Shown here: piece after piece, positions 1 to 64,000 of the stretch | How the letters are laid out: each line of letters opens with the position of its first letter | Numbering within the stretch: position 1 is the stretch's first letter | Source of the DNA: Fomitopsis serialis | Taxonomy: Eukaryota; Basidiomycota; Agaricomycetes; Polyporales; Fomitopsidaceae | Length of the DNA: 64,000 nt | NCBI RefSeq assembly: GCF_022376445.1 | Contig: NW_025954963.1 | Coordinates: 372,001-436,000, forward strand | Reading direction: 5' to 3' | Notes under the pieces: generated by a model | What the model was told of the DNA's origin: nothing | Database searches by the model: none | Seen by the model: the letters and a program-made list of their open reading frames with translations, nothing else | Made by a program: the position numbers and the translations under genes

Positions 1-1118
1 CGGTTAGTGCGCGTCGAATTCGAAAAGATGCGGCTGGGTCGATACACAATGCGACCCGCGTGAGCAGGGTTTCCTAACAAAGCTTTGATTGCCTCGATAA
101 TGTCGCGGTATTGCACCAAATGTCGTTCACCGGGACGATCCTTGAAGGTTAGCCAGCATTCCTTCCAGGACGCCCTCTCAGGAATGGAGTCGACCTTCTG
201 AAGCAAGGCCCGGTTGTTGTGATACGTGAGTCCGAGCCTCTCTTGCACCTGTAGTTTTATTCAGTTCATCTAGCCGATCCTGACAGCTTCACACTCACTT
301 CTGGTATACGAAGAAAACGGTCTACAGCGCCCTGCCCAATCCCTTCCTTGATGAACCACTTCGCGATCTGCCAGTCCATCTCTGACTCGAAGGGTGCCCA
401 CAAACCGTTGACCCGTGCTAGTACTTCTCGATCACCTAATATTGATTTGTCAGGTTAGCGCAGTGCAGGATAAGTTGATACTCACTGCGTCTCTGCCCGC
501 CCAAGCTATCGAAATGCTCCCTCCATGACTCTCTGATCGTTTCCGCGGTCCCTGTAACCTTTCCCGCACTAATGTCAATATCCTCCACCCTATCATCGTC
601 GTCCTCGTCTAGCGAAAGGGCGGTACGTCGGGAAGGCGAGGGTGCTGAAGATGTCGAGGCTATGGGCTGACTGGGACCAGCTACTGGAAAGAATTGATAC
701 TGTGCGTCACGTTCATCTTCATCCTCCCACTCTCCACTACTATCTGCATCCTCGTCACCTGGGTCATCGTCTAGACTGAAATTGAGGTGTTGCATGTTCA
801 GATATAAAAAGTCAACACAGCGAATACCACCAGTGAGTCTCACCTGTTCACTGCATTGCCATCCTGAGCCTCATCCTCGTCGTCCGATGAATCGGATACT
901 ACATCCGTATCCCGAAGACTCTCCCTCAATTTGCCCTTTTTGTACCAGGCGCAACCGCGGCTCATCGTCTGGTGAGCCATGAGCCCTTGCATGCTGTCAA
1001 ATGAACCGCCACATGCATGACACGTCTCTCCCAGCAAGGCATACGAGCGTTTTGACCGCCTGCGCATGTCTAACGAGTCTGGAGAGTCTTTAGTAAGTGA
1101 TTTTTTTGCCGGACACAC
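1..1118 (-). CDS. Plavaka-type transposase, N-terminal part (runs off the left edge)
   Basis: The ATG is at 1118. Predicted exons are about 1118-847, 779-487, 435-290 and about 240-1, separated by short GT-AG introns; the C-terminal catalytic part is outside the window. The first exon has a C2H2-like finger, CHACGGSF...LMAHQTMSRGCAWYKKGKL, which is the usual N-terminal signature of basidiomycete Plavaka transposases. An acidic linker follows, then the conserved segment NGLWAPFESEMDWQIAKWF and, after the third intron, VQERLGLTYHNNRALLQKVD. Both resemble the Plavaka family as I remember it. The protein should bind and cut transposon DNA in the nucleus, but the catalytic acidic residues are not visible here. 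No stop interrupts the visible part, so the gene may be intact. Family call confident; exact splice sites less so. Confidence 0.8.
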
Positions 1119-1609
1119 ATTGAAGTCTCACCAACTGGCAGTAAATTCCAGTAAAACGGCTCAGAGTTGGCGTATCTCGTGTGGATTGAGAGGTCGCTGC
1201 TGAACTCGAAGCTTAGAGGAAACGAACGCTGCGCATAGTTACGTTACGTTTCCTCTTCCCTGACTTGGCGGCAAGTCCGCCTTGACCGCGCGACATTGAT
1301 GGGCCCTGTCAATCTCGCCATGCCGCACGCGTCTACGGCGGCACGCTCTTCACTTCAAGTTGTTCTGCACACGCACGTCGCACACCGCAGGATTTTGCTC
1401 CGGCAAGTCATTGATTGACCAGTTCGTTCAATTACGCTGACGTTGTCTTTGCGTCCTTTACAGGGAGTGTGGTGCTACCGTACCACCCAAAAGTCTGCCT
1501 GTGCGTCAAGCGTTAGCGGTCTGTCTAGCATTGGTGAAGGTGAGTGCTCTTACCTGTTCTTCTGCCAATTGCGCCAGTATTTCTTCGAGGGCGCGCCGAG
1601 TCGGAGGAC

Positions 1610-1654
1610 TTCCTTATTGGGGCGCGCGGTCAGACCGCGCGCCCCAATAAGGAA
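1610..1654. repeat. 45-bp near-perfect palindrome
   Basis: Two perfect 22-nt arms (1610-1631 and 1633-1654) are separated by one A. The arm begins TTCCTTATTGGGGCG and is GC-rich toward the centre. It lies in the spacer between the Plavaka 5' end and the next plus-strand gene, outside every confident exon. It could extrude as a cruciform or form a very stable RNA hairpin. I cannot tell whether it is a transposon end, a foldback footprint or a regulatory site. Confidence 0.9.
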
Positions 1655-1943
1655 ATGGGACTTAACGCCCCGAGCTTTGAGCTTCTGAGGGTCCAGCAGG
1701 CACGGACTTAGGCAGTACGCCGTAGTACCCGCTAGCGGTGATGAATACACTTGGTGCTGGTCTGCGTAGTGCCTGCGGAGTGTCTGCGTGGCCCCTGTAC
1801 GCGTCAGAACGCTTATCTGCTCGTCCCGGAAGTCCGTCCAACTCCGGTCACTTGATGCAAGGTTTAATAGTTGCGGTGCGCCTTCCCATGTACAGTCCCT
1901 CGTGAGGCAGGGTTCTGACGCTCTCTCTCGCGCTGCCTTCCTC

Positions 1944-4345
1944 ATGCATCCCTTTCGTTCTCCTACCTTCCGGCCCCTGGGCACTTTCAGGGATCGCGAC
2001 ACCGACGACTGGTCTGACTTGCCCGACAGTCCCCCTTCCGACAACAAGTTACCGTCTAGCGCATCGCCGAAGAACATCCTTTGGGATTTCAGGGACTTAG
2101 GTGAGTACACGTTTGTGCTTATCGTACTATCGTACGAGAAAATGACTTCCTTGAGCCGCGCCGTCGTCTCCCCCCACCAGTGTCGACGACGAGGACTACG
2201 TCGAGGCTGTACGCCACTGGCCTTTCGCTCGACGCATATTTGGCGACCTATTGGACGACAGGGACTTCCCTGCCTTGTCCGACATTTTAATTCAGGTACG
2301 TGAGCGCTTTGACATGAGGGAGACCTCGCTAACTGTTAATAGACACCTGATTTTGAGCCAGAAGATTGGGTTCTCCTCCAGACGAAGTTGAGGGACAAAC
2401 CGGAGATTCTTCGTCATTTCTGGTGAGTACTAGCTACGATCTCTACGGAGGTTAGAATATCTTATAACAGGTCAAATACTCAGGTTCCGTTACGATCGAG
2501 CGATGAAGACGGTGGTGTCCGGTTCCCCCAGCGGCCTGCACCAGGACGCCCTGCAAGGTTGCGTTCATAACATAGTAGAGGAGACCATCAAACCAGTTAC
2601 GGTTCAGTTCCCGCTGCCCGCCGGCATGTTGGTGACGGAGAACGCGGCGAAGATGTTGGTTAGGCAGGACCACATAGAGATTCCGGACTGTATGGTAGGG
2701 CTGTCTTACCACGCCAAGCGCAAGGACCTCAGTGTCAGTTTGGGCGCTGACTGTGCAGTCGTCGAGTCTGCGAGAACGGAGAGTGTTCCGCACGTACTCG
2801 CCAAGGTGAGCACGACCTATAGCCTAACATTCTGTTAACCTTAACACGTTTTTCTTTAGGTTACTGACAACATGCCAGTCCCGCTGCTTGAGCCAGAAGT
2901 GGGTGTGGGACGAACCTACGTGGAGCAAATGGCGTCAGAGGCTGGATCGGAGGGCGACGAGTCGGAGGCTGGATCAGCGGGCAACGACGTGGAGGCGGGA
3001 TCAGCCGGCCACGAGGGGGAGGCCGGATCAGAGGGCGACGCGTCAGAGGAAGGGGTGCCGATGGAGACGGACGACGATGACGACGACGACGGGTCACGGA
3101 CGCAGGCGGGCCCAGATAACGAGCAGGAAGGATCGTCTCCGCTCACCCCTCTATCGCCTCTCTCACCGAGCTACATCCCGTCAAACCCTCCTCTTCCCCC
3201 TCCCTTGCCACCGCTTCCTCCAGACCCGACCCGGAAGATCTCTTCCGTGGTGTTCGTCGTCATTTCCACGCAGGAGAAGGTCGTCAAAACCCCGCCACCC
3301 GACATAGACATCAGCAAGCCGGTATGGGTCGAGCTCCCCTGTCCGGACGACGAATGCATCACGGGCGGCCACGCTTACGGCGGTAAAATATACGTGGGGG
3401 AGATCCGCGCGTATATGTGGGTCTTCCAAGGTGCTGAGGATCACGCGTATCTTGCGGAGCATTGGAAAGACAATATTGAAGCCTGGGTACGCAGCGGAAA
3501 GGCTCTGGTAAGTACAGCCCTCTTATCCGGGACTGATTATACTAAATTGATATCAGCTTCTGCGGAGGAAGTACGCGACTCCTGAGCAGAAGGCTGCACT
3601 CAGGCAGTGGGAAGATCGCTGGCGCGAGTGCATGCTGTCAGTGCGACAGAAAGTTCTCAACAGGATCATCGTAGGCAACGTCACCCAATGCGTCAACGAT
3701 GCCGAAATAGCCGCGTACCAACAGAAGTTCAACCCGCCGCCAAATTTGAGCTTGCCTCATATCAAAGGCCCTGTAGGGATTGTACGAAGGCAAGTCTACC
3801 GTGGAAGCTGGAACATGGCAGCAGAAAGGCGAGCAAAGATGACGAACGCCTCGACCTCGTACGAAGACGACGGCCTTCCTGGCACCGTGGGCGAAGCGTT
3901 CGTTGTGGGGAAGAACCTCAAGCGAGCGCTGGACGACGGCGACTTTGAAGAAGCTGTGTCAGCACTCAAAAGACCTCACCTCGAAGACGCTCTCGCGAAC
4001 AAGAAGAGCTCGCTGACGGATTCGGATTACTTAGGCTCCGGTGACGGTATGAGCGACCCCATATCGAGCGACCCCATCGCAGATCCTACGTACCGTCCGG
4101 AAGCAGACGACGGCTCGTATTCGCAGGACAGCAACCACGGGGAATCGTCGCAGGACGGTTCGGCATCCCAAGACAGCTCTTCGCAGAACGGTTCAGCGTC
4201 CCAGGACAGCTCTTCGCAGGACGGCGAGGCGTCCAGAGAAGACGAGTCTTCGCAGGAAGATGAGTCTTCGCAGGAAGATGAGTCGTCCCAGGACGGCGGC
4301 TCATCACAGGACGGTGGCTCATCGCAGGACAGTCAGGAAGACTGA
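1944..4345 (+). CDS. Acidic multi-exon protein of unknown function, possible PD-(D/E)XK-like fold
   Basis: Predicted exons 1944-2100, 2156-2295, 2343-2422, 2484-2805, 2860-3507 and 3557-4345 join in frame into 711 codons. Introns are 46-61 nt; the first uses a TTGAG acceptor, chosen because it keeps the frame. An N-terminal region (EDYVEAVRHWPFARRIFGDLL) is followed by IEIPDCMVGL...CAVVESARTES...LAKV. This spacing is reminiscent of the PD...ExA core of restriction-endonuclease-like domains seen in many basidiomycete hypothetical proteins, but the catalytic lysine is not evident. A Glu/Gly/Ser repeat insert (about residues 255-330, SEAGSEGDE type) and a strand-rich region (KPVWVELPCPDDE...GGKIYVGEIRAYMWVF) follow. 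The last 75 residues are an S/Q/D/E repeat tail (units like SSQDGSAS and SSQED). The function is unknown and the nuclease suggestion is only structural pattern matching. Confidence 0.7.
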
Positions 4346-4690
4346 CCGAGTTGCGCGCGTTAGGTGTGAGCGGGCTACTCGTTGCTAGTCGCTGAAACCA
4401 GGTTCCGGCTAGACGTATTCGTGTTTTGTCTCGTTCGTTTTGTTACGCTATCGTCGCTACAATCATCGCTTCCCGTACGGCTACCTATGCTACTCGTTGT
4501 TATCTACTGTCACGCAAAACTCTCCCGTGTCCGCGTGTGTACGTATCTTTGAGGTCTATTCACTACTACAGCTCGGAGGTTACGCTGTCCGAGCTCAGGC
4601 CACATCACGAGGGGCGTCCGAAATTAGGAAGCGCCCGGTACCAAGGTGGCGGGACTTAGTTGACGCCTCCGTAGTCTCGAGTCAAGCTTC

Positions 4691-7600
4691 ATGCAACTCA
4701 CTCCGGAGGAACAAACGGATCTAACGGAGCTGTTGCTGCAAACCCCTAACCTCAACGCGCGACTTACGTCCTTGCTGCACAGACTTCCGGGCCCACACCG
4801 CGTTGAGCGACTTAACGACAACCAGCAAAGACAGTCAAGTCTTTACGCGCAGCCTGACATTGATCCGACGACTGGTGAGCTGAAATATATCGTTGTGCTG
4901 TTCACTAAACCAATGATTTTGACAGTGAATCTGGAGAACACATCTTACTGTACGGACAACAACACTGAGATTGATCCCGCCCACACAGGAGGTACGTGTC
5001 ACTCTCGCACTTTACTACACACTCAGTGTGCGCTAACAGACGATATTAGCAGACGAATCTCTGACCGGCGGCACTATTGCTACTGGCCCCCAGCGGCAAA
5101 CACGGGCCTCTCGACGTGCCCGCGAGCAAGCTCACCCCTACGCCCCTCAGCCAGTTGCAAGAACTGTTGCCGCAAACCGGTTTGAAAAGCCAGGCGGTGA
5201 CGAACGCGCTCGAGGACTGCTCCGACAGCGACCACAGCAGCGCCTCCCTCCTTGCCCTCGAGGCGGGATACAGTTCCTCCCGCCTAACGTTGCAATGGAG
5301 TCCCACGCCTCGACGGAGTCCGAGGAGGCACCGACGCAGCAGTGGCAAAACACCTCAGAGCCAAGTCTTACCACCGGTGCCGCTGTTCACAAGTATACGT
5401 CTCTGCTTACCTCGAATCTCAACGATGCGAAGCTCCTTGACGTGTGCAAAGCGGTACAGGCAGACGTGACGCAGCTGCAGGGGTCGCCTGTTCGCCAGGA
5501 TGAATCGCTACGCTCTCTGGTAGCCCGGTGCGCGCACAGCCTCAAGCTGGACGCGGCAGCGAGTTTCTGGCTGATCATCAGCCACATTAGGCTGGCCTTT
5601 AGAGTGGCAAGGTACGTCACCTTTACGGTATCTTCTCCTCGTGTTGACTGGCTCTGGTGTGAATAGCATACTTGAATCTGATGATGGCCAATCGGACGAA
5701 GGCAAGCTCACGGTGGCTGGAATTTGGCGCAGAGAATTCGAAGGCGTTGAGGGTGCGCCAGAAAAGAGAACATTTCAGGACTGGAATACTACTGGTGTGA
5801 AGTTTGCGCGACTCGCGGGAGGTGGTAAGTGTAGCTCGATTCTGTTCACAGACTAGATACTTGTCTTAAACTTCGCGCACAGGTTCTATCTATATGCTGG
5901 TGCTAGTAGCCGCTCAGAATCTCAGGGTACCTCTGGCTACCGCCAACGCACACATTGCGCAAGATTTCGGTAACCTCCTGAGGTGGCCGGACGGTAAGCT
6001 GATCATGTTCTTCATGCTGGACTGTTCTAAGACAATGTTCAGATTCGAGAACTGGACGGCTCGTAAAAAACATCATAATTCCCGCAGTAGCCCGTCTGCG
6101 AGAACAGTGTCCAATTAGCCTCATCAGTATTCTGCCGCCAGCTCCCCAAGCTGGAGCGTCAAGATTGTTTCTTCCATCGGCTCTATGCGGTCATCTTGAG
6201 GCGTCGGATCGTGTATTTGACTCCTGGAAACTGAAGTGAGTATCGAGCTCTCTATTGCACTGACGTCATCACGGCATACTAATCCTTCACAGCTCGTTTT
6301 CTCTGGTGCCAAGGAACAGAGGCGTCTGGATATCGTGCTACGATGATGAGTGCGACACGAGCAACACGTTCACATATCCGTCAACCGACGAACTTGGCTC
6401 GTTATCACCGCTGACCCCAATCGACTCCCCCGTCCCTCAGGAGTTCGACTTACCAGACCACGGGTCGATTCCCCGCTCAGGCTATCTCCCGTCCCTCCGC
6501 AGTTAGAAGAAATCGTGGTTCGCATCCAGTATGACGAGCAGCGGGAGGATAACCAGCGCTATCCAGGACCGCGTGGCGACAGAGAGAAGAATATTGTCTG
6601 GACAGAACGAGCTCGTCAACATGCGTCTAACTGCGTTCAACCGGCAAGCTTTGAGGGTCTCCAGACTGAGGTATGCGGTGAATTGATTCTCAATTCCGTA
6701 TCAAACTTGAACCCTACTTTTACAGCTCGATTGTTTGTACTCTGAAGGAAAGAGAATCAGGGACGACTCATACGTGCGCGTACCCTTAGAACTTGTAAGG
6801 TCAGTAGTAGTTCTAGTATTGCCCTAGTTACCTGTGATGCTGCAATTACTCACGAGGTACAACTCACAGAGACGTGCTGACATTCAGAGGCGCAAACAAC
6901 AGTCTCGTAGCGTCGATCTGCACGTCGATGTCGGAAGCTATGGCAGCTGATCTGACGGAGCGGCTGGTCGTGTGCTTCGATACCGATCCTTTGAACGACG
7001 TGGACACTGCGACGCAAACACAGCACGACTTTGAAGCTATTCATTTCTCGTGGTACAACCGCCACGCCACAAAGGTCTGAATACTTGTGCCGTGCTTGAC
7101 GTTCACTAACGATGCCGTCTGTATAGGGCCACGACGCGCCCTCGGACGTACCGCCACAAATGATGAGCAAGTCGGGACGCTCTAGGACCAACTACCGTCA
7201 AATGATACCGTATCCGTCCAAAGATATGGTGGTCCATGAGCCCATCTATCAGGCAATGGAGCGCATTCTGGGCGATGTGTTCAGCTGGATAGATACTAAG
7301 GTAAACTCAATTTCCGTATTCTACTGGTACTGTGAACGTGTTAATCTAGTACGAGTAGGTGCAGACGATCCTTCCAGGCGTATACCGTCATCTCGAGGCA
7401 ACGTCCAGCATCCTCCCTAACCACCAGCAGTCGCTGGTCAACCCGTTCGTGGGTTTGGTCATCAACGTCAACGTCGCAACCTACGCCCACAGAGACAGCA
7501 AGGACGACACTGTCTGTGTCGTCCTTGCTGTTGGCAATTTCGAGGGCGGCGAGTTGTGCCTGCACGAAGCAGGCCTGGTCATACCGCTGCGTCATGGCCA

Positions 7601-7751
7601 TTTCGTCATTTTTCCTTCATGCAAACTCACACATTTTAATCTACATTACAAGGGGCGACGGGCTTCAATAGTGCTACATACGGACCGAGAGATGTTACGC
7701 TGGGCAGAAAGCGATAGGAACGGCTGGGCTTCCAATGTCTATTTCCACTAA
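4691..7751 (+). CDS. 2OG-Fe(II) dioxygenase, JBP/TET-like fungal type
   Basis: About 12 predicted exons: 4691-4874, 4926-4991, 5053-5611, 5667-5824, 5883-5993, 6043-6235, 6293-about 6431, about 6503-6670, 6726-6799, 6870-7074, 7127-7300 and 7359-7751. The last exon holds the catalytic double-stranded beta-helix: AYAHRD-like iron ligands (sequence ATYAHRDSKDD), the GGELCL turn, GHFVIFPS, then THFNLHYKGRRASIVLHTD with the distal His and the 2-oxoglutarate-binding Arg. Enzymes of this group oxidise a substrate using Fe(II), O2 and 2-oxoglutarate. JBP/TET members act on methylated pyrimidines in DNA, and fungal ones are often linked to KDZ transposons. That substrate is inferred, not shown. The frame between 6432 and 6502 is unresolved: either an intron with a weak donor or a one-base shift. 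The middle of the protein has no recognised domain. Confidence 0.75.
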
Positions 7752-8023
7752 CCTAGAAGTAACGAGTGTTGTTGACATGTAGAGTCAGATAGTTAAGTAA
7801 ATGAACGTGTGTTTCTTTCTTAAAAGACATGCTGGTCTTGCGGCAATAAACTCAACTCACGGACAACGTCGTACTCCCGTGATCTTGCGCGGACCTCCTC
7901 GGGCAACGGCTTACCGCAACTCGGCGCCCGATTGCTCGGCGCCGCGTCGTGACTTCAACGTTCGCACTTTCCCTCCTCTGCTCGCTGGGCTTGCTCATCT
8001 CTCTCTGATCTTGGACCGGCACC

Positions 8024-10883
8024 ATGTCTCCGCGAACTCGCTCCGCCGACTCGAAGAAACTCACCGCTCAGGCGAAAGCGACAGGATCGCGGGCTCGAAA
8101 GACCAACAAGGTAACCAAGACGCCAAATTCGAGCAAGGCGGCTTCCAAATCAGGCGGCGAGGCCCCGCTGTCCGCGAAGGAGCAGAAGCAACTCGAGCTG
8201 TTGCTCCGGAGACAGTCAGTTCAGAAAAAGAGTAAGGACGAGGAACATCAGGCGGGTGAGTGCGTTCTGCACGGCTGTTGAAAATAATTGATGAACGAAT
8301 CTATACTCAGGGGTGCGCAAGAGGACGGCTGAGATGACTCGCAAAGAACAAGGATCGGAGGATGAACATGAGGAACAGCCCCGTAAGAAAGCAAGGCAAG
8401 CTCGCGGTTCCGGCGGCGAGGGCGAGGGCGAGGGCGAGGGCGAGGGCGATGGCGATGGCGATGGCGATGGCGATGGCGAGGCGAGGGCGAGGGCGAGGGC
8501 GAGGGCGAGGGCGGTGGCGATGAAGGAAGTCCAGACAGCGGTAGTGAGCTGGACATTCGCATGGAGAGCCCTTCTCCTCCTGCTCGGTGTACGTGCAATC
8601 TCATAAGCTCAGAAGCTCTAACTAATACTGATGTATGTTTGAAATGAGCTAAACCTAAGCCGGCTTACAGGCGGTTGAAGAATCCCGAGCCGGACACGAG
8701 GAAGGGAGATGCCCCGTTGACCGAGGAAGAGCAGCGCATCGCACAAGCTATCGCCCGTAAGTCACATCGCATCAGGAGCTGCGTGTATCACTACTAACAC
8801 TGGTGTCTTAACGCACTCCAGCAAAGGGCAAGGCTAAAGAAAAGCCTGCGTCGAAGAAGTCGGTAGTCATTGAAAGCCCGGAGGCCTCGGAGCAGGAGAA
8901 CGTGTCTGTTCGCTCGGGATCGGCAGAGAAGGAGGATAGGTCTAGGCAGGGGGGAAAGGGGAAGGATGTTGTGCGCGGTAAGAAGAAGGCGTACGTGGAG
9001 ATCAGCGTTACAAGGGTGAGTATTGTATGTTATACGGACTTGAGAACCTGACGTGTTTGTCGATGAAAGGGCAAGAATACGTCCAAGTCCAAGATAGTCG
9101 CTTCAAGTTCGGAAGATGAGCAAGATGACGATGACAAGGTGGACGAGCTCGAATCATCGGACGATGACGGTGGCTCCCGGTTCTCGGTGCAGGGAGCAGA
9201 TGAGGACGGCGTGGATGACTCGGATGATGTGGTGGTAAGTGGTACTTGCGTTCATTCGAAGCGTTGACGTACAGACGCAGCGTGTAGGAGATATCTACGA
9301 AGGACGTGAAGAAACGCCGTAAAGGGAAGGGCTCTCAAGTAAAGGCTCGAGCGCGCGTCAAGGCTGCAGACCTGCCCATTGATATCCGTCCACTTGTCAC
9401 CGCTGCTCAGAACTTCCTCCGGCTTCGCCTTGCACTCAAAAACGCGTGGACCAGCGACTCCTCTGTGGCAAGTTCCCGTCTGCTGGACAACATGCAGCTC
9501 GTCGTCACTGCCTTGAAGGAGGCTCGTGACATGCGCGACAAGGACGGCAAGAGGGTGAAGAGTATGCGGGTCGCATATAACGAAGTGCAGGATAAGAAGG
9601 GGCACGAGGGAGATACACTGAGAAAGAATGTCCAAACAGTGGTGAGTTACGTCGTGGGTCTCAAAAATATCTTAAACCTTCATTCTCGGCAGGTCTGGAC
9701 GGTCGCCTCTCAGTTTCGATTCGACGTAAAGAAGAAAGCGAAGAGCGTGGTCGAACACGCGTACGGGCTGAACAGCCTGTCGGTTCAGCAACGGATATCG
9801 CTCGCCCAATGGCTCCTCAAAACTCACCTGATGAAGGTCAAGGGTGGCAAGCGTGAGATCCCTAACTTCGTGTTCGGTGACATGAGGATTATCTGGAACG
9901 CGAAGGATAAGCTAGACAAGGAGGTACGTACTCTATCACTAGACGTGTTTCCGACGTGTTGTTGCGTCGTGATACCCGCTAATCCAGGCGTGCAGAAATG
10001 CTCTGTCAAGTCAGAGCTTCTGTTTAGGCATCCTGCAATCTCGGAGATAATCGTGCAGCAGTGGTTCCAGGGTCATGCCACAGGCGTGCCTGTCGACCGC
10101 TTCAGCGCGGTCCCAGACAATCTCATCGCTTTGGTCTGCAACTCGGTAGGTTCCTGTTGCGATGTGTTTTCTGTAATGTGCTTATTATCGCAACGTCATT
10201 AGATAGATGCTGCGTTGAGCGAGATAGCGTTCGGGAATCAAGTAGCGTTCACCAACAGGGCCTTCGCACCAAAGTAAGTCATTCTACACTCCTCTAAGCA
10301 GTGATGTATTGACCAGTCGCTAGGTGGGACGATCTTATGTCAATACTCGAAGCTACGCAGAAGAACGCGCCCGACTACTACGCTGACATGAAGAAGCAAT
10401 TGTGGGCTCGTATAAGGTGAGTGCTCTGCGTTTCAGACGTAGGCAATAGTTACTTACTGATAGAATACTCACAGCTCCAGAATTGAAGGCGATGATGAGG
10501 AAGATTCGGACCAGGACGACGGGGAGGACTTCGTTAAGTGGACGAAGCTCCAGGACATGGTGCTCGAGGCGCCCACCGCCCCCTCGTCCTCGAACGCGGG
10601 TCCGGTGTCATCGTCGAGTACTGCGGCGAAGCCCTCGTCCGCCGGCAAACCTACATCGTCAAAGGGGAGAACCAGCGGGGCGCAGGGTAAGCAAACAGTG
10701 TACGACAGTATAGCTATGACTGATGGAAGCTTGCACGACACAGCGTCCTCGAGCAAGACGGTTCTTCCAGCTGAGCCTGGTGTGAGCAGCGACGGAGAGC
10801 AAGCGGGCACAGAGGGACAGGAGCGCGAGTATATGCCTGATACTCTTATGTCTTCTAGGGCTGACGTTGCGACACACAGGTAA
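8024..10883 (+). CDS. DUF6532 domain protein with low-complexity N-terminus (one frameshift)
   Basis: Predicted exons 8024-8255, 8311-8588, 8649-8756, 8822-9015, 9070-9234, 9288-9641, 9693-9923, 9996-10145, 10203-10273, 10324-10416 and 10475-10883 give about 761 residues if one base missing in the microsatellite at about 8480 is allowed for. The N-terminal third is basic and acidic low complexity. From about residue 340, RPLVTAAQNFLRLRLALKNA through LLFRHPAISEIIVQQWF, LIALVCNSIDAALSEIAFG and WDDLMSILEATQ matches the DUF6532 pattern common in agaricomycetes. The domain has no assigned activity. The tail is Ser/Ala-rich. The gene lies directly downstream of the dioxygenase on the same strand; a functional link is only a guess. 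The frameshift may be a real length change or an assembly error. Confidence 0.75.
8410..8517 (+). repeat. GGCGAG / GGCGAT coding microsatellite
   Basis: A hexameric array in exon 2 of the DUF6532 gene runs GGCGAG x5, GGCGAT x5, then GAGGGC units. In frame it encodes alternating Glu-Gly and Asp-Gly. At about 8479-8482 one G is missing (GGCGAGGCGAGG), which shifts the frame. The sensible downstream peptide (GDEGSPDSGSELDIRMESP) is in the other frame. Confidence 0.9.
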
Positions 10884-11515
10884 CGAACCTGCTCTGAACG
10901 CCGATACTGCCCACCCCTGATCGCCTACGCCAGCTGTCTGAACTCCAAGGGTACGACAGCTCATTTATCTTCGCTCTGGGCACTCACCTAAATTGTTTTT
11001 ATTTTCAGATTACCAATATCTACTCGCGTCTACTATACCCCACGTCCTTGGAGGTAACAATCTACTATGTACGTTGTCTCGCATTCGTTGCTGTGTGCTT
11101 GTAGTACGTTGCTATCGAGCCTGTTGTGCTTTTGCTGCATGTATATCAATGTTGTACCAACTATAGAAGCGTGAATGAATGAATGTAAGGGATCAGTGGA
11201 ATTAATAGGCATTGCTTGAAAGAATTAAGAGCTTGGTCTCAAGCCCAAAAGTAAAAGCTCCTTGAGAATAAGCACATAAGACTTCCATTGTAATGTCATG
11301 AATGACTTGGTCAAGGCATTCAAGCTGGGACGTTAGGACTGGTGAGAAGAGCACAAGTAATACTTATGGTCTCATACCCAAGTCCAAAATGCAGCTTTGC
11401 TAACTCTCAAGTCTTTCCCAAGAATAAAACGTAAATGACTTGTCTTTCTGCCTTTTATTACTTTAGATTACTTGAGAGCCTCTCAAGACACATGAGTTTT
11501 TCCTGATGTGTTATC
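10884..11515. other. AT-richer spacer, possible small non-autonomous insertion
   Basis: No convincing gene. Roughly 11160-11515 is clearly more AT-rich than its surroundings and carries repeated TTGAG/CTCAA motifs in both orientations, including a small palindrome CTTGAGAG-C-CTCTCAAG at about 11473-11489. Its right edge abuts the point where the gypsy integrase reading frame stops making sense (about 11515), so it may be an insertion that truncated the retrotransposon. I could not define terminal repeats or a target duplication. Confidence 0.4.
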
Positions 11516-11952
11516 CACCCAATTCAGCTGGTCCGGCGACACCATGGAGCGTAGGATCTGGGATACGGAGCGGATGGTCCTTTCCGACAATCCATCCGTC
11601 TGGGGATGGAATGAAGTGGACATCAACAACTTCGCACCCAATATGCGATGAACTTCACGCCAAAATTTGGACGTGAATTTCGAATCGCGGTCCGATACGA
11701 TGGATTCAGGCAGTCCATGCAGTCGCACGATCTCGCGGACATAAATCTCTGCGAGTTCGGCGGCGGTGGTGGTGGTCTTGATGGGGATTAAATGTACCAT
11801 GGACGTCAAACGGCATACCACTACCCACAGGTAGTCGTATCCGTTGACTTGTGGAAACGGTCCCACGAAATCCATGGACATCGATATCCATGGTCGAACC
11901 GGAATCGGGAGCGTATGCAGCCATCCCGCTTGGAGATGGTTGCGCGGCTTAG
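11516..11952 (-). pseudogene. Gypsy integrase core, truncated
   Basis: The frame resumes after the solo LTR with KPRNHLQAGWLHTLPIPVRP, then SMDFVGPFP (first catalytic Asp), a mid-domain VSDRDSKFTSKFW (second Asp) and SFHPQTDGLSERTIRSVSQILR (catalytic Glu region). The DDE triad region is therefore recognisable. The frame breaks after SPDQLNWVD at about 11515 and the C-terminal part is absent. The upstream zinc-binding part is at 12949-13100 and ends CGTCQT. The two join cleanly if the 988-bp insertion and one ACGT copy are removed. Confidence 0.9.
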
Positions 11953-11956
11953 ACGT

Positions 11957-12944
11957 TGACGCGACCGAAAAGAACACAAAAGCCACACAAAAACCCAACC
12001 GTGAGGTCGAGCAGTGGTATGCGAGGCCTCTGCGTCTATGAGATGTACGGGGGACTGTACAGTGGTCTAGGTAAGAAGGAGGAGGACGGACAAGACTCCG
12101 AACGACGTGGGAGAGCTTCGAAGATGTCGAAGACTGTTCGAAGGCGAGGGCTAAGCCTCGAAGGTAGGAAGGAGGGTTTCGACAGACGTGTCGAACGAAC
12201 GGTGACAAGGAAGGCGAGCGACGGCAGGAGAAGAAGTGTAGAGCCTCTCGGGGCAACTACGAGCTGGCGAACGTACTGGCGAACTGACTGACTGACTGAC
12301 TGGCTTCGAACGTACTGGCTGACTGGCGAACTTGCTGACTTTCGAACGTACTGACTGGCTGACGAACCTCGCCAGTGCGAGGTGAGATTGAGAGGGTAAG
12401 GGGGTCTCTGAGATTCGAAGGGAACCAGTCCCAGAGTATATACAGGGAAACACGGCTATTACCACTACGGAGCTCCGACGGCCCCAAACATCCGGCTATG
12501 GCTTCTAACACGTGACAACTGCTCTCGGGCTCGCTAACCAGTGGTCCGAAGGCCGACCGGCTATCACATGACGCCGGAAACCGAGACCACTCGTCGAGGA
12601 TGTGAGACGACCTGCAAGGACTCACTGGACATCCTGTAGCATCCTATGGTCTCGCAGGAGATCTTCTAACACCGTAGCACGTCTTCTAACATGTTCGAGT
12701 GTCTTCTAACACATAGTGTATCTTCGAGTGACCTGCGTGCTCTGGGGTCGTCTAGATAGGTGGGTAGGTGCTCCTATAGCGTCACTGAGGTGCCGGAAGG
12801 TCGCGGATAGTCTTCTAAGGTGAGCCAGGGTTGGCTACGAACTTCGAAATCTTCGAACAGTTGTAGTGGATCTTCTAAGAGCTTCGGAGCATCGTAGAGG
12901 CCTAGATTGCGTTTTCGGGGCTTAGATAGCCTAGAGGCGTATCA
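11957..12944. repeat. Solo LTR (988 bp) inserted in the gypsy integrase
   Basis: The insert begins TGACGCGACC and ends GCGTATCA, so it has TG...CA ends. It is flanked by a direct duplication ACGT (11953-11956 and 12945-12948). Removing it restores the integrase frame CQT-SKPRNH. It has no long reading frame. It contains a GACT/GAACGTACTGGCTGACT-rich stretch (12270-12390) and at least six copies of a CTTCTAA(C/G) motif (12480-12880). A solo LTR left by LTR-LTR recombination is the simplest reading. No matching internal region or second LTR is in the window. Confidence 0.8.
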
Positions 12945-12948
12945 ACGT

Positions 12949-15468
12949 CTGACAGGTTCCGCAGGTAATGCAGAACTTGTCTACGTCTCGTCCCAATTTC
13001 GGCCACCAGAACCACCGACGGATGTACTCAGAAGTCTTCTGAGATCCAAAGTGCCCTATCGTGGTATGTGCCTGGTCAATCACCACCTCCGTTAGGAGGC
13101 GGCGCTTGATCAGCGTCCTGGGTACACAGAGAACCTCTTCATGTTGACGGTTCTTCGTGTATATCAGTCCGTCGCGTACTACGAAGGTCTTGAACTGGTC
13201 CGGGGACTCCAGTACCTTCCGAAAAGTATGGTCGTCCGAGTACCCAGCCTTCATCGCGGAGATGAAGTCCGTGTCCCGTTCAACCTTCTTTCGCAAGGAT
13301 GGTCCATTGGTCAGTGACTCAGCAACCGTTGGCCCGTTGCCATTCCTTGATGGTTCCTTCTGAACCGGCGTGGACGTGGGCTGGGCGGCGGACAAGGCTG
13401 CTGCCTCAGCCTCGCGTTCGTGCTTGTTCTCGACGAGTGGATGGGATGCTAGTCTTCCCATTCGCAACTCGAGAACACGGTTCGAGGGTAGGTCATCGAA
13501 AGCGGGGTCCAGACGCACGTCCGCATTCACCATGTGGTGTATCGGAGTGACGTCGTCGGAAGTGTCGTTCTCGTAGTATCGAGACAGGCAATCCGCTACC
13601 TTGTTCTTTCTTCCTTCGACATACGTGATGTCGTAGTCGAAGCGGGACATGTACTCATACCATCGAACCTGGCGGTTTGACGGATTGGGTATCCCGTTGA
13701 AGAAAGTGAGGGCTTTGTGGTCCGTAATGATGTGAATCTTACGACCAAGCAACTTGTCTTCCCACTTGAGCAGGGCTTCCATTATTCCGAGTGCCTCTTG
13801 CTCATACGTTTTGTACGCGCGTTGAGCACTCGAGAATTTCTTGGACAGAAAGCCTGCAGGTCGACAAGTCTGCCATTCTGGTCCTTGACCGTACACGGCG
13901 CCTACTCCGAATAGTGAAGCGTCCGTGATCACCCAAATGGGTTCGTCAATCGAGGGGTCAATTGGCTTCAGTATGGGAGCCCGACTCACAAGTGCTTTGA
14001 TTGATTCAAAGCATTTGTCGTGCAGTGCTCGCCATACGAATGCTCGGTCGTTATGGCACATGTCGGCCAGCGGGGACGTATAGCCACTTACCTCGGGCAG
14101 GAAATGCGCGAGGTAGTTGACTAGTCCCAGAAACCGCTGCACCTCCTTGTACGAACGAGGTGTCCGCCAGTTGCGGATGCGATCCATCTTGTCTCGATCG
14201 GCGTGCAGTCCTCGGTCGTCTATGAGATGACCAAGGCAGTCCATTCGCTTCGAGTACAAGTCGCATTTCGTCTGACTGAGGTATAGCTTGGCCTTCCTCA
14301 GTCGGTCGAACACGATACCGAGATGTTTCTCGTGTTCTTCAACCGAGTTGGAGAATACGAAGATGTCATCAAGGTAAACGTGGACGAAGCGTCCGATGCA
14401 ATCTCTGAAGATCGCAGTCATTAGCGACTGGAATGTAGCAGGCGCGTTGCAGTCGCCTTGTTGCATCACCAGGCTAAGGAACGTGCCGTAAGGTGTAGAA
14501 AACGCCGTCTTCCAGACGTCTTCTGCAACAATACGGATCTGCTCATATGCGTCGGACAGGTCGATTTTCGATCTGTACTTCGCTCGAGCCACGTCCATTC
14601 TGATCTGGTCCTGGTCGGGAAACGGTGTCACGTCCTTTCGGGTATTGTCATTACGCTGTCTGGCGTCAACGACAGTACGCAGTTTGCCCGACTTCTTTGC
14701 AATGCAAAGTAGCGGAGCGGCCTGCGACGTTGATACTGGTTCCCACCATCCTGCATCTGAATACCGCTCGATCTTGTCGAGTAGCTGTGGTTTCATAGCA
14801 TCCGGGCACTTGGGCAAGCGGTACTTGTACTGCTTGTCCTGGTCGATGAGCGGAATATAATGGTTCACCTCCCGGAATGGCGGCAATCCGGGAGGTGGAG
14901 GCTTCATTATATCCTCGCACTTCTTCAACCACTCTTCGCGCAGTGCGTCGAGTTGTGGGTCTTCATTCAGGGACTGGCGTATCTCCTCGTCGACAAGGAA
15001 GTTACGCACAGCTCTGTCAACCTCGTCGTTGGTTCCATACGGATCCAATCGACCGAGTTTGTCTCGCTTGGGCTGCTGCGATGAGTGAGGCATCGGTGGA
15101 TTGTCCTCGCTCAGTCGTGGCAGTTTCGCTGTAAACTGATTTCCTCTGTTTACAGGCACCTTCTGCCGAGGCATCACCACTTCTACTGTTAGATGTGGTG
15201 GCGGTCGGTCTGAAGCCTTCAATGTTGGGTTGCGTACCACCTGCGGCGCCGTAGGTGGTACCAACTTCTTCGTTGTTCTATCCACAATAGAAGCGACTTT
15301 TGGGTCGCTCCCTTCCCCCCTCAAGACCTTGTTTCCTTCTTCCGCATAGCGAGACAGGGGGGCTGCGCAGCGGTGGATCTCGCTACGCTGCCCTATTGTC
15401 TTGAGGTGGTAGCAGCACGTAAATGCGCCGCTACCCTGTCTTGACGATTGTTTCGGCGGTGTTCCCAC
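12949..15468 (-). pseudogene. Gypsy pol: reverse transcriptase, RNase H, integrase zinc finger
   Basis: One open frame of about 840 codons. RT runs from about KLRTVVDARQRND through DLSDAYEQIRI (first catalytic Asp region) and FVHVYLDDIFVFS (YLDD, bases 14365-14376). RNase H follows with WVITDASLFGVG, YEQEALGIMEAL and ITDHKAL. The integrase HHCC finger is H...IGHFGSQKTSEYIRRWFWWPKL...FCITCGTC. It would copy element RNA into DNA in cytoplasmic particles. The frame has no ATG near its beginning; its open part begins in a different frame from protease, with a TAG between, so expression would need repair or frameshifting. It is counted as a pseudogene because the integrase is disrupted. Confidence 0.9.
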
Positions 15469-15576
15469 ACCTCAGCCTCCTGGACGGGGTGTAGGCAGGG
15501 ATGTCTACGCCGTCAATCCAGATCTTCCGCGTACGAAAGTCTAGGACCACGTTATGCGCATTGCAGAACGTGGTGC

Positions 15577-18155
15577 CTAGCACCATATCATACCGGTGAT
15601 GTCAACGACATCGACGTAGTTGACGTTGTTGACGGGGCCAACCGTAATCTTCGGCAGCGCACCATAATTTATGGTGGTGCGACTGCCCTTCGTTCCAAGC
15701 TGCAGGTTGATCTGCTCCTTGAGATCAACCCTGTCAGCCTTGGACAGGTACGCCAACTCCGGTGATATAGTGTCGGTCGTGCACCCTGTGTCAAACAGAG
15801 TGTACGCCTTCACGCCGTTGACGTCGACTTCCGCGCATAGTGTTCGCTGCGAGTCGGGGGCGCGCTTGGGCTGGTCTTTCGGATCCGACGTTCGTCGAAT
15901 CTTCGAGTCATATAGCCAGGCTGCCTTCATCGATCTCGCCGAGGGCATGACTTGCATGGCACACGAGCGCACGATGTCGGTCATTGCGGCATCGTACGAC
16001 TGGTGGGCCAGCTGTTCATGGCGCTGTTGGGTCGACTGTTGTCGCTCAATCCGCATCGCACCCATCCACATTGAACCCATGTGGACGGTGTGTCCCTCTT
16101 CGTCATCTTCGCTACGATCGTCCACAGGAGAGTTTTCTCCTGGGTCATCGTATGCGTAGTCTCCGTAGTCGGACTGAGGGTGCTGGTCGGTTTCGATACC
16201 TGTCCTAGCATCCTCAGTGTCCACTGTGTTGACTTCTTCCCGTTCCGACGTCTCTTCGACCGGCTGGTCAGTCTGATGCATGGCGTCCGCATCGCTTTCT
16301 TCAGCGACGCGTCCGGCATGCATCTGGACCTTCTTCGGGTACGTCTTGCTATAACCTCCGTATGGACGACCATCGGTGGTCGTCTTGCCGGTTGGAGCAG
16401 GAGTCTTCTGGAACCTGCTGGCCGATCCATCCATCTGGTTCCCAGACCTGAAGTTCGCACCGTCCATCTGTGTGCCTGTCTTGAATCGTGGTACAAAGGG
16501 TTTCTTCCCCTTGTTCAACGACTGACCACCGCCGGTATTCTTGTTACTGGTGGTGGCAGGCGTTGCTGCCTTCGTATTGGCACTACCACCATCCTTGGCG
16601 GTAGTTACCATACGTTGCAGCCACAGCGCCGATCCCGCTTTCTGAGATCGCTGGGCATGCTCGTACTCATTGGTCTTCTCAATGATCTCCTGCAGCTCAG
16701 ACCTCTCCGGTGTGAGCATGCAAGTGTTCCTGAGGTGGTTCTCGACGTCGCGGGGAAGGGCAGACATAAATTTGCCTTTCCACACGTACGGGCTTGGCTT
16801 CTCAGCCATACGTTCGCCATACCGAGTCAACCGGTCGATCAAGTCTATGGCACCGCCCTTCTGGGTGTATTTCGCGCCATAGAATGCTTCGGCCGCCTCG
16901 ATCTCACCATCCCGTCGGATGTACCGCTCATGTAGTATCATTATTACATCGGCGAACATCCAGGCGGGCTGGTTCGGTTTCGTATAGTTTATGCTACGGA
17001 TGTACCACATACTGGGTTCCCCAGTAAGTGAGTCGCCTAGCATGCGGAGCCTATCCGCGTCCATCCGCGGTCCTGTTACGCGGAGCGTCTGGAAGTACGA
17101 GAGGAGCTTGTAGAGCCACTCTTCGAACTTGTACAGATCGTCTTCGCCGCTCCAGGCCGCAGGGGTTTGAAGCTTAACGGATCGCAGGTACATGGGAGGG
17201 TCATCCATCGGTGGATCCCCTACCATGGTCTGGATCATGTTCCAGCACTTCTCCCTCGACCTTGCCAAGGGGTCTAACGCAGTTCGCGTGCGTGCTGGGG
17301 CGGTGCTTACGCTCTGAGGGTCCCGGCTCGTACCCATGTATGAGTACGCCTGGAATCTCCCATAGCCAACCCCGCCTTCTTTCGCCTTGGTTGGGTCGTT
17401 CCCGGAGTTAGAAGTGCTTGAGCCTCCAACTCCTGGTTCGAACACAACGTTCGGTTTCGGGGGAACTGGCGGTATAGGTACTCCACTTGCTGTGTACCTA
17501 TAACCGTCGTTCTCGGTCCTTGTTGCACCGCCGCCGGTTCTCGGTGGAGGTGCGGGACCCGGCATGTGAGGGGGCGGATCCTTTGATGGTACAGGTCCGT
17601 CCTTCATCTGGAAGAACGCGTACCCCGGCCCCGATGTACGGTACGGAGACCTAGTGAATCCCGGTTCACCAGGTCTCGGTTTCCGTGGTTCCGTTGGTAC
17701 GGGACCCGGGGTTGGGGGTACTGCTTGGGCAGTGCCTCCTAGGGTACTGGCTAGCCGTTCCGTGGCTGCCATTCGCCTCGCGAATTCCGCATCCGACTCG
17801 TTCCTTCCCTTGGGGAGGACCAAGTTTGCTGCTGCGAAACTCATGTTGGGATCCGCGTTGATATCCGGCCGCGCCGGTGTCGAGGTCGCCGCTGGGGGCG
17901 TCCTTGGCGGCGGTCGCTGCGTCGGTATATCATTCGACGACTCGTCTTCAGTTTCAACGGTCGTAGGCCTAGCCTTCCCCCATCCGCCGAACATGCTTTC
18001 TGCTCGTTCCGGCCTTTCACGCTCCTTGCCTTTGCTCATGGGCGGACTCGACTTCCGAGGCGACGAACTTGGTTCGTCTGTCTCGTTGTCGGCCTCCGTT
18101 CCCGATTCTCCTCCTGGCTTGTTCGGGATTCTTGCCTCGACGTAGTTGACCATTT
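15577..18155 (-). pseudogene. Gypsy gag (C-terminal part) and retropepsin
   Basis: The open frame from 18153 downward encodes a Pro/Ser/Thr-rich region, a capsid-like segment (AWSGEDDLYKFEEWLYKLLSYF...WYIRSINY...WMFADVIMILHERYI) and an aspartic protease (AYTLFDTGCTTDTISPELA; the DTG codons lie at 15784-15792). It ends prematurely at 15577, because a single missing base at about 15594 shifts the frame before the expected DMVLG protease motif. The apparent ATG at 18153 is internal to gag: the true start is at 39734, and the two parts share the 10 bases TTGACCATTT created by the KDZ insertion. There is no zinc knuckle in the visible gag. Confidence 0.85.
18146..18155. repeat. Target-site duplication of the KDZ composite, left copy (TTGACCATTT)
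   Basis: TTGACCATTT here is repeated at 39231-39240. Joining the outer flanks at one copy makes the gypsy gag continuous: DFMNEM from the right side runs into VNYVEARIPNK on the left side. This defines the insertion. The right copy is itself split by the later LTR element, whose own duplication ATTGA overlaps it. Confidence 0.85.
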
Positions 18156-18160
18156 GAGCC

Positions 18161-18250
18161 GTTGCAGGGAAGACCTGTACTATTTTACGATTATTTAGTC
18201 ACTTAACAGTACTACTGAAATGAGTTTTAAGTGACTTCACAGTGTAAGTA
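18161..18250 (+). repeat. Left terminal inverted repeat of the KDZ composite
   Basis: Imperfectly matches the reverse complement of 31640-31727. Shared blocks are AGGG..GAC, GTACTATT, TATTTA.TCACTT, AGTACTA/AATACTA and AAGTGACT. The spacing is kept within a few bases. The alignment was done by eye, so the exact length is uncertain. Confidence 0.65.
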
Positions 18251-18289
18251 TTGATGAGCATGAGTCTCGTAACAAGTACCTATGATGTA

Positions 18290-18515
18290 ATTCATAACAA
18301 CAGTACTTGAATTGTATGGAGTACTTGTCTAGTGCACCCGCTACAACAGTACTTGTGGTCGTAAGTAGTACCTGTCAAGCCCACTCGTGACAACAGTACC
18401 TATGATCATCAGCAGTACTATTTGTCAATCCCAGTCGCGACAACAGTACCTGTGGTCATCAGCAGTACTTGTCGATCCCAGTTGTGACAACAGTACCTTC
18501 GGTGAAGTACCTGTC
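18290..18515 (+). repeat. Left subterminal array, about 47-bp units
   Basis: Four to five degenerate tandem units of about 47-50 bp, each with ACAACAGTAC(C/T)T and a second GTACTTGT/GTACCTGTC half (for example GTGACAACAGTACCTATGAT). It is the likely transposase-binding region and a mirror image of the right-end array. Confidence 0.7.
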
Positions 18516-18917
18516 GGCCTGATTCATCACTCCATCATCATCGACTTGAACGTGTGTACTTGAGATCACATGAGTTGAGGTGCAATACAGTACTGACGAG
18601 CGGTGTACAAGCGAGAGCATTCAAGTTGAGTGGGGGATAATATTAATAACGAGGTGGGCACTCAGGCCCAATATAAGTACAAGCAGCACTGACGAGAGAC
18701 ATAGTCAAAACACAAGAGATACAAGAATTAAGAGTGAGAGGGGGGAGAGATTGAGGCGAGGAAAATGGGTCGAAAGAAGGGCGACACGTCAAAGACGAGA
18801 GGACTGGTACCAGATCGGGAAGGAGTGTGACGAGAAAAAGGAAGGTAATGTACGACGCGGAACCCCGTGAAAGTATACTATTCTTCTTTTAGTTGGAGCA
18901 CGACCTTCGTTGTCCTA

Positions 18918-20519
18918 TTAAACAGAGTACCGGGCTTCCCGGGCCTCCCAAATGCGCGTGGCATCTGGCCATTCCGGAGACTCTGTGGCATCATCGTCTA
19001 TGGAAACTGTCAGGTGAGCCCGAGTACTTGACAATGAATACTCACTTGTTATCCAATCAAGCGTAGGCAGCTCCTCGAGCCCCCATTGCGCCCACACAAC
19101 GGTATCCCCTCCGTGCAGCTGAAAGCGAACGTCGGCGAGGTTCTCCACATGCATGTATCGCCACTTCTGGTCGGTGCTGAGCCACACCGCAACGGGGTCC
19201 ATGAGCTCCAGACCTGAGGCGGTGCAAATGCGTGTGAAGGACACCTCGCGCACATTCAAGTCGAACAGGTGGGGTTCCGGCATGTCATCATCCTACAAGA
19301 CAGTTAGTGAGTGAGAATATCAGCCATGATGTCCCTGACTTGCCTCGGTGTAACCCCATGATAGGATGAAGGCTTCCTCCGCCCTTGGTGAACTCGCGCG
19401 AGACACGATTTCAGGCGAGGCCGAGGATTGACTGGGATCAAACTCCACTGGAGATGAAGGGCGGATGGGTGACGACGCAGGCGGCGCCGCTTGCGATGAC
19501 GCCCCGCCACTTGGTCGCTTGAGAGCCTCATCTTCGTCGCTCGTATCTCCGGTAAGATCGATCACGTCCTCCGTGTTGATAGCACGACATTTTCGAGTGG
19601 GTGTCTGTGCTGCAGCCCCCGACGATGATGGCTGGGGGCGGCGAATGACAGTATGAGCACGCGGGCGTTCAGACGGCGAGGACGGATCGTCCACAGCCCG
19701 CCAATAAGAGGCAGAGTTATCTGACTCCTCAGCCGAGGAGTCAGACAACTCGATTATGTCTCGCGGCAGTGCGGGTTTGCGAAGCGGTCGACCGGGACTG
19801 TGTCGTGGCCTAGCTTCAATGCGGTCATTGTGCTGAGCCTCTCCGGTTTGCCCTATGCATTGCTCAGCGTACAGTTCGAGGTTATAATGTCCACTTAACT
19901 CACCATCTTGCGTCTGAGATGGCGCGTCGCGTCGCTCACACAACTCGCGAGCTTCACGGTCCAAGCGCGCCCGCTCAGCTTGCGCGTGGCGTTCCTCGTC
20001 AGCGTGGTGTTTCACCTGATCGTCATGCACTCCAGTCCCATCTCCTCCGGTGGTACGTCGTTTCCCCAGTCTTTTGAGGGCAGTGCGCGCAACACGCAGC
20101 CGGTCAACAACCTCTCGCATGCGAGCGATGAGGGCATGTTCGTCAGCACCGAGCGAGTCACTCAAATACTGCACTCTCTTTGCCTTTGGGCACGAAGAAA
20201 CTGTACACTGTTGATCGAGTCAGTGTACCAAATCGTTCGATTTGTTAGGATGTAGACGTACCAATGCATACCACCGTCCATCGTTCGCATTATTTTGGCG
20301 GTACTGTAATTGCCTTTTTGGGTTGTGCGGACAGACGGGTTGGTGGACCTCGGGCAGCGACAACTGCCGAACAAAGTTCTTGAGGAGGAGATCAAACGCA
20401 TTGTTTGTATCCTGAGTGTTTGGAGGTGTGTGAGGTAACGCAGGTGAACTTAGAGCCGACCTGGATATCGACGAGCGGATTTTGCCTCGGGAAGGCGTGT
20501 TCGATGGAAGTCGTGGCAT
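18918..20519 (-). CDS. KDZ cargo gene 1: unknown protein with two SUMO-interaction-like motifs
   Basis: Predicted exons 20519-20262, 20207-19344, 19292-19046 and 19006-18918 give 485 residues in frame. Introns are 54, 51 and 39 nt. The second has a GC donor (GAG|GCAAGT), and the 39-nt one could be retained because it is open and a multiple of three. The start ATG at 20519 is the first Met that keeps the MPRLPSNTPSRGK frame. Residues 90-150 are a charged, likely helical segment (ALIARMREVVDRLRVARTALKRLGKRR). The middle is low complexity with IIELSDSSAEE and DVIDLTGDTSDEDE, both matching the hydrophobic-plus-acidic SUMO-interaction pattern. The C-terminal part (DLNVREVSFTRICTASGLELMDPVAVWLS) looks globular and resembles conserved basidiomycete hypothetical proteins. 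The function is unknown; a nuclear, chromatin-linked role is a guess from the motifs. Confidence 0.7.
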
Positions 20520-20884
20520 AGGGGATCTGAAGGTGAGGACGACTGGGGCGAAGGGACGTGCATTGCTCACCTTTATATAGGCGAGCACGGTTATTGTTCG
20601 CTCAGTCGGTAGCCGGGAGAACCACAACTCCTGGCCACAACAAGTGGCATTGCGAGCAAATTGGGACGTGTTCAACTTGGTCTACGGTCAAAGCATCGCC
20701 ACACGCTCAACCGTGGCGCGTGGATGCCTGCCCCACTCGTAGGCCCATCATGAACGACGGAACCCTGATTGACTTCTCGGGCGCAGCATGCTCCGAGACT
20801 CCGGGGCTCTTGAGAGGGAGGACAAGGTCCAGTAACATACTTCGTGTACACATACAGAATCGCAAGGGGTACATTGTAGGCTGT

Positions 20885-23001
20885 CTACGACGATACTAAA
20901 TCATTCTCTCCTCGCTCCATGGCTGCGTAATCCTTTCTCCTGTGGCGAACGTTAGCAATGATCGTGAGCGAACATGTCGACTTACTTAGCACGCTTCGGC
21001 CTAGTGCTGCTGGTGGCTGCCTCACTGGTGGAATCGTCGCCCTTCCTCTTCCTCCCCCGCATTGTGGTTTGACCCGAGGCTGTCGTCGCAGTGGCGGCGT
21101 CAACCTGAGGACCCTTCCGACCACGTTTCGCAGGGACCGTCCCCTTCTTGGTTTTCTTCGACTGCTGGCGAACAACAGGCGAGGCATGTTCGTCCTCGCT
21201 CGGTGCGAGCCCAGAGACGCTGTCCTCGCCGGGTCCCGACCCGTTGCTCACGTCTGGGAGGGTGGCGGGTCATCATGGCCGCCTCCCACCACAGAGCCCT
21301 CGGCAGCGACGCTGACCTCGCCGAGGGGTCCGTCGACGGAGTCGGCCAGTCCGCTTCCCGTCACAGCGACGTCGGGAACATCACTGACATTGCCGCTGCG
21401 TGTGGGAGGGGAATCGCTCCCTGGCGGTGGCATCGCGGGAGCGGCGAGACTTCCTCCCGCCACCGGGACCTCTGTGGCGACGCTGACATCGCCGTTGGGC
21501 GCGGCCGGGGCATCGCTCACTGGTGGTGTCATCGCGGGAGCGGCGAGACTGCCTCCCGCCACCGAGACCTCGGTAACGACGCTGACATCGCCGTTGGGCG
21601 CGGCCGGGGCATCGCTCACTGGTGGTGGCATCGCGGGAGCGGCGAGACTGCCTCCCGCCACCGAGACCTCGGTAACGACGCTGACATCGCCACTGCATGC
21701 GGCCGGGGCGTCGCTCACTGGTTGGCGCATCGCGGGAGCGGCGAGACTTCCTCCCACCACTGAGACCTCGGTAACGACGTTGACATCGCCGCTGTGTGTG
21801 GCCGGGGCGCCGCTCACTAGTGGTGGCATCGCGGGAGCTGGTTGTCCAGCATCTGCCACTGAAGGCTCGTGAACGGGTGCTGGAGGTGCCGCAGATGAAG
21901 CTGGCTCGGTGTCCTCTTCATCGACCATGTGGGGATCGCCGGGGGCTTCAGCCACGCTGGCAAGTTGCTGCTGCTTGCGCAAGAGGACGAGCTCGTCGAG
22001 CTCGTCAAGCAGCGGATTGGTTTTCATTTGAGCTACGAGACTGTCGGGGGACGACGCATTGTTGCCAATTCTAGCAGAATCGTCAGTACACTACAATGGT
22101 CGTGCGGAAGTATGATACGTACAGATATTTGACGCATTGCCCGTCCTCCACAACGCCAATGTAGAGGAAGTATTGTGCGTCTGCTGTCTTAGCCCAGGTG
22201 TCGACAGACACCTTTGCCGAATACAAAACACGCTTCAAGTTACTGATACGTGTCAGTCACAGAGGTAGATTGACAATGTTGTGAACGCACTCGGCTTTAG
22301 ATGTGGTGTCCTCACCCTCCCAGGCGGTGTCTACTGAGGTTGGCGCTGCCTTCGCTTGCGCACGGGCCACACTGGCCTCTTCCTTCGATCGCTTGGACTC
22401 TTGCTCATACGCCAACACCTTCTCCGGGTTCGTGGCCTGCAGTTCGGCCAGCGCTGCCGAGTATGCTAGGTTCACTTCGGTCTGCTGGTCTCCCGCGTCC
22501 GAGCCGGCGGCTTGTCGTGCCTTCTGGCCTACCTCGGGGTAGTCATGCTTGAAGAGATCCATGATGCTCTTCCCTCGCGGTACGGCGACCGTCTGGGCTT
22601 GCACTTCCGGGAGATCTAGGATCCTGGGTATGCCGTTCTTGAGTTGGTCGAAGTACGAACGATGGTTCGTTATCCAATTGAAGATTTTCTGGGCGAATTG
22701 GGGTGAACATCGAGAGTATACGCCTGGTCTGCATAACACGTACTGTAACCCTGTCGAAGACTCGCCCATCGCGCTCGGCGTCCGTCTCCAGACGAGTGCC
22801 TTTGCCAGCCTTTTTCAGTTTATAGATCTTGGGGTCGAAATGGCTGTTGAACTCGGCGGCGATTCGCGTGGCCATGGCTTGGTAACTTTCCGTGGGACGA
22901 GCTTTCACCCAGGCGGTCCGGACAGCGTCGACAAGCCATGCGTGTTCGTCGATGTCGCGTTCGGGGTCCACTACGCAGGTGCGGCACGCGGGAGCGTTCA
23001 T
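20885..23001 (-). CDS. KDZ cargo gene 2: unknown protein with 99-bp coding repeats
   Basis: Predicted exons 23001-22744, 22688-22291, 22242-22123, 22070-21252, about 21198-20986 and 20939-20885 give 620 residues in frame. The ATG is at 23001. The N-terminus (MNAPACRTCVVDPERDIDEHAWLVDAV) has a CxxC pair. Residues 85-180 (KIFNWITNHRSYFDQLKNGIP... to LQATNPEKVLAYEQESKRSKEEAS) look globular then coiled-coil. Exon 3 (KRVLYSAKVSVDTWAKTADA, then LYIGVVEDGQCVKYL) is strand-rich. Exon 4 holds about 4.5 copies of a 33-residue repeat (SDAPAAPNGDVSVVTEVSV...), and the C-terminus is basic (KKTKKGTVPAKRGRK, TMRGRKRK, RPKRAKRK), suggesting a nuclear protein. No known domain. The acceptor of intron 4 is uncertain (32- or 53-nt intron). 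Confidence 0.7.
21378..21830 (-). repeat. 99-bp tandem coding repeats, about 4.5 copies
   Basis: The period of 99 bp is seen directly: GCTGACATCGCCGTTGGGCG recurs at 21482 and 21581. Units encode about 33 residues (DAPAAPNGDVSVVTEVSVAG then GSLAAPAMPPPV). Two adjacent units are nearly identical, so the array is young or homogenised. It is likely to vary in copy number between strains. Confidence 0.9.
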
Positions 23002-23296
23002 GGTGTGAGGAGGTGGTAAGAACGATGGTCAAGAGGGCGCGTCGTTCAGTGGCTCTTTTTATATTGTGGAGGCCACCTATGGCCACCGATCGCATGCTGG
23101 GGTCGCTGTGGAAGGCACTAATTAGGATATACAGTTCAACCTGTGACCAGACAAAGCCACTTAGCCAGATCAAAGCGACGCTTTGTCTCGCAAACGACCA
23201 TTTTGGCATGGCGGGGCATTGTCAACGTCGCGGGGTTCATTTCAAGGTGATGTTCTACAGTATTCTATGTACATACCCAGCGAAGACGTCCATACG

Positions 23297-25466
23297 CTAC
23301 ACTACTGGAACCACGGGCGGGCAGGGGAGACGGTAGAAAGTAGAAGTGAAGGTCGTTACATAGAACTGGATCGCGGCAGCCTCAGTTTGCTTGAACTCGT
23401 AACTGTTCTCGCATTGGGCGATGTCCGTCATCGTCCCTCGCAGGGCAGGAGGGAAGTCCGGCCACACGCTCATCAGTGAGACGAATGCGCGCAGATTCGC
23501 GCGGCGCTCTCGCCAGCCGTCCTCCCCAGCGGGGGTCCAGCAGGCGAACGACGAGTCCACTACAACGGCAGAGAAGCCCGATTCCCCCGTACGGCCTCGC
23601 CACACATCCGCGATGAGCTGTTCGCGCTCCCATTTGGCAAAGGCATCCTGGCTGTGGTTGACGAGACGGTTGTCGAGCGCGCGCAGTTCGCACCGCCAAT
23701 TGACCTCGTGTAACTCCCAAGTGACCCATCGTAACAGTTCCCGGTTCAGACTCGCCGCGACCATATCCACTGCTATCCCACGGTACTGCACGACCTCGGC
23801 CGCATCATATGGCAGCAATCCGCCGACTTTGCCACACAGGGCGCCGACAGCCGCCCGCCGTTCTGCTCGCAGGATCTGCAGGCCATTACGCGGTGCACAC
23901 TGACTCGTGCCTTCCCCTTCAATGGTATCACCCTGGTGCTTAGTCTGCAATTCGGCAACCGGATAGTCGCCGTAGAGAACGTGGCGCCATTCTGAGATCC
24001 GCAATGGGTGACCAGAAACGTGGGCGTCGACCAACCGGTGGCGCAGAAAGTCTCGGATACGCACGTAGTTGTGGATGTACCGTGCTTTATGCTGGTCGGC
24101 GTCGAGGATGATAAAGGGAGGAGGGAGGTAGTACTGAGCAGCGACAAGGGGGGGAATGTGAGCGGCGAGGCAGCCACAAGGGCAGCACGCCAATTCGGAG
24201 TTATGTTGACCACGTTCCTCGGGGGTGGCTGAAAGTGGGTGGCGGGATGGGTTGAGACGACGTTCGCCCCAGAGCGCGTGCCACGAGCGCGTTTCCCGCG
24301 TTTCTTCGCGTTGTGACCAGACGCATGGGATGATTGCGCTGGTGGCAACATTGGCATGATGTCGTTCCCCTTGAAGCGCTTCGCCTCTCGCTCGGCAGTG
24401 GCCGGTCGAACAATTGTCGGCAGTTGAGGCAAAGACGAAGAGCAAAGAGTATTGCAGACGAAAATCACGGAAGCGTGTGTCCAACGACTGGGATCTTGAT
24501 GTGTGCCGTCCGGATCGTACCAGCTCTTCGGAATGCGGGGCGAAGCAGGTGTGTTGTTGAGCGAAGAGGCCCAGGGTCGCGACAGCACCACGTCACGGAT
24601 CATGAGACCCTCTCTCCAAGGTTGAATGAGCCAGAAGGGGATGCCAACCCGAAAGAATAGCTGGGCCGTGGCGCTATTGCGAATGAACGCGCCGAGGACC
24701 GCGAGAGGTTGATGGGACCAGTTCTTGACGCTGCGCATGCGTTCCAGGACGACGGTATAGTAGATCGTGAGCCCGCAGATCTCGAGGATGATTCTGTGAG
24801 CCATCCGGCCCGTGACGAGTGCATGATGCTCGGTGGTCGGGACCTTTCGAAGGCGATCAACTGCATTGCGCAGCAGCAACCCCAGCATTCGCCCAAGGCG
24901 TAGGGTTGCAGCGGGGCGCTCGAGGCAGGCAGCTGCAATAGCGGATGTCTCGGCGTCATTGTAACGCACGAGCACTTCGCGGGCGATCCTGAACAACTCT
25001 TCTACAAGATCGGTGTTTAAGAAACCGAACCCGTGTACGCCACACGACTTTGATTCCGTCCACGGGCGGTACCCGAAGCCTTCGTAAACCTGAACACTCG
25101 GTGCGTACGGTGAACCCGGCGTCGGGATGCACGCGTGATGGAAGACCGCCTCGTTGAAGACCTGAGGCCAACGTGTATACTCTTGAGGACCCCACAGGCC
25201 GTCTTGATACGTCACGACTTCCCGGCCTGCAATCCTTGGAAACTCCGGTACCCATTTGTCGAACGGGGTGGTGATGATGTTGCAATCGTCTTCCGCATCG
25301 ACGGCAGATCTGCCATCAAATGGCCCGAGCGGACTGCGCCATTCTGAGATGGAGTCAATTTCCCTGGCCCGGAGTAATTTGGCGGACGGTACTCACGAGA
25401 TGCCGGAGTAGCAATCAACTTGAAGGCAGTCGTCTGCACCTCCCTATGTAAGTTGGCGTCGGCCAT
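23297..25466 (-). CDS. KDZ cargo gene 3: unknown conserved-looking protein (one frameshift)
   Basis: Exon 1 is 25466-25397 and exon 2 is 25343-23297, with a 53-nt intron. The frame is continuous to about residue 400, then breaks at a run of seven G (24148-24154); one added base restores a frame to the TAG at 23297 and 705 residues in all. Recognisable segments are GPFDGRSAVDAEDDCNIITT, GLWGPQEYTRWPQVFNEAVFHHACIP, a helical middle with FFRVGIPFWLIQPW (a phrase I have seen in basidiomycete hypothetical proteins), then YYLPPPFIILDADQHKARYI, ISEWRHVLYGDY and WELHEVNWRCELRALDNRL. There is no catalytic motif I can name. Either a recent pseudogene or a homopolymer error in the assembly. The TAG lies 295 bp upstream of the cargo-2 start on the same strand. 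Confidence 0.65.
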
Positions 25467-27517
25467 AGTCTGAAAAACAGCGGATCAGTCAACATAGAAC
25501 TCAGCCAGCCCGGCAACAGGATGCGTACGCGTTATGAAAACGCCTCAGTATTGAACAGTTCAAAATAGCGTGCGAGATCGAGCGCAGCTAAGCATGAATT
25601 AACGGTGTACGATAAGCCCAGCCTTTACGACGTGCTTACCCAAACGAGACGCTGAGAGTCGCGTCGGAACCTCAGCAGGTCTGAGGACACGACGTCGAAC
25701 GGTGTTGCGGCCTTGATGAGTCACTCTCGCGCCAATGAGGCAGCGAGGAGGCGAGGCAAAGGTGAATTACGACAGCGAGTCACGAAGTGATGCGAGAATT
25801 GCAGACGGTCAGAGTAAGCAGAAGACTCGAGGAGTTTGGCCAGCTCGGGACGTTTGAAAGCCAACTTGAGGTGGTGAAGTCTTGCTGATGCCTCGGCAGC
25901 AGATATACTGCGCCGTAGCAAGTTCGCGCAGGAAAACCGAAGTCTACCCTGGATCGCAGAACCGTGTCTTGAGTGGACGATCGCCGGTGGAGAACCCAGA
26001 AGTTGAGCGACACCTGTCAGGAAGGCGTGACACTCGCAGTGGGAAGCGCAGAGAGCCAGGCGCCCAAGTGCGAGGACTTACCGTACCCGGCGCTTTGGGC
26101 GCTCAACTCCCGCCGATCTCACTCTCGAAGATGCTACTCACCCGGTCCACCGTTCTCTCCACCTGTCCTTCTCACCCCGTTTCTGCACCACGCATCGACA
26201 TCGCTGGCCTTGACGTCCGTGTTGGTTTCGACCATGCGTTGATGTCTAGGCCGAGGGAAGCTCCTGTTCACGATTGAGCAGTCGAGCGACCCTCCTGGCC
26301 TCCCTCAAGCGTCCCACTCAGTGCTCGCCTCGCTCGAAAAGATCTCGACGCACCCTCGGATATACACCACATCCCACGCAAGCTTGTTCGCTGTCAGTCA
26401 GGTCCTACACTCTCCTCTTCTCGGCATTCACACTCGGCAAGCCGCGCGCATACGATGGTGCGCCATAGCATCGCTGCGAGGCTCCGAAAGCACACGGCTG
26501 ACGCAGGAACATGGACCAGCGGAGGTATGCAAGCCAGGGGCATGGGAAGCAATGGCGGCTGGGGCGTCTGGAAATTCGAAGGTCAGTCAGTCCTATTTCG
26601 CTTCCGAATCCCTAGAGTACTGGCACGCCGTTCGCGTTGCGTATGCGAAGTAAACCTCTCGTCGTGCACACGCATCTGTCTGTATCCAGTTCTGCGTAGA
26701 TGTCTGCGTTGGGGATAGGCCCGGGTGACGCATCCGCGGACTGCTCAGGCGATGCGTTCGTCTCGACGTGTGGTGCTTACTGCGCCTTTCCTCATTGTCT
26801 TGGAGTCGTCCCTCGCGCGCCTTCATGACTGAATGATTGCTTTACCAGACAGTGCGTGAACTGCGCGTTGCCAGACAGCACGGCGATACTCCTCCCGCAA
26901 CCTGCGCCTTCTCGGGCGATCGCGGTCGTCTGCTGGGTCCAACTCAGGCCCTACAGCGACCCGGTTGGGCGACACCGGTTGATGCACCCTACGTTTGCCC
27001 ACAACGCTCCCACTCGACCGCGGTTCACGCAAGTTGATGATCTTGCAACGTCGGCAATCGGTCCCTGCCAATTCCAAACACAGTCTTCCATCTCGCCAGA
27101 GTGAGTGCTCGTGTTTCACCAACCTCTCGTACATGCAGTAACACAGCGTCCTCTGTAACAGCCTCGTGCGGTACCGACAGTCACGTTCACGCTCGCACCC
27201 ATTCTGCTTCCCTACGAGACACTCCCGGCCCTGCCGTGCGCGCGAATGAGCACATTTCGGCCGCCTAGCTGTACGACCTGTGTCATAACACAATGATGTA
27301 TGTTTGTGCCTCGCTAAAAAAACAACGATGATTCCGTAGTCTCGCTGGCCAAAGCGACAAGTCGTGCCTTCCGCCACATGTTTGCCACTCCTGTCTCCAA
27401 CTTCGCGTTGCGCGTGAGTGGCCACGCGCGGTCGCAACGCCTTCTCCACTGAGCGATTGCCTTGCCTCTACCCCTGCGTGCTCTAGCGCTGCAAGTGTTC
27501 CTCTGCTGTCAATAGCG
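25467..27517. other. 2-kb divergent spacer inside the KDZ composite
   Basis: Lies between the divergent starts of cargo gene 3 (minus) and the KDZ transposase (plus). Short open frames occur on both strands, but none has a family I recognise or a convincing exon chain. It presumably holds both promoters. I see no repeat or RNA gene in it. Confidence 0.5.
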
Positions 27518-30500
27518 ATGGGCAGACGCAAGGCGAAGATAGTGCAGGAAGACTACCTCCCTCAACCCATCGTCATTCCCGACGGACCACCTACAGTCAC
27601 CTTCGCTCCGAACGGAGAACAGATCATCGAGTTCCTCTCACCTGGACGACGAAAGGAGAAGCGGGCGCGACCTTCCCCCGTTGATCCTCCCTTGCCATCC
27701 TTGGATGCTTTCCTCGCGAACGCTGGGCCTGCTGCTGCGAGCGATGCAGAGGGTTCGGCCACCAATGGTTCTGCCGCCACTGCCACTTCTCAAGACGTGG
27801 TTGATCCTACATCGAGCACGCCGAGTGGCCCGTCTGATCTCGCGGGGCAGGACGAGCCTTCGCAGGCCACCGACAATGGTACCGAACCCAAGAAAGGCCA
27901 TGGACAGGTACGTCGCGACATTAACATAGACCATCGCGAATCATGACCATCGGCCCAGCCTCTCCACGTTTTGATGTCCCAATTCCTTGACAACTGGGCG
28001 CAGAAACTGCTTGACGTGTTTCGAAGCCGAGAGATCGCTCCAGAGTTCGGCAAGCCATGCTACGATTGCCAGGGCACTCACGCAACATACCGCTGTTCCG
28101 ACTGTTTCAACGGCCCTCTCCTCTGTCGGGGATGTATCGTAGTCTCGCACGCACGCAATCCACTCCATCGAATAGAAGAATGGAATGGCAAGTACTTTCA
28201 GCGCAAATCTCTCCATGACGTTGGGCTCGTCTTCTCGGTGGGTCACCACGGCCGGCCGTGCCCTTCTGCGATCACCCATCAAACATCCCAGCTTACGGTC
28301 GTGCACACCACTGGGATCCAATCGATCAACATTCAATACTGCGGGTGCCGCCGGGCGGGTCAACCACCAGTTGAGCACCCACTTCAGCTTTGGAACGCAG
28401 GCTTCTGGCCAGCGTCGTTCTCCCGACCACAGACTGTCTTCACCGTCCATTCCCTTCGGTTCTTCACCCATCTCACGTTTCAAGCTAAAACGACTGCTCA
28501 CGATTATTACGGCACACTGCGACGCATGACATCGAACGCCTTCTTCGGAGATGTAAAGGTGTGTGCTCCTCGGGTTTGTTGTACTGGTAGAGTCGGACTT
28601 ACACGGGCGGCAGAACCGATACCGAGAGTTCTTGAGTTCGCACCGCCAGTTCACATACATTCAAACATTGAAGAGATTCGCGGTCAACGTCCAGAGCAAA
28701 CCGGACCCTGGAAGCCTCGCGTTGCGTTGCCCAGCCTGTCCTCAACCTGGCGTCAACATGGATCCCGACTGGAAGACCCGCGCTGAGAATGATTGGTACA
28801 AGGACGCTCTGCACTACGCGAAAGACGGGAACTTCAGCCTCCATCAACATGACAAGAAGATGGACCCGTTGGACTTCCCGTTGATGAACGGCGGGGCGTA
28901 CTACGTTGACAGCGACAAATACCAGGAGTATCTAGACAAAATGAAGGTATATGCAGATGCCCAAGACGAGACGACAACATGCAGCAATTTCAACGCACTG
29001 TCCGATCGCTACAAAGGGAAGATCAAGACCGGCCAGGTTAGCCTCTCGTGCACACGCCACGGCTTCGTGCTCCCCTGCGGAACCGTTGACTTACATATCG
29101 GGGAACGCTACGCCAACGTCGACTACGCGACACTGTCCGGCCTTCAATGGTTTATGTCGCTCTGGCTCTGGATCAGCTCGTACGACGTCAACTGCAAGTA
29201 TGGCTTGAACTGGTGGCACCGCGTCAAGCAAATCGCCACGGCGTTACCTTCAGTACCGGGCGTCACGGCCGCCAAGGAATTGTGGCCCACCATACGGCGG
29301 TGCGTGCCCAAATTTCACGCACCGTCGCACACAGGAATCTGCCGGTACCTGTGCTCGTTCTACTACATGCCTGGTGTGGGCAACACGGACGGCGAGTCGG
29401 TTGAGCGCAGGTGGGCAGCGCAGAACGCCATAGGCCGATCTGTGCGTGAAATGGGCCCAGGCCATCGGCAGGACGTCCTCGACGCACACAATTCGGACTT
29501 CAACACACAGAAGATGTTCAAAATGGGTACGTGCGCGCGCGTCGTGGCGAGTATTGAGATGCTAACATCAGGACAGGCGAGTACCTAGAAGGGAAATTAC
29601 GACTCGCGGAGAAATATTACACGAAGAATACCTGTGAATTGAACACACTGGAGACTACGCTAACTAAGAACCGCCTTCCGCTAGATGTCTGGAGACGAGA
29701 GGAGGCAGAATATGTTGCCCAAATGACGGATCGCCATTGGGACGGAACCAAGGTCAAGAATCCTTACCAATCTGCAGTAGACGAAGGTAAGTTGTGCAGC
29801 TCACTGCGAGTGGACGTAAGGCTCACCACATCAGTCCCGACCATCCACGAGGTTTTGGCCAGACTGAAGCAAGACGAACAATCCGAGCGACAAAGGAAGC
29901 AGCAGGGACATGGAACCAAGCGGAAGGCCTCCGTTCTGGACATGCCTGCGACGGTGGAAACGGCTCGGGGAGGGATTGGTGACATGCTCGCAGCTGGTTT
30001 CGAGCTGGAGAGAGAACAGTAAGAGAACACAACTGTGTCCATTAAGATTCTGTTCTAACTACGACTCGTTCGGTACAGAGAGTCCTTAAAGGCGAAAGTC
30101 AGCGCATACAAAAAGCAGGCGTCAACTGAGAAGTACCGCGCGATCACCAAGGAACGATCAAAACTCGAGCTACGACTGCAAGACTGGTTGCTCTGGCAAG
30201 AACGGCTCGCGCGACCGAGTCTTGTAGCTGCCGAGGAGCTCTTTGACGACGAGTGGCCATCCTCTGATGCCGCCAATGTGGAGGAAATAGTGATGCGTTT
30301 CCCATCTTCATTTCCTGCGAAGATTCGTAATCACGCACTCTTTGAGCGTTTTTCCGCGGCCGAACAGGAGCTGCGCGTGGCCCATGCCAACGATGTCCTG
30401 AGGAAGATCAGGCAGAAGTTGCATTTCGAGGCCTTTTACCGCGGCCAGAATGGTGGATCTTTCGGTCAACAGGCGCAGGACAGGTACAACAAGCTGAAGA

Positions 30501-31284
30501 AGACAGAACGAGAGAAAATCGAAGCGTTACGGCTGGAGTATGAGAGTATGCGACTGAAGGCCGCCCGACTTGCAACGAGAGATCGCCCGTGCGAGTTGGA
30601 ACCGCTACTCAATGAGCAATGCAGGCCGCCAGTTGTTGCGGATGAACGGATGGGAAGGCGGAATGAGTCGGTATCGTGGCTCTGGCGAGATGGTACTTAT
30701 CATGGGACCGCTCTCGACAAGTGGGCTGTGGAAGGTGAGTACATACCTGAACCGGTTGTCGGATAGGTTCACGCACTAAGTCTAAACACAGCTAAGCGGC
30801 TTGAATGGTTCCGGGCCAGTGCACGTGCGACGAGGTGGACTGAAGAGGTGGAGCTAGTGAAGGAGGAGATGCGACGTACGCAACGCTTCTTCTATTACCA
30901 CATGAGGAAGTGGGAGGAGCGAGCGGAAGTGGGGGAGAGCGCCAACATTGGTGAGCGAGGAGCGGCGGCATATGCAGCCAGGTAGGTCGCTAATCAGCGT
31001 GGTGGGATGGTCAGTACACTGATGTGCCATACAGGCAATCAGCTATGTATTCGCGTCTGCTTTCGGATGCGCGGGAACACTTCCCATCCTCGGTACATGC
31101 ATCGGGCGATAGTATAGTAGCCCCGCTCGATGTACATGTGATTGATCCCGAGGATGATGTGGTGGGTACTGTAGAGGAGGAGGGGGCCGATGTAGAGGAG
31201 GAGGGGGCCGAGGATGATGTGGTGGTACTGCAGAGGAGGGAGATGATGACGAAATCATGTATGAATAATTGTGGGTACTGGTAA
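27518..31284 (+). CDS. KDZ transposase with CxC2 cysteine cluster, apparently intact
   Basis: Eight predicted exons (27518-27907, 27959-28558, 28614-29526, 29577-29786, 29835-30018, 30079-30734, 30792-30981, 31035-31284) join without any frame problem into 1130 residues. About residues 164-187 are the CxC2 cluster typical of KDZ proteins (CYDCQGTHATYRCSDC, then LLCRGC). The catalytic acidic residues are visible as KDGNF (about D401), SYDVNC (about D521) and NTDGESVERRW (about E591). The charged C-terminal half contains the conserved AKRLEWFRASARATRWTEEV. The last exon is acidic. It should excise and insert the element in the nucleus. An intact frame with good splice sites suggests recent activity. 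Family assignment is very secure; the short third exon start (acceptor at 28613) is the least certain boundary. Confidence 0.9.
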
Positions 31285-31313
31285 TGTGGTTCACGGTGGC
31301 AGGTACTTGGAGG

Positions 31314-31440
31314 GTGGTACTGTTGACAAGTACTTGAAGTGTGGTACTGTTGGCAAGTACTTGGAGTGCGGTACTGTTGGCAAGTACTTGGGGTGCCGTA
31401 CTGTCGGCAAGTACTTGAATTATGGTATTGTCGGCAAGCT
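31314..31440. repeat. Right subterminal array, 27-bp tandem units
   Basis: 4.7 copies of a 27-bp unit, GTGGTACTGTTGGCAAGTAC plus 7 bases, at 31314, 31341, 31368, 31395 and 31422 (partial). Related single motifs continue to about 31640. The core GGTACTGTTG(A/G)CA is the inverted counterpart of the left-end motif TGACAACAGTACC. It lies just beyond the transposase stop codon. Confidence 0.85.
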
Positions 31441-31639
31441 CGTCACGGTGTATGGATGTTCTCGATGAGTACTTTAGGAACGAATGTTCTCGGTAGGTAC
31501 TTTGAGTACAGATGTTATTGATGAGTACACTGGGAATGGATATTGTCGGCAAGTACTTATTCTGTGCTTGCAGTCGGATAGTACTGCCATACTGAGTGTG
31601 CCTAATTAGGCAATCAACTGTGAAAAAATGGCAAGTACT

Positions 31640-31727
31640 TGGATTTAGACAGTCACTTTGAAGTCGCGACAATAGTATTATAAAGTGAATAAATAGTAGC
31701 AGAATAGTACTTGTGTCCCCCCTACTA
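31640..31727 (-). repeat. Right terminal inverted repeat of the KDZ composite
   Basis: Read inward from 31727 on the minus strand: TAGTAGGGGGGACACAAGTA, then CTATT, CTATTTATTCACTT, AATACTATTG and AAAGTGACTG. It matches the left end block by block. The LTR element inserted 4 bp further right, in the flanking duplication. Confidence 0.65.
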
Positions 31728-31731
31728 TTGA

Positions 31732-31934
31732 TGTAACGGATATTCCCGTTACGGTATATCTTATCTCATATGATTGTTCTTGTTTGTTCGAGGGCTCGTA
31801 TGGCGCGCCAGCGCACCTACGAGACCTCAGTCCTTTACCATCCTCATCGCCCCATGTATGCTACGTGTAGACAGTCCCTCTGAATAGAGACTGGGTACAG
31901 CGCATACCGGGCCCGAGGATTAAGGGACGCTACA
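31732..31934 (+). repeat. 5' LTR of the hairpin element
   Basis: 203 bp, starting TGTAACGGATATTCCCGTTA and ending AGGGACGCTACA. The first bases form a small palindrome GTAACGG...CCGTTAC. Indistinguishable from the 3' LTR in a base-by-base comparison by eye. Confidence 0.95.
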
Positions 31935-31946
31935 CTTTTTTGCGCT

Positions 31947-31967
31947 CCAGAACAGCTTCTGTTCTGG
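31947..31967 (+). repeat. Perfect hairpin 12 bp after the 5' LTR
   Basis: CCAGAACAG-CTT-CTGTTCTGG, with 9-bp perfect arms and a 3-nt loop. It sits where a primer-binding or packaging signal is expected. No obvious tRNA-complementary TGG primer site directly follows the LTR. Confidence 0.85.
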
Positions 31968-32055
31968 GGACTATCTACTCTAGGCAACAACCTGGAAACT
32001 TCGAATTTCTATGCTTTACATCCAAATCTAGTCAACTTCGCAACCACTCAAGAAG

Positions 32056-35000
32056 ATGGCTGGATCGACAACCAAGTCTCCCAAGCACTCGCGTAGTACT
32101 CGGGAGGCCCACCGCGCGAAGGTCGATGCGAAGGTGGATGGACTTCTTGACAGTTTTGCGAAATTCTTGAAGAGTATCCCGGTCGAGACACGAGCCACCC
32201 CCGATAGGCGGTTCCGGACACTCGATGACTCGATGAAGCATCTAGATGATGATATCACATCGTTCAGACGCTCCGTGGAGCAGGACAACGAGTCCAGACG
32301 TCACCGTCGCACGACCTGCCGGACTGAGCTCTCAGACCCCGAGAACTCGTCCGGAGCACTCGCGAAGCAGGCACCGTCCGACCGCGAGGTCGAACGCACA
32401 GCACACGCAGAACTGTTCGAGCCCAAGGTCGAGCCCATTCAGAGCTGCCAGGAGAACCCGACTCCGCCTGTTCCAACCGAGCCACAGGAGCTGGAAAGCT
32501 CTCCGACGAGTGGTGCGCGCACCGAGATCGACAGCGCTGCCGCTGTTGAGCCCGTGTCTGAGCCCAAGGGGTCGCGTCCTGAGCAGATCGAGCCCGACAT
32601 CGAGACTGCTCAGAGATGTCCGGAGACTCCGTCTCCGATTGCTCCCAGTGAGCCGACCAAGCTCGGCACCACACTCAAGAGTGGTGCACGCGCTAGGTTC
32701 GTCGACGCCGCCGTCGCCGAGCCCGAGTCCCAGTTGTCCGACAAGATGACTCGGTCCTGCGCCCGGGAAGGCATAGGGACGCGACCTCACGTCGCATCCC
32801 CGGATGTAGACGAGCTTCTGCTCGTAGATCCACATGTCGCGTGCTCAGAAATGAGCCGCGACTCAAAATATACAACTATCGCGCCGGACGACGTGCCCGA
32901 CGCGGCCAGCATCGAGCTCGACGCTCAATGCGTCGAGCGTCACGCGCACGCGCCGAGAGCAAGCACTCCCAGCGGTAGCGCCGGAAGTACTCCTCTCAAT
33001 GCTAACCGCCACCTCGACCTCCACACTGGCAGCCACCGCCCGCGTGCAACCGCGTTCCAACCCGGTTCGCACTTCCCAACGGAAGTGCGAGCCGCGCTCT
33101 GTCTTTGGACAGCTGAACCCTTCGCGGTTCAGCTGAAGGATCGACCGGTCAGTACCGACCGCCACCTCGCGGTCGGCAACCCCTCCGACGACCTGGCACC
33201 TCGCGGTACAAGACCGCCAGATCCTTACTCTCCGATCCTTTCCCTCCGCCCTCGCGCCTCGCATCTTGACTCAGGAGGCTCTCCTCTCGAGTCTCATGAC
33301 TCTGGCGACACCCGTCGCGGCTCTGGCGACACACAGCCCAGCCGCACGATCCAGGACTCACACGACCCGCGTGCAAGTCCAGCACCAGGCAACCAGGCTG
33401 CGCGAACCACGGGAAACGCGGAGCGAGGAGAATGCGAGGAAATCAGGAAAAGGAAGGAGGGGGAAGGGTGCGGGGCGAGCCTGAAAGACGAGCAGAGAGA
33501 CTCAATAAACGCAGGTACGCCCTTGGTGGACGTATCCCACTCGCCACCGCCTCCTTCTCCAATGCCCACGCTGGCACATGTATCGACGACCACACAGGTC
33601 GTCGTATGTATAGCAGGCCAGGAAGGCGGCACTGTCGTGCTGCGGCACGACCTGACCGTCGTGCCCATTGGTCTGCAAGGTAGCACTATTGCGATATGGG
33701 ACGACCTCGCGGTCGTACCGTACATTCCGCGAGGCGACACAGCGGACGCGCCGCAATACACGTCCGACGTGCCCCATCCAGCATTCACCAGCTGTCGCGT
33801 AGCGAGATCGAGGATCGAGGGTACGCCCATACTGGACGTACCCAACTCTCCACCGGTCCTCTCGCTCGTACCCAAGCCAGTGTGCACTTCGACGAACGAG
33901 AAGTCTGTCGTGCGCACTACTGGCCACAGGGACGGCCTGTACGCGCTGCGGGACGACCTAAGGGTTGTGCCCTCCTTTTCTCGAGGCAGTATGCCTGTGA
34001 TACGGGACGACCTCGCGGTCGTACCGGCCAGTCCGCAAGGCGACACAGTGGACACGCAAAACTGCTCGTCCAATGTGACTGGTGTCTCCACGAACACGCC
34101 TGGAGCTGCAGCAACAGACGGAATGTCTGTGGTACGCACGGGCGGCCACGATGATCGCGCGAGAGCGATACGGGACGACCTCGCGGTCGTACCGTTCACT
34201 TCGCAAGGCGATACGGCGGACGCGGCGCAAAGCACGCCCGACGTGTTCCACCCAATATTTGCCAGTCGTCGCGTAGCGAGTATGCCGAACTGTTCGCTCG
34301 ACGTGCAAGCTACCGACCAGCAGCAAGACTTGATGCTCGAGGGTACGTCCATACTGGACGTACCCAATTCTCCGCCGGTCCTCTCCCTAGTACCCAAGCC
34401 AGTGCGCACGTCGACGAACGAGAAGTTTGTCGAGCGCGCTACTGGCCATGGAGACGGCATGTACGCGTTGCGGGACGACCTAAGGGTCGTACCCTCCGCT
34501 TCTCAAGACAGTATGCCTGTGATATGGGACGACCGCGAGGTCGTACCGTCCACTTCGCAGTGCAACGCGCTGGACTTGCAGTACCGCATGTCCGACGTGT
34601 ACCTTGAGACCGTCACCATCCATAGCGTAGCGGCCTCAGAGCTCGAAGATACACCCATGCGGGACGTATCCAACTCCCCGCATGCTCTATTGACAGCGCC
34701 CTGGTGTACCAACGACTGCGAAGTCGTATCTGCTGTTCCGCCTAGCGATGCGGCTGACGTGCCATGTCGCACGTCCGACGTACCCTGTTCATCCACGAGC
34801 AGCGGCAACATAGTGGAAGGCACGCCCTTAAGGGACGTACCCACCTCACCAACACCCGCATCGGCGAACGCGGAGCTCATTGGAAGCTCTGTGGGCCACG
34901 ATGATCGCACGAAAAAGATACGGGACGACCTGATGGTCGTTCTCTCCGACTTTCAAGGCAATACGTTTGTGATACGGGACGACCTCGCGGTCGTACCGTC

Positions 35001-36480
35001 TGTTCTGCAAGGCGACATGACGGACGAGCAGCATTGCTCATCCAACATGTCCCAGTCATCTGTACACACTACCGGTGAGTACAGAGTGTCGAGAAGGATC
35101 AGGACGCCCTCGGTGGACGTACTTATCTCGACATCTGCCATACCCACGTTAGTGTGCGTAATGGCGAATGTAGAGCCCGTTGGGCACAATGCCCGCGGTT
35201 CGTCGGGCCACCGTCTCTTCATATCCGCCTTCATGATCCATTGTGATCATGGAGATGACAGCACGTTCACATCTCGGGACGACCTTCAGGTCGTACCGGG
35301 ACCCGTCATTCGCCAAGGCGAAGCCGGGTATGCACAGCGCTCTGAGCAGCCCGAGACTGCCGTCGGGTCTGCTCAATGGCACCTGGAGGCACTGCCATCC
35401 CGAGGTGTCCCGGCCCAAGCGACGAAGCTAGGCATCACCCCGAAGGATGATGCACGCGCCGAACTCGAAGACACGTCCGTCATCGAGCTCGCATCCGAGC
35501 CGAACGAGTGGTGCGTCGAGTCGACGCATCTCCGCGCTCGGGAGGGTATAGGCACACAGTACTACAACAGTACTGTGTACAACGGGAACGAGCCCGCGTA
35601 CGTAGGTACACTCGTCGCGCGCTCAGAGATGAGCAGCGACACAAGAAATATATTATTATTGTCGAATGATGGGCGCGCCACGACGAGCAACCTGCTCGGC
35701 GCGACGCGCGACGCGCTCAACACTACGGGCGTTGAGTGTCACGAGTCCGTGGCGAGCGTCCCGAGCACTAGCGCCCACTGTGCTGCGCTGAGCCTCCACC
35801 GACTCTTCGTCCTCGACCCCTTCCACTATCTGGGCAGCCAACTCGAGCGCGCGTCTGGCGAACCAGACGCGCGCGCCGCCCCAACGCGAGTGCGAACTCG
35901 CGCTCGCAACTGGCTGGCTGACTTGCCGCCAGTCCAGTCGGTGGCGACCGACGACCTGGTACCTCGCGGTACCAGATCATCACTTCATTCGTCCCCGGCT
36001 CATCTCCCTTCTCCCCACACCTCGCGCCTCGAATTGGGAGGTCTCCCTACCGATTCTGGCGAACCTGGCGACCCCTACCGCGGCTCTGGCGACACGCAAC
36101 CCAGCCACGCGACCCAGGACTTGAACGACGCGCGTTCAAGTCCAGCGCCGAGCAGCAAGACGGAGCGGACCACGTATAACGAGGAGCGAGGAGAACGGAA
36201 GGAGGACAGAGAGGAGAGGAGTAGCGAGGATGAGCAAGGAACGCAGGGACAGAGGGAGGAAGGGTACCGGGCGAGCCGGAAGTACGAGCACGACGGCTCG
36301 ACAACCACAGGCGTAGCGACGAACGAGAAGATCATCGTGCGTCCTGCTAGCCACGAAGATGGCACTCCCGTTCCCAGGTACGACTGCGAAGTCGTACCTG
36401 AGGTCCATATGGTAGCACGTCCGTGCTGCGGGACGACTTCAAGGTCGTACCCTCCACATCTGCTGTGCCCGCGCCAGTAG
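32056..36480 (+). CDS. Giant repeat-rich open reading frame of the hairpin element
   Basis: ATG at 32056, 1474 codons without a stop. The first 80 residues are charged and helix-like (REAHRAKVDAKVDGLLDSFA, SMKHLDDDITSFRRSVEQD), possibly a gag-like or coiled-coil head. The rest is a mosaic of recurring peptide modules such as GTPILDVPNSPPVLSLVPKP, RTTGHxDGxxALRDDLRVVP, IRDDLAVVPxxxQGDTxD and ExSSDTR/GSGDTQPSxxxQDxxD. Two large blocks (about 33000-33480 and 35800-36290) are diverged copies of one another. Each LDVP and DDLxVVP module coincides with a DNA hairpin. No known domain. Whether it is translated is unknown; the conserved peptide sense of modules in several frames argues it once was. 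Confidence 0.6.
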   Translation: MAGSTTKSPKHSRSTREAHRAKVDAKVDGLLDSFAKFLKSIPVETRATPDRRFRTLDDSMKHLDDDITSFRRSVEQDNESRRHRRTTCRTELSDPENSSGALAKQAPSDREVERTAHAELFEPKVEPIQSCQENPTPPVPTEPQELESSPTSGARTEIDSAAAVEPVSEPKGSRPEQIEPDIETAQRCPETPSPIAPSEPTKLGTTLKSGARARFVDAAVAEPESQLSDKMTRSCAREGIGTRPHVASPDVDELLLVDPHVACSEMSRDSKYTTIAPDDVPDAASIELDAQCVERHAHAPRASTPSGSAGSTPLNANRHLDLHTGSHRPRATAFQPGSHFPTEVRAALCLWTAEPFAVQLKDRPVSTDRHLAVGNPSDDLAPRGTRPPDPYSPILSLRPRASHLDSGGSPLESHDSGDTRRGSGDTQPSRTIQDSHDPRASPAPGNQAARTTGNAERGECEEIRKRKEGEGCGASLKDEQRDSINAGTPLVDVSHSPPPPSPMPTLAHVSTTTQVVVCIAGQEGGTVVLRHDLTVVPIGLQGSTIAIWDDLAVVPYIPRGDTADAPQYTSDVPHPAFTSCRVARSRIEGTPILDVPNSPPVLSLVPKPVCTSTNEKSVVRTTGHRDGLYALRDDLRVVPSFSRGSMPVIRDDLAVVPASPQGDTVDTQNCSSNVTGVSTNTPGAAATDGMSVVRTGGHDDRARAIRDDLAVVPFTSQGDTADAAQSTPDVFHPIFASRRVASMPNCSLDVQATDQQQDLMLEGTSILDVPNSPPVLSLVPKPVRTSTNEKFVERATGHGDGMYALRDDLRVVPSASQDSMPVIWDDREVVPSTSQCNALDLQYRMSDVYLETVTIHSVAASELEDTPMRDVSNSPHALLTAPWCTNDCEVVSAVPPSDAADVPCRTSDVPCSSTSSGNIVEGTPLRDVPTSPTPASANAELIGSSVGHDDRTKKIRDDLMVVLSDFQGNTFVIRDDLAVVPSVLQGDMTDEQHCSSNMSQSSVHTTGEYRVSRRIRTPSVDVLISTSAIPTLVCVMANVEPVGHNARGSSGHRLFISAFMIHCDHGDDSTFTSRDDLQVVPGPVIRQGEAGYAQRSEQPETAVGSAQWHLEALPSRGVPAQATKLGITPKDDARAELEDTSVIELASEPNEWCVESTHLRAREGIGTQYYNSTVYNGNEPAYVGTLVARSEMSSDTRNILLLSNDGRATTSNLLGATRDALNTTGVECHESVASVPSTSAHCAALSLHRLFVLDPFHYLGSQLERASGEPDARAAPTRVRTRARNWLADLPPVQSVATDDLVPRGTRSSLHSSPAHLPSPHTSRLELGGLPTDSGEPGDPYRGSGDTQPSHATQDLNDARSSPAPSSKTERTTYNEERGERKEDREERSSEDEQGTQGQREEGYRASRKYEHDGSTTTGVATNEKIIVRPASHEDGTPVPRYDCEVVPEVHMVARPCCGTTSRSYPPHLLCPRQ

Positions 36481-37912
36481 GCGTACCGACGAACTTGAAG
36501 CTCGTCGTGCGCACTACTGGCCACGAGCCTTGGGTGCACATGTACCGGGACGAATCGAGAGTCGTACCGGCCACTACACATGGCGACACCGCGGACGCGC
36601 AGCGTTGTACGTCCGACGTGCCCTTCTCAGTCACCACCAACCAGCGTGGTGGAGGTACATCCTTGATGGATGTACCCAACTTGCTATTCCCTGCGACAGT
36701 CCCCGGGCCAGCCCACATTTTGACGAGCGATCTCGTCGTACGCGCTGGGGGACACGAATACGGTACGCCCGTAATACGGGACGACCTCGCGGTCGTACCG
36801 TTCATCCCGCAAGGCGACACGGCGGATGCGCAACCTTGCACGTCCGACGCGCCCCACCACACCGCGATCGCGCTGCGCAACGACCAAATGGTCGTGTCTT
36901 CCGCACTGCAAGGCGGTGCACCTGTGCTAAGGGATGACCTCGCGGTCGTACCTTGGCTCACGCATAGCGGCACGCTTGTAACCGGGGACGACCCCCAGGT
37001 CGTACCCGGACCTTCCACACTGCAAGGCGACACGGCGGACGTGCAGTACCGCATGTCCGACGCGCCCCACCAACCCAAGACCGGTTGTCGAGTAGCGGGT
37101 ACATCCCTAATGGACGTACCCATCTCGACATCATCCTTGCCCGGGATCAGGCACGCTCTGCAAGAGAGCACACCTACGCTAGGGACGACCTCGCGGTCAT
37201 AAACCCCAAATTGCAAGGCGGCACGATGGACATGCAGCGATGCATGCCCAATGTGCCCAATTCAACCTCGACTGCACGCGATGCGGCGTGTACGTCTAGC
37301 CCGCTGCTCGACGTACACGGCGTCAGTGATCACCATCCTCCAATCATTACTGACCTCCCGTTGGCTAGTCGCACCGTGCAGGACAGCCTGTACGTCCCCG
37401 CGGAAGTACGGGTCCCTGGCTGCTTCAGCGCAATTGAACCACTAGTGGTCCAACTGGCCGAGCTGCGGGACGACCCCGACAACCTCTTTCGCGAATTCCT
37501 CGACCTTCTGTCCGGTAGCGACATGTTACGCCCGGCCCCGCATCAAGACGGTCCGCACTTCATCACGGAAGTGCGAACGTCCAGTGCAGTTGAACCCGCA
37601 GTAGTTCAACTGACAGGGTCGGGGAACGGCATCGATTCCGTCCCTGATGATCCCCACTCACGCGCGGCCACCTGTCCAGAAGACTTGCACTCCCAACAGG
37701 AAGTGCAAGCCCCCGGTCCCGTCAAGACAGCTGAACCATTCCCGGTTCAGCTGGGAAGCCTGCGATACGACCTCGACCTCGACCGGTTGAGCGAACACCA
37801 CTCTCGTTACGAACCAAGCGCTCCGGCGACGGCGCAGCTCGACGATTGCGTAGCCCTAACGGACGCGCGAGCTCAAGACCGTGACCGAGTTGCTGCACTA
37901 CGTGTAGTGTAG
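36423..37912 (+). pseudogene. Frame-shifted continuation of the giant frame
   Basis: The same peptide modules continue in a second frame (36423-37202: RDDFKVVPS, GTSLMDVPN, IRDDLAVVPFIPQGDTADAQ) and then a third (37085-37912: LLDVHG, HFITEVRTSSAVEPAVVQL, LHSQQEVQAPGPVKTAEPFP). The shifts lie near 36410 and 37190. Each looks like a one-base indel because the module sense is preserved across it. In such a young insertion the shifts were probably inherited from the source copy, so an uninterrupted protein may not be needed for mobility. Confidence 0.65.
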
Positions 37913-39026
37913 CAGCCGGCGCCTACGGACCCTGACCGACCAGAACGGTCTCCCGACCCTCAACTCGGCGAGAACTTTACAGTTCTCGCCGAGGATTCGC
38001 CCCCAAGGACCCACACCTTAACCCCTATCGACCTCCCTGCGGCCCTCGACACCCATGGCGACTACGACAGGCGCCACGAGTCGGCAACCTCGCATGTACC
38101 CTGGAGATCACGCGAGGAATGGAAGGATGGAGGAAATGTGGACAAGGGTGCGGAACCAGGAGAATCTGATGAGGAAGGTCAGGCAGAAGGAGGAGAGGAG
38201 GAAGGGTGTGGTGTAGGCGAAGAAGACGAGCCTGCGAGCTCGAAAAGCAAAGGTACGTCCTTATTGGACGTACCCTCTTTATTTTGCACCACCATTCCCT
38301 ACCCCGCAATCACCACCCGTGATGACCATGACAACCGCATTGGTTGTCGTGGCAGTCACTGTATACAACAGTGGTACAGTCGGTCCGGGGGACGACCTGC
38401 GAGTCGCACCCGGCACGACGATGCATCGCGGTACAATCGGCGAGTTTACTTGCTCGACCGATGTATCCGGTCGGTCTGTAGCCCACGCACAGACGTTGGG
38501 CCTCTCCGTCGACGTCCACGATGAGGAGGTCGACGGTGAATTGAGAAGTGAGTACCTTGAGGTACTCGTCCCACCATCATTACCTCGCATCCGCCCACGA
38601 CAGTCACGTCGGTCGTGTCCAACACGGTCGCGCATCGGATTCATGGGGCGCAGAGATCGAGCTTCATGCTTGACGTACATGTTGCTGAGCTCGCCGGCAA
38701 ATTGTCCGCGATGTGTCAGAAGAACTTCACAGTTCTCCGACCTTGCTACCTGTATTATCATCAGCATTACCTTGTTGCTGACATTCTCATGTCGCCATCA
38801 TGAATTTGGCTTGCATAACTCCACTGAGTTATGTATGACAATAGTGGACGGCTGTGCTGCTCACTGACGCGACCTAGTATGTCGTTGTCTACAGTACGGC
38901 ACCACTATTGTATTGCCAGTCGCTACCACCGTTGGGTTGTCGCGTGTTTTATTCCTTTCTTTTCCTCTTTCCTTTTAGTTTCTCTGGTTATCTCTGGGAC
39001 CCGTGGTCGTGTCCAGTGGGGGAGGG
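37913..39026 (+). other. 3' internal region of the hairpin element
   Basis: There is no continuous gene, but module remnants persist (GTSLLDVPSLF at about 38252, GDDLRVAPG at about 38390) together with perfect hairpins (GGTACGTCC-TTATT-GGACGTACC at 38252-38274; CATAACT...AGTTATG near 38812). A purine tract, GGGGGAGGG at 39018-39026, abuts the 3' LTR and is the likely plus-strand primer site. Confidence 0.75.
37964..37993 (+). repeat. Longest perfect hairpin in the element (13-bp arms)
   Basis: CTCGGCGAGAACT-TTAC-AGTTCTCGCCGAG, perfect 13-bp arms and a 4-nt loop, lying beyond the stop of the last long module frame. A smaller relative, AGAACTTCACAGTTCT, occurs near 38720. Confidence 0.95.
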
Positions 39027-39229
39027 TGTAACGGATATTCCCGTTACGGTATATCTTATCTCATATGATTGTTCTTGTTTGTTCGAGGGCTCGTATGGCG
39101 CGCCAGCGCACCTACGAGACCTCAGTCCTTTACCATCCTCATCGCCCCATGTATGCTACGTGTAGACAGTCCCTCTGAATAGAGACTGGGTACAGCGCAT
39201 ACCGGGCCCGAGGATTAAGGGACGCTACA
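39027..39229 (+). repeat. 3' LTR of the hairpin element
   Basis: 203 bp, TGTAACGG...GACGCTACA, identical by eye to 31732-31934, followed by the ATTGA duplication. Confidence 0.95.
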
Positions 39230-39240
39230 ATTGACCATTT

Positions 39241-39734
39241 CGTTCATGAAATCAGAAATCTTCAACTCCCGCGTTGAGATCCCTTCTTAGCTGGATGAAC
39301 TTGGCCTCGGACTCACGCTGAAGAGCCTCGATAGCCTCCGTGTTGGCTGCTCCGAGTCTCTTAGCATGGCCTCGAATCGCCAGGATCATCGCCGATGCGC
39401 CCGACTGAGTCCCGCGACGGGACCCAGGTGAACCCTTCGGTTTGGCTGACATCGAGCGTGCAGATTTACTGGCGTTGCTCAACTTCTTTTCCTCGGGCGT
39501 TCGGACACGTCCGCTTCCTTCCGGACGTGCCGGAGATATCCTCGCTGAATGAGGTCTGGCTCCGCTGTCTGGTGACGCAACCAATCGTTCGTCACTAAAC
39601 ACGCGAGCTCCTCTCGGCGATACTCTCGACGTATAAGGTTGTTCACCTCGCTTCGGTGATCCACCCAATTGGGGTGGATCCACGGGCGAGTTAGCTCCTT
39701 TCGGAGAGGGGGACTCAGGTGCTTGGTCCGCCAT
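39241..39734 (-). pseudogene. Gypsy gag, N-terminal part (displaced)
   Basis: The ATG at 39734 starts MADQAPESPSPKGANSP, followed by a basic Ser/Arg-rich region and a helical stretch (AIRGHAKRLGAANTEAIEAL...KFIQLRRDLN). In this frame it stops at 39252. One base later the frame continues LKISDFMNEM and then, across the 21-kb insertion, VNYVEARIPNKPGG at 18150. So this is the 5' end of the same gag as 15577-18155, broken by a one-base shift and by the KDZ insertion. Confidence 0.85.
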
Positions 39735-39818
39735 TTTCTTTCTTGGTAGAAAGCGTCCGCGACTATCACGCGGTTGTTGCGATTTAGGTTTTGTAATGAT
39801 GAATGTTGTGATGGGGGT

Positions 39819-40120
39819 TGTTACGTAGCGTGCAGTTCCCTGATAGAGCGCCCTTCCGAGTGGAAGTTCGAGTTATCGAAGGACTGTAAAAAAGTATAAC
39901 GTTGCCTTACTCAATCCCGCAGATACAGTGCACCAATCTCCATTGAGAAGTGCGATGTATCCGGAGGACGACGAGTTAAAGGACTTATCCTTCAACTCGC
40001 CGGGCGACGACCTATAAAGGTACGACGCCAAACACACGCAAATGTATATACATACAAGCATATCGATCCAATAAGTCCATAACGGGATTACACACGTCCA
40101 TACGGTAACGTCCCGTTACA
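39819..40120 (-). repeat. 5' LTR of the gypsy element (302 bp)
   Basis: On the minus strand it starts TGTAACGGGACGTTACC and ends CTACGTAACA, lying 84 bp upstream of the gag ATG. Its first bases (TGTAACGG and a GTAAC...GTTAC palindrome) resemble those of the hairpin element's LTR, suggesting related integrase specificity. The partner LTR is lost, so the ends rest on TG...CA and position. Confidence 0.7.
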
Positions 40121-40866
40121 GCGTACGTTTACCAAGGTGTTGGAAATGCTTGTGGACAATAGGGTCTCGACGGTTTGTTGCATTCAGATCTCATGTTTGC
40201 AAAGTGGGTTGATGCCGTGATCATTTTGGATAGGTCGAGCTGACTGCCTGATTCGCGCTATCTGCCCCGATGGGTCCGGCGTCGAATGTGAGGCCTTGAA
40301 GATGGATGCAGACAATAATACTAGACATTGCTTCACCGGCCCGAACTTCGTGATGTGCTGCTTGCGACCTTGTCTCACTGCATGTCATGGATAGCTTGTG
40401 CATGGCGTACAATGCGAGATTGCTTATTTACAAATCAAGGCGTTGGCGAATATTGAGCGAAGTCAATGGTCATACTTACAAAAGTATTCGTAGACGCGAC
40501 CAGTCACGACTCGCCAGTCACGCGTCACATGTCGCGTGATACGCGCGTATATCATATGCATTCCAGCCTCGACTCGAAGCGACGCGACGCGACTTGACTC
40601 CAGCGTAAATCAGGTCTATCTCACCCCGAGAATCCTAAGGAGACTCGGGTGCGTGCTCAGTGGGTTGCGAAATGTGGTTTTAAGCACTAAAGTGCACCTC
40701 TGCTTGTATTGTGCACGCGTAGGCCATTTGACGACGAGAGCAAATCCTTACTCATAGCGTGGGCAACACTCAACACCAACATCTTTCGGACATTCCAACT
40801 GTGCTCTGGCAAGTTGTACATGCTATTTGCATTGGCTTGATTGATCAATGTCTGCTGTAATATCAG
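40121..40866. other. Spacer between the gypsy 5' LTR and the BTB gene
   Basis: No convincing gene or repeat. Contains short CGCGACGCGAC/GTCACGACTCGCCAGTCACG direct-repeat-like text at about 40495-40600. Presumably includes the BTB gene promoter. Confidence 0.5.
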
Positions 40867-41898
40867 ATGGATAGCGCCCCGGACGTGATCCCCGAGGATA
40901 GGGGAATGGATGTGGTGCCGACGGAGGATGCTTGTCCGCCCTTCGACAGGAGTACCGCAGACGTAATACTCAGATCATCCGACCTCGTCGACTTCCGCGT
41001 TCGAAAGGCTATTCTAGCCGAAGCGTCTCCTGTTTTCGAAGGCATGTTCAGTCTACCACAACCAAGCGGCCCGACAAGCGGAGGACCTCCTAGTGACCCG
41101 CCGGGCACAAGTGCAAATGGGACAGAATTCAAGGATGGTCTCCCTGTTGTTGTTCTGCAAGAGAACGGTGACATCCTGGATAGACTGCTGCGCATCTGCT
41201 ATCCTGTCCCACCACCGCCTCTCCGTGGCATCGACTTCCTATCGCCCATCCTAGCCGCAGCCGTGAAGTATGCGATGGATGGTGTCACCCTCGTCCTTCG
41301 GAAGAACCTGTGCGACTTTTTACAAGACGGCCCATTGCGTGCTTACTGTCTCGCAATACACTACGGATTCGCAGAAGAAGCCGAGCAAGCCGCGAAGGCG
41401 ACGTTGCGCATCGATAGGCGTATTCTATTTCGCTCGATACCCTGCGCTCCCGAGCTGGAAATGATCGACGGCAAGATGACGCTGCTCCTACTCGATTACC
41501 ACCAGCGTTGCTCCGATGCACTGCTTCATCTCAAGCGGCGTGTACCGTTCTTGACCAGAGACTGGATATGGTTCAAATGTGACGTGGATCAAGACGAGTG
41601 TCCTCTGGGAGAGCATTCGGTCAAGTTGATGGACGGATCTCGAGAGACGCCCACTAAGTGGTGGCGGGACTACTTAGTGTCCATGGTCGACATCATGAAG
41701 GACGCCCCCTCCAGCGACGCCATCCGGCGCGACACACGACTTTTCGACAAGGCCATCAAGGAAGCGCTGGAATGCGAAACCTGTGCGGACTATGCGCAAA
41801 GCCACATGCGCAAATTCGTTGGCTGGCTAGCTGACTACGTGGATGGGAAGGTATCACAGGTCAGTACGTCGCTTCACCATGCACGGCTGGTTCACTGA
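40867..41898 (+). CDS. BTB/POZ domain protein
   Basis: A single long exon from ATG 40867, 343 codons. The N-terminal FDRSTADVILRSSDLVDFRV (about residues 27-46), then RKAILAEASPVFEGMF, is the standard basidiomycete BTB start: D-x-I-L-R-S followed by the S-P-V-F helix. Pro/Gly-rich insertion follows, then DILDRLLRICYP and helical repeats typical of these expanded fungal BTB proteins. BTB domains mediate dimerisation and often cullin-3 recruitment; the partner is unknown. The C-terminus may be extended by a further exon: a donor-like GTCAGT follows CACAG at about 41860, but I cannot identify the next exon. The gene sits next to transposon debris but its frame is intact. Confidence 0.8.
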   Translation: MDSAPDVIPEDRGMDVVPTEDACPPFDRSTADVILRSSDLVDFRVRKAILAEASPVFEGMFSLPQPSGPTSGGPPSDPPGTSANGTEFKDGLPVVVLQENGDILDRLLRICYPVPPPPLRGIDFLSPILAAAVKYAMDGVTLVLRKNLCDFLQDGPLRAYCLAIHYGFAEEAEQAAKATLRIDRRILFRSIPCAPELEMIDGKMTLLLLDYHQRCSDALLHLKRRVPFLTRDWIWFKCDVDQDECPLGEHSVKLMDGSRETPTKWWRDYLVSMVDIMKDAPSSDAIRRDTRLFDKAIKEALECETCADYAQSHMRKFVGWLADYVDGKVSQVSTSLHHARLVH

Positions 41899-42699
41899 AA
41901 CACCGGTTTATGAATACCTATGGCTGAAGGTCAAACTGTCCTTACCTGCAAATGTACGCAAGAGCGCGGCGCTGTCGGCTGAATAACGTCTCTGAAACCG
42001 TCGGCGGAACTCCGTAGCCATTCATTCGCTCCCAACGAACGATGTATAAACGTATAGCAACAGCTACGGGAACGTGCCCACTTACCAGCCGCCCATGCCT
42101 ATGCCCCAGTCTATGTCCTATTACGCCGCTGTCGGTCTTAATGTCCAAAACTAGCGTGAGTACCTCTGCTGTGCTTGCATCATAGGATCGCGAGAGAAGG
42201 GTGCTTACATGTGCTCGATAACGGTGCAGCCTGTTGTCACGCAGTGCGCAAGGGGTCAGCGCCCTTGAAGTGACGATGAAGTAGGACCTTGTCGTATTTG
42301 TTGGGACGTGTTCGTTACGCGCCCACAAGCTTCAATGTCGTTCTCGTTCCCAACCATGCAACTCGTAGTGCGTGATCCCCGTCCCGGATAAGAGATGTCT
42401 AACATTTTTGTCTTTGCGAGACCGGCATCGGCCAGAGAATTCTAGTCTTCTTGACAGAATGCACCACAGTCGCGCCTTGACCGGAAGACGGTAAACGATC
42501 TACGGTCAGGTCCGACGGCGTTCGCGGCGCCCCAAAGACATGATGCGAGAGCTCGTGGAGGGGAGGGCCTGGCTCGTCTCTTATGTGCTGCGGGGACTGG
42601 ACATCCGTCGCTCGTTGCGTCGACCGTTTTGCGGCGCTCGTTCTTCTCAGCTCCCATCGCCCGGGATACTTGCTAGGCGCCAGATATGCACTCTCCATG

Positions 42700-43480
42700 G
42701 CGCATCAGCCTCTTGTTGTACACTGTTAGCCCTCGGTAACAGAGACAAACATCGTCTACTTCATGTCCCACTCAAAGCGTGTATACAGCTCTCTCTCATT
42801 ACACATGCAGCCCGCAGACCGCGACCCTCGCCCCATACAGGAGACGTCCTACGATCTCCAACATCGCGAGGCTGGTCTGGGTCTTCTAGTCCTCTTCGCA
42901 GGCTGTACCACAGTCAGCCCTTAATTGGTCAGGCGGCGCACAACTCACACTCCGACCAAGGTCGTTGGCGATGGCGAGGAGAAGTCGAGAAGGCGGCATC
43001 GTGAAGTGCGCCGCGAGGATAGGGCATGCATACATCGCTCGTTGCGTAGGTCTCTATCGCACCTTGTCGCGCCGGGTGCCAGGCGCTCGCTGCGTCCCAA
43101 CGCTTGATGGTATACCTGACCCTCGCATGACTGTCAACAGCAACCCGCATGCTCGCCAGTCTGGGGACCGAGAGGCACCATGAAGGGCCCCTCGTCTGAC
43201 GAGCGACATAGTCAATGTGGCAGCATTCGTGGGCGGTATTGTAAACCCTAGTCATAGTTGAAGCAATGGGCGTAGAAATGGCAGCAGGTGTACGAGGAGA
43301 TCGACCAGCGAGATTCTAGGTAGCTGTCCCTCAGCATACCGCGGCGCGTGGGCCACTCAGTGACTCACTTCCTGGCTTGACCGGGATGTAGACGTCGACG
43401 AATCATCACCCGGCCACTCGCGGGCTGCATGAATTTTTGGACATCATTGCTCTTCGAGAGCCTCGTTATGAATATGCATG
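42700..43480 (+). repeat. Dispersed 0.9-kb repeat family, partial copy 1
   Basis: Recognised by the block GCAGACCGCGACCCTCGCCC...GGAGACGTCCTACG...GCGAGGCTGG at 42808-42900 and the end block CCACTCGCGGGCTGCATGAA...GCTCTTCGAGAGCC near 43425-43470. The order matches the fuller copies. No coding capacity. Confidence 0.65.
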
Positions 43481-43649
43481 GTTCTGTAATGTGCTAGTGG
43501 TCTTTTGTCTTCGTAGTTATCGTTCGGCCTGATTCATTCATAGTGGCAATATCATTCTCATATTCAGTGACGAAGCATCATGACATCGAACACTGTACTA
43601 GCAGTAGGCGGCCTGCTTCAGTAAGTACCAGATGCAAAGGATGTCCACG

Positions 43650-44600
43650 ATCGTTCCGAACGGCGCACAACGCTTCTGTTGTTCCTGGTTTGTACCGATA
43701 ACAACACCAAACACCCTCTCGAATATAGCCGACTCGCGCGTTCGCTTTGTCGCTCATCCATGCATCTCGCAGACCGCGAACCTCGCCACATACGGGAGAC
43801 GTTCTGTGCGACGCTCTCTTCCTTCGCGAGGCTTGCTCGGGGCATTCAAGTCCTCTTCTAGATGTTAGCAAGGTCAGGCCTGTGCTGGCTATGCGATACC
43901 GCTCCCAGGTTCGTCCTACTTTCGACGCCCTGAGAAGTGAGTTGCACTAGCGCTCGCGGAGGGTTGGATTTGGCACTGGCGGAATCGCAAGGACTTCGGG
44001 CGACCGTCCACGGGTTGGAGTGCTTCTCTCGCACCTTTGGGCCCAGCATCGGTGGGTGCCCCATCGCCCACTTCTGTGACGACGCCCGCGAAATGGGCCG
44101 GCGTAGCTGCGAATGCCCAGTCGTTGTCGTCTTCGTTAGTGCCGCGCCGTACCGCGTCAAGAACACGTGGTATCCTCGGCGGAGAGCGTCGCAATGGCTG
44201 AGTCTCTCAGGCGAGGCTCGCGACCGGGCAGTCAAAAGGTACTGCTCGCCGTTGTAGGGATACTGTGTGGCGGACGCGTGCGAATTATAGCGTTGATGCA
44301 GCGAATGGTCAAGCTGTTGCGTCGGTTTGGCGCGGGTAAAGGCCAGGACGAGGGGTGGTGATAGGTGTATGAGGAGGCTGTCCGACTTCGGTCCGGCTCA
44401 TTGGACGTCTTACCCTTTAGTGGACTCGCGGCTGATATGCGCACCGTTCTGGCTTGTCCGGAAACACGGTATGTTCAGTGGCCTCTACCCCGACTGCTCG
44501 CGGGTTGCATGTACACCATTGCCAATTTTTCGTCTCCATACGCTCTTCGGAGTGCCTTGAATGATTGCCGTTCGCATGTCAATTGGTTCGTCTTTCCTAG
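43650..44600 (+). repeat. Dispersed 0.9-kb repeat family, near-full copy 2
   Basis: Shares with the reverse-strand copies at 55850-56840 and 57240-58170 the ordered blocks GGTACCGATAACA-type start, CGCAGACCGCGAACCTCGCC, GACGTTCTGTGCGACGCTCT, GCTTGCTCGGGGCATTC, a central segment with CGGTGGGTGCCCCATCG, and the end block CTGCTCGCGGGTTGCATGTA...CTCTTCGGAGTGCC. Short open frames on both strands are not conserved, so I treat it as non-coding. Confidence 0.75.
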
Positions 44601-44631
44601 CCTTTCCTAGTCAAGTTTGTCTGACAGATTG

Positions 44632-44646
44632 TCTCTCTCTCTCTCT
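44632..44646 (+). repeat. CT dinucleotide microsatellite
   Basis: A run of about seven TC/CT units (GTCTCTCTCTCTCTCTGTC) just beyond the repeat copy. Confidence 0.9.
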
Positions 44647-44649
44647 GTC

Positions 44650-45414
44650 ATCATATGCGGTATTTTCAAGAGTACACACCGCTAGCACTTACAGTGTCTG
44701 TGTGTGACCCGTTGACTTGACTTTAAACTCTCCGCTCAAACCGCGCCAAACGCTTGTCGTTCTTTTATGGTCGGCAACGGAGAGTCGGAGACTAGCCAAA
44801 CGCGTGCTACTCGTGCCGATCAGCTTGAGGCGTCGAGGCAGTACTTACAATTGCATGCACTAGGCTTCCATCTTCTCAGTGTCACCATACTTGACAGGAG
44901 CGCAGCCAAGAAGACTCCCATCATCCTCTTCCTCTTCAATCCTCCTCCTCCCTCCTCCAAGTTGTACGCAGTGATCTGCAAGGACCGTTCAAATTCCGCC
45001 ACAGCTGTACGGTACTGTACGTCGCACCTCGAATCCGGACAGTAGTTCAGACTTCGACTCGTTCCGACTTTGACAAGTATGATCACACGAAGAGACGTTC
45101 CATGACTTCGTCCGATGGCGTTTGTGGTTGATTATCTCCGCAGTAGTGATTCAGACATCGACTCCATCATATTGCACGGGCCGCAGTCGTTGAATCAGGC
45201 ATCCTCTGGCCATGGGCCATGTCACCGACCACCGATGATGAAGGAGCTCCTCGTAATTGACGCAGCGTCTCTCGGCTCGCTCTTCTATAAGTAAACGTGT
45301 CCGCAGGCAGTCTACATACGCTTGCGTACCCCTCCCTCCGCAGGCGACCTCATTGCACGCTCGACTGCGAGTGATCCCTCTTTCCCCCAGACGTCGACAA
45401 AGAATCCACGCGTG
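44650..45414. other. Spacer upstream of the BRI3-like gene
   Basis: No gene I can support; short open frames only. Includes the presumed promoter of the gene starting at 45415. Confidence 0.5.
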
Positions 45415-45874
45415 ATGGACAACAAGGACACCGCGAGTCCGCCAGGGTACTACGCAGCCACCGTGGCTCCTCAAGCTCAGGCTGAGGCCCCGCCCCCGCC
45501 CGCTGCGCCCACGCCTGCGCCTGTGGTCGTCCAGACGATGCAGATCCCGCAGATGACGGAGGCGCAGCTCGGGTACAACTACCAGCTCGAGCGTGAGTGA
45601 CCCCGCTGCCGTAGTCTGCGTGGACCGTTTGCTGACGTGCGGCGTGCAGTGATGGCCAGGTGCGCGCGGGGCGAGCACCAGGTGTCGACGAAGTACGGCG
45701 TGGTGGGGATCATATGCTCCGTCGCGCTGTTCCCCGTCGGGATGCTTTGTCTCTTGTACGTCGTCCCCGTCCTCGGTCTGGCTGAGACGAGCTGTGGTGG
45801 CTGATGAGCGGCTGGCCTTGCGTAGGTGTGACAAAAGGAAGAAGTGCGATCGGTGTGGTCTCGTTGTCGGGTGA
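45415..45874 (+). CDS. BRI3-like small membrane protein
   Basis: Exons 45415-45592, 45650-45755 and 45826-45874 give 110 residues. A Pro/Ala-rich N-terminus is followed by ARCARGEHQVSTKYGVVGII, CSVALFPVGMLCLL and a C-terminal CDKRKKCDRCGLVVG. The C..G.H...G..G, hydrophobic segment and C.....C..CG pattern is that of the brain-protein-I3 family, whose members are small endomembrane or lysosomal proteins of uncertain function. Length and three-exon structure are normal for fungal homologues. Confidence 0.8.
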
Positions 45875-48148
45875 TACTTCTGCGCGTGGTAGGGACGTGT
45901 TGTGCTTGTTGTTATGAACCTTTGGGGGAGGATGTATGCTCGGCGGATCACGAACCTGCAGCTGTAGGGGACACCTGTTTGAGTATGGAGTGAGCAAGAT
46001 CCTGAGGACAATTGCATTACTTGCGACCAGCGAACTCGAGAGGAAGGAAGGGGGTGACATCGCGGCATGGTACAGCAAGCTTCCAGACAGTCTATACGAT
46101 GCCTGTGTCGCTTTCAGGGCCCGTTTGCATGTAAAAAGCGAATCACCTCGCGAAGATGCGCCACAGCGTTGCATCGTATACGTAAGTCACTGGTGTGCAA
46201 ACTTGCAGGACGTTATGTAGCCTAGAGATGAAGCCAAAATGGAATGACCGCACGGCGTTGACGTTGTGAACGCCCCAAGAGCGTATCACGGACAAGTCCG
46301 AGCCTGTGGGATACGGTAGTACGCTGTCCATACCCGACGCGCAATAGCCAAAAGAGCGCAATGGCGCTGAAATGCTGCCGAACGACTACTTATAAAAGAA
46401 CCGCTTCGGTGTAGACACAGGATCTCCCTCCGCCATGTCTTCTGCGCTCCTCGTCTTCTGTTCATCCCGGACTTCATGAACACGTTTCCGTTGAGCTTAT
46501 ACACGAAGGCGTCCGTTCAACAAGCGCGGCCGACGGGCTAGGTCCTGTCCTAGTTGACCCGGCTCTTGCTCCAAGTAGTCCGAGCCAGTACCGTGAGGTG
46601 CGTATTACTGTATACTGAGGCGTCAAATTCGCTGTGAAGACACGCACGATAGTTTGCAATGTCCTCAATGGACCCCCAGAAGGCGCCATCTAGTGAATCC
46701 AGTCAGCACCCAACGTGAGCCTGCTGGTTCGCTGGCGTTCTTTCATTCAACGCGGGCTGCACCTGTCACCGGCCTCCGTGTTCCTTGAGCCCCTAAGCGT
46801 GCGTAGACGCGACTTTGTGGACCGTGTGTTGGAGCGTCCGGCGACATCCGCGGCGTCTGGGAGCGACGAGCGCGGGAGCGGAGCGACTGCTTGATATACG
46901 CCCATGACATGTGGCTGCGCACATCGGCGCAATGAACCAATGGTTGTGGGCGTCCCAACCACGTCCCTGTTGACTTCAACACGCGTCCTCCGCATGCGGT
47001 CGCGGGGTAGGCCAGCAATGGCAGGCCTCGCGGGGTACGCGCGATCCTACAGCTAGGACTTTGATTGACCGCTGGGCGCTGTGAGAAGGCGCGAAGGTCA
47101 TCTGGCTGCGAGTTTGTGTTAGTGTGCGCCGTGGTGGCGCTGGCGCGGCGTCGCGAGGGTCGCGGCTCGCATCGAGCGTCACAAATCGCGCAGGGTGGCA
47201 GTGATCAGGTGAGTGTGTTGTAGCGGAGTGTTCCCAGGAGGAGGACGCGTACTGGCGTGGAGCCGCTAAGCGTGAGTTCCGCTGACGGTACCTCGCTCCC
47301 GTTGGGCGAATTCGTACGGCATTTTGATGGCTTGCTTTCCGAGGTAAGAGGGCTACTGCGACCGTGGTACGGGTGCGTGAGGATTTTGCGGTGAGGCGAG
47401 GCGTGGATACCGCTGCTCTACACGCTGCGGGCGTCATGAGCATCGAGGTTCATTTAGACTTTCTTCGGAGAGCAGGAAGCCATCGGACAGGCGGGAGCAG
47501 AGACAGAAGAAGCCATTGCTACATTTAGTCATCTGTGACTAATGGCCCCAGGGAGCTCCGAGCCTGTATCAATCGATGTGGGCGACCTGGAGCCCGCGGA
47601 AGGGGCGGGGACGCGGAGGAAGGCGGACTGCCATTCGCAGCAGCCAAGGATGTGGTGAGGGGAGGGGATCTGGGCCGTGGGGGAGGAAGAGGCGTTGAGT
47701 AGAGATGCCGAGCGCAGCCGGGCGTTGGGACGATCGCGGCTCGCGTGCCGGTGGCCATTCCGACGCAGGGCCTTGCACTGACGACCGCCATAAGAACCCT
47801 GCACGGTCGCCGCCTCCCCGCCCTGCGCATGCTTCCGCCCTCTTGCCTAATCGCGCCGCCGCCGCCATCCACGACAGCGACGACCCATCCTACAGCAGAT
47901 ACCCCGTACCGTAGTCATCTGCGGCTGTAAGCATTCTCGTCCAACGCTGGGCATTCTCGGCGACAAGCCGACGGCGGTCACCGTCCATTGCCATTACTTA
48001 TCTCCACATCCTTCGGATCTCTTCCTCAACGCTTTCGCGCTAACCATCACGGCCCCTACGCTTTTACGACTCTGTCCGACCAAACGACCGACCGTCCTTT
48101 CTCGAACATAATCCTAGAGAGGTCTGGTACGACTAGCATTTCTACACC
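45875..48148. other. 2.3-kb gene-poor spacer
   Basis: GC-rich stretches at 46700-47900 leave several overlapping open frames on both strands, but none shows a known domain, an intron chain or a protein-like composition that favours one frame. I see no tRNA. A small gene could be missed here. Confidence 0.45.
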
Positions 48149-51114
48149 ATGTCACGATTCGATATGGTAGGCATTCTGAACTCGTTCTCGGCTCCGGCAC
48201 TGATTTCTATCCTCGCCTCCAGTTTGAGGTTTCCATCCCTCACATCATCTATGCCGCCCTCGGTGCCTTCGTTGTCATTGTAGGTCCACCTTTGTCCAGG
48301 TCGCGATTCACGTTGACTGATCGGCCCTACAGTTCGGCATGTTCTCTCTGTTTATCCGAGAGAAGGTATGTCCACTCTCAAATCGTCCGCACGAATAGGA
48401 CATAACGCAGGCCTCAGCTGTACATCGGAGAAGCATGTTGGGCATTTCTATTCGGGGTCGTCATCGGTGCGTCCTTTGAGCCACTACCCTTCATTCGATC
48501 GTGAACCTGACTGCGTTAGGCCCGTACGGTGCAAACATATTCAACCCCCGCGACTGGGGCGGGGGCAACGTTGAGACCACCAACACCATCACTCTTGAAT
48601 TCTGCCGTGTCGTTCTCGCCATCGGCGTCTTCGCCATTGGCGTCGAATTGCCCAAAGCGTACATGGCGAGGCACTGGAAGAGCCTTTTCTTCCTGCTCTT
48701 CCCTGTCATGACTTGGGTGCGTCCCTTCCTTCCCTTCTCGCGCGCTTCGAGCCAAAACGCTAACGTACTCGGGACCGCAGGGCTGGTTTGTGTCAGCTGG
48801 CCTCATATATGCACTCATTCCCGGACTCAACTTCCTCTCGTCCTTGGCAGTTGCAGCCTGTCTCACGCCTACAGACCCCATCTTGGCCGCGGCCGTCGTC
48901 GGCGGTAAGTATGCGGACAAGCACGTCCCCGCGCACCTTCGTCACCTCCTTGCCGCGGAGTCGGGCTGTAACGACGGCGCGGCGTTCCCCTTCCTCTTCA
49001 TCTCACTCTACCTCATCAACGACGGTTCGGTGGGCAAGGCCGTCGGCGACTGGTTCTTGTTCCTATGGCTCTGTGCGTACATCTCTCGGCCTCCTGCCCA
49101 GCGTAGATAGGACCTGACTTGCGCATTATGACGACGCAGACCAGATCATCCTCGGCGCCGTGCTGGGCGCAATAATCGGCTTCGCCTTTCGGCACCTCAT
49201 GAAATTCTGTGAGCGCACAGACTTGATCGACCGGCAGTCGTACGTTGCGCAGTACGTCTCGCTCGCGATGCTCACCATCGGCATCAACACGCTCCTCGGC
49301 TCGGACGACCTCCTCGCTGCCTTCTCGTGCGGGTCCGCGTTCGCGTGGGACGGGTTCTTCAACCGGCAGACGGAGCAGGCCGTATTCTCGTCCGTCATCG
49401 ATCTGTTGTTCAACATCGCCTCGTTTGTGTTCATCGGCGCGTGGATGCCCTTTGATGCGTTCTCGGACTCGTCGCTGACGCTCAGCGTATGGCGTCTCAT
49501 CGTCATCGCGATCCTGGTCCTGCTGCTCAGGCGGCTGCCCATCATGATCGCCCTGTACAAGTGGATCCCGGACGTGAAGACGTTCCGGGAGGCCATCTTC
49601 AGCGGGCACTTCGGCCCCATGGGAGTTGGTAAGCCGACCTTGAATGTCAGTCAGCCCGCTATGATGCAACCGCTGACTTCATCCAGGCGCCGTGTTCATC
49701 TCCACCCTCGCGGCGGGGCAGCTCCCCAAGCCCGAGGACCCGCCCGCGAACCAGCGCGAGCTGCTCGCGGCGTCCATCCAGCCGATCGTCGCGTTCATGG
49801 TGCTCTGCTCGATCACGATCCACGGGCTGTCGATCCCGTTCTTCTCGCTCGGGCGGCGCGTGCACTCCGTGACGCGCACCTGGTCGCGGCACGACACGTT
49901 CGGGACGTTCACGGGCGGGCGCGGCGCGATGCCCGAGTGGACGACGCACACGCGCCAGGTGCGCCCCGGCGAGGAGATCGTCATCAACCGCGACCGCGAG
50001 GACGCGATGGAGCGCGGCGTGGTGCCCGCGCAGGAGGACAGCGTCACGGAGAAGGAGCACAGCGAGTCGAGCCAGGAGCGGGACTATGCGGAGACGCGCA
50101 GGCCGGACGGCACGGACGTGCGCGACGAAAACGCGCCGGACGGGGACGACCTCGAGGAGGAGTGGCGCGAGGGCCCGCACAGAATTTTGGAGAAGCGTGC
50201 AGGGCCAGGAGAAGAGGTGCGTTCCTCTGTTCGGTGCCGAGGTTCGTACCGGAGTGCTGATCCTTCGCTCACAGGTCGAAGTCGAAGTGCAAAGGAACTT
50301 CTATGGCCCAGAGCCGACGGCGACCGACACCGTGCGCGTCGCGGAGGACGCGGCGGAACATGTGGTAGGGGAGATCAAACAGAGAGTAGGGAGCGGCACG
50401 CAAGAGCTAGAGTCGATCGTGGAGAACGCGCAGCGCAACCTTCAAGAAGGCGCGTCACACGTGGAAGGAAAAGCGAGGGAGATGGAGGGCCGCGCACAGG
50501 AAGGGGGACGGCATTTCATGTCGATCCTCCAAGGAGAAGGAGAAGGAGCAGATGAGGCAGATGAAGGTTGGATGTCGGATGCCAGCGACGGAGGGCGCAG
50601 GCCCGAGGGCAAGCGGCGCATCAAGAAGCCCAACCGCAAGAAGGGGTCCATCCGCCGCCACCCCGGGAGCCATCGCGGGCCCCAGCGGAGCGCGAGCATA
50701 GACCAAGCCGGCTTGAGCGAGGCACATAAGGAAGAGCAGGAGAAGCACGATGCGGGCTCGGAGTCGCCTGAGGAGCGCCGTGGGCGCAACTCGCCTGAGC
50801 CGGAGGGCGCGGTGACGCCAGCATCCTCGATGCGCTACCCTCGAGTGCGACATTCGCGCGTAGACTCCATCCGCACGGACCTGCGCTCCCGCGAGCAGTC
50901 GCCGTCGCGCTCTGTGCGCTCTGTGCGCTTTGCCGACCAGCGCTCGCCCAGTGGGTACAACACCCCGCGCATATTCTCGCCGTCGTCGCCAGCGACGCCG
51001 CTGCCCGGGAGCGAGGCGCCGTCTGAAGACGAGGCCGAGCAATCACAGAATAACCACCATTCCGACGACTCCCCTCGCAATGTCCGTTTCTCCCTTCCCG
51101 ATATCAGGCGGTAG
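48149..51114 (+). CDS. nha1: Plasma-membrane Na+/H+ antiporter, Nha1/Sod2 type
   Basis: Nine predicted exons (48149-48166, 48223-48279, 48333-48365, 48418-48466, 48520-48716, 48781-49072, 49140-49628, 49687-50216, 50275-51114) give 834 residues without frame problems. The first coding exon is only 18 nt. The membrane part has the family hallmarks: FGMFSLFIREK-LYIGEA, GPYGANIFNPRDW, LTPTDPILAAAVVGGKYADK and HLLAAESGCNDGAAFPF, the last with the acidic ion-binding residue after N, then hydrophobic helices to LSIPFFSLGRR. A long hydrophilic, acidic and Ser-rich cytoplasmic tail (about 380 residues) is normal for Nha1 proteins and ends FSLPDIRR. It exchanges cytoplasmic Na+ or K+ for H+ and sets salt tolerance and pH. 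It converges with the next gene (371 bp between stops). Confidence 0.9.
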
Positions 51115-51485
51115 TCGTCTCTGCCTCTCAATTCGCCTGTCCTCTTGAATAGGTTGCGTGCGTGCGTTGCGATTCGCTAGATGCTAGGTCTCGTTGTAGA
51201 TATGTTCATCTAGTGTGAACCATATGGACTTTGTAATAGGTGTCCGTCGTGTGTGTATCATTTATCCGTACATAGCATCTTTTCCCGTCTTCTCGATTAC
51301 CCTGCTTGCATTGCCGTCTGCTCAACTCGCATGCATCGATTGTATCACGTAGCATTCGTCGCAATAGTCTCTCGCATCCTCAGTTCCTTTGACACTCTGC
51401 AATCTACATTGCTACTACATTGTACAACCCCGACAGCGATTATTCCCCGAGTGCATGGTGAGTTCTGCTTCAAGTATTCGCAAGA

Positions 51486-53836
51486 TTAGTGAACGATGGA
51501 GTCTGAAGTGGGATTCTGTGCTCGCTGTTTCTTCCTGGGCGTGGGCGATCGAGAAGTAGGATCATACTCCCGCTTCAAGGCCTTCCTGCCTGTATCAGCA
51601 TTCGAATACACCTCCTGCCGCTTCCCGTCCAGTCCCGCTTCCAGTACCGCAGCGTTAATCCCAACCATGCCAAGCACTCTCCCAATGGCCAACAAGCACA
51701 GGCACAAGCCAGCACCGACGATCGCCCGCAACCCTACGCCCTCAAACACGTCAAAAAACAGCGCGAGTACCTTCGCGTACCTGTCTTCCTTCCAACCGCG
51801 ATCCGCGTCGAGGATCTCGAACGGAAGGGGAGATGTTGTCTCCGAGTGAGCTTCGCTTGTGGTTGGGCCTCCGCGTCCGCTTGGAGACGGCGAAGGAAGG
51901 GCCCGGAGGAGCGCGGCTGCGGCGCGCATCCCGGATGTGAACCCGTCCTCGTGGAAGCCGTACTTGAGCCAGGCCCCGGCGAAGGAGAGCCCGCGCTTGC
52001 CTTGGATCGCGGGCATCTCCTGCTGCGCTCGGACGGCCTGTAGGTGTGCGGAGACTCCGGGGTCAGCGCGGTGCTTGGTGAGGACGGGGATGGGGATGAG
52101 TAACGCGCCTTGGCCCCGAGGACGGGGTGCTCGTATTGATAGCGGCCTGCGGTTCGGGAGGGATCGGGCTCGAAGGGTGGGTTGAGCGTGACAAAGACGG
52201 GGCCGCAGTCTTCCTCGGGGATGTGCTGGAGCGCGTTCATCCAGTCTGCGCGTGTATGTGCTCAGTAAGTTACATGCGCACCGGGGCGCCATGAGGCGTT
52301 CACGTACATGTACTGTGATATGTGTCAGAAGGCCGTTGGTGACGAATACTGCAACGAGCGGAATGGCCTCACAGAGAAACGCGGTCAACGTTCGCTTTCT
52401 TCCGACCACCTTCGTCTTTCTCAGAGGCGGTGAGGTAGTTCCAGCATGACCACGCAACGCGTCGTTTTGGCATAAGCTGATTGATGGTTCAGCGTGTCGG
52501 AGACGAGGTTACATTCAACGAACCAGTGAACAGACTCACGGCACTGTCGTAATGTAGCACTGCCACATTCTTGTTCCACTTGAAAGCACCGAGGATCCTT
52601 TCTTCCTCCGGCGTCACACCTCCACCAACGCGAAGTATGTCAAGCGCAGTATCGCTATGACATGCGAATATGACGTGGTCGTAGATCGCTCGCTCGCCTG
52701 ATGCGGTTGTGACCTCTACATCGTGCTCGTTGCGGGTTTTTACGGATGTTATGCGGGTGGACAAGTGCAGCTGCGATGCAGGGAGCCTCGAGAGGATGTG
52801 GTTGACATAGCACTGACTGAGCGGGACAAACCAGAGTCAGCGATGAGCGGTTGTGTTGCAAGGTTCAAAGCGAAAAATGCACCTTCCGCCTCTGAATGTG
52901 AGCCAAGACGGCTTGCCAAAGATCTGCAGCAGGTGATGGTTATGCATGAACTGGACCTGCGTGAAGATTGGGAACGATACCCGTCAAATGGGCACATCGA
53001 GAGATGGAGGGTGTCGCCTCACTAGTGTACGGGCTGGAAAGTCGAGCGAACATTTATCTGGCGGCGTGCTCCATATCGCTGCTGTCATCGGCTGCACGTA
53101 GGGAGAACGATACATAAGCTGCAGGCAGAGAGACACCATGCAGGAGGATTGACATACTATAAGATAGTTATCTCTGAAGGAATGGGAGTATCCTTCTCGT
53201 CTCAGATATTCTCCGATCGAGACGTCGTCTGATGCATACAATGTGCCATCCCTCAGATGAAGCAAACATCTGGCGCAAGCGTTAAAGCGGGCAACGTCGT
53301 AGAGCATACGCCAATGGTCCGGATCCAGTAGCTGCCGGAGTTGACAGAAGACAGCGCCCAGACTGGCGCCTCCCCACTCGAATGCTCCGTTGTCCCGAGA
53401 GACAGAAAACGTCATATCAGTTGCCTGTATGCGCGACTTCAGATCAGGGTGGAGGCGGAGAAATCGAAGGAAGTTGGGATAGGTGCTTGGGTTGAACACA
53501 ATCTAGGATATGCATCAGCCTCAGGGCATTGACGCAAATGACATGGGCCCACGAATCCGCTGAGTAGAGGCAAACTGAGATCAGCCTGTGAGAGTGGACC
53601 AAATAGACGTACGTATCGACGTCCACAGGTTTCCTCCCTGGCGACACAAAGCTGACTGTGTTCGCATGTCCGCCGGGACGCGTATGCACCTCATACAGAT
53701 GTACCTCATGATTAGAGTACTCGTTGAGCACCTGCCCAGCCAGTTAAGACCTGGATACACGACCAAATCATGAAGCCAGACTCACCCAAGTAGCAGCGAG
53801 GCCAGTGACACCGGACCCCACGATCGCGACTTTCAT
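51486..53836 (-). CDS. FAD/NAD(P)-binding amine-oxidase-like protein with two microexons
   Basis: Eleven predicted exons give 579 residues: 53836-53786, 53731-53613, 53559-53553 (7 nt), 53502-53158, 53091-53023, 52956-52883, 52816-52540, 52476-52373, 52312-52308 (5 nt), 52245-52109 and 52037-51486. The microexons complete the conserved motifs VDVDT-GF-IVFNPSTYPNF and VSL-TY-WMNALQHIP. The N-terminus is a dinucleotide-binding fold (VAIVGSGVTGLAATW, then YEVHTRPGGHANT). Later come DHVIFACHSDTALDIL, LMPKRRVAWSCWNYL, and RGLSFAGAWLKYGFHEDGFTSG near the end. The family resembles predicted NAD/FAD-binding proteins related to flavin amine oxidases; the substrate is unknown. A hydrophobic C-terminal segment (ALFFDVFEGVGLRAIVGAGL) suggests membrane anchoring. 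The last intron seems to use a GC donor and is the weakest boundary. Confidence 0.8.
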
Positions 53837-54144
53837 CCCTGTCTTCACTGTAGGAGGGATGAGAAGGTGTGCGTCGGTGAGGGAGGGGCACAATCTAAGG
53901 GGTCGGCAGATAATCGAAGTTTATGTACTGGAAGGGGAGACAGCCAACTCGCTTCTGCGACGTGACGTGACGTGGGGCTTACGACGTCGAAGTCTAAGTT
54001 ACACAGACCCGGTGCACGAGTCTCGAGCGACGATGTATTGTAACTTCGAAACAGATGTATAGTCAAAGCAGTGGTAGCAAAGTGAGCAGATGTCCTGTAA
54101 TAGATCCTCGCAGCAGTGCCTTGCGGCTGCCAGTGAGCAACAGA

Positions 54145-54834
54145 CTACTTATTACTAGGTAGCGCGCTCATCTCGTATGGATTCGGCAGGTCCCTCTCCT
54201 GCAATGCAGACGCCTGATGTTGCGACCGTCGAGGATCCGCGTGCGATGGCGCGTTCGTGTCTCGTGACCGTGAAGGCTGGTGCGTCGACGGTCTCCCTGC
54301 TGGGTTCGGGGGCGCGTTCGTCTCTCTTGATCGAGAGGGCTGGTGCGTAGATGACCTGCCGGTTGTGTTTGGAGGTGCGCTCATAACTCTTGAACGAGAA
54401 GGCTGGTGCGTCGTTCTCGACGGCCTGGCGACCGCCTCTGGGTATTGCACGGCTGTGTCTAGGCTAGCGCAAGGTCAACAACTCGTGGATAATACTCGAA
54501 TACAGAGGAATGCTCACCCCGCTTCGTTCTCTTTCATTCGTGCCTGCCAGTCGCACGTCTCGCACACCCAAATTCTTTTCGACCGGAGCGAGGCGACAGG
54601 CAAGAAGAAACACTTCATCTCGTGGTGGGATTCTGCGGGAAACACAGCAGCTACGTCCGTAGTCAATCTCAAATTATATTCGCGCAATACTACAGACGCA
54701 CCATCATCGCATACCGGACACGTTCGCGCAAAGTATTCCTTGTCAGGCTTCACCTTGGTTGGACATCCGACTGTATGTGTAACATGAGCAGGTACACATT
54801 AGATGGTGGCTGGCCACCTACATGCTATGGCCAT
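54145..54834 (-). CDS. Zinc-ribbon protein with tandem-repeat tail
   Basis: Exons 54834-54822 (13 nt), 54770-54702, 54632-54518 and 54463-54145 give 171 residues. The start MAIAFGCPTKVKPDKEYFAR, then CPVCD...HHEMKCFFLPVASL and KRIWVCETCDWQARM, matches the small fungal zinc-ribbon family (CPxC...CxxC with an aromatic centre). The ribbon needs the 69-nt intron removed to bring its halves together. The C-terminal 100 residues are unusual: tandem units THQPSRSRxTNAPPNxxGRxS, about three copies of roughly 23 residues. The function is unknown. Confidence 0.75.
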
Positions 54835-55673
54835 GCATGACCCCAGGAGAGCGCATCCCGACATACAAGTGCCACACAAGAGACACCATCCGCAATCCAG
54901 GTCTGTCATGGCTACAGGTCTCCCAAGTTTCGCGCGCTATAATCCTCAGTAACGGAGTTGATGTTGCGCGTCAAGGTCGGCCCAGTTATTGTCTGGCTTA
55001 TGAGTCTTCGCTCCGTCGAAGCAGTTGTCAAGCTCTGGCCTCGTTTACTCAAACTTGCACGGCCAGCACACCAGCAGCGTGGCATCGCTTGTCACTGACA
55101 GTTTCGTTCTCTGACAGAATGGCAGATGGTGAGAACAGAGACCCAGTCAAGCCCATTCAGTCCTTGTGATCGCACCGAAGTCGAATGGATGAAGCTGTGC
55201 AACGGCATGCCCCGGCATGCCACCGTATCTGCGTGAACTTCGAAACGTCTAACGTTGGCATGGCTGCTGAGCGTTTGAAGCAGCCTGTCAATAATCGTTG
55301 ACGTGACCATCCGAGTTTCGACCGGAAGATATCTGAACGTTTGCGCAACGGTCCTCCGGTTTGTCCCCTTGTACACCATTGTACATAGCAGGTCTATGCA
55401 AATAGCAAACAGGTTCCAGCCGTGTACAACGAGCGTGGTTGCAATGCGACTAGGATACTTTGCCAATTTCAACTCTTCGGAGTCATTTTAGCTTGAGGTC
55501 TGAGCATTCACTCAACAGGATTTGGAAGCTCATCCATACGTATTAGAGAGACACTCACCTGAATTCTGCAACGATGCATAGCCAGAACCCTGACCCAGCT
55601 GTAGTCTGACTGCACCGGTAGCTGTTGAATTCAACATGGATATAAGTTAGCTATGTGCCCAGCTCCGAAACTA
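54835..55673. other. Spacer without a recognisable gene
   Basis: Short open frames only, none with a family or exon chain. Probably includes the promoter of the zinc-ribbon gene at its left end. Confidence 0.5.
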
Positions 55674-55881
55674 AACCACCTTCGAGACGTTCTATCATAG
55701 CGTGCCATAGTGACACAGACAGTGAGACGACGCGATGGACAAAGGACAGATCCACTGCGGACGTGTGAGCAAAAAAGAACCACCTTCGAGACGTTCTATC
55801 ATAGCGTGCCATAGTGACACAGACAGTGAGACGACACAATGGACAAAGGACAGATCCACTGCGGACGTGTGAGCAAAAAAG
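55674..55881. repeat. 104-bp tandem duplication
   Basis: 55674-55777 and 55778-55881 are near-identical (about two or three differences, for example ACGACGCGATGG against ACGACACAATGG). The unit begins AACCACCTTCGAGACGTTCT. The exact duplication abuts the end of the repeat copy that follows. Confidence 0.9.
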
Positions 55882-56840
55882 TACAACGCACTCCGAAGAG
55901 CACACGATAGGCAAAAAATTGGCAATGGTGTCCATGCAGCCCGCGAGCACCCGGGGAACTAGTTCGTAAGCACATAATGATATCGCGTCCCGGTCGAGCC
56001 AGAACAATGCGCATACGAGCCGCGAGTCGGCTGAAGAGCGACACATCCAACGAGCGCGAGGCCGAAGCCGATCCTCCTCCTCGTGCACCTACGACCACCG
56101 TCTCGTCCTGCTCTTTTCCGTTACACACGACCGACATATGTCACACTTATTGAACAGCGTCTATCCAGTCGACACCTTGCTCTACTGACACCTCGCGGCA
56201 TCCAATCTACTGTCTGACCCCGGTCGCGAACCTCGTCCGATAGACTTGGTCAGTGCGAGACCGTTCATACTTGGCGCGCTCCTCGGTGCATTACAAGGAT
56301 CTCGCCAGGAAACTGATCATAATGGTACCTGGCAACACGTTCATGTCGGCCCGCGGCGGGAACGTCACATAAGTCGAGACGATGGAGGGCACCCACGAAT
56401 GTTGGGCGCAAAGGTGTGACAGAGGTGCTTCAGCCAGTGGATGGTCGCCCAGGTCCTTGCGATCCCTCCAGTGCCGAATCGAACCCTCCCCTCCATGAGC
56501 ATACAGCTCACTTCACTGGGCACTGAGAGGTGACGACTCCTGGATGGTTGCATCGCCTAGCCAACAAAGGCTTGACCTTGCTATGGTCTTCCAGTTCCAA
56601 TCAGGACGCCCCAGGAACAACCTCGCGAAGTGAGAGAACGTAGGACGTCTCCGGTACGTGGCGAGGTTCGCGGCCTGCGAGCTGCATGGATGAGATGAGG
56701 CGAGATGAGCTGCTCCGAGACAACTCAGAGGCATCCGGAAAGCTCTTCGGCATTGTTAATGTTATGTAATCGTACGTTATAAGAAGTGCATAAGTATCAT
56801 GCATACAATAATAATAGTGAACAATACATCGTGGTGTATT
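55850..56840 (-). repeat. Dispersed 0.9-kb repeat family, copy 3
   Basis: Read on the minus strand, it has the same block order as 43650-44600: CATGCAGCTCGCAGGCCGCG, CGTACCGGAGACGTCCTACG, a central segment, then GGTGCTCGCGGGCTGCATGG...CCAATTTTTTGCC...GCTCTTCGGAGTGCG. No conserved frame. Confidence 0.75.
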
Positions 56841-57239
56841 CATTTCCCCAACTGCAAAAGTTATCGACGTCTACGCAGCGCCGCAAGTAAGTATGTAGTT
56901 CAATGTCTTCAAGTTGGCTGCGCTCTGTCATGTATCGTGACTCTTGTGTAGACGATCGAAGCATTGCGCATGGAACCGCTCAAGCTGACCAACGAGTGGT
57001 AACCGTACAGTATGTAGGGTACAGTATGCATTTGGCGCGTTACTGTAGGTTTAAGTACTGTAGTTTGCCACCGTGACATCATGCCCTTCACCGCCTCACC
57101 GCCTCCTTAGACACTGGACACCTCCGCTGCTCGATCTGAATGTCCTGTTTTGCGCTGTAGAGAACATCATACAGGGTAGATCTTGGCTATGTATATGTTT
57201 TCTGCACAATGCTACGATGTCAGACCGGATTCGCTTTCT

Positions 57240-58170
57240 CAACATGCAAGCGGCAACAATGTAAGGCACTCCGAAGAGCGCAAGAGGACAAAAAATTGGT
57301 ACTGTAATAGTGTCCATGCAGCCCGCGAGTAGCCGGGGAAGTTGAAACCAAGTAGTTCGTAAGCACACGCCGACGCGCATTCTACGAGCCGCGAGTTCAC
57401 TGAAGGGCAAGACGTCCAAAGAGCTAGTGAACTTCTTCATACACCTACTACCACCCCTCGTTCTGGCTTCCACCCGCGCCAAACCGACGTGATAACTACT
57501 TCACCAAGTGCCCAGTCGGCTTCCTGTACGATAGTTGCGGCGCGGCAGCCTTCGACGGTGGGCAGTGCCATCCACTGCCCGCTCGCGACCTTTGTCCGAG
57601 AGACATTAGCCAATGCGATACTCTCCGCCAAGACGTGCCACACGTTATAGTGCACTTGCGAACAAGTCCGACAGGGACACCTTGTTGACATCCATTGACA
57701 CGCCGGTCCATTTTGCGGGCGTCGTCACAGAAGTCGACGATGGGGCACCCACCGATGCCGGACCCAAAGGTGCGATGAAAGCACTCCAACTCGTGGACGG
57801 TCGCCCGAATCCTTGCGATTCCACCAGTGCCGAATCCAACCCTCCCCTCCGCGAGCTTATAGCTCACTTCTCAGGGCAGTGAGAGTAGGCGACGAACCCT
57901 GGTAGCGGTATCGCGTGGCCAATAAAGGCCTGACCTTGCTAAGGTCTAGATGAGGATTCGAATGCCCCGAGCAAGCCTCGCGAAGAAAGAGAGCGTCGCA
58001 TAGGACGTCTCCGGTACGTGGCGAGGTTCGCGGCCTGCGAGCTGCATGAATGAGCCGCAAGACGAACGCGTCAGTTGACTACGTTTGAAAGGGTGTTTGG
58101 TACTGTTATCGGTACCAACAGTGAACAACACGGTATTATTCGCCAATCTAAATCTTGGTGCGACGCTCAT
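57240..58170 (-). repeat. Dispersed 0.9-kb repeat family, near-full copy 4
   Basis: Minus strand, start block GGTACCGATAACAGTACCAA, then GCAGCTCGCAGGCCGCGAAC, GGAGACGTCCTATGCGACGC, CGGTGGGTGCCCCATCG and the end block GGCTACTCGCGGGCTGCATG...GCTCTTCGGAGTGCC. The clearest partner of 43650-44600. Confidence 0.75.
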
Positions 58171-58319
58171 GCCATACATACCGTAGCAGACACCTGGCGA
58201 GCACTGTACATAGGCATGTCGTCAGGGATCAGGGACGAGGAATGCGATCCAAGCCTATGTGGAGTCAGCACGGCCGCGAGATGCGATAGAGACCAACGCA
58301 ACGAGCGATGTATACGGTA

Positions 58320-58580
58320 TGTCCAATATTAATTCTCGCGGCACACTTCACGGTAACGCCTTTTCGGCTTCTCCTCTGCCATCGCCGTCGTGAACGACCT
58401 GGGTCGGAAGGTAATATGTGCGCTGCCTGACCTATAAAGGCCTGACTGTGCTACAGGCTGCGAAGAGGATAGAAGACCCAGACCAGCCTCGCGATGTTGG
58501 AGATCGTAGAATATCTCCTGTGTGGAGTGAGGGTCGCGGTCTGCACGCTGCATGCGTAATGAGAGAGCCGCACAAGTAGT
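58320..58580 (-). repeat. Dispersed repeat family, partial copy 5
   Basis: Only the first third is present: GTGCAGACCGCGACCCTCAC, ATTCTACGATCTCCAACATC, GCGAGGCTGGTCTGGGTCTT. Closest to the partial copy at 42700-43480. Confidence 0.65.
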
Positions 58581-58749
58581 GTGAACACTGGAAGCAGACG
58601 ATGTTTGTCACTGTTACTGTACAACAAGAGGTCGGTGCATTATTCGGCACCTTGAAAGAGGCGTGTACAGGGTTGGTACAGGGCGTGTACCTGACTTGGT
58701 CATCCATGCAGACATCGGCCTTGGGGACGAGGACAACCCGACTTGACGG

Positions 58750-59480
58750 TGCTAACCACGTAGTTAAGCTCCGAATGCTCCCGAAGAGCGAATAAGTCCC
58801 AAAAATTCGGTAGGCACGAAGTAATGCAACCCGCGAGCGACCGGGAAATGCAAAGATTCGTAGGCGGCCTCATCCTGGCGTGACCCAAGATGCGGATACC
58901 TTACGAGCCGCGATATAGTACCAAGAGGAAGACACCCAGAACCTCGGTGATCAACCATCTCATACATCTGCATCCACCTTATCCCCTGGCCATCGTAGGC
59001 ATACGCCATCTCCACAATCACCGACCTAGCGCACTTGCCGATGAAGGACACTTGCGGCCGCGGAGTGGCCCCGATCAAACGAGCACGCCAAAAAGGCAGT
59101 CATGAAAAGTGCCTACTACCCATGGTGGCTGAGAGAAGAATGGGCGCCACAAGATGATCAACACAGCAGATGCGATAATGGTCGACACAACGAGCGATGA
59201 AGGCCTGCCCTGTCCCAGCAGCGCACAGTGTCGAGTCAGGTCCTCCCCTCTTCGAGCTCTCGCATCGTGTCTTTGGGGTACCGCGAACGCCGTCGGACCC
59301 GACAGCAAAGTATGCACCGCTTAGCCATTTAAGGCACGACTGTGGTACAGTCTGTGAAGAGGACTAGAATCCCCAGGCCGGCCTCGCAAATACGAGAACG
59401 TTCAAAGACGTCTCCTGTACGGGACGAGGATCGCGGTCTGCGAGCTGCATGGTTGGGAATGAGAAAGAAAGAATGGTGGG
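58750..59480 (-). repeat. Dispersed repeat family, copy 6
   Basis: Minus strand: CATGCAGCTCGCAGACCGCG, CGTACAGGAGACGTCTTTGA, TGCGAGGCCGGCCTGGGGAT, ending with CGGTCGCTCGCGGGTTGCAT...CGAATTTTTGGGACTTATTC and GCTCTTCGGGAGC. About 730 bp. Confidence 0.65.
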
Positions 59481-60374
59481 CGCGTAAAGAACACGTTCCA
59501 ATAGGTGTTTGTCGCTGTTACTATGCATGGACAGCGCGCGACATTCACTTCCGGCACATGATATAGACAGGCATGGGGATACGCCCGTATGAGAGTACGT
59601 CCACGGTCCACCATGTCGATGAGAAGAATGCGGGCTCAGCGCTCAGCACAGAGGCCAGCGACACATTCATCGAGTACGTGAGAACGTGCGCATCACGATG
59701 CCCATTCCACAGCTCAGTGGATCTATTGTCCAAAACCTTGTGCAGGACGTTCAGCATGAATGGAAAGAGCATACCTTCACATCCACACAGTGACTCAGAA
59801 CTTGCGACGTTGTTCTCGCCATCGAGCTAGGGTCGCCATCCTTGAGTCAAAACTATCAGCACCATGTGGTAAATATGGAAGGCAGACCGGCATTTCAACT
59901 GTAAGTTATAGCATGGTGAGCCAGTCCTTGCATCAGGTATGGACCAGCACTGCGAGCTCCGTTGCAACACAGCAAGAGACGCAGTGATCTTCAGTTGTCA
60001 AGTGGCCGTCATTGTACAGGGCATGTTCTCGAACCAAAGCACAGTGTATAACAGTCAACTTAAAACTGCAGCGAGCTCAATGAAGACGAGCGGTCATTGG
60101 GCCAAACTTGGACGCTCAGCCAACGGGCGTCTATGTGGGACCAAACAACGCGGTCGCGTCAACAAACCGAACGCGTCCATGTTTATTGGGCGCGTCAACT
60201 TGTACAAACAAGCATATAACCGAGGGCCACCGTCGACGACACTTCATTTCTCCTACCTCTCTGGCTCTCCTCCCTTGCTCAGTCCTCGCCTCGACCTAGT
60301 CGACTGGCTTGACACCCCCACCTGTCCTCATACCTTATCCTTCTCGCAGTAGGTACGGCGGGCCACGTTTGACG
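59481..60374. other. Spacer upstream of the Rif1-like gene
   Basis: No gene supported. Short frames only; presumed promoter of the next gene. Confidence 0.5.
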
Positions 60375-63300
60375 ATGAGCCTTCCAACCCCACCTAGCAC
60401 GGGTCGTAGGGAGAAGGAGAATTGGGCGCCGCGCCCTCTGCTCAACTCACGCGTCTCATGGTCAGAGGAGCACCAGTACCACACTCTTCCGTCAAGCAAG
60501 ATGCTGCCATGCGGTTCTATCGAGTCGAGCGCGTCGCGGCACGCACCGAGCAAGTCTATCCTGAAGAAGACGGAGGCCATATCCCTTTGATGGACGACGA
60601 GGACCAGAAAGAATGCACTCCAGAGCCAGCTGATCCTTTGACCGACCTGCGATATTTGGAGAATCCGGTCTCGTGCATCCTTAACCCGGACGCGTCACTG
60701 CACGACCTCACAGAAGCTTACTCCGTCCTTTCTACGCGTCTCAAGTCTGCGCTTACCACCGACAGTGTAGTGGACTCGACGTGGCCACTGTTTCAGCCTC
60801 TGCGACAACACCGCGTCGCGTTCTTTGAAATGGTCATTCGCGATCTAGGCCGCGTGCATATCGACCCTCTCGAGGCCCTATCATCTGAAGGCGATCCATG
60901 CCCAACACGGGAGCGGGCATCAATTATTGCATTACCCTCTCCCAAGGAAAGCCCTCGAAAGAAGAGGGGGATGTCTGGGGAACAGGCGAAATTCGCGCGC
61001 GATTTGTGTGGTGTCTCCACGCAGTCATCCGATTTCTCAACGTTGCCTTCACATTTCCTGCGTTGTATCAGCTGTACTCTAGTAAGTGGACTACATGGTA
61101 TATTTTACGAGCAGTCATCTCAACCATTTGCAGCTCAACAGCTACGCTTCCTCTTGACGAATGTCCTTGCCATTCCCATGGCTCCCGAGCTTCCAACCCC
61201 AAATGCGCGTAAAACATGCGCGCTAGCCGTGTGGCTGATCCAGACCATGCAGCTGCCCGCGGAAGTCATCGAACCCGCCGCACCGCGCATAGCTTACGCC
61301 ATCCGTCGGGGCATTGAAGGTGAACTGGGGAGAGAGGGTAAGAAGGGAGCAGTGAGTGACGGTCTCAAGGTCAATATATGCGCTTGTTTTCTTGCTATTT
61401 TTGCTGAATGTTGCGTAGGCGATCTACGAGCTGTCGACGGCATTTCCGGATATCTTCGTGCCTGCCTTCACGGATATACTTCCGTCTCTTCTCACGAACC
61501 TTCTTGCGCCAACTCTCGTGTTGCGCGCTCAGGCGTGCCATGCTCTCGGAGGATTTGCGTATGCTGTCGCGAATATCCCTGCGTCTCCGATTCACGCTCG
61601 CATCGCCGGCATTGTTGCCAGGTATTTGCGGCCTGTGGACTCGCCGGCGCCTTCACCCGACGCAAATGGAAACGCCGCACCTCCCGCAACACCAGGTAGT
61701 CCAAAAAGAGACTCTGCGATAGTGCGCACCTCCGGACACTTTTAGCCGCGACAGAACCTAGGCACGTCGCTCAGGGTCCCTTTGGGCATGGATGGTAATC
61801 GGCTACTTCATCGTTCTGCTCGGACCGATGGTGTACGAGGACGACGCCCTCTGTCGCACAATCACTGCCCTGTTCAGCTTGGGAATCCGTCACGGGAAGA
61901 GCTCCGTTCGCAACATTGGCTTCATGACCTGGCGTTGTATGGTCTGGGCATTCTTCTGTGCACCATCAATCAAAGCGACTGTGATGACGACGAGGACATG
62001 GAGGGTGCTGACGAGCAAGAGCGCACGCCGAGTGTCACCTCTCCCGTGGTGCACTCAAAGAACGCCTGGAAGGTCATGGTCTCCATCATTGACGTTGGTG
62101 CAGGCTCGGCAGTCATTGCTTCGCTCCTATCGCAGCCATCCGCCGATGAGCTTAGTCTTCGGCGGGCCCTCGGTGTCCTGCGAGCCATGAGCCGGAAAGG
62201 CGGACACACCACTAAGGAAGCCCTCGACGCCGCCTTGGATTTCCTCGGCGTCACGGACAACTCAGTAGACGAGGCCATTGAGGCGCCGACCCTGCTTCCG
62301 CACGGCCTGTTCTGTGCTGAGCCAGGACTGCTCACCGCTGACTGGTCCACGCTGCCGTCCGCGGCTCGGCCGATACTCGAGGAGTGTTTCCGAACGCGTA
62401 GCATCAGAAAGTTGTCGGAAGACGAGCTTGCAACACCATGGGTATTCAACGTGCTCTTGGTGGTCTTCAAAAACAGCCTGAGTGCGTTGAAGCTGTCGTG
62501 GGGGGTTAACTGTCCGGTACGTTTCATCGTATCAGGCCTCGAACGTGGCGTTGATTGATTGTTTCTATCAAGACTGAGCTTGTCACTATGTGGTGCGGCT
62601 TGATTCGTTCCAAAAGCCAAGAGCTTGCAGGTTCGTCGTTGTCTCCACAAGCGCATGCAGTGTCTCAACCCATTGCAGATGCGGATAACGAGAGGCCTTA
62701 CGGCGTGGGCGGATGAAATGACTGACCTGCTCATTGATCTCGTCGACGACCCCAAGCTAGATGTCGTCAAGAACTCTAAGGGTGAACATGACAGCGGCTT
62801 TGTCCCTACGAGCCCTGTCAAAGCCACCCGGACGCACCTGATGCCGACAATCGAGCGCTTGAACTTGGGCCTGAAGCTCTATCTCGCGCGCGAGCTCTGG
62901 CATGTCCATAGGAGCGTATTTTGGGCGAGGCACTAGAGAAGTCATCGGAGAAGCTCTTGGGGTACCTGCTGTACCACGAAGAGTATCTTGTCGAGGACCT
63001 GGACGAGCCGGATGGTGTGAGGATGCAGTGGGCCTCCCTCTGCGCTGAAACGATGTTCGCGTGCGAAGTGGCCTTGATGGAGAAGTTCTGGTCGGGACGT
63101 CACCCTAAAGGCCGCAGTTTGGCTGGGCTCCAGAGGTACGCCGACTGGTGTGGACCGCCTTCGTCGAGAAATGGCGCGACAACTCCGAGCATCTGGGAGA
63201 TGGGTGTTATCATCCTCAGCGCACCCTTTATGTGAGTGGACAACGCTGTTCTGCAGGTGTACGACTGACTGTGTATGCAGGGAGTTCGCGGTGTTCGAAA

Positions 63301-64000
63301 TGTGGAATCACGACGTCGACATTTGGAACGTTCTTCTACGTGAGACTATGGACAGGGCACTCGATTACGGCATTGACTCCGTCACTGTCGTCGACCAAAT
63401 CGCCTCTACAGTATTCTCTCACCGCTCACCGACGCCGTCTGCCTCTTCCACCCGTATCGCTGACTTGCTCCTTTCGAACTTGGACATCAACGATGCACGG
63501 GACGTTCCAAAGGATGTACTCGATTTGGTCAACGATACGTTGGCATCGACCTACCCGCCGGAGCCGCGCAACAAGGTCATATCTATTTGGCTCATCCGGA
63601 CGCTTACAAGGGTCATAGACGCGTGTCCTGTCGAGCTGTCGATGAATATGTTCGAGCTCCTCCAGGATGGCTTGGCCAGTGGATCGGCGACGACTTCCGG
63701 GTGTTCACTGAGGATGATATGCTATGGATGTAAGCGAAACGTACTTAGTACAGCCTTTTTCTGACAATCTCTGTATAGATTCTCCCAGTATACCAGACGG
63801 TCTTGCTCGGCCTTCAATCGCTCCCCGCCTCCGTCGAACTGATCGAGACACTCGCACCCATCGTCGAGTCCGGCTTCTGCGGCCGCGCAGACAACCTGAG
63901 GCCATCACTGAAGCATTCGCAGAGCTCTGGCAGACCGCCTACGAGCGGATCAAGGAGCCCTCCGATGGCTGGTCCGATCGGCTTCAAACCTGCCTCCACG
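60375..64000 (+). pseudogene. rif1: Rif1 homologue, N-terminal part, with apparent frameshifts (runs off the right edge)
   Basis: The ATG at 60375 gives MSLPTPPSTGRREKENW, then RVSWSEE and KSILKK, the paired RVxF/SILK PP1-docking motifs found at the N-terminus of fungal Rif1. The HEAT-like Rif1 domain follows: DLTEAYSVLSTRLKSAL, QLRFLLTNVLAIP, PTPNARKTCALAVWLIQTMQ, IVARYLRPVDSP, FIVLLGPMVYEDDALCRTI, TAWADEMTDLLIDLVDDPKL and MWNHDVDIWNVLLRETMDRA. Rif1 recruits PP1 to limit origin firing and acts at telomeres. The frame changes at about 60587, 61010, 61725, 61778, 61965, 62700 and 62915 where no good intron explains it. Each looks like one missing base, mostly beside homopolymers. Some later switches may be introns. 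Assembly error is more likely than decay, because the protein sense is well kept. The C-terminus is outside the window. Confidence 0.75.

Follow-up and report, generated by a model that had tools for sequence, protein, structure and literature searches.

Non-autonomous LTR retrotransposons of the LARD and TR-GAG types have LTRs, target duplications and a polypurine tract, lack pol, and have ends in common with an autonomous element. Palindromes within reading frames are known from Rickettsia, in which the palindromic elements are inserted mobile repeats. In maize Sireviruses, palindromic structures occur in LTR cis-regions (Bousios 2016, cited in PMC10760457), and small RNAs are reported to map there in excess (PMC10760457). 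The closest known property to the one described here is the genome-scale ordered RNA structure (GORS) of RNA viruses; according to the GORS paper, this structure extends genome-wide, including coding regions, with high MFED and less variable paired sites, pairings are poorly conserved between relatives, and the highest MFED recorded is 23.4%.

A non-autonomous LTR element with a dense hairpin array

The window is a 64,000-nt stretch of the Fomitopsis serialis genome (contig NW_025954963.1, positions 372,001 to 436,000), and it contains an LTR element at 31732–39229 (Table 1). Like LARD and TR-GAG elements, this element combines LTRs, a target duplication and a polypurine tract with ends common to an autonomous element, and Pfam scans identified no pol domains in the frames of the window copy, L018 and L013. 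It differs from them in its hairpin array and in having a frame of its own, which matches no Pfam family where scanned and is kept as a single open frame of 1657–2202 codons in 9 of 21 full-length copies. A script found 5-bp target duplications in 17 of 19 copies, and L040 and L041 have them too. The start of the 5′ LTR itself carries a hairpin, GTAACGG-ATATTC-CCGTTAC.

We defined hairpins as non-overlapping perfect inverted repeats with arms of at least 7 bp (7–13 bp in the window copy) and loops of 3–8 nt. The window element has 30 such hairpins, 27 of them within the array listed in Table 1, compared with a mean of 2.7 and a maximum of 6 in 20 dinucleotide shuffles; this confirms the dense array of short hairpins that had been proposed for the element. 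Within the open reading frame there are 18 hairpins, compared with a mean of 3.5 and a maximum of 10 in 30 synonymous-codon permutations. The dinucleotide- and codon-preserving controls called for in the original prediction therefore yield far fewer hairpins than the real sequence, and together they rule out a chance origin. Protein constraint as the cause is ruled out by the synonymous permutation and by the fourfold-degenerate sites described below. Hairpin counts in the flanks were near shuffle expectation (4 vs. 3.4 at 1–10500, 4 vs. 4.5 at 18701–31000, and 8 vs. 9.4 at 39233–64000), and the sole exception in the window outside the element was the Ty3/Gypsy remnant, with 15 hairpins vs. 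2.65 in shuffles. No Rfam family matched 31700–39300 at the gathering score.

Some details of the predicted families required revision. The pair GGTACGTCC...GGACGTACC, placed at seven positions, is perfect at 34342, 36654 and 38252 but mismatched at 33514, 33820, 34819 and 37098, and GACGACC...GGTCGT, said to occur over a dozen times, was counted 11 times. Hairpins do continue past the end of the long frame, but they do so because the frame of the window copy is interrupted.

The genome contains 75 LTR ends, which would correspond to roughly 37 elements. All 21 full-length copies examined have 25–41 hairpins. Shuffle means were 2.0–3.6 for the 19 copies that were shuffled, every one of which shows an excess; L040 and L041 have 33 and 32 hairpins, counted without shuffles. 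The open reading frames of nine copies contain 18–32 hairpins vs. 2.9–3.8 under codon permutation. Both this element and the larger one that is its probable mover carry short hairpins at approximately 10 times chance density.

Table 1. Coordinates of features within the window.
Feature	Position	Strand	Remarks
Ty3/Gypsy family remnant region	10501–18700	-	Aspartyl protease, RT, RNase H and integrase zinc-binding domains
Target-site duplication ATTGA	31727–31731		Second copy at 39230–39234
5′ LTR, TGTAACGG...CTACA, 203 bp	31732–31934	+	Identical to 3′ LTR
Conserved post-LTR stretch CTTTTTTGCGCTCCAG, presumed primer-binding region	31935–31950	+	Similar in Gypsy element
Long frame, 1474 aa, interrupted	32056–36480	+	Without Pfam domain
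Hairpin array	32400–38860	+	27 perfect hairpins (arm ≥7, loop 3–8), 13 with arm ≥9
Hairpin TCGCACTTCC-CAAC-GGAAGTGCGA	33067–33090	+	Re-paired outer version TTGGCACTTCC...GGAAGTGCCAA in L024
Hairpin CAGCTGAACC-CTTCGC-GGTTCAGCTG	33110–33135	+	Identical arms with different loop at 37728–37753
Hairpin GGGTACGTCCA-TAC-TGGACGTACCC	34341–34365	+	GATACGTCCA...TGGACGTATC in L013/L015 (G-C to A-T)
Hairpin GGTACATCC-TTGAT-GGATGTACC	36654–36676	+	Re-paired member of GGTACGTCC family
Hairpin CTCGGCGAGAACT-TTAC-AGTTCTCGCCGAG	37964–37993	+	Longest perfect hairpin in window copy; version in 19/19 aligned copies
3′ UTR, polypurine tract, LTR start	38813–39033	+	72% identity with 3′ end of C158 Gypsy element
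3′ UTR hairpin CATAACTC-CACT-GAGTTATG	38814–38833	+	Also in 3′ end of Gypsy element; CACAACTC...GAGTTGTG in L027, L032 and L033
Polypurine tract AGTGGGGGAGGG	39015–39026	+	
3′ LTR	39027–39229	+	Identical to 5′ LTR

A probable Ty3/Gypsy partner with the same trait

The hairpin trait is not peculiar to the window element, and its probable autonomous Ty3/Gypsy partner shows it more markedly. The ends of the element match a 10-kb Ty3/Gypsy element at C158, with 77.8–79.5% identity over 72–73 nt in the U5/post-LTR region and 70.5–72.4% identity over 224–225 nt at the 3′ end. The two are also alike in the polypurine tract. The Gypsy element encodes reverse transcriptase and integrase; it probably supplies the reverse transcriptase of the window element and moves it in trans. 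This 10-kb element has 35 hairpins vs. 2.3 in controls, with arms mostly unrelated to those of the window element, and its pol gene, unrelated in sequence to the element, has 23 vs. 2.1. Only 3 of the 35 hairpins in the Gypsy copy L042 have a 7-mer arm core in common with the element, and no single hairpin sequence common to both elements was found.

The Gypsy copies L042, L048 and L049 have 35, 40 and 31 hairpins vs. 1.4–2.1 in controls. A second Gypsy subfamily is less rich, with 13 vs. 1.9 in L047 and 9 vs. 1.5 in the remnant in the window, the 5.5-kb core of which has 94% identity with L047. The element copies and the first Gypsy subfamily carry ~4–7 hairpins per kb, and the intact-looking member of the second carries 2.4. 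The two subfamilies have just 4 of 59 Gypsy hairpin sites in common, although L047 has only 13 hairpins. Arms are not conserved between the subfamilies: comparing L042 with L047 gave 0.70 and 0.73 for arms and 0.71 for the remaining sequence.

Like the Rickettsia palindromic elements to which the array had been compared, these are palindromes within reading frames. However, the alignment with L047 is free of gaps at 30 of the 35 L042 hairpins, the two elements have mostly unrelated arms, and hairpins fall in all reading phases with no clear frame preference in the three copies checked. Substitution within the resident sequence is the source of most hairpins here; the analogy does not hold, and mobile hairpin insertion is not supported by the gap-free alignments or by the few element-like arm cores in L042.

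Little or no hairpin excess was seen at two further Gypsy loci and six Copia loci that face the same host, a small sample of other elements in which some Copia controls may be near-identical to each other (equal RT scores). This favors a need specific to the lineage over evasion in general.

Folding energy

MFED was 16.6–20.2% in four element copies and 23.9–29.6% in three Gypsy copies (5.5 kb each), compared with -1.6 to 8.0% in six controls, and at least 96% of 350-nt fragments were positive in each element and Gypsy copy tested. The Gypsy values exceed the record given in the GORS paper, although fragment step and shuffling differ between the studies. As in the account of GORS given there, the energy excess of the predicted folds extends along most of the element and Gypsy genomes, coding regions included, few pairings are common between relatives, and arms are less variable than loops or the rest (see below). 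Unlike the positive-strand RNA viruses of that account, this is a fungal LTR retrotransposon lineage, as indicated by its LTRs, target duplications and polypurine tract, and many stems are perfect DNA palindromes, without a G·U preference. Maize Sireviruses likewise have palindromes with strong predicted structure in LTR retrotransposons; however, those Copia elements are described in the cited source as having palindromic motif clusters in their LTRs, whereas the hairpins here are mainly internal, coding, mostly unrelated to each other in sequence, and in a Ty3/Gypsy lineage. In a Rhodofomes roseus protein, a degenerate-codon hairpin test gave z 5.5, which is only suggestive, as the same test gave an unexpected z of 2.8 in the Gypsy L044 frame and in residues 1–398 of the same protein.

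Selection on base pairing

We compared eight disjoint copy pairs (seven of the element and one of the Gypsy element), each scored in both directions. Arms had changed at 354 of 8550 positions (4.1%), loops at 322 of 2383 (13.5%), and the rest at 9358 of 81191 (11.5%); in 15 of the 16 directions arms had diverged less than the remaining sequence, and in the other (L016 to L017) the two were equal. Arm pairs had undergone 50 double changes vs. 6.3 expected, and 38 of the 50 restore Watson-Crick pairing, so double changes are mostly compensated, as the original prediction required of selected stems; single uncompensated changes are commoner, at 224. The Gypsy compensation signal comes from the L042/L048 pair (10 doubles, 7 of them Watson-Crick, both directions), and two-sided changes across L042, L047, L048 and L049 show no enrichment over slid controls (3.4 vs. 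3.1%). Based on the tree, there were 154 two-sided events vs. 78–116 with slid partners. Fourfold-degenerate sites within arms are under constraint: 46 of 800 had changed in arms vs. 882 of 6734 in the rest, in ten directional comparisons.

Neutral simulation from three hairpin-rich roots to matched divergence left a mean of only 6.7–8.1 hairpins per tip. By parsimony, pair losses exceed gains (528 vs. 175). The pair counts omit hairpins gapped in the other copy (3395 hairpin comparisons for the element and 36 for Gypsy). Selection on base pairing is well supported by the conserved arms, free loops, compensated doubles, fourfold constraint and excess over neutral decay, and the earlier suggestion of selection on structure is upheld.

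Interpretation and alternative explanations

With moderate confidence, we interpret the window element as a copy of a young non-autonomous LTR family whose genome, including its coding part, is kept folded into hairpins by purifying selection on pairing, a trait it has in common with a Ty3/Gypsy lineage. Foldedness itself, rather than given hairpins, would be what is selected, as arms, loops and positions vary between subfamilies and partners. As for function, we tentatively suggest, while rating the chance below even, that the array shields element RNAs from annealing and from small RNAs. Sense and antisense strands would be trapped in local stems, few of them long enough for Dicer, and would neither pair with each other nor offer open small-RNA targets. 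Piwi- and RdRP-family matches were found in the genome.

A role in packaging or compaction, in which many weak, sequence-independent sites let the partner Gag recognize or condense genomic RNA, is rather doubtful. Under this reading the parasite would have to carry hairpins too, and the trait is indeed present in both partners, whose sequence similarity does not extend inward from the ends; the trait is also absent or weak in the other Gypsy and Copia loci sampled, loop lengths peak at 4–6 nt, and hairpins with arms of at least 6 bp occur on average every 110–140 nt in five copies. However, the lack of any single common hairpin sequence does not favor such sites, and GNRA-like loops, 2–6-fold above uniform expectation, are not decisive, as they are enriched in both orientations and partly via related families. 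A sense-RNA role also predicts G·U tolerance, which was not seen.

Selection on one RNA strand predicts that G·U mismatches are tolerated above A·C. In the eight copy pairs, one-sided changes produced 74 G·U, 92 A·C and 58 other mismatches; polarized events gave 148 G·U vs. 214 A·C, and standing single mismatches, counted by alignment site, 21 vs. 57. G·U is not favored over A·C, and therefore the stability of sense RNA alone is not what is conserved. The mismatch spectrum thus gives no support to simple sense-RNA selection, and both strands or DNA are possible as the selected molecule. A role at the DNA level or on both strands, in which any non-Watson-Crick pair is a break because the inverted repeats have to be perfect within single-stranded cDNA or within both strands of the RNA, would account for this spectrum and for a folding-energy excess that is similar on both strands. 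We nevertheless consider it unlikely: standing A·G mismatches outnumber C·T (32 vs. 9 sites), pointing to the sense strand, and we know of no mechanism needing dozens of cDNA hairpins. An improbable extension is that selection on the lineage favors perfect inverted repeats in themselves, whether in single-stranded cDNA or on both strands, regardless of protein, sequence and place, wobble being insufficient, and that the parasite must wear this genome-wide palindromic texture to use the machinery of its host element.

The original prediction also allowed for copying, and template switching by reverse transcriptase could perfect imperfect palindromes without selection. We initially leaned toward this explanation because of the A+C-rich 5′ arms (92 vs. 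31 of 136 distinct hairpins in the element and 45 vs. 15 of 65 in Gypsy, compared with 76 vs. 69 of 156 and 18 vs. 25 of 44 in shuffled controls), which accompany G+T-rich 3′ arms. The occurrence of hairpins in all phases would fit it as well, as would their presence in two elements that probably depend on a single reverse transcriptase, the greater divergence from L042 of 3′ than 5′ arms in the second Gypsy subfamily (26 vs. 20 in L047 and 23 vs. 12 in the remnant) and the 8 of 23 multi-pair gains on one arm only. However, the other 15 multi-pair gains fall on both arms, and gained pairs in the element are nearly symmetric (5′ arm, 88; 3′ arm, 75; both arms, 12). In comparison with L047, the two arms of hairpins in L042, L048 and L049 have changed to an equal extent (67 vs. 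63, 65 vs. 59 and 54 vs. 52), without exceeding the change in the other sequence; this includes arms of hairpins specific to the L042 subfamily, which are no further from the sister subfamily than their surroundings are. By our reasoning, arm-to-arm correction should leave arms at background divergence, whereas between closer copies they show about a third of it. Template switching is accordingly rejected as very unlikely.

Least credible is that protein repeats such as RDDLAVVP are palindromic by accident and were then duplicated: internal direct repeats of 60–268 nt exist and one hairpin family follows them, but synonymous permutation erases most of the excess, the element copies contain 136 distinct 7-mer arm cores, the unrelated Gypsy pol gene is in excess too, and fourfold-degenerate sites in arms are constrained.

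Significance

The purpose of genome-wide RNA folding, which has been described in RNA viruses, is not settled. Comparison of a multicopy retrotransposon with its probable natural parasite, which have mainly their ends and foldedness in common, gives a way to study that purpose. Should packaging, copying or escape from RNA interference require hairpins, the pair separates that need from protein coding, and the lack of a G·U preference is a sharp clue to the molecule under selection.

Element family and related mobile elements

The hairpin-bearing element is a non-autonomous LTR retrotransposon copy. In the 66-Mb genome (806 contigs) around the window, a 21-base LTR-end pattern (≤2 mismatches) matched 75 times, suggesting roughly 37 elements. 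Our sample consists of 21 full-length copies, two of which (L040 and L041) were joined later to the first 19. Those 19 share 71-100% mutual identity, and in 18 of them the LTR pair is identical over 197-203 bp, which marks the family as young. Two LTR ends, L010 and L011 (C257:285604-299320), are separated by 13.7 kb, roughly double the usual length, and their span is possibly an element holding a nested insertion.

Features of the window
Feature	Position	Strand	Remarks
Decayed Ty3/Gypsy remnant	10501-18700	-	core 94% identical to Gypsy copy L047
GTACT/AGTACT-rich tandem arrays	18320-18498		beside the Gypsy remnant's start
KDZ transposase frame	28563-29588	+	further mobile element
GTACT/AGTACT-rich tandem arrays	31170-31528		just upstream of the 5' LTR
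5' LTR and 3' LTR of the element	31732-31934, 39027-39229		203 bp each, identical
Target-site duplication of the element			ATTGA
Polypurine tract of the element			AGTGGGGGAGGG
Tandemly duplicated 104-bp unit	55674-55881		near-perfect (98% match)

The two groups of GTACT/AGTACT arrays look alike by eye and may be derived from related leaders.

A single open frame of 1657-2202 codons is present in 9 of the 21 copies, with dN/dS of 0.52-0.73 (15 comparisons). No Pfam family was identified in the three frames scanned (the window copy, L018 and L013; best E-value 0.18, for L018 and L013). Among 7981 scored candidates only three protein matches appeared, of which two belong to F. serialis; a relative in Rhodofomes roseus, P0003, has a similar N-terminal stretch and an acidic, tyrosine-rich C-terminus. 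This giant protein of no assigned family (L018 frame, 1-2202 aa; P0003, residues 399-1686), with ends alike in the two species, is disordered-looking, as judged by appearance rather than by prediction.

The window's Gypsy remnant is a relative of the element's probable autonomous partner, and it contains 15 hairpins (vs. 2.65 expected). A better-preserved relative of the remnant on contig C158 has 204-bp LTRs at about 48017 and 57871 and encodes reverse transcriptase, RNase H and integrase; its U5, post-LTR stretch, 3' UTR and polypurine tract are 70.5-79.5% identical to those of the element. The central 5.5 kb of this Gypsy carries 35 hairpins (vs. 2.3), nearly all with arms unrelated to the element's (a 7-mer core is common to 3 of 35). 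Two further Gypsy copies carry 40 and 31 hairpins, and in the second subfamily (71% identical) L047 has 13 and the remnant 9; 1.4-2.1 are expected across all five Gypsy copies compared. In the other elements sampled, the trait is absent or weak: Gypsy L044 has 2 hairpins (vs. 2.1), six Copia loci have 1 each (vs. 0.6-1.75), and Gypsy L043 (C788:152500-157500) shows a weak excess (6 vs. 1.6) with a low folding-energy excess over shuffled sequence (MFED) of 3.2%.

Hairpin excess and folding energy

The hairpin array exceeds chance, in agreement with the original prediction and under the controls suggested there. Counting perfect hairpins with arms of at least 7 bp and loops of 3-8 nt, we found 25-41 per copy in 19 copies, vs. 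2.0-3.6 in dinucleotide shuffles (raw, unshuffled counts for L040 and L041 are 33 and 32), and 18-32 in nine open frames, vs. 2.9-3.8 after synonymous-codon permutation. Among 542 distinct hairpins with loops of 0-60 nt allowed, the commonest loops are 4-6 nt and arm length drops off fast (14 bp in one); hairpin phase relative to the frame is fairly even in three copies (9/8/8, 14/10/8 and 7/7/4). MFED, computed over 350-nt fragments, is 16.6-20.2% for the element (four copies) and 23.9-29.6% for Gypsy (three copies); the six controls span -1.6 to 8.0%. Opposite-strand values, in that order, are 15.6-20.1%, 24.8-26.2% and -2.7 to 6.1%.

Evidence for selection on pairing

Eight disjoint copy pairs, each counted in both directions, support the proposal that selection acts on pairing. 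Arms have diverged by 4.1%, loops by 13.5% and the remaining sequence by 11.5%; arms fall below that remainder in 15 of the 16 directions and equal it in one. Compensatory changes, the check proposed originally, were found: there are 50 double changes in arms (vs. 6.3 expected), 38 of them Watson-Crick, beside 224 single changes in arm pairs. Examples of re-paired hairpins are GCGAGGACGA...TCGTCCTCGC vs. GCGAGAACGA...TCGTTCTCGC and GACGTCGACT...AGTCGACGTC vs. GACGTGGACT...AGTCCACGTC. The tree yields 154 two-sided events, vs. 78-116 when partners are slid. Neutral evolution simulated on the tree from three hairpin-rich roots, with substitutions only, ends in tips that carry 6.7-8.1 hairpins on average (maximum 16) vs. 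the 25-41 seen. Fourfold-degenerate sites changed at 46 of 800 positions in arms and 882 of 6734 elsewhere (ten directional comparisons), which places the constraint on the nucleic acid.

Origin of the hairpins

Substitution plus selection fits the hairpins best. Judging from alignments, insertion is mostly not how they arose; 30 of 35 hairpins of the hairpin-dense Gypsy copy L042 align to L047 without gaps, and 140 of 246 pairs are Watson-Crick in L047. Between the two, arms have diverged as much as other sequence (identity 0.70 and 0.73 in arms, 0.71 in the rest and 0.61 in loops), with equal change on the two arms (67 vs. 63). Within the second Gypsy subfamily, 3' arms diverge more than 5' arms (26 vs. 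20 in L047, 23 vs. 12 in the remnant), albeit over few hairpins. Arm-to-arm copying, offered originally as an alternative to selection, is disfavoured by pair gains over element copies on both arms (88 and 75 on single arms, 12 two-sided) and by the involvement of both arms in 15 of 23 multi-pair gains. Between the two Gypsy subfamilies no single hairpin shows conservation as such, so it is visible only among closer copies.

Known systems and possible function

The element shares its hallmarks with the genome-scale ordered RNA structure of RNA viruses, described in PMC7642675: MFED is ~15% in SARS-CoV-2 and reaches 23.4%, stem-loops occur throughout, pairings are poorly conserved and paired sites show less diversity. 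The nearest retrotransposon case is that of the maize Sirevirus palindromes, as described in PMC10760457. Among the matches listed (titles and abstract openings, with most subscription journals outside the scope), there was no report of such a hairpin array in fungal LTR elements.

Selection for folding of the sense RNA should let G·U persist more readily than A·C. One-sided arm changes comprise 74 G·U, 92 A·C and 58 other; among standing single mismatches, A·C (57 sites) outnumbers G·U (21 sites), and A·G (32 sites) outnumbers C·T (9 sites). This spectrum therefore favours sense-strand A and does not point to one folded strand. G·U generally replaces Watson-Crick pairs in structural RNAs. The 5' arms are A+C-rich and the 3' arms G+T-rich (92 vs. 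31 of 136 in the element, 45 vs. 15 of 65 in Gypsy), an asymmetry absent in shuffles.

Packaging by Gypsy Gag and a role in cDNA or on both strands are candidate functions close behind shielding of both RNA strands, which we tentatively regard as the single most likely function of the array. The host genome contains Piwi-family and RdRP-family matches, which makes shielding testable.
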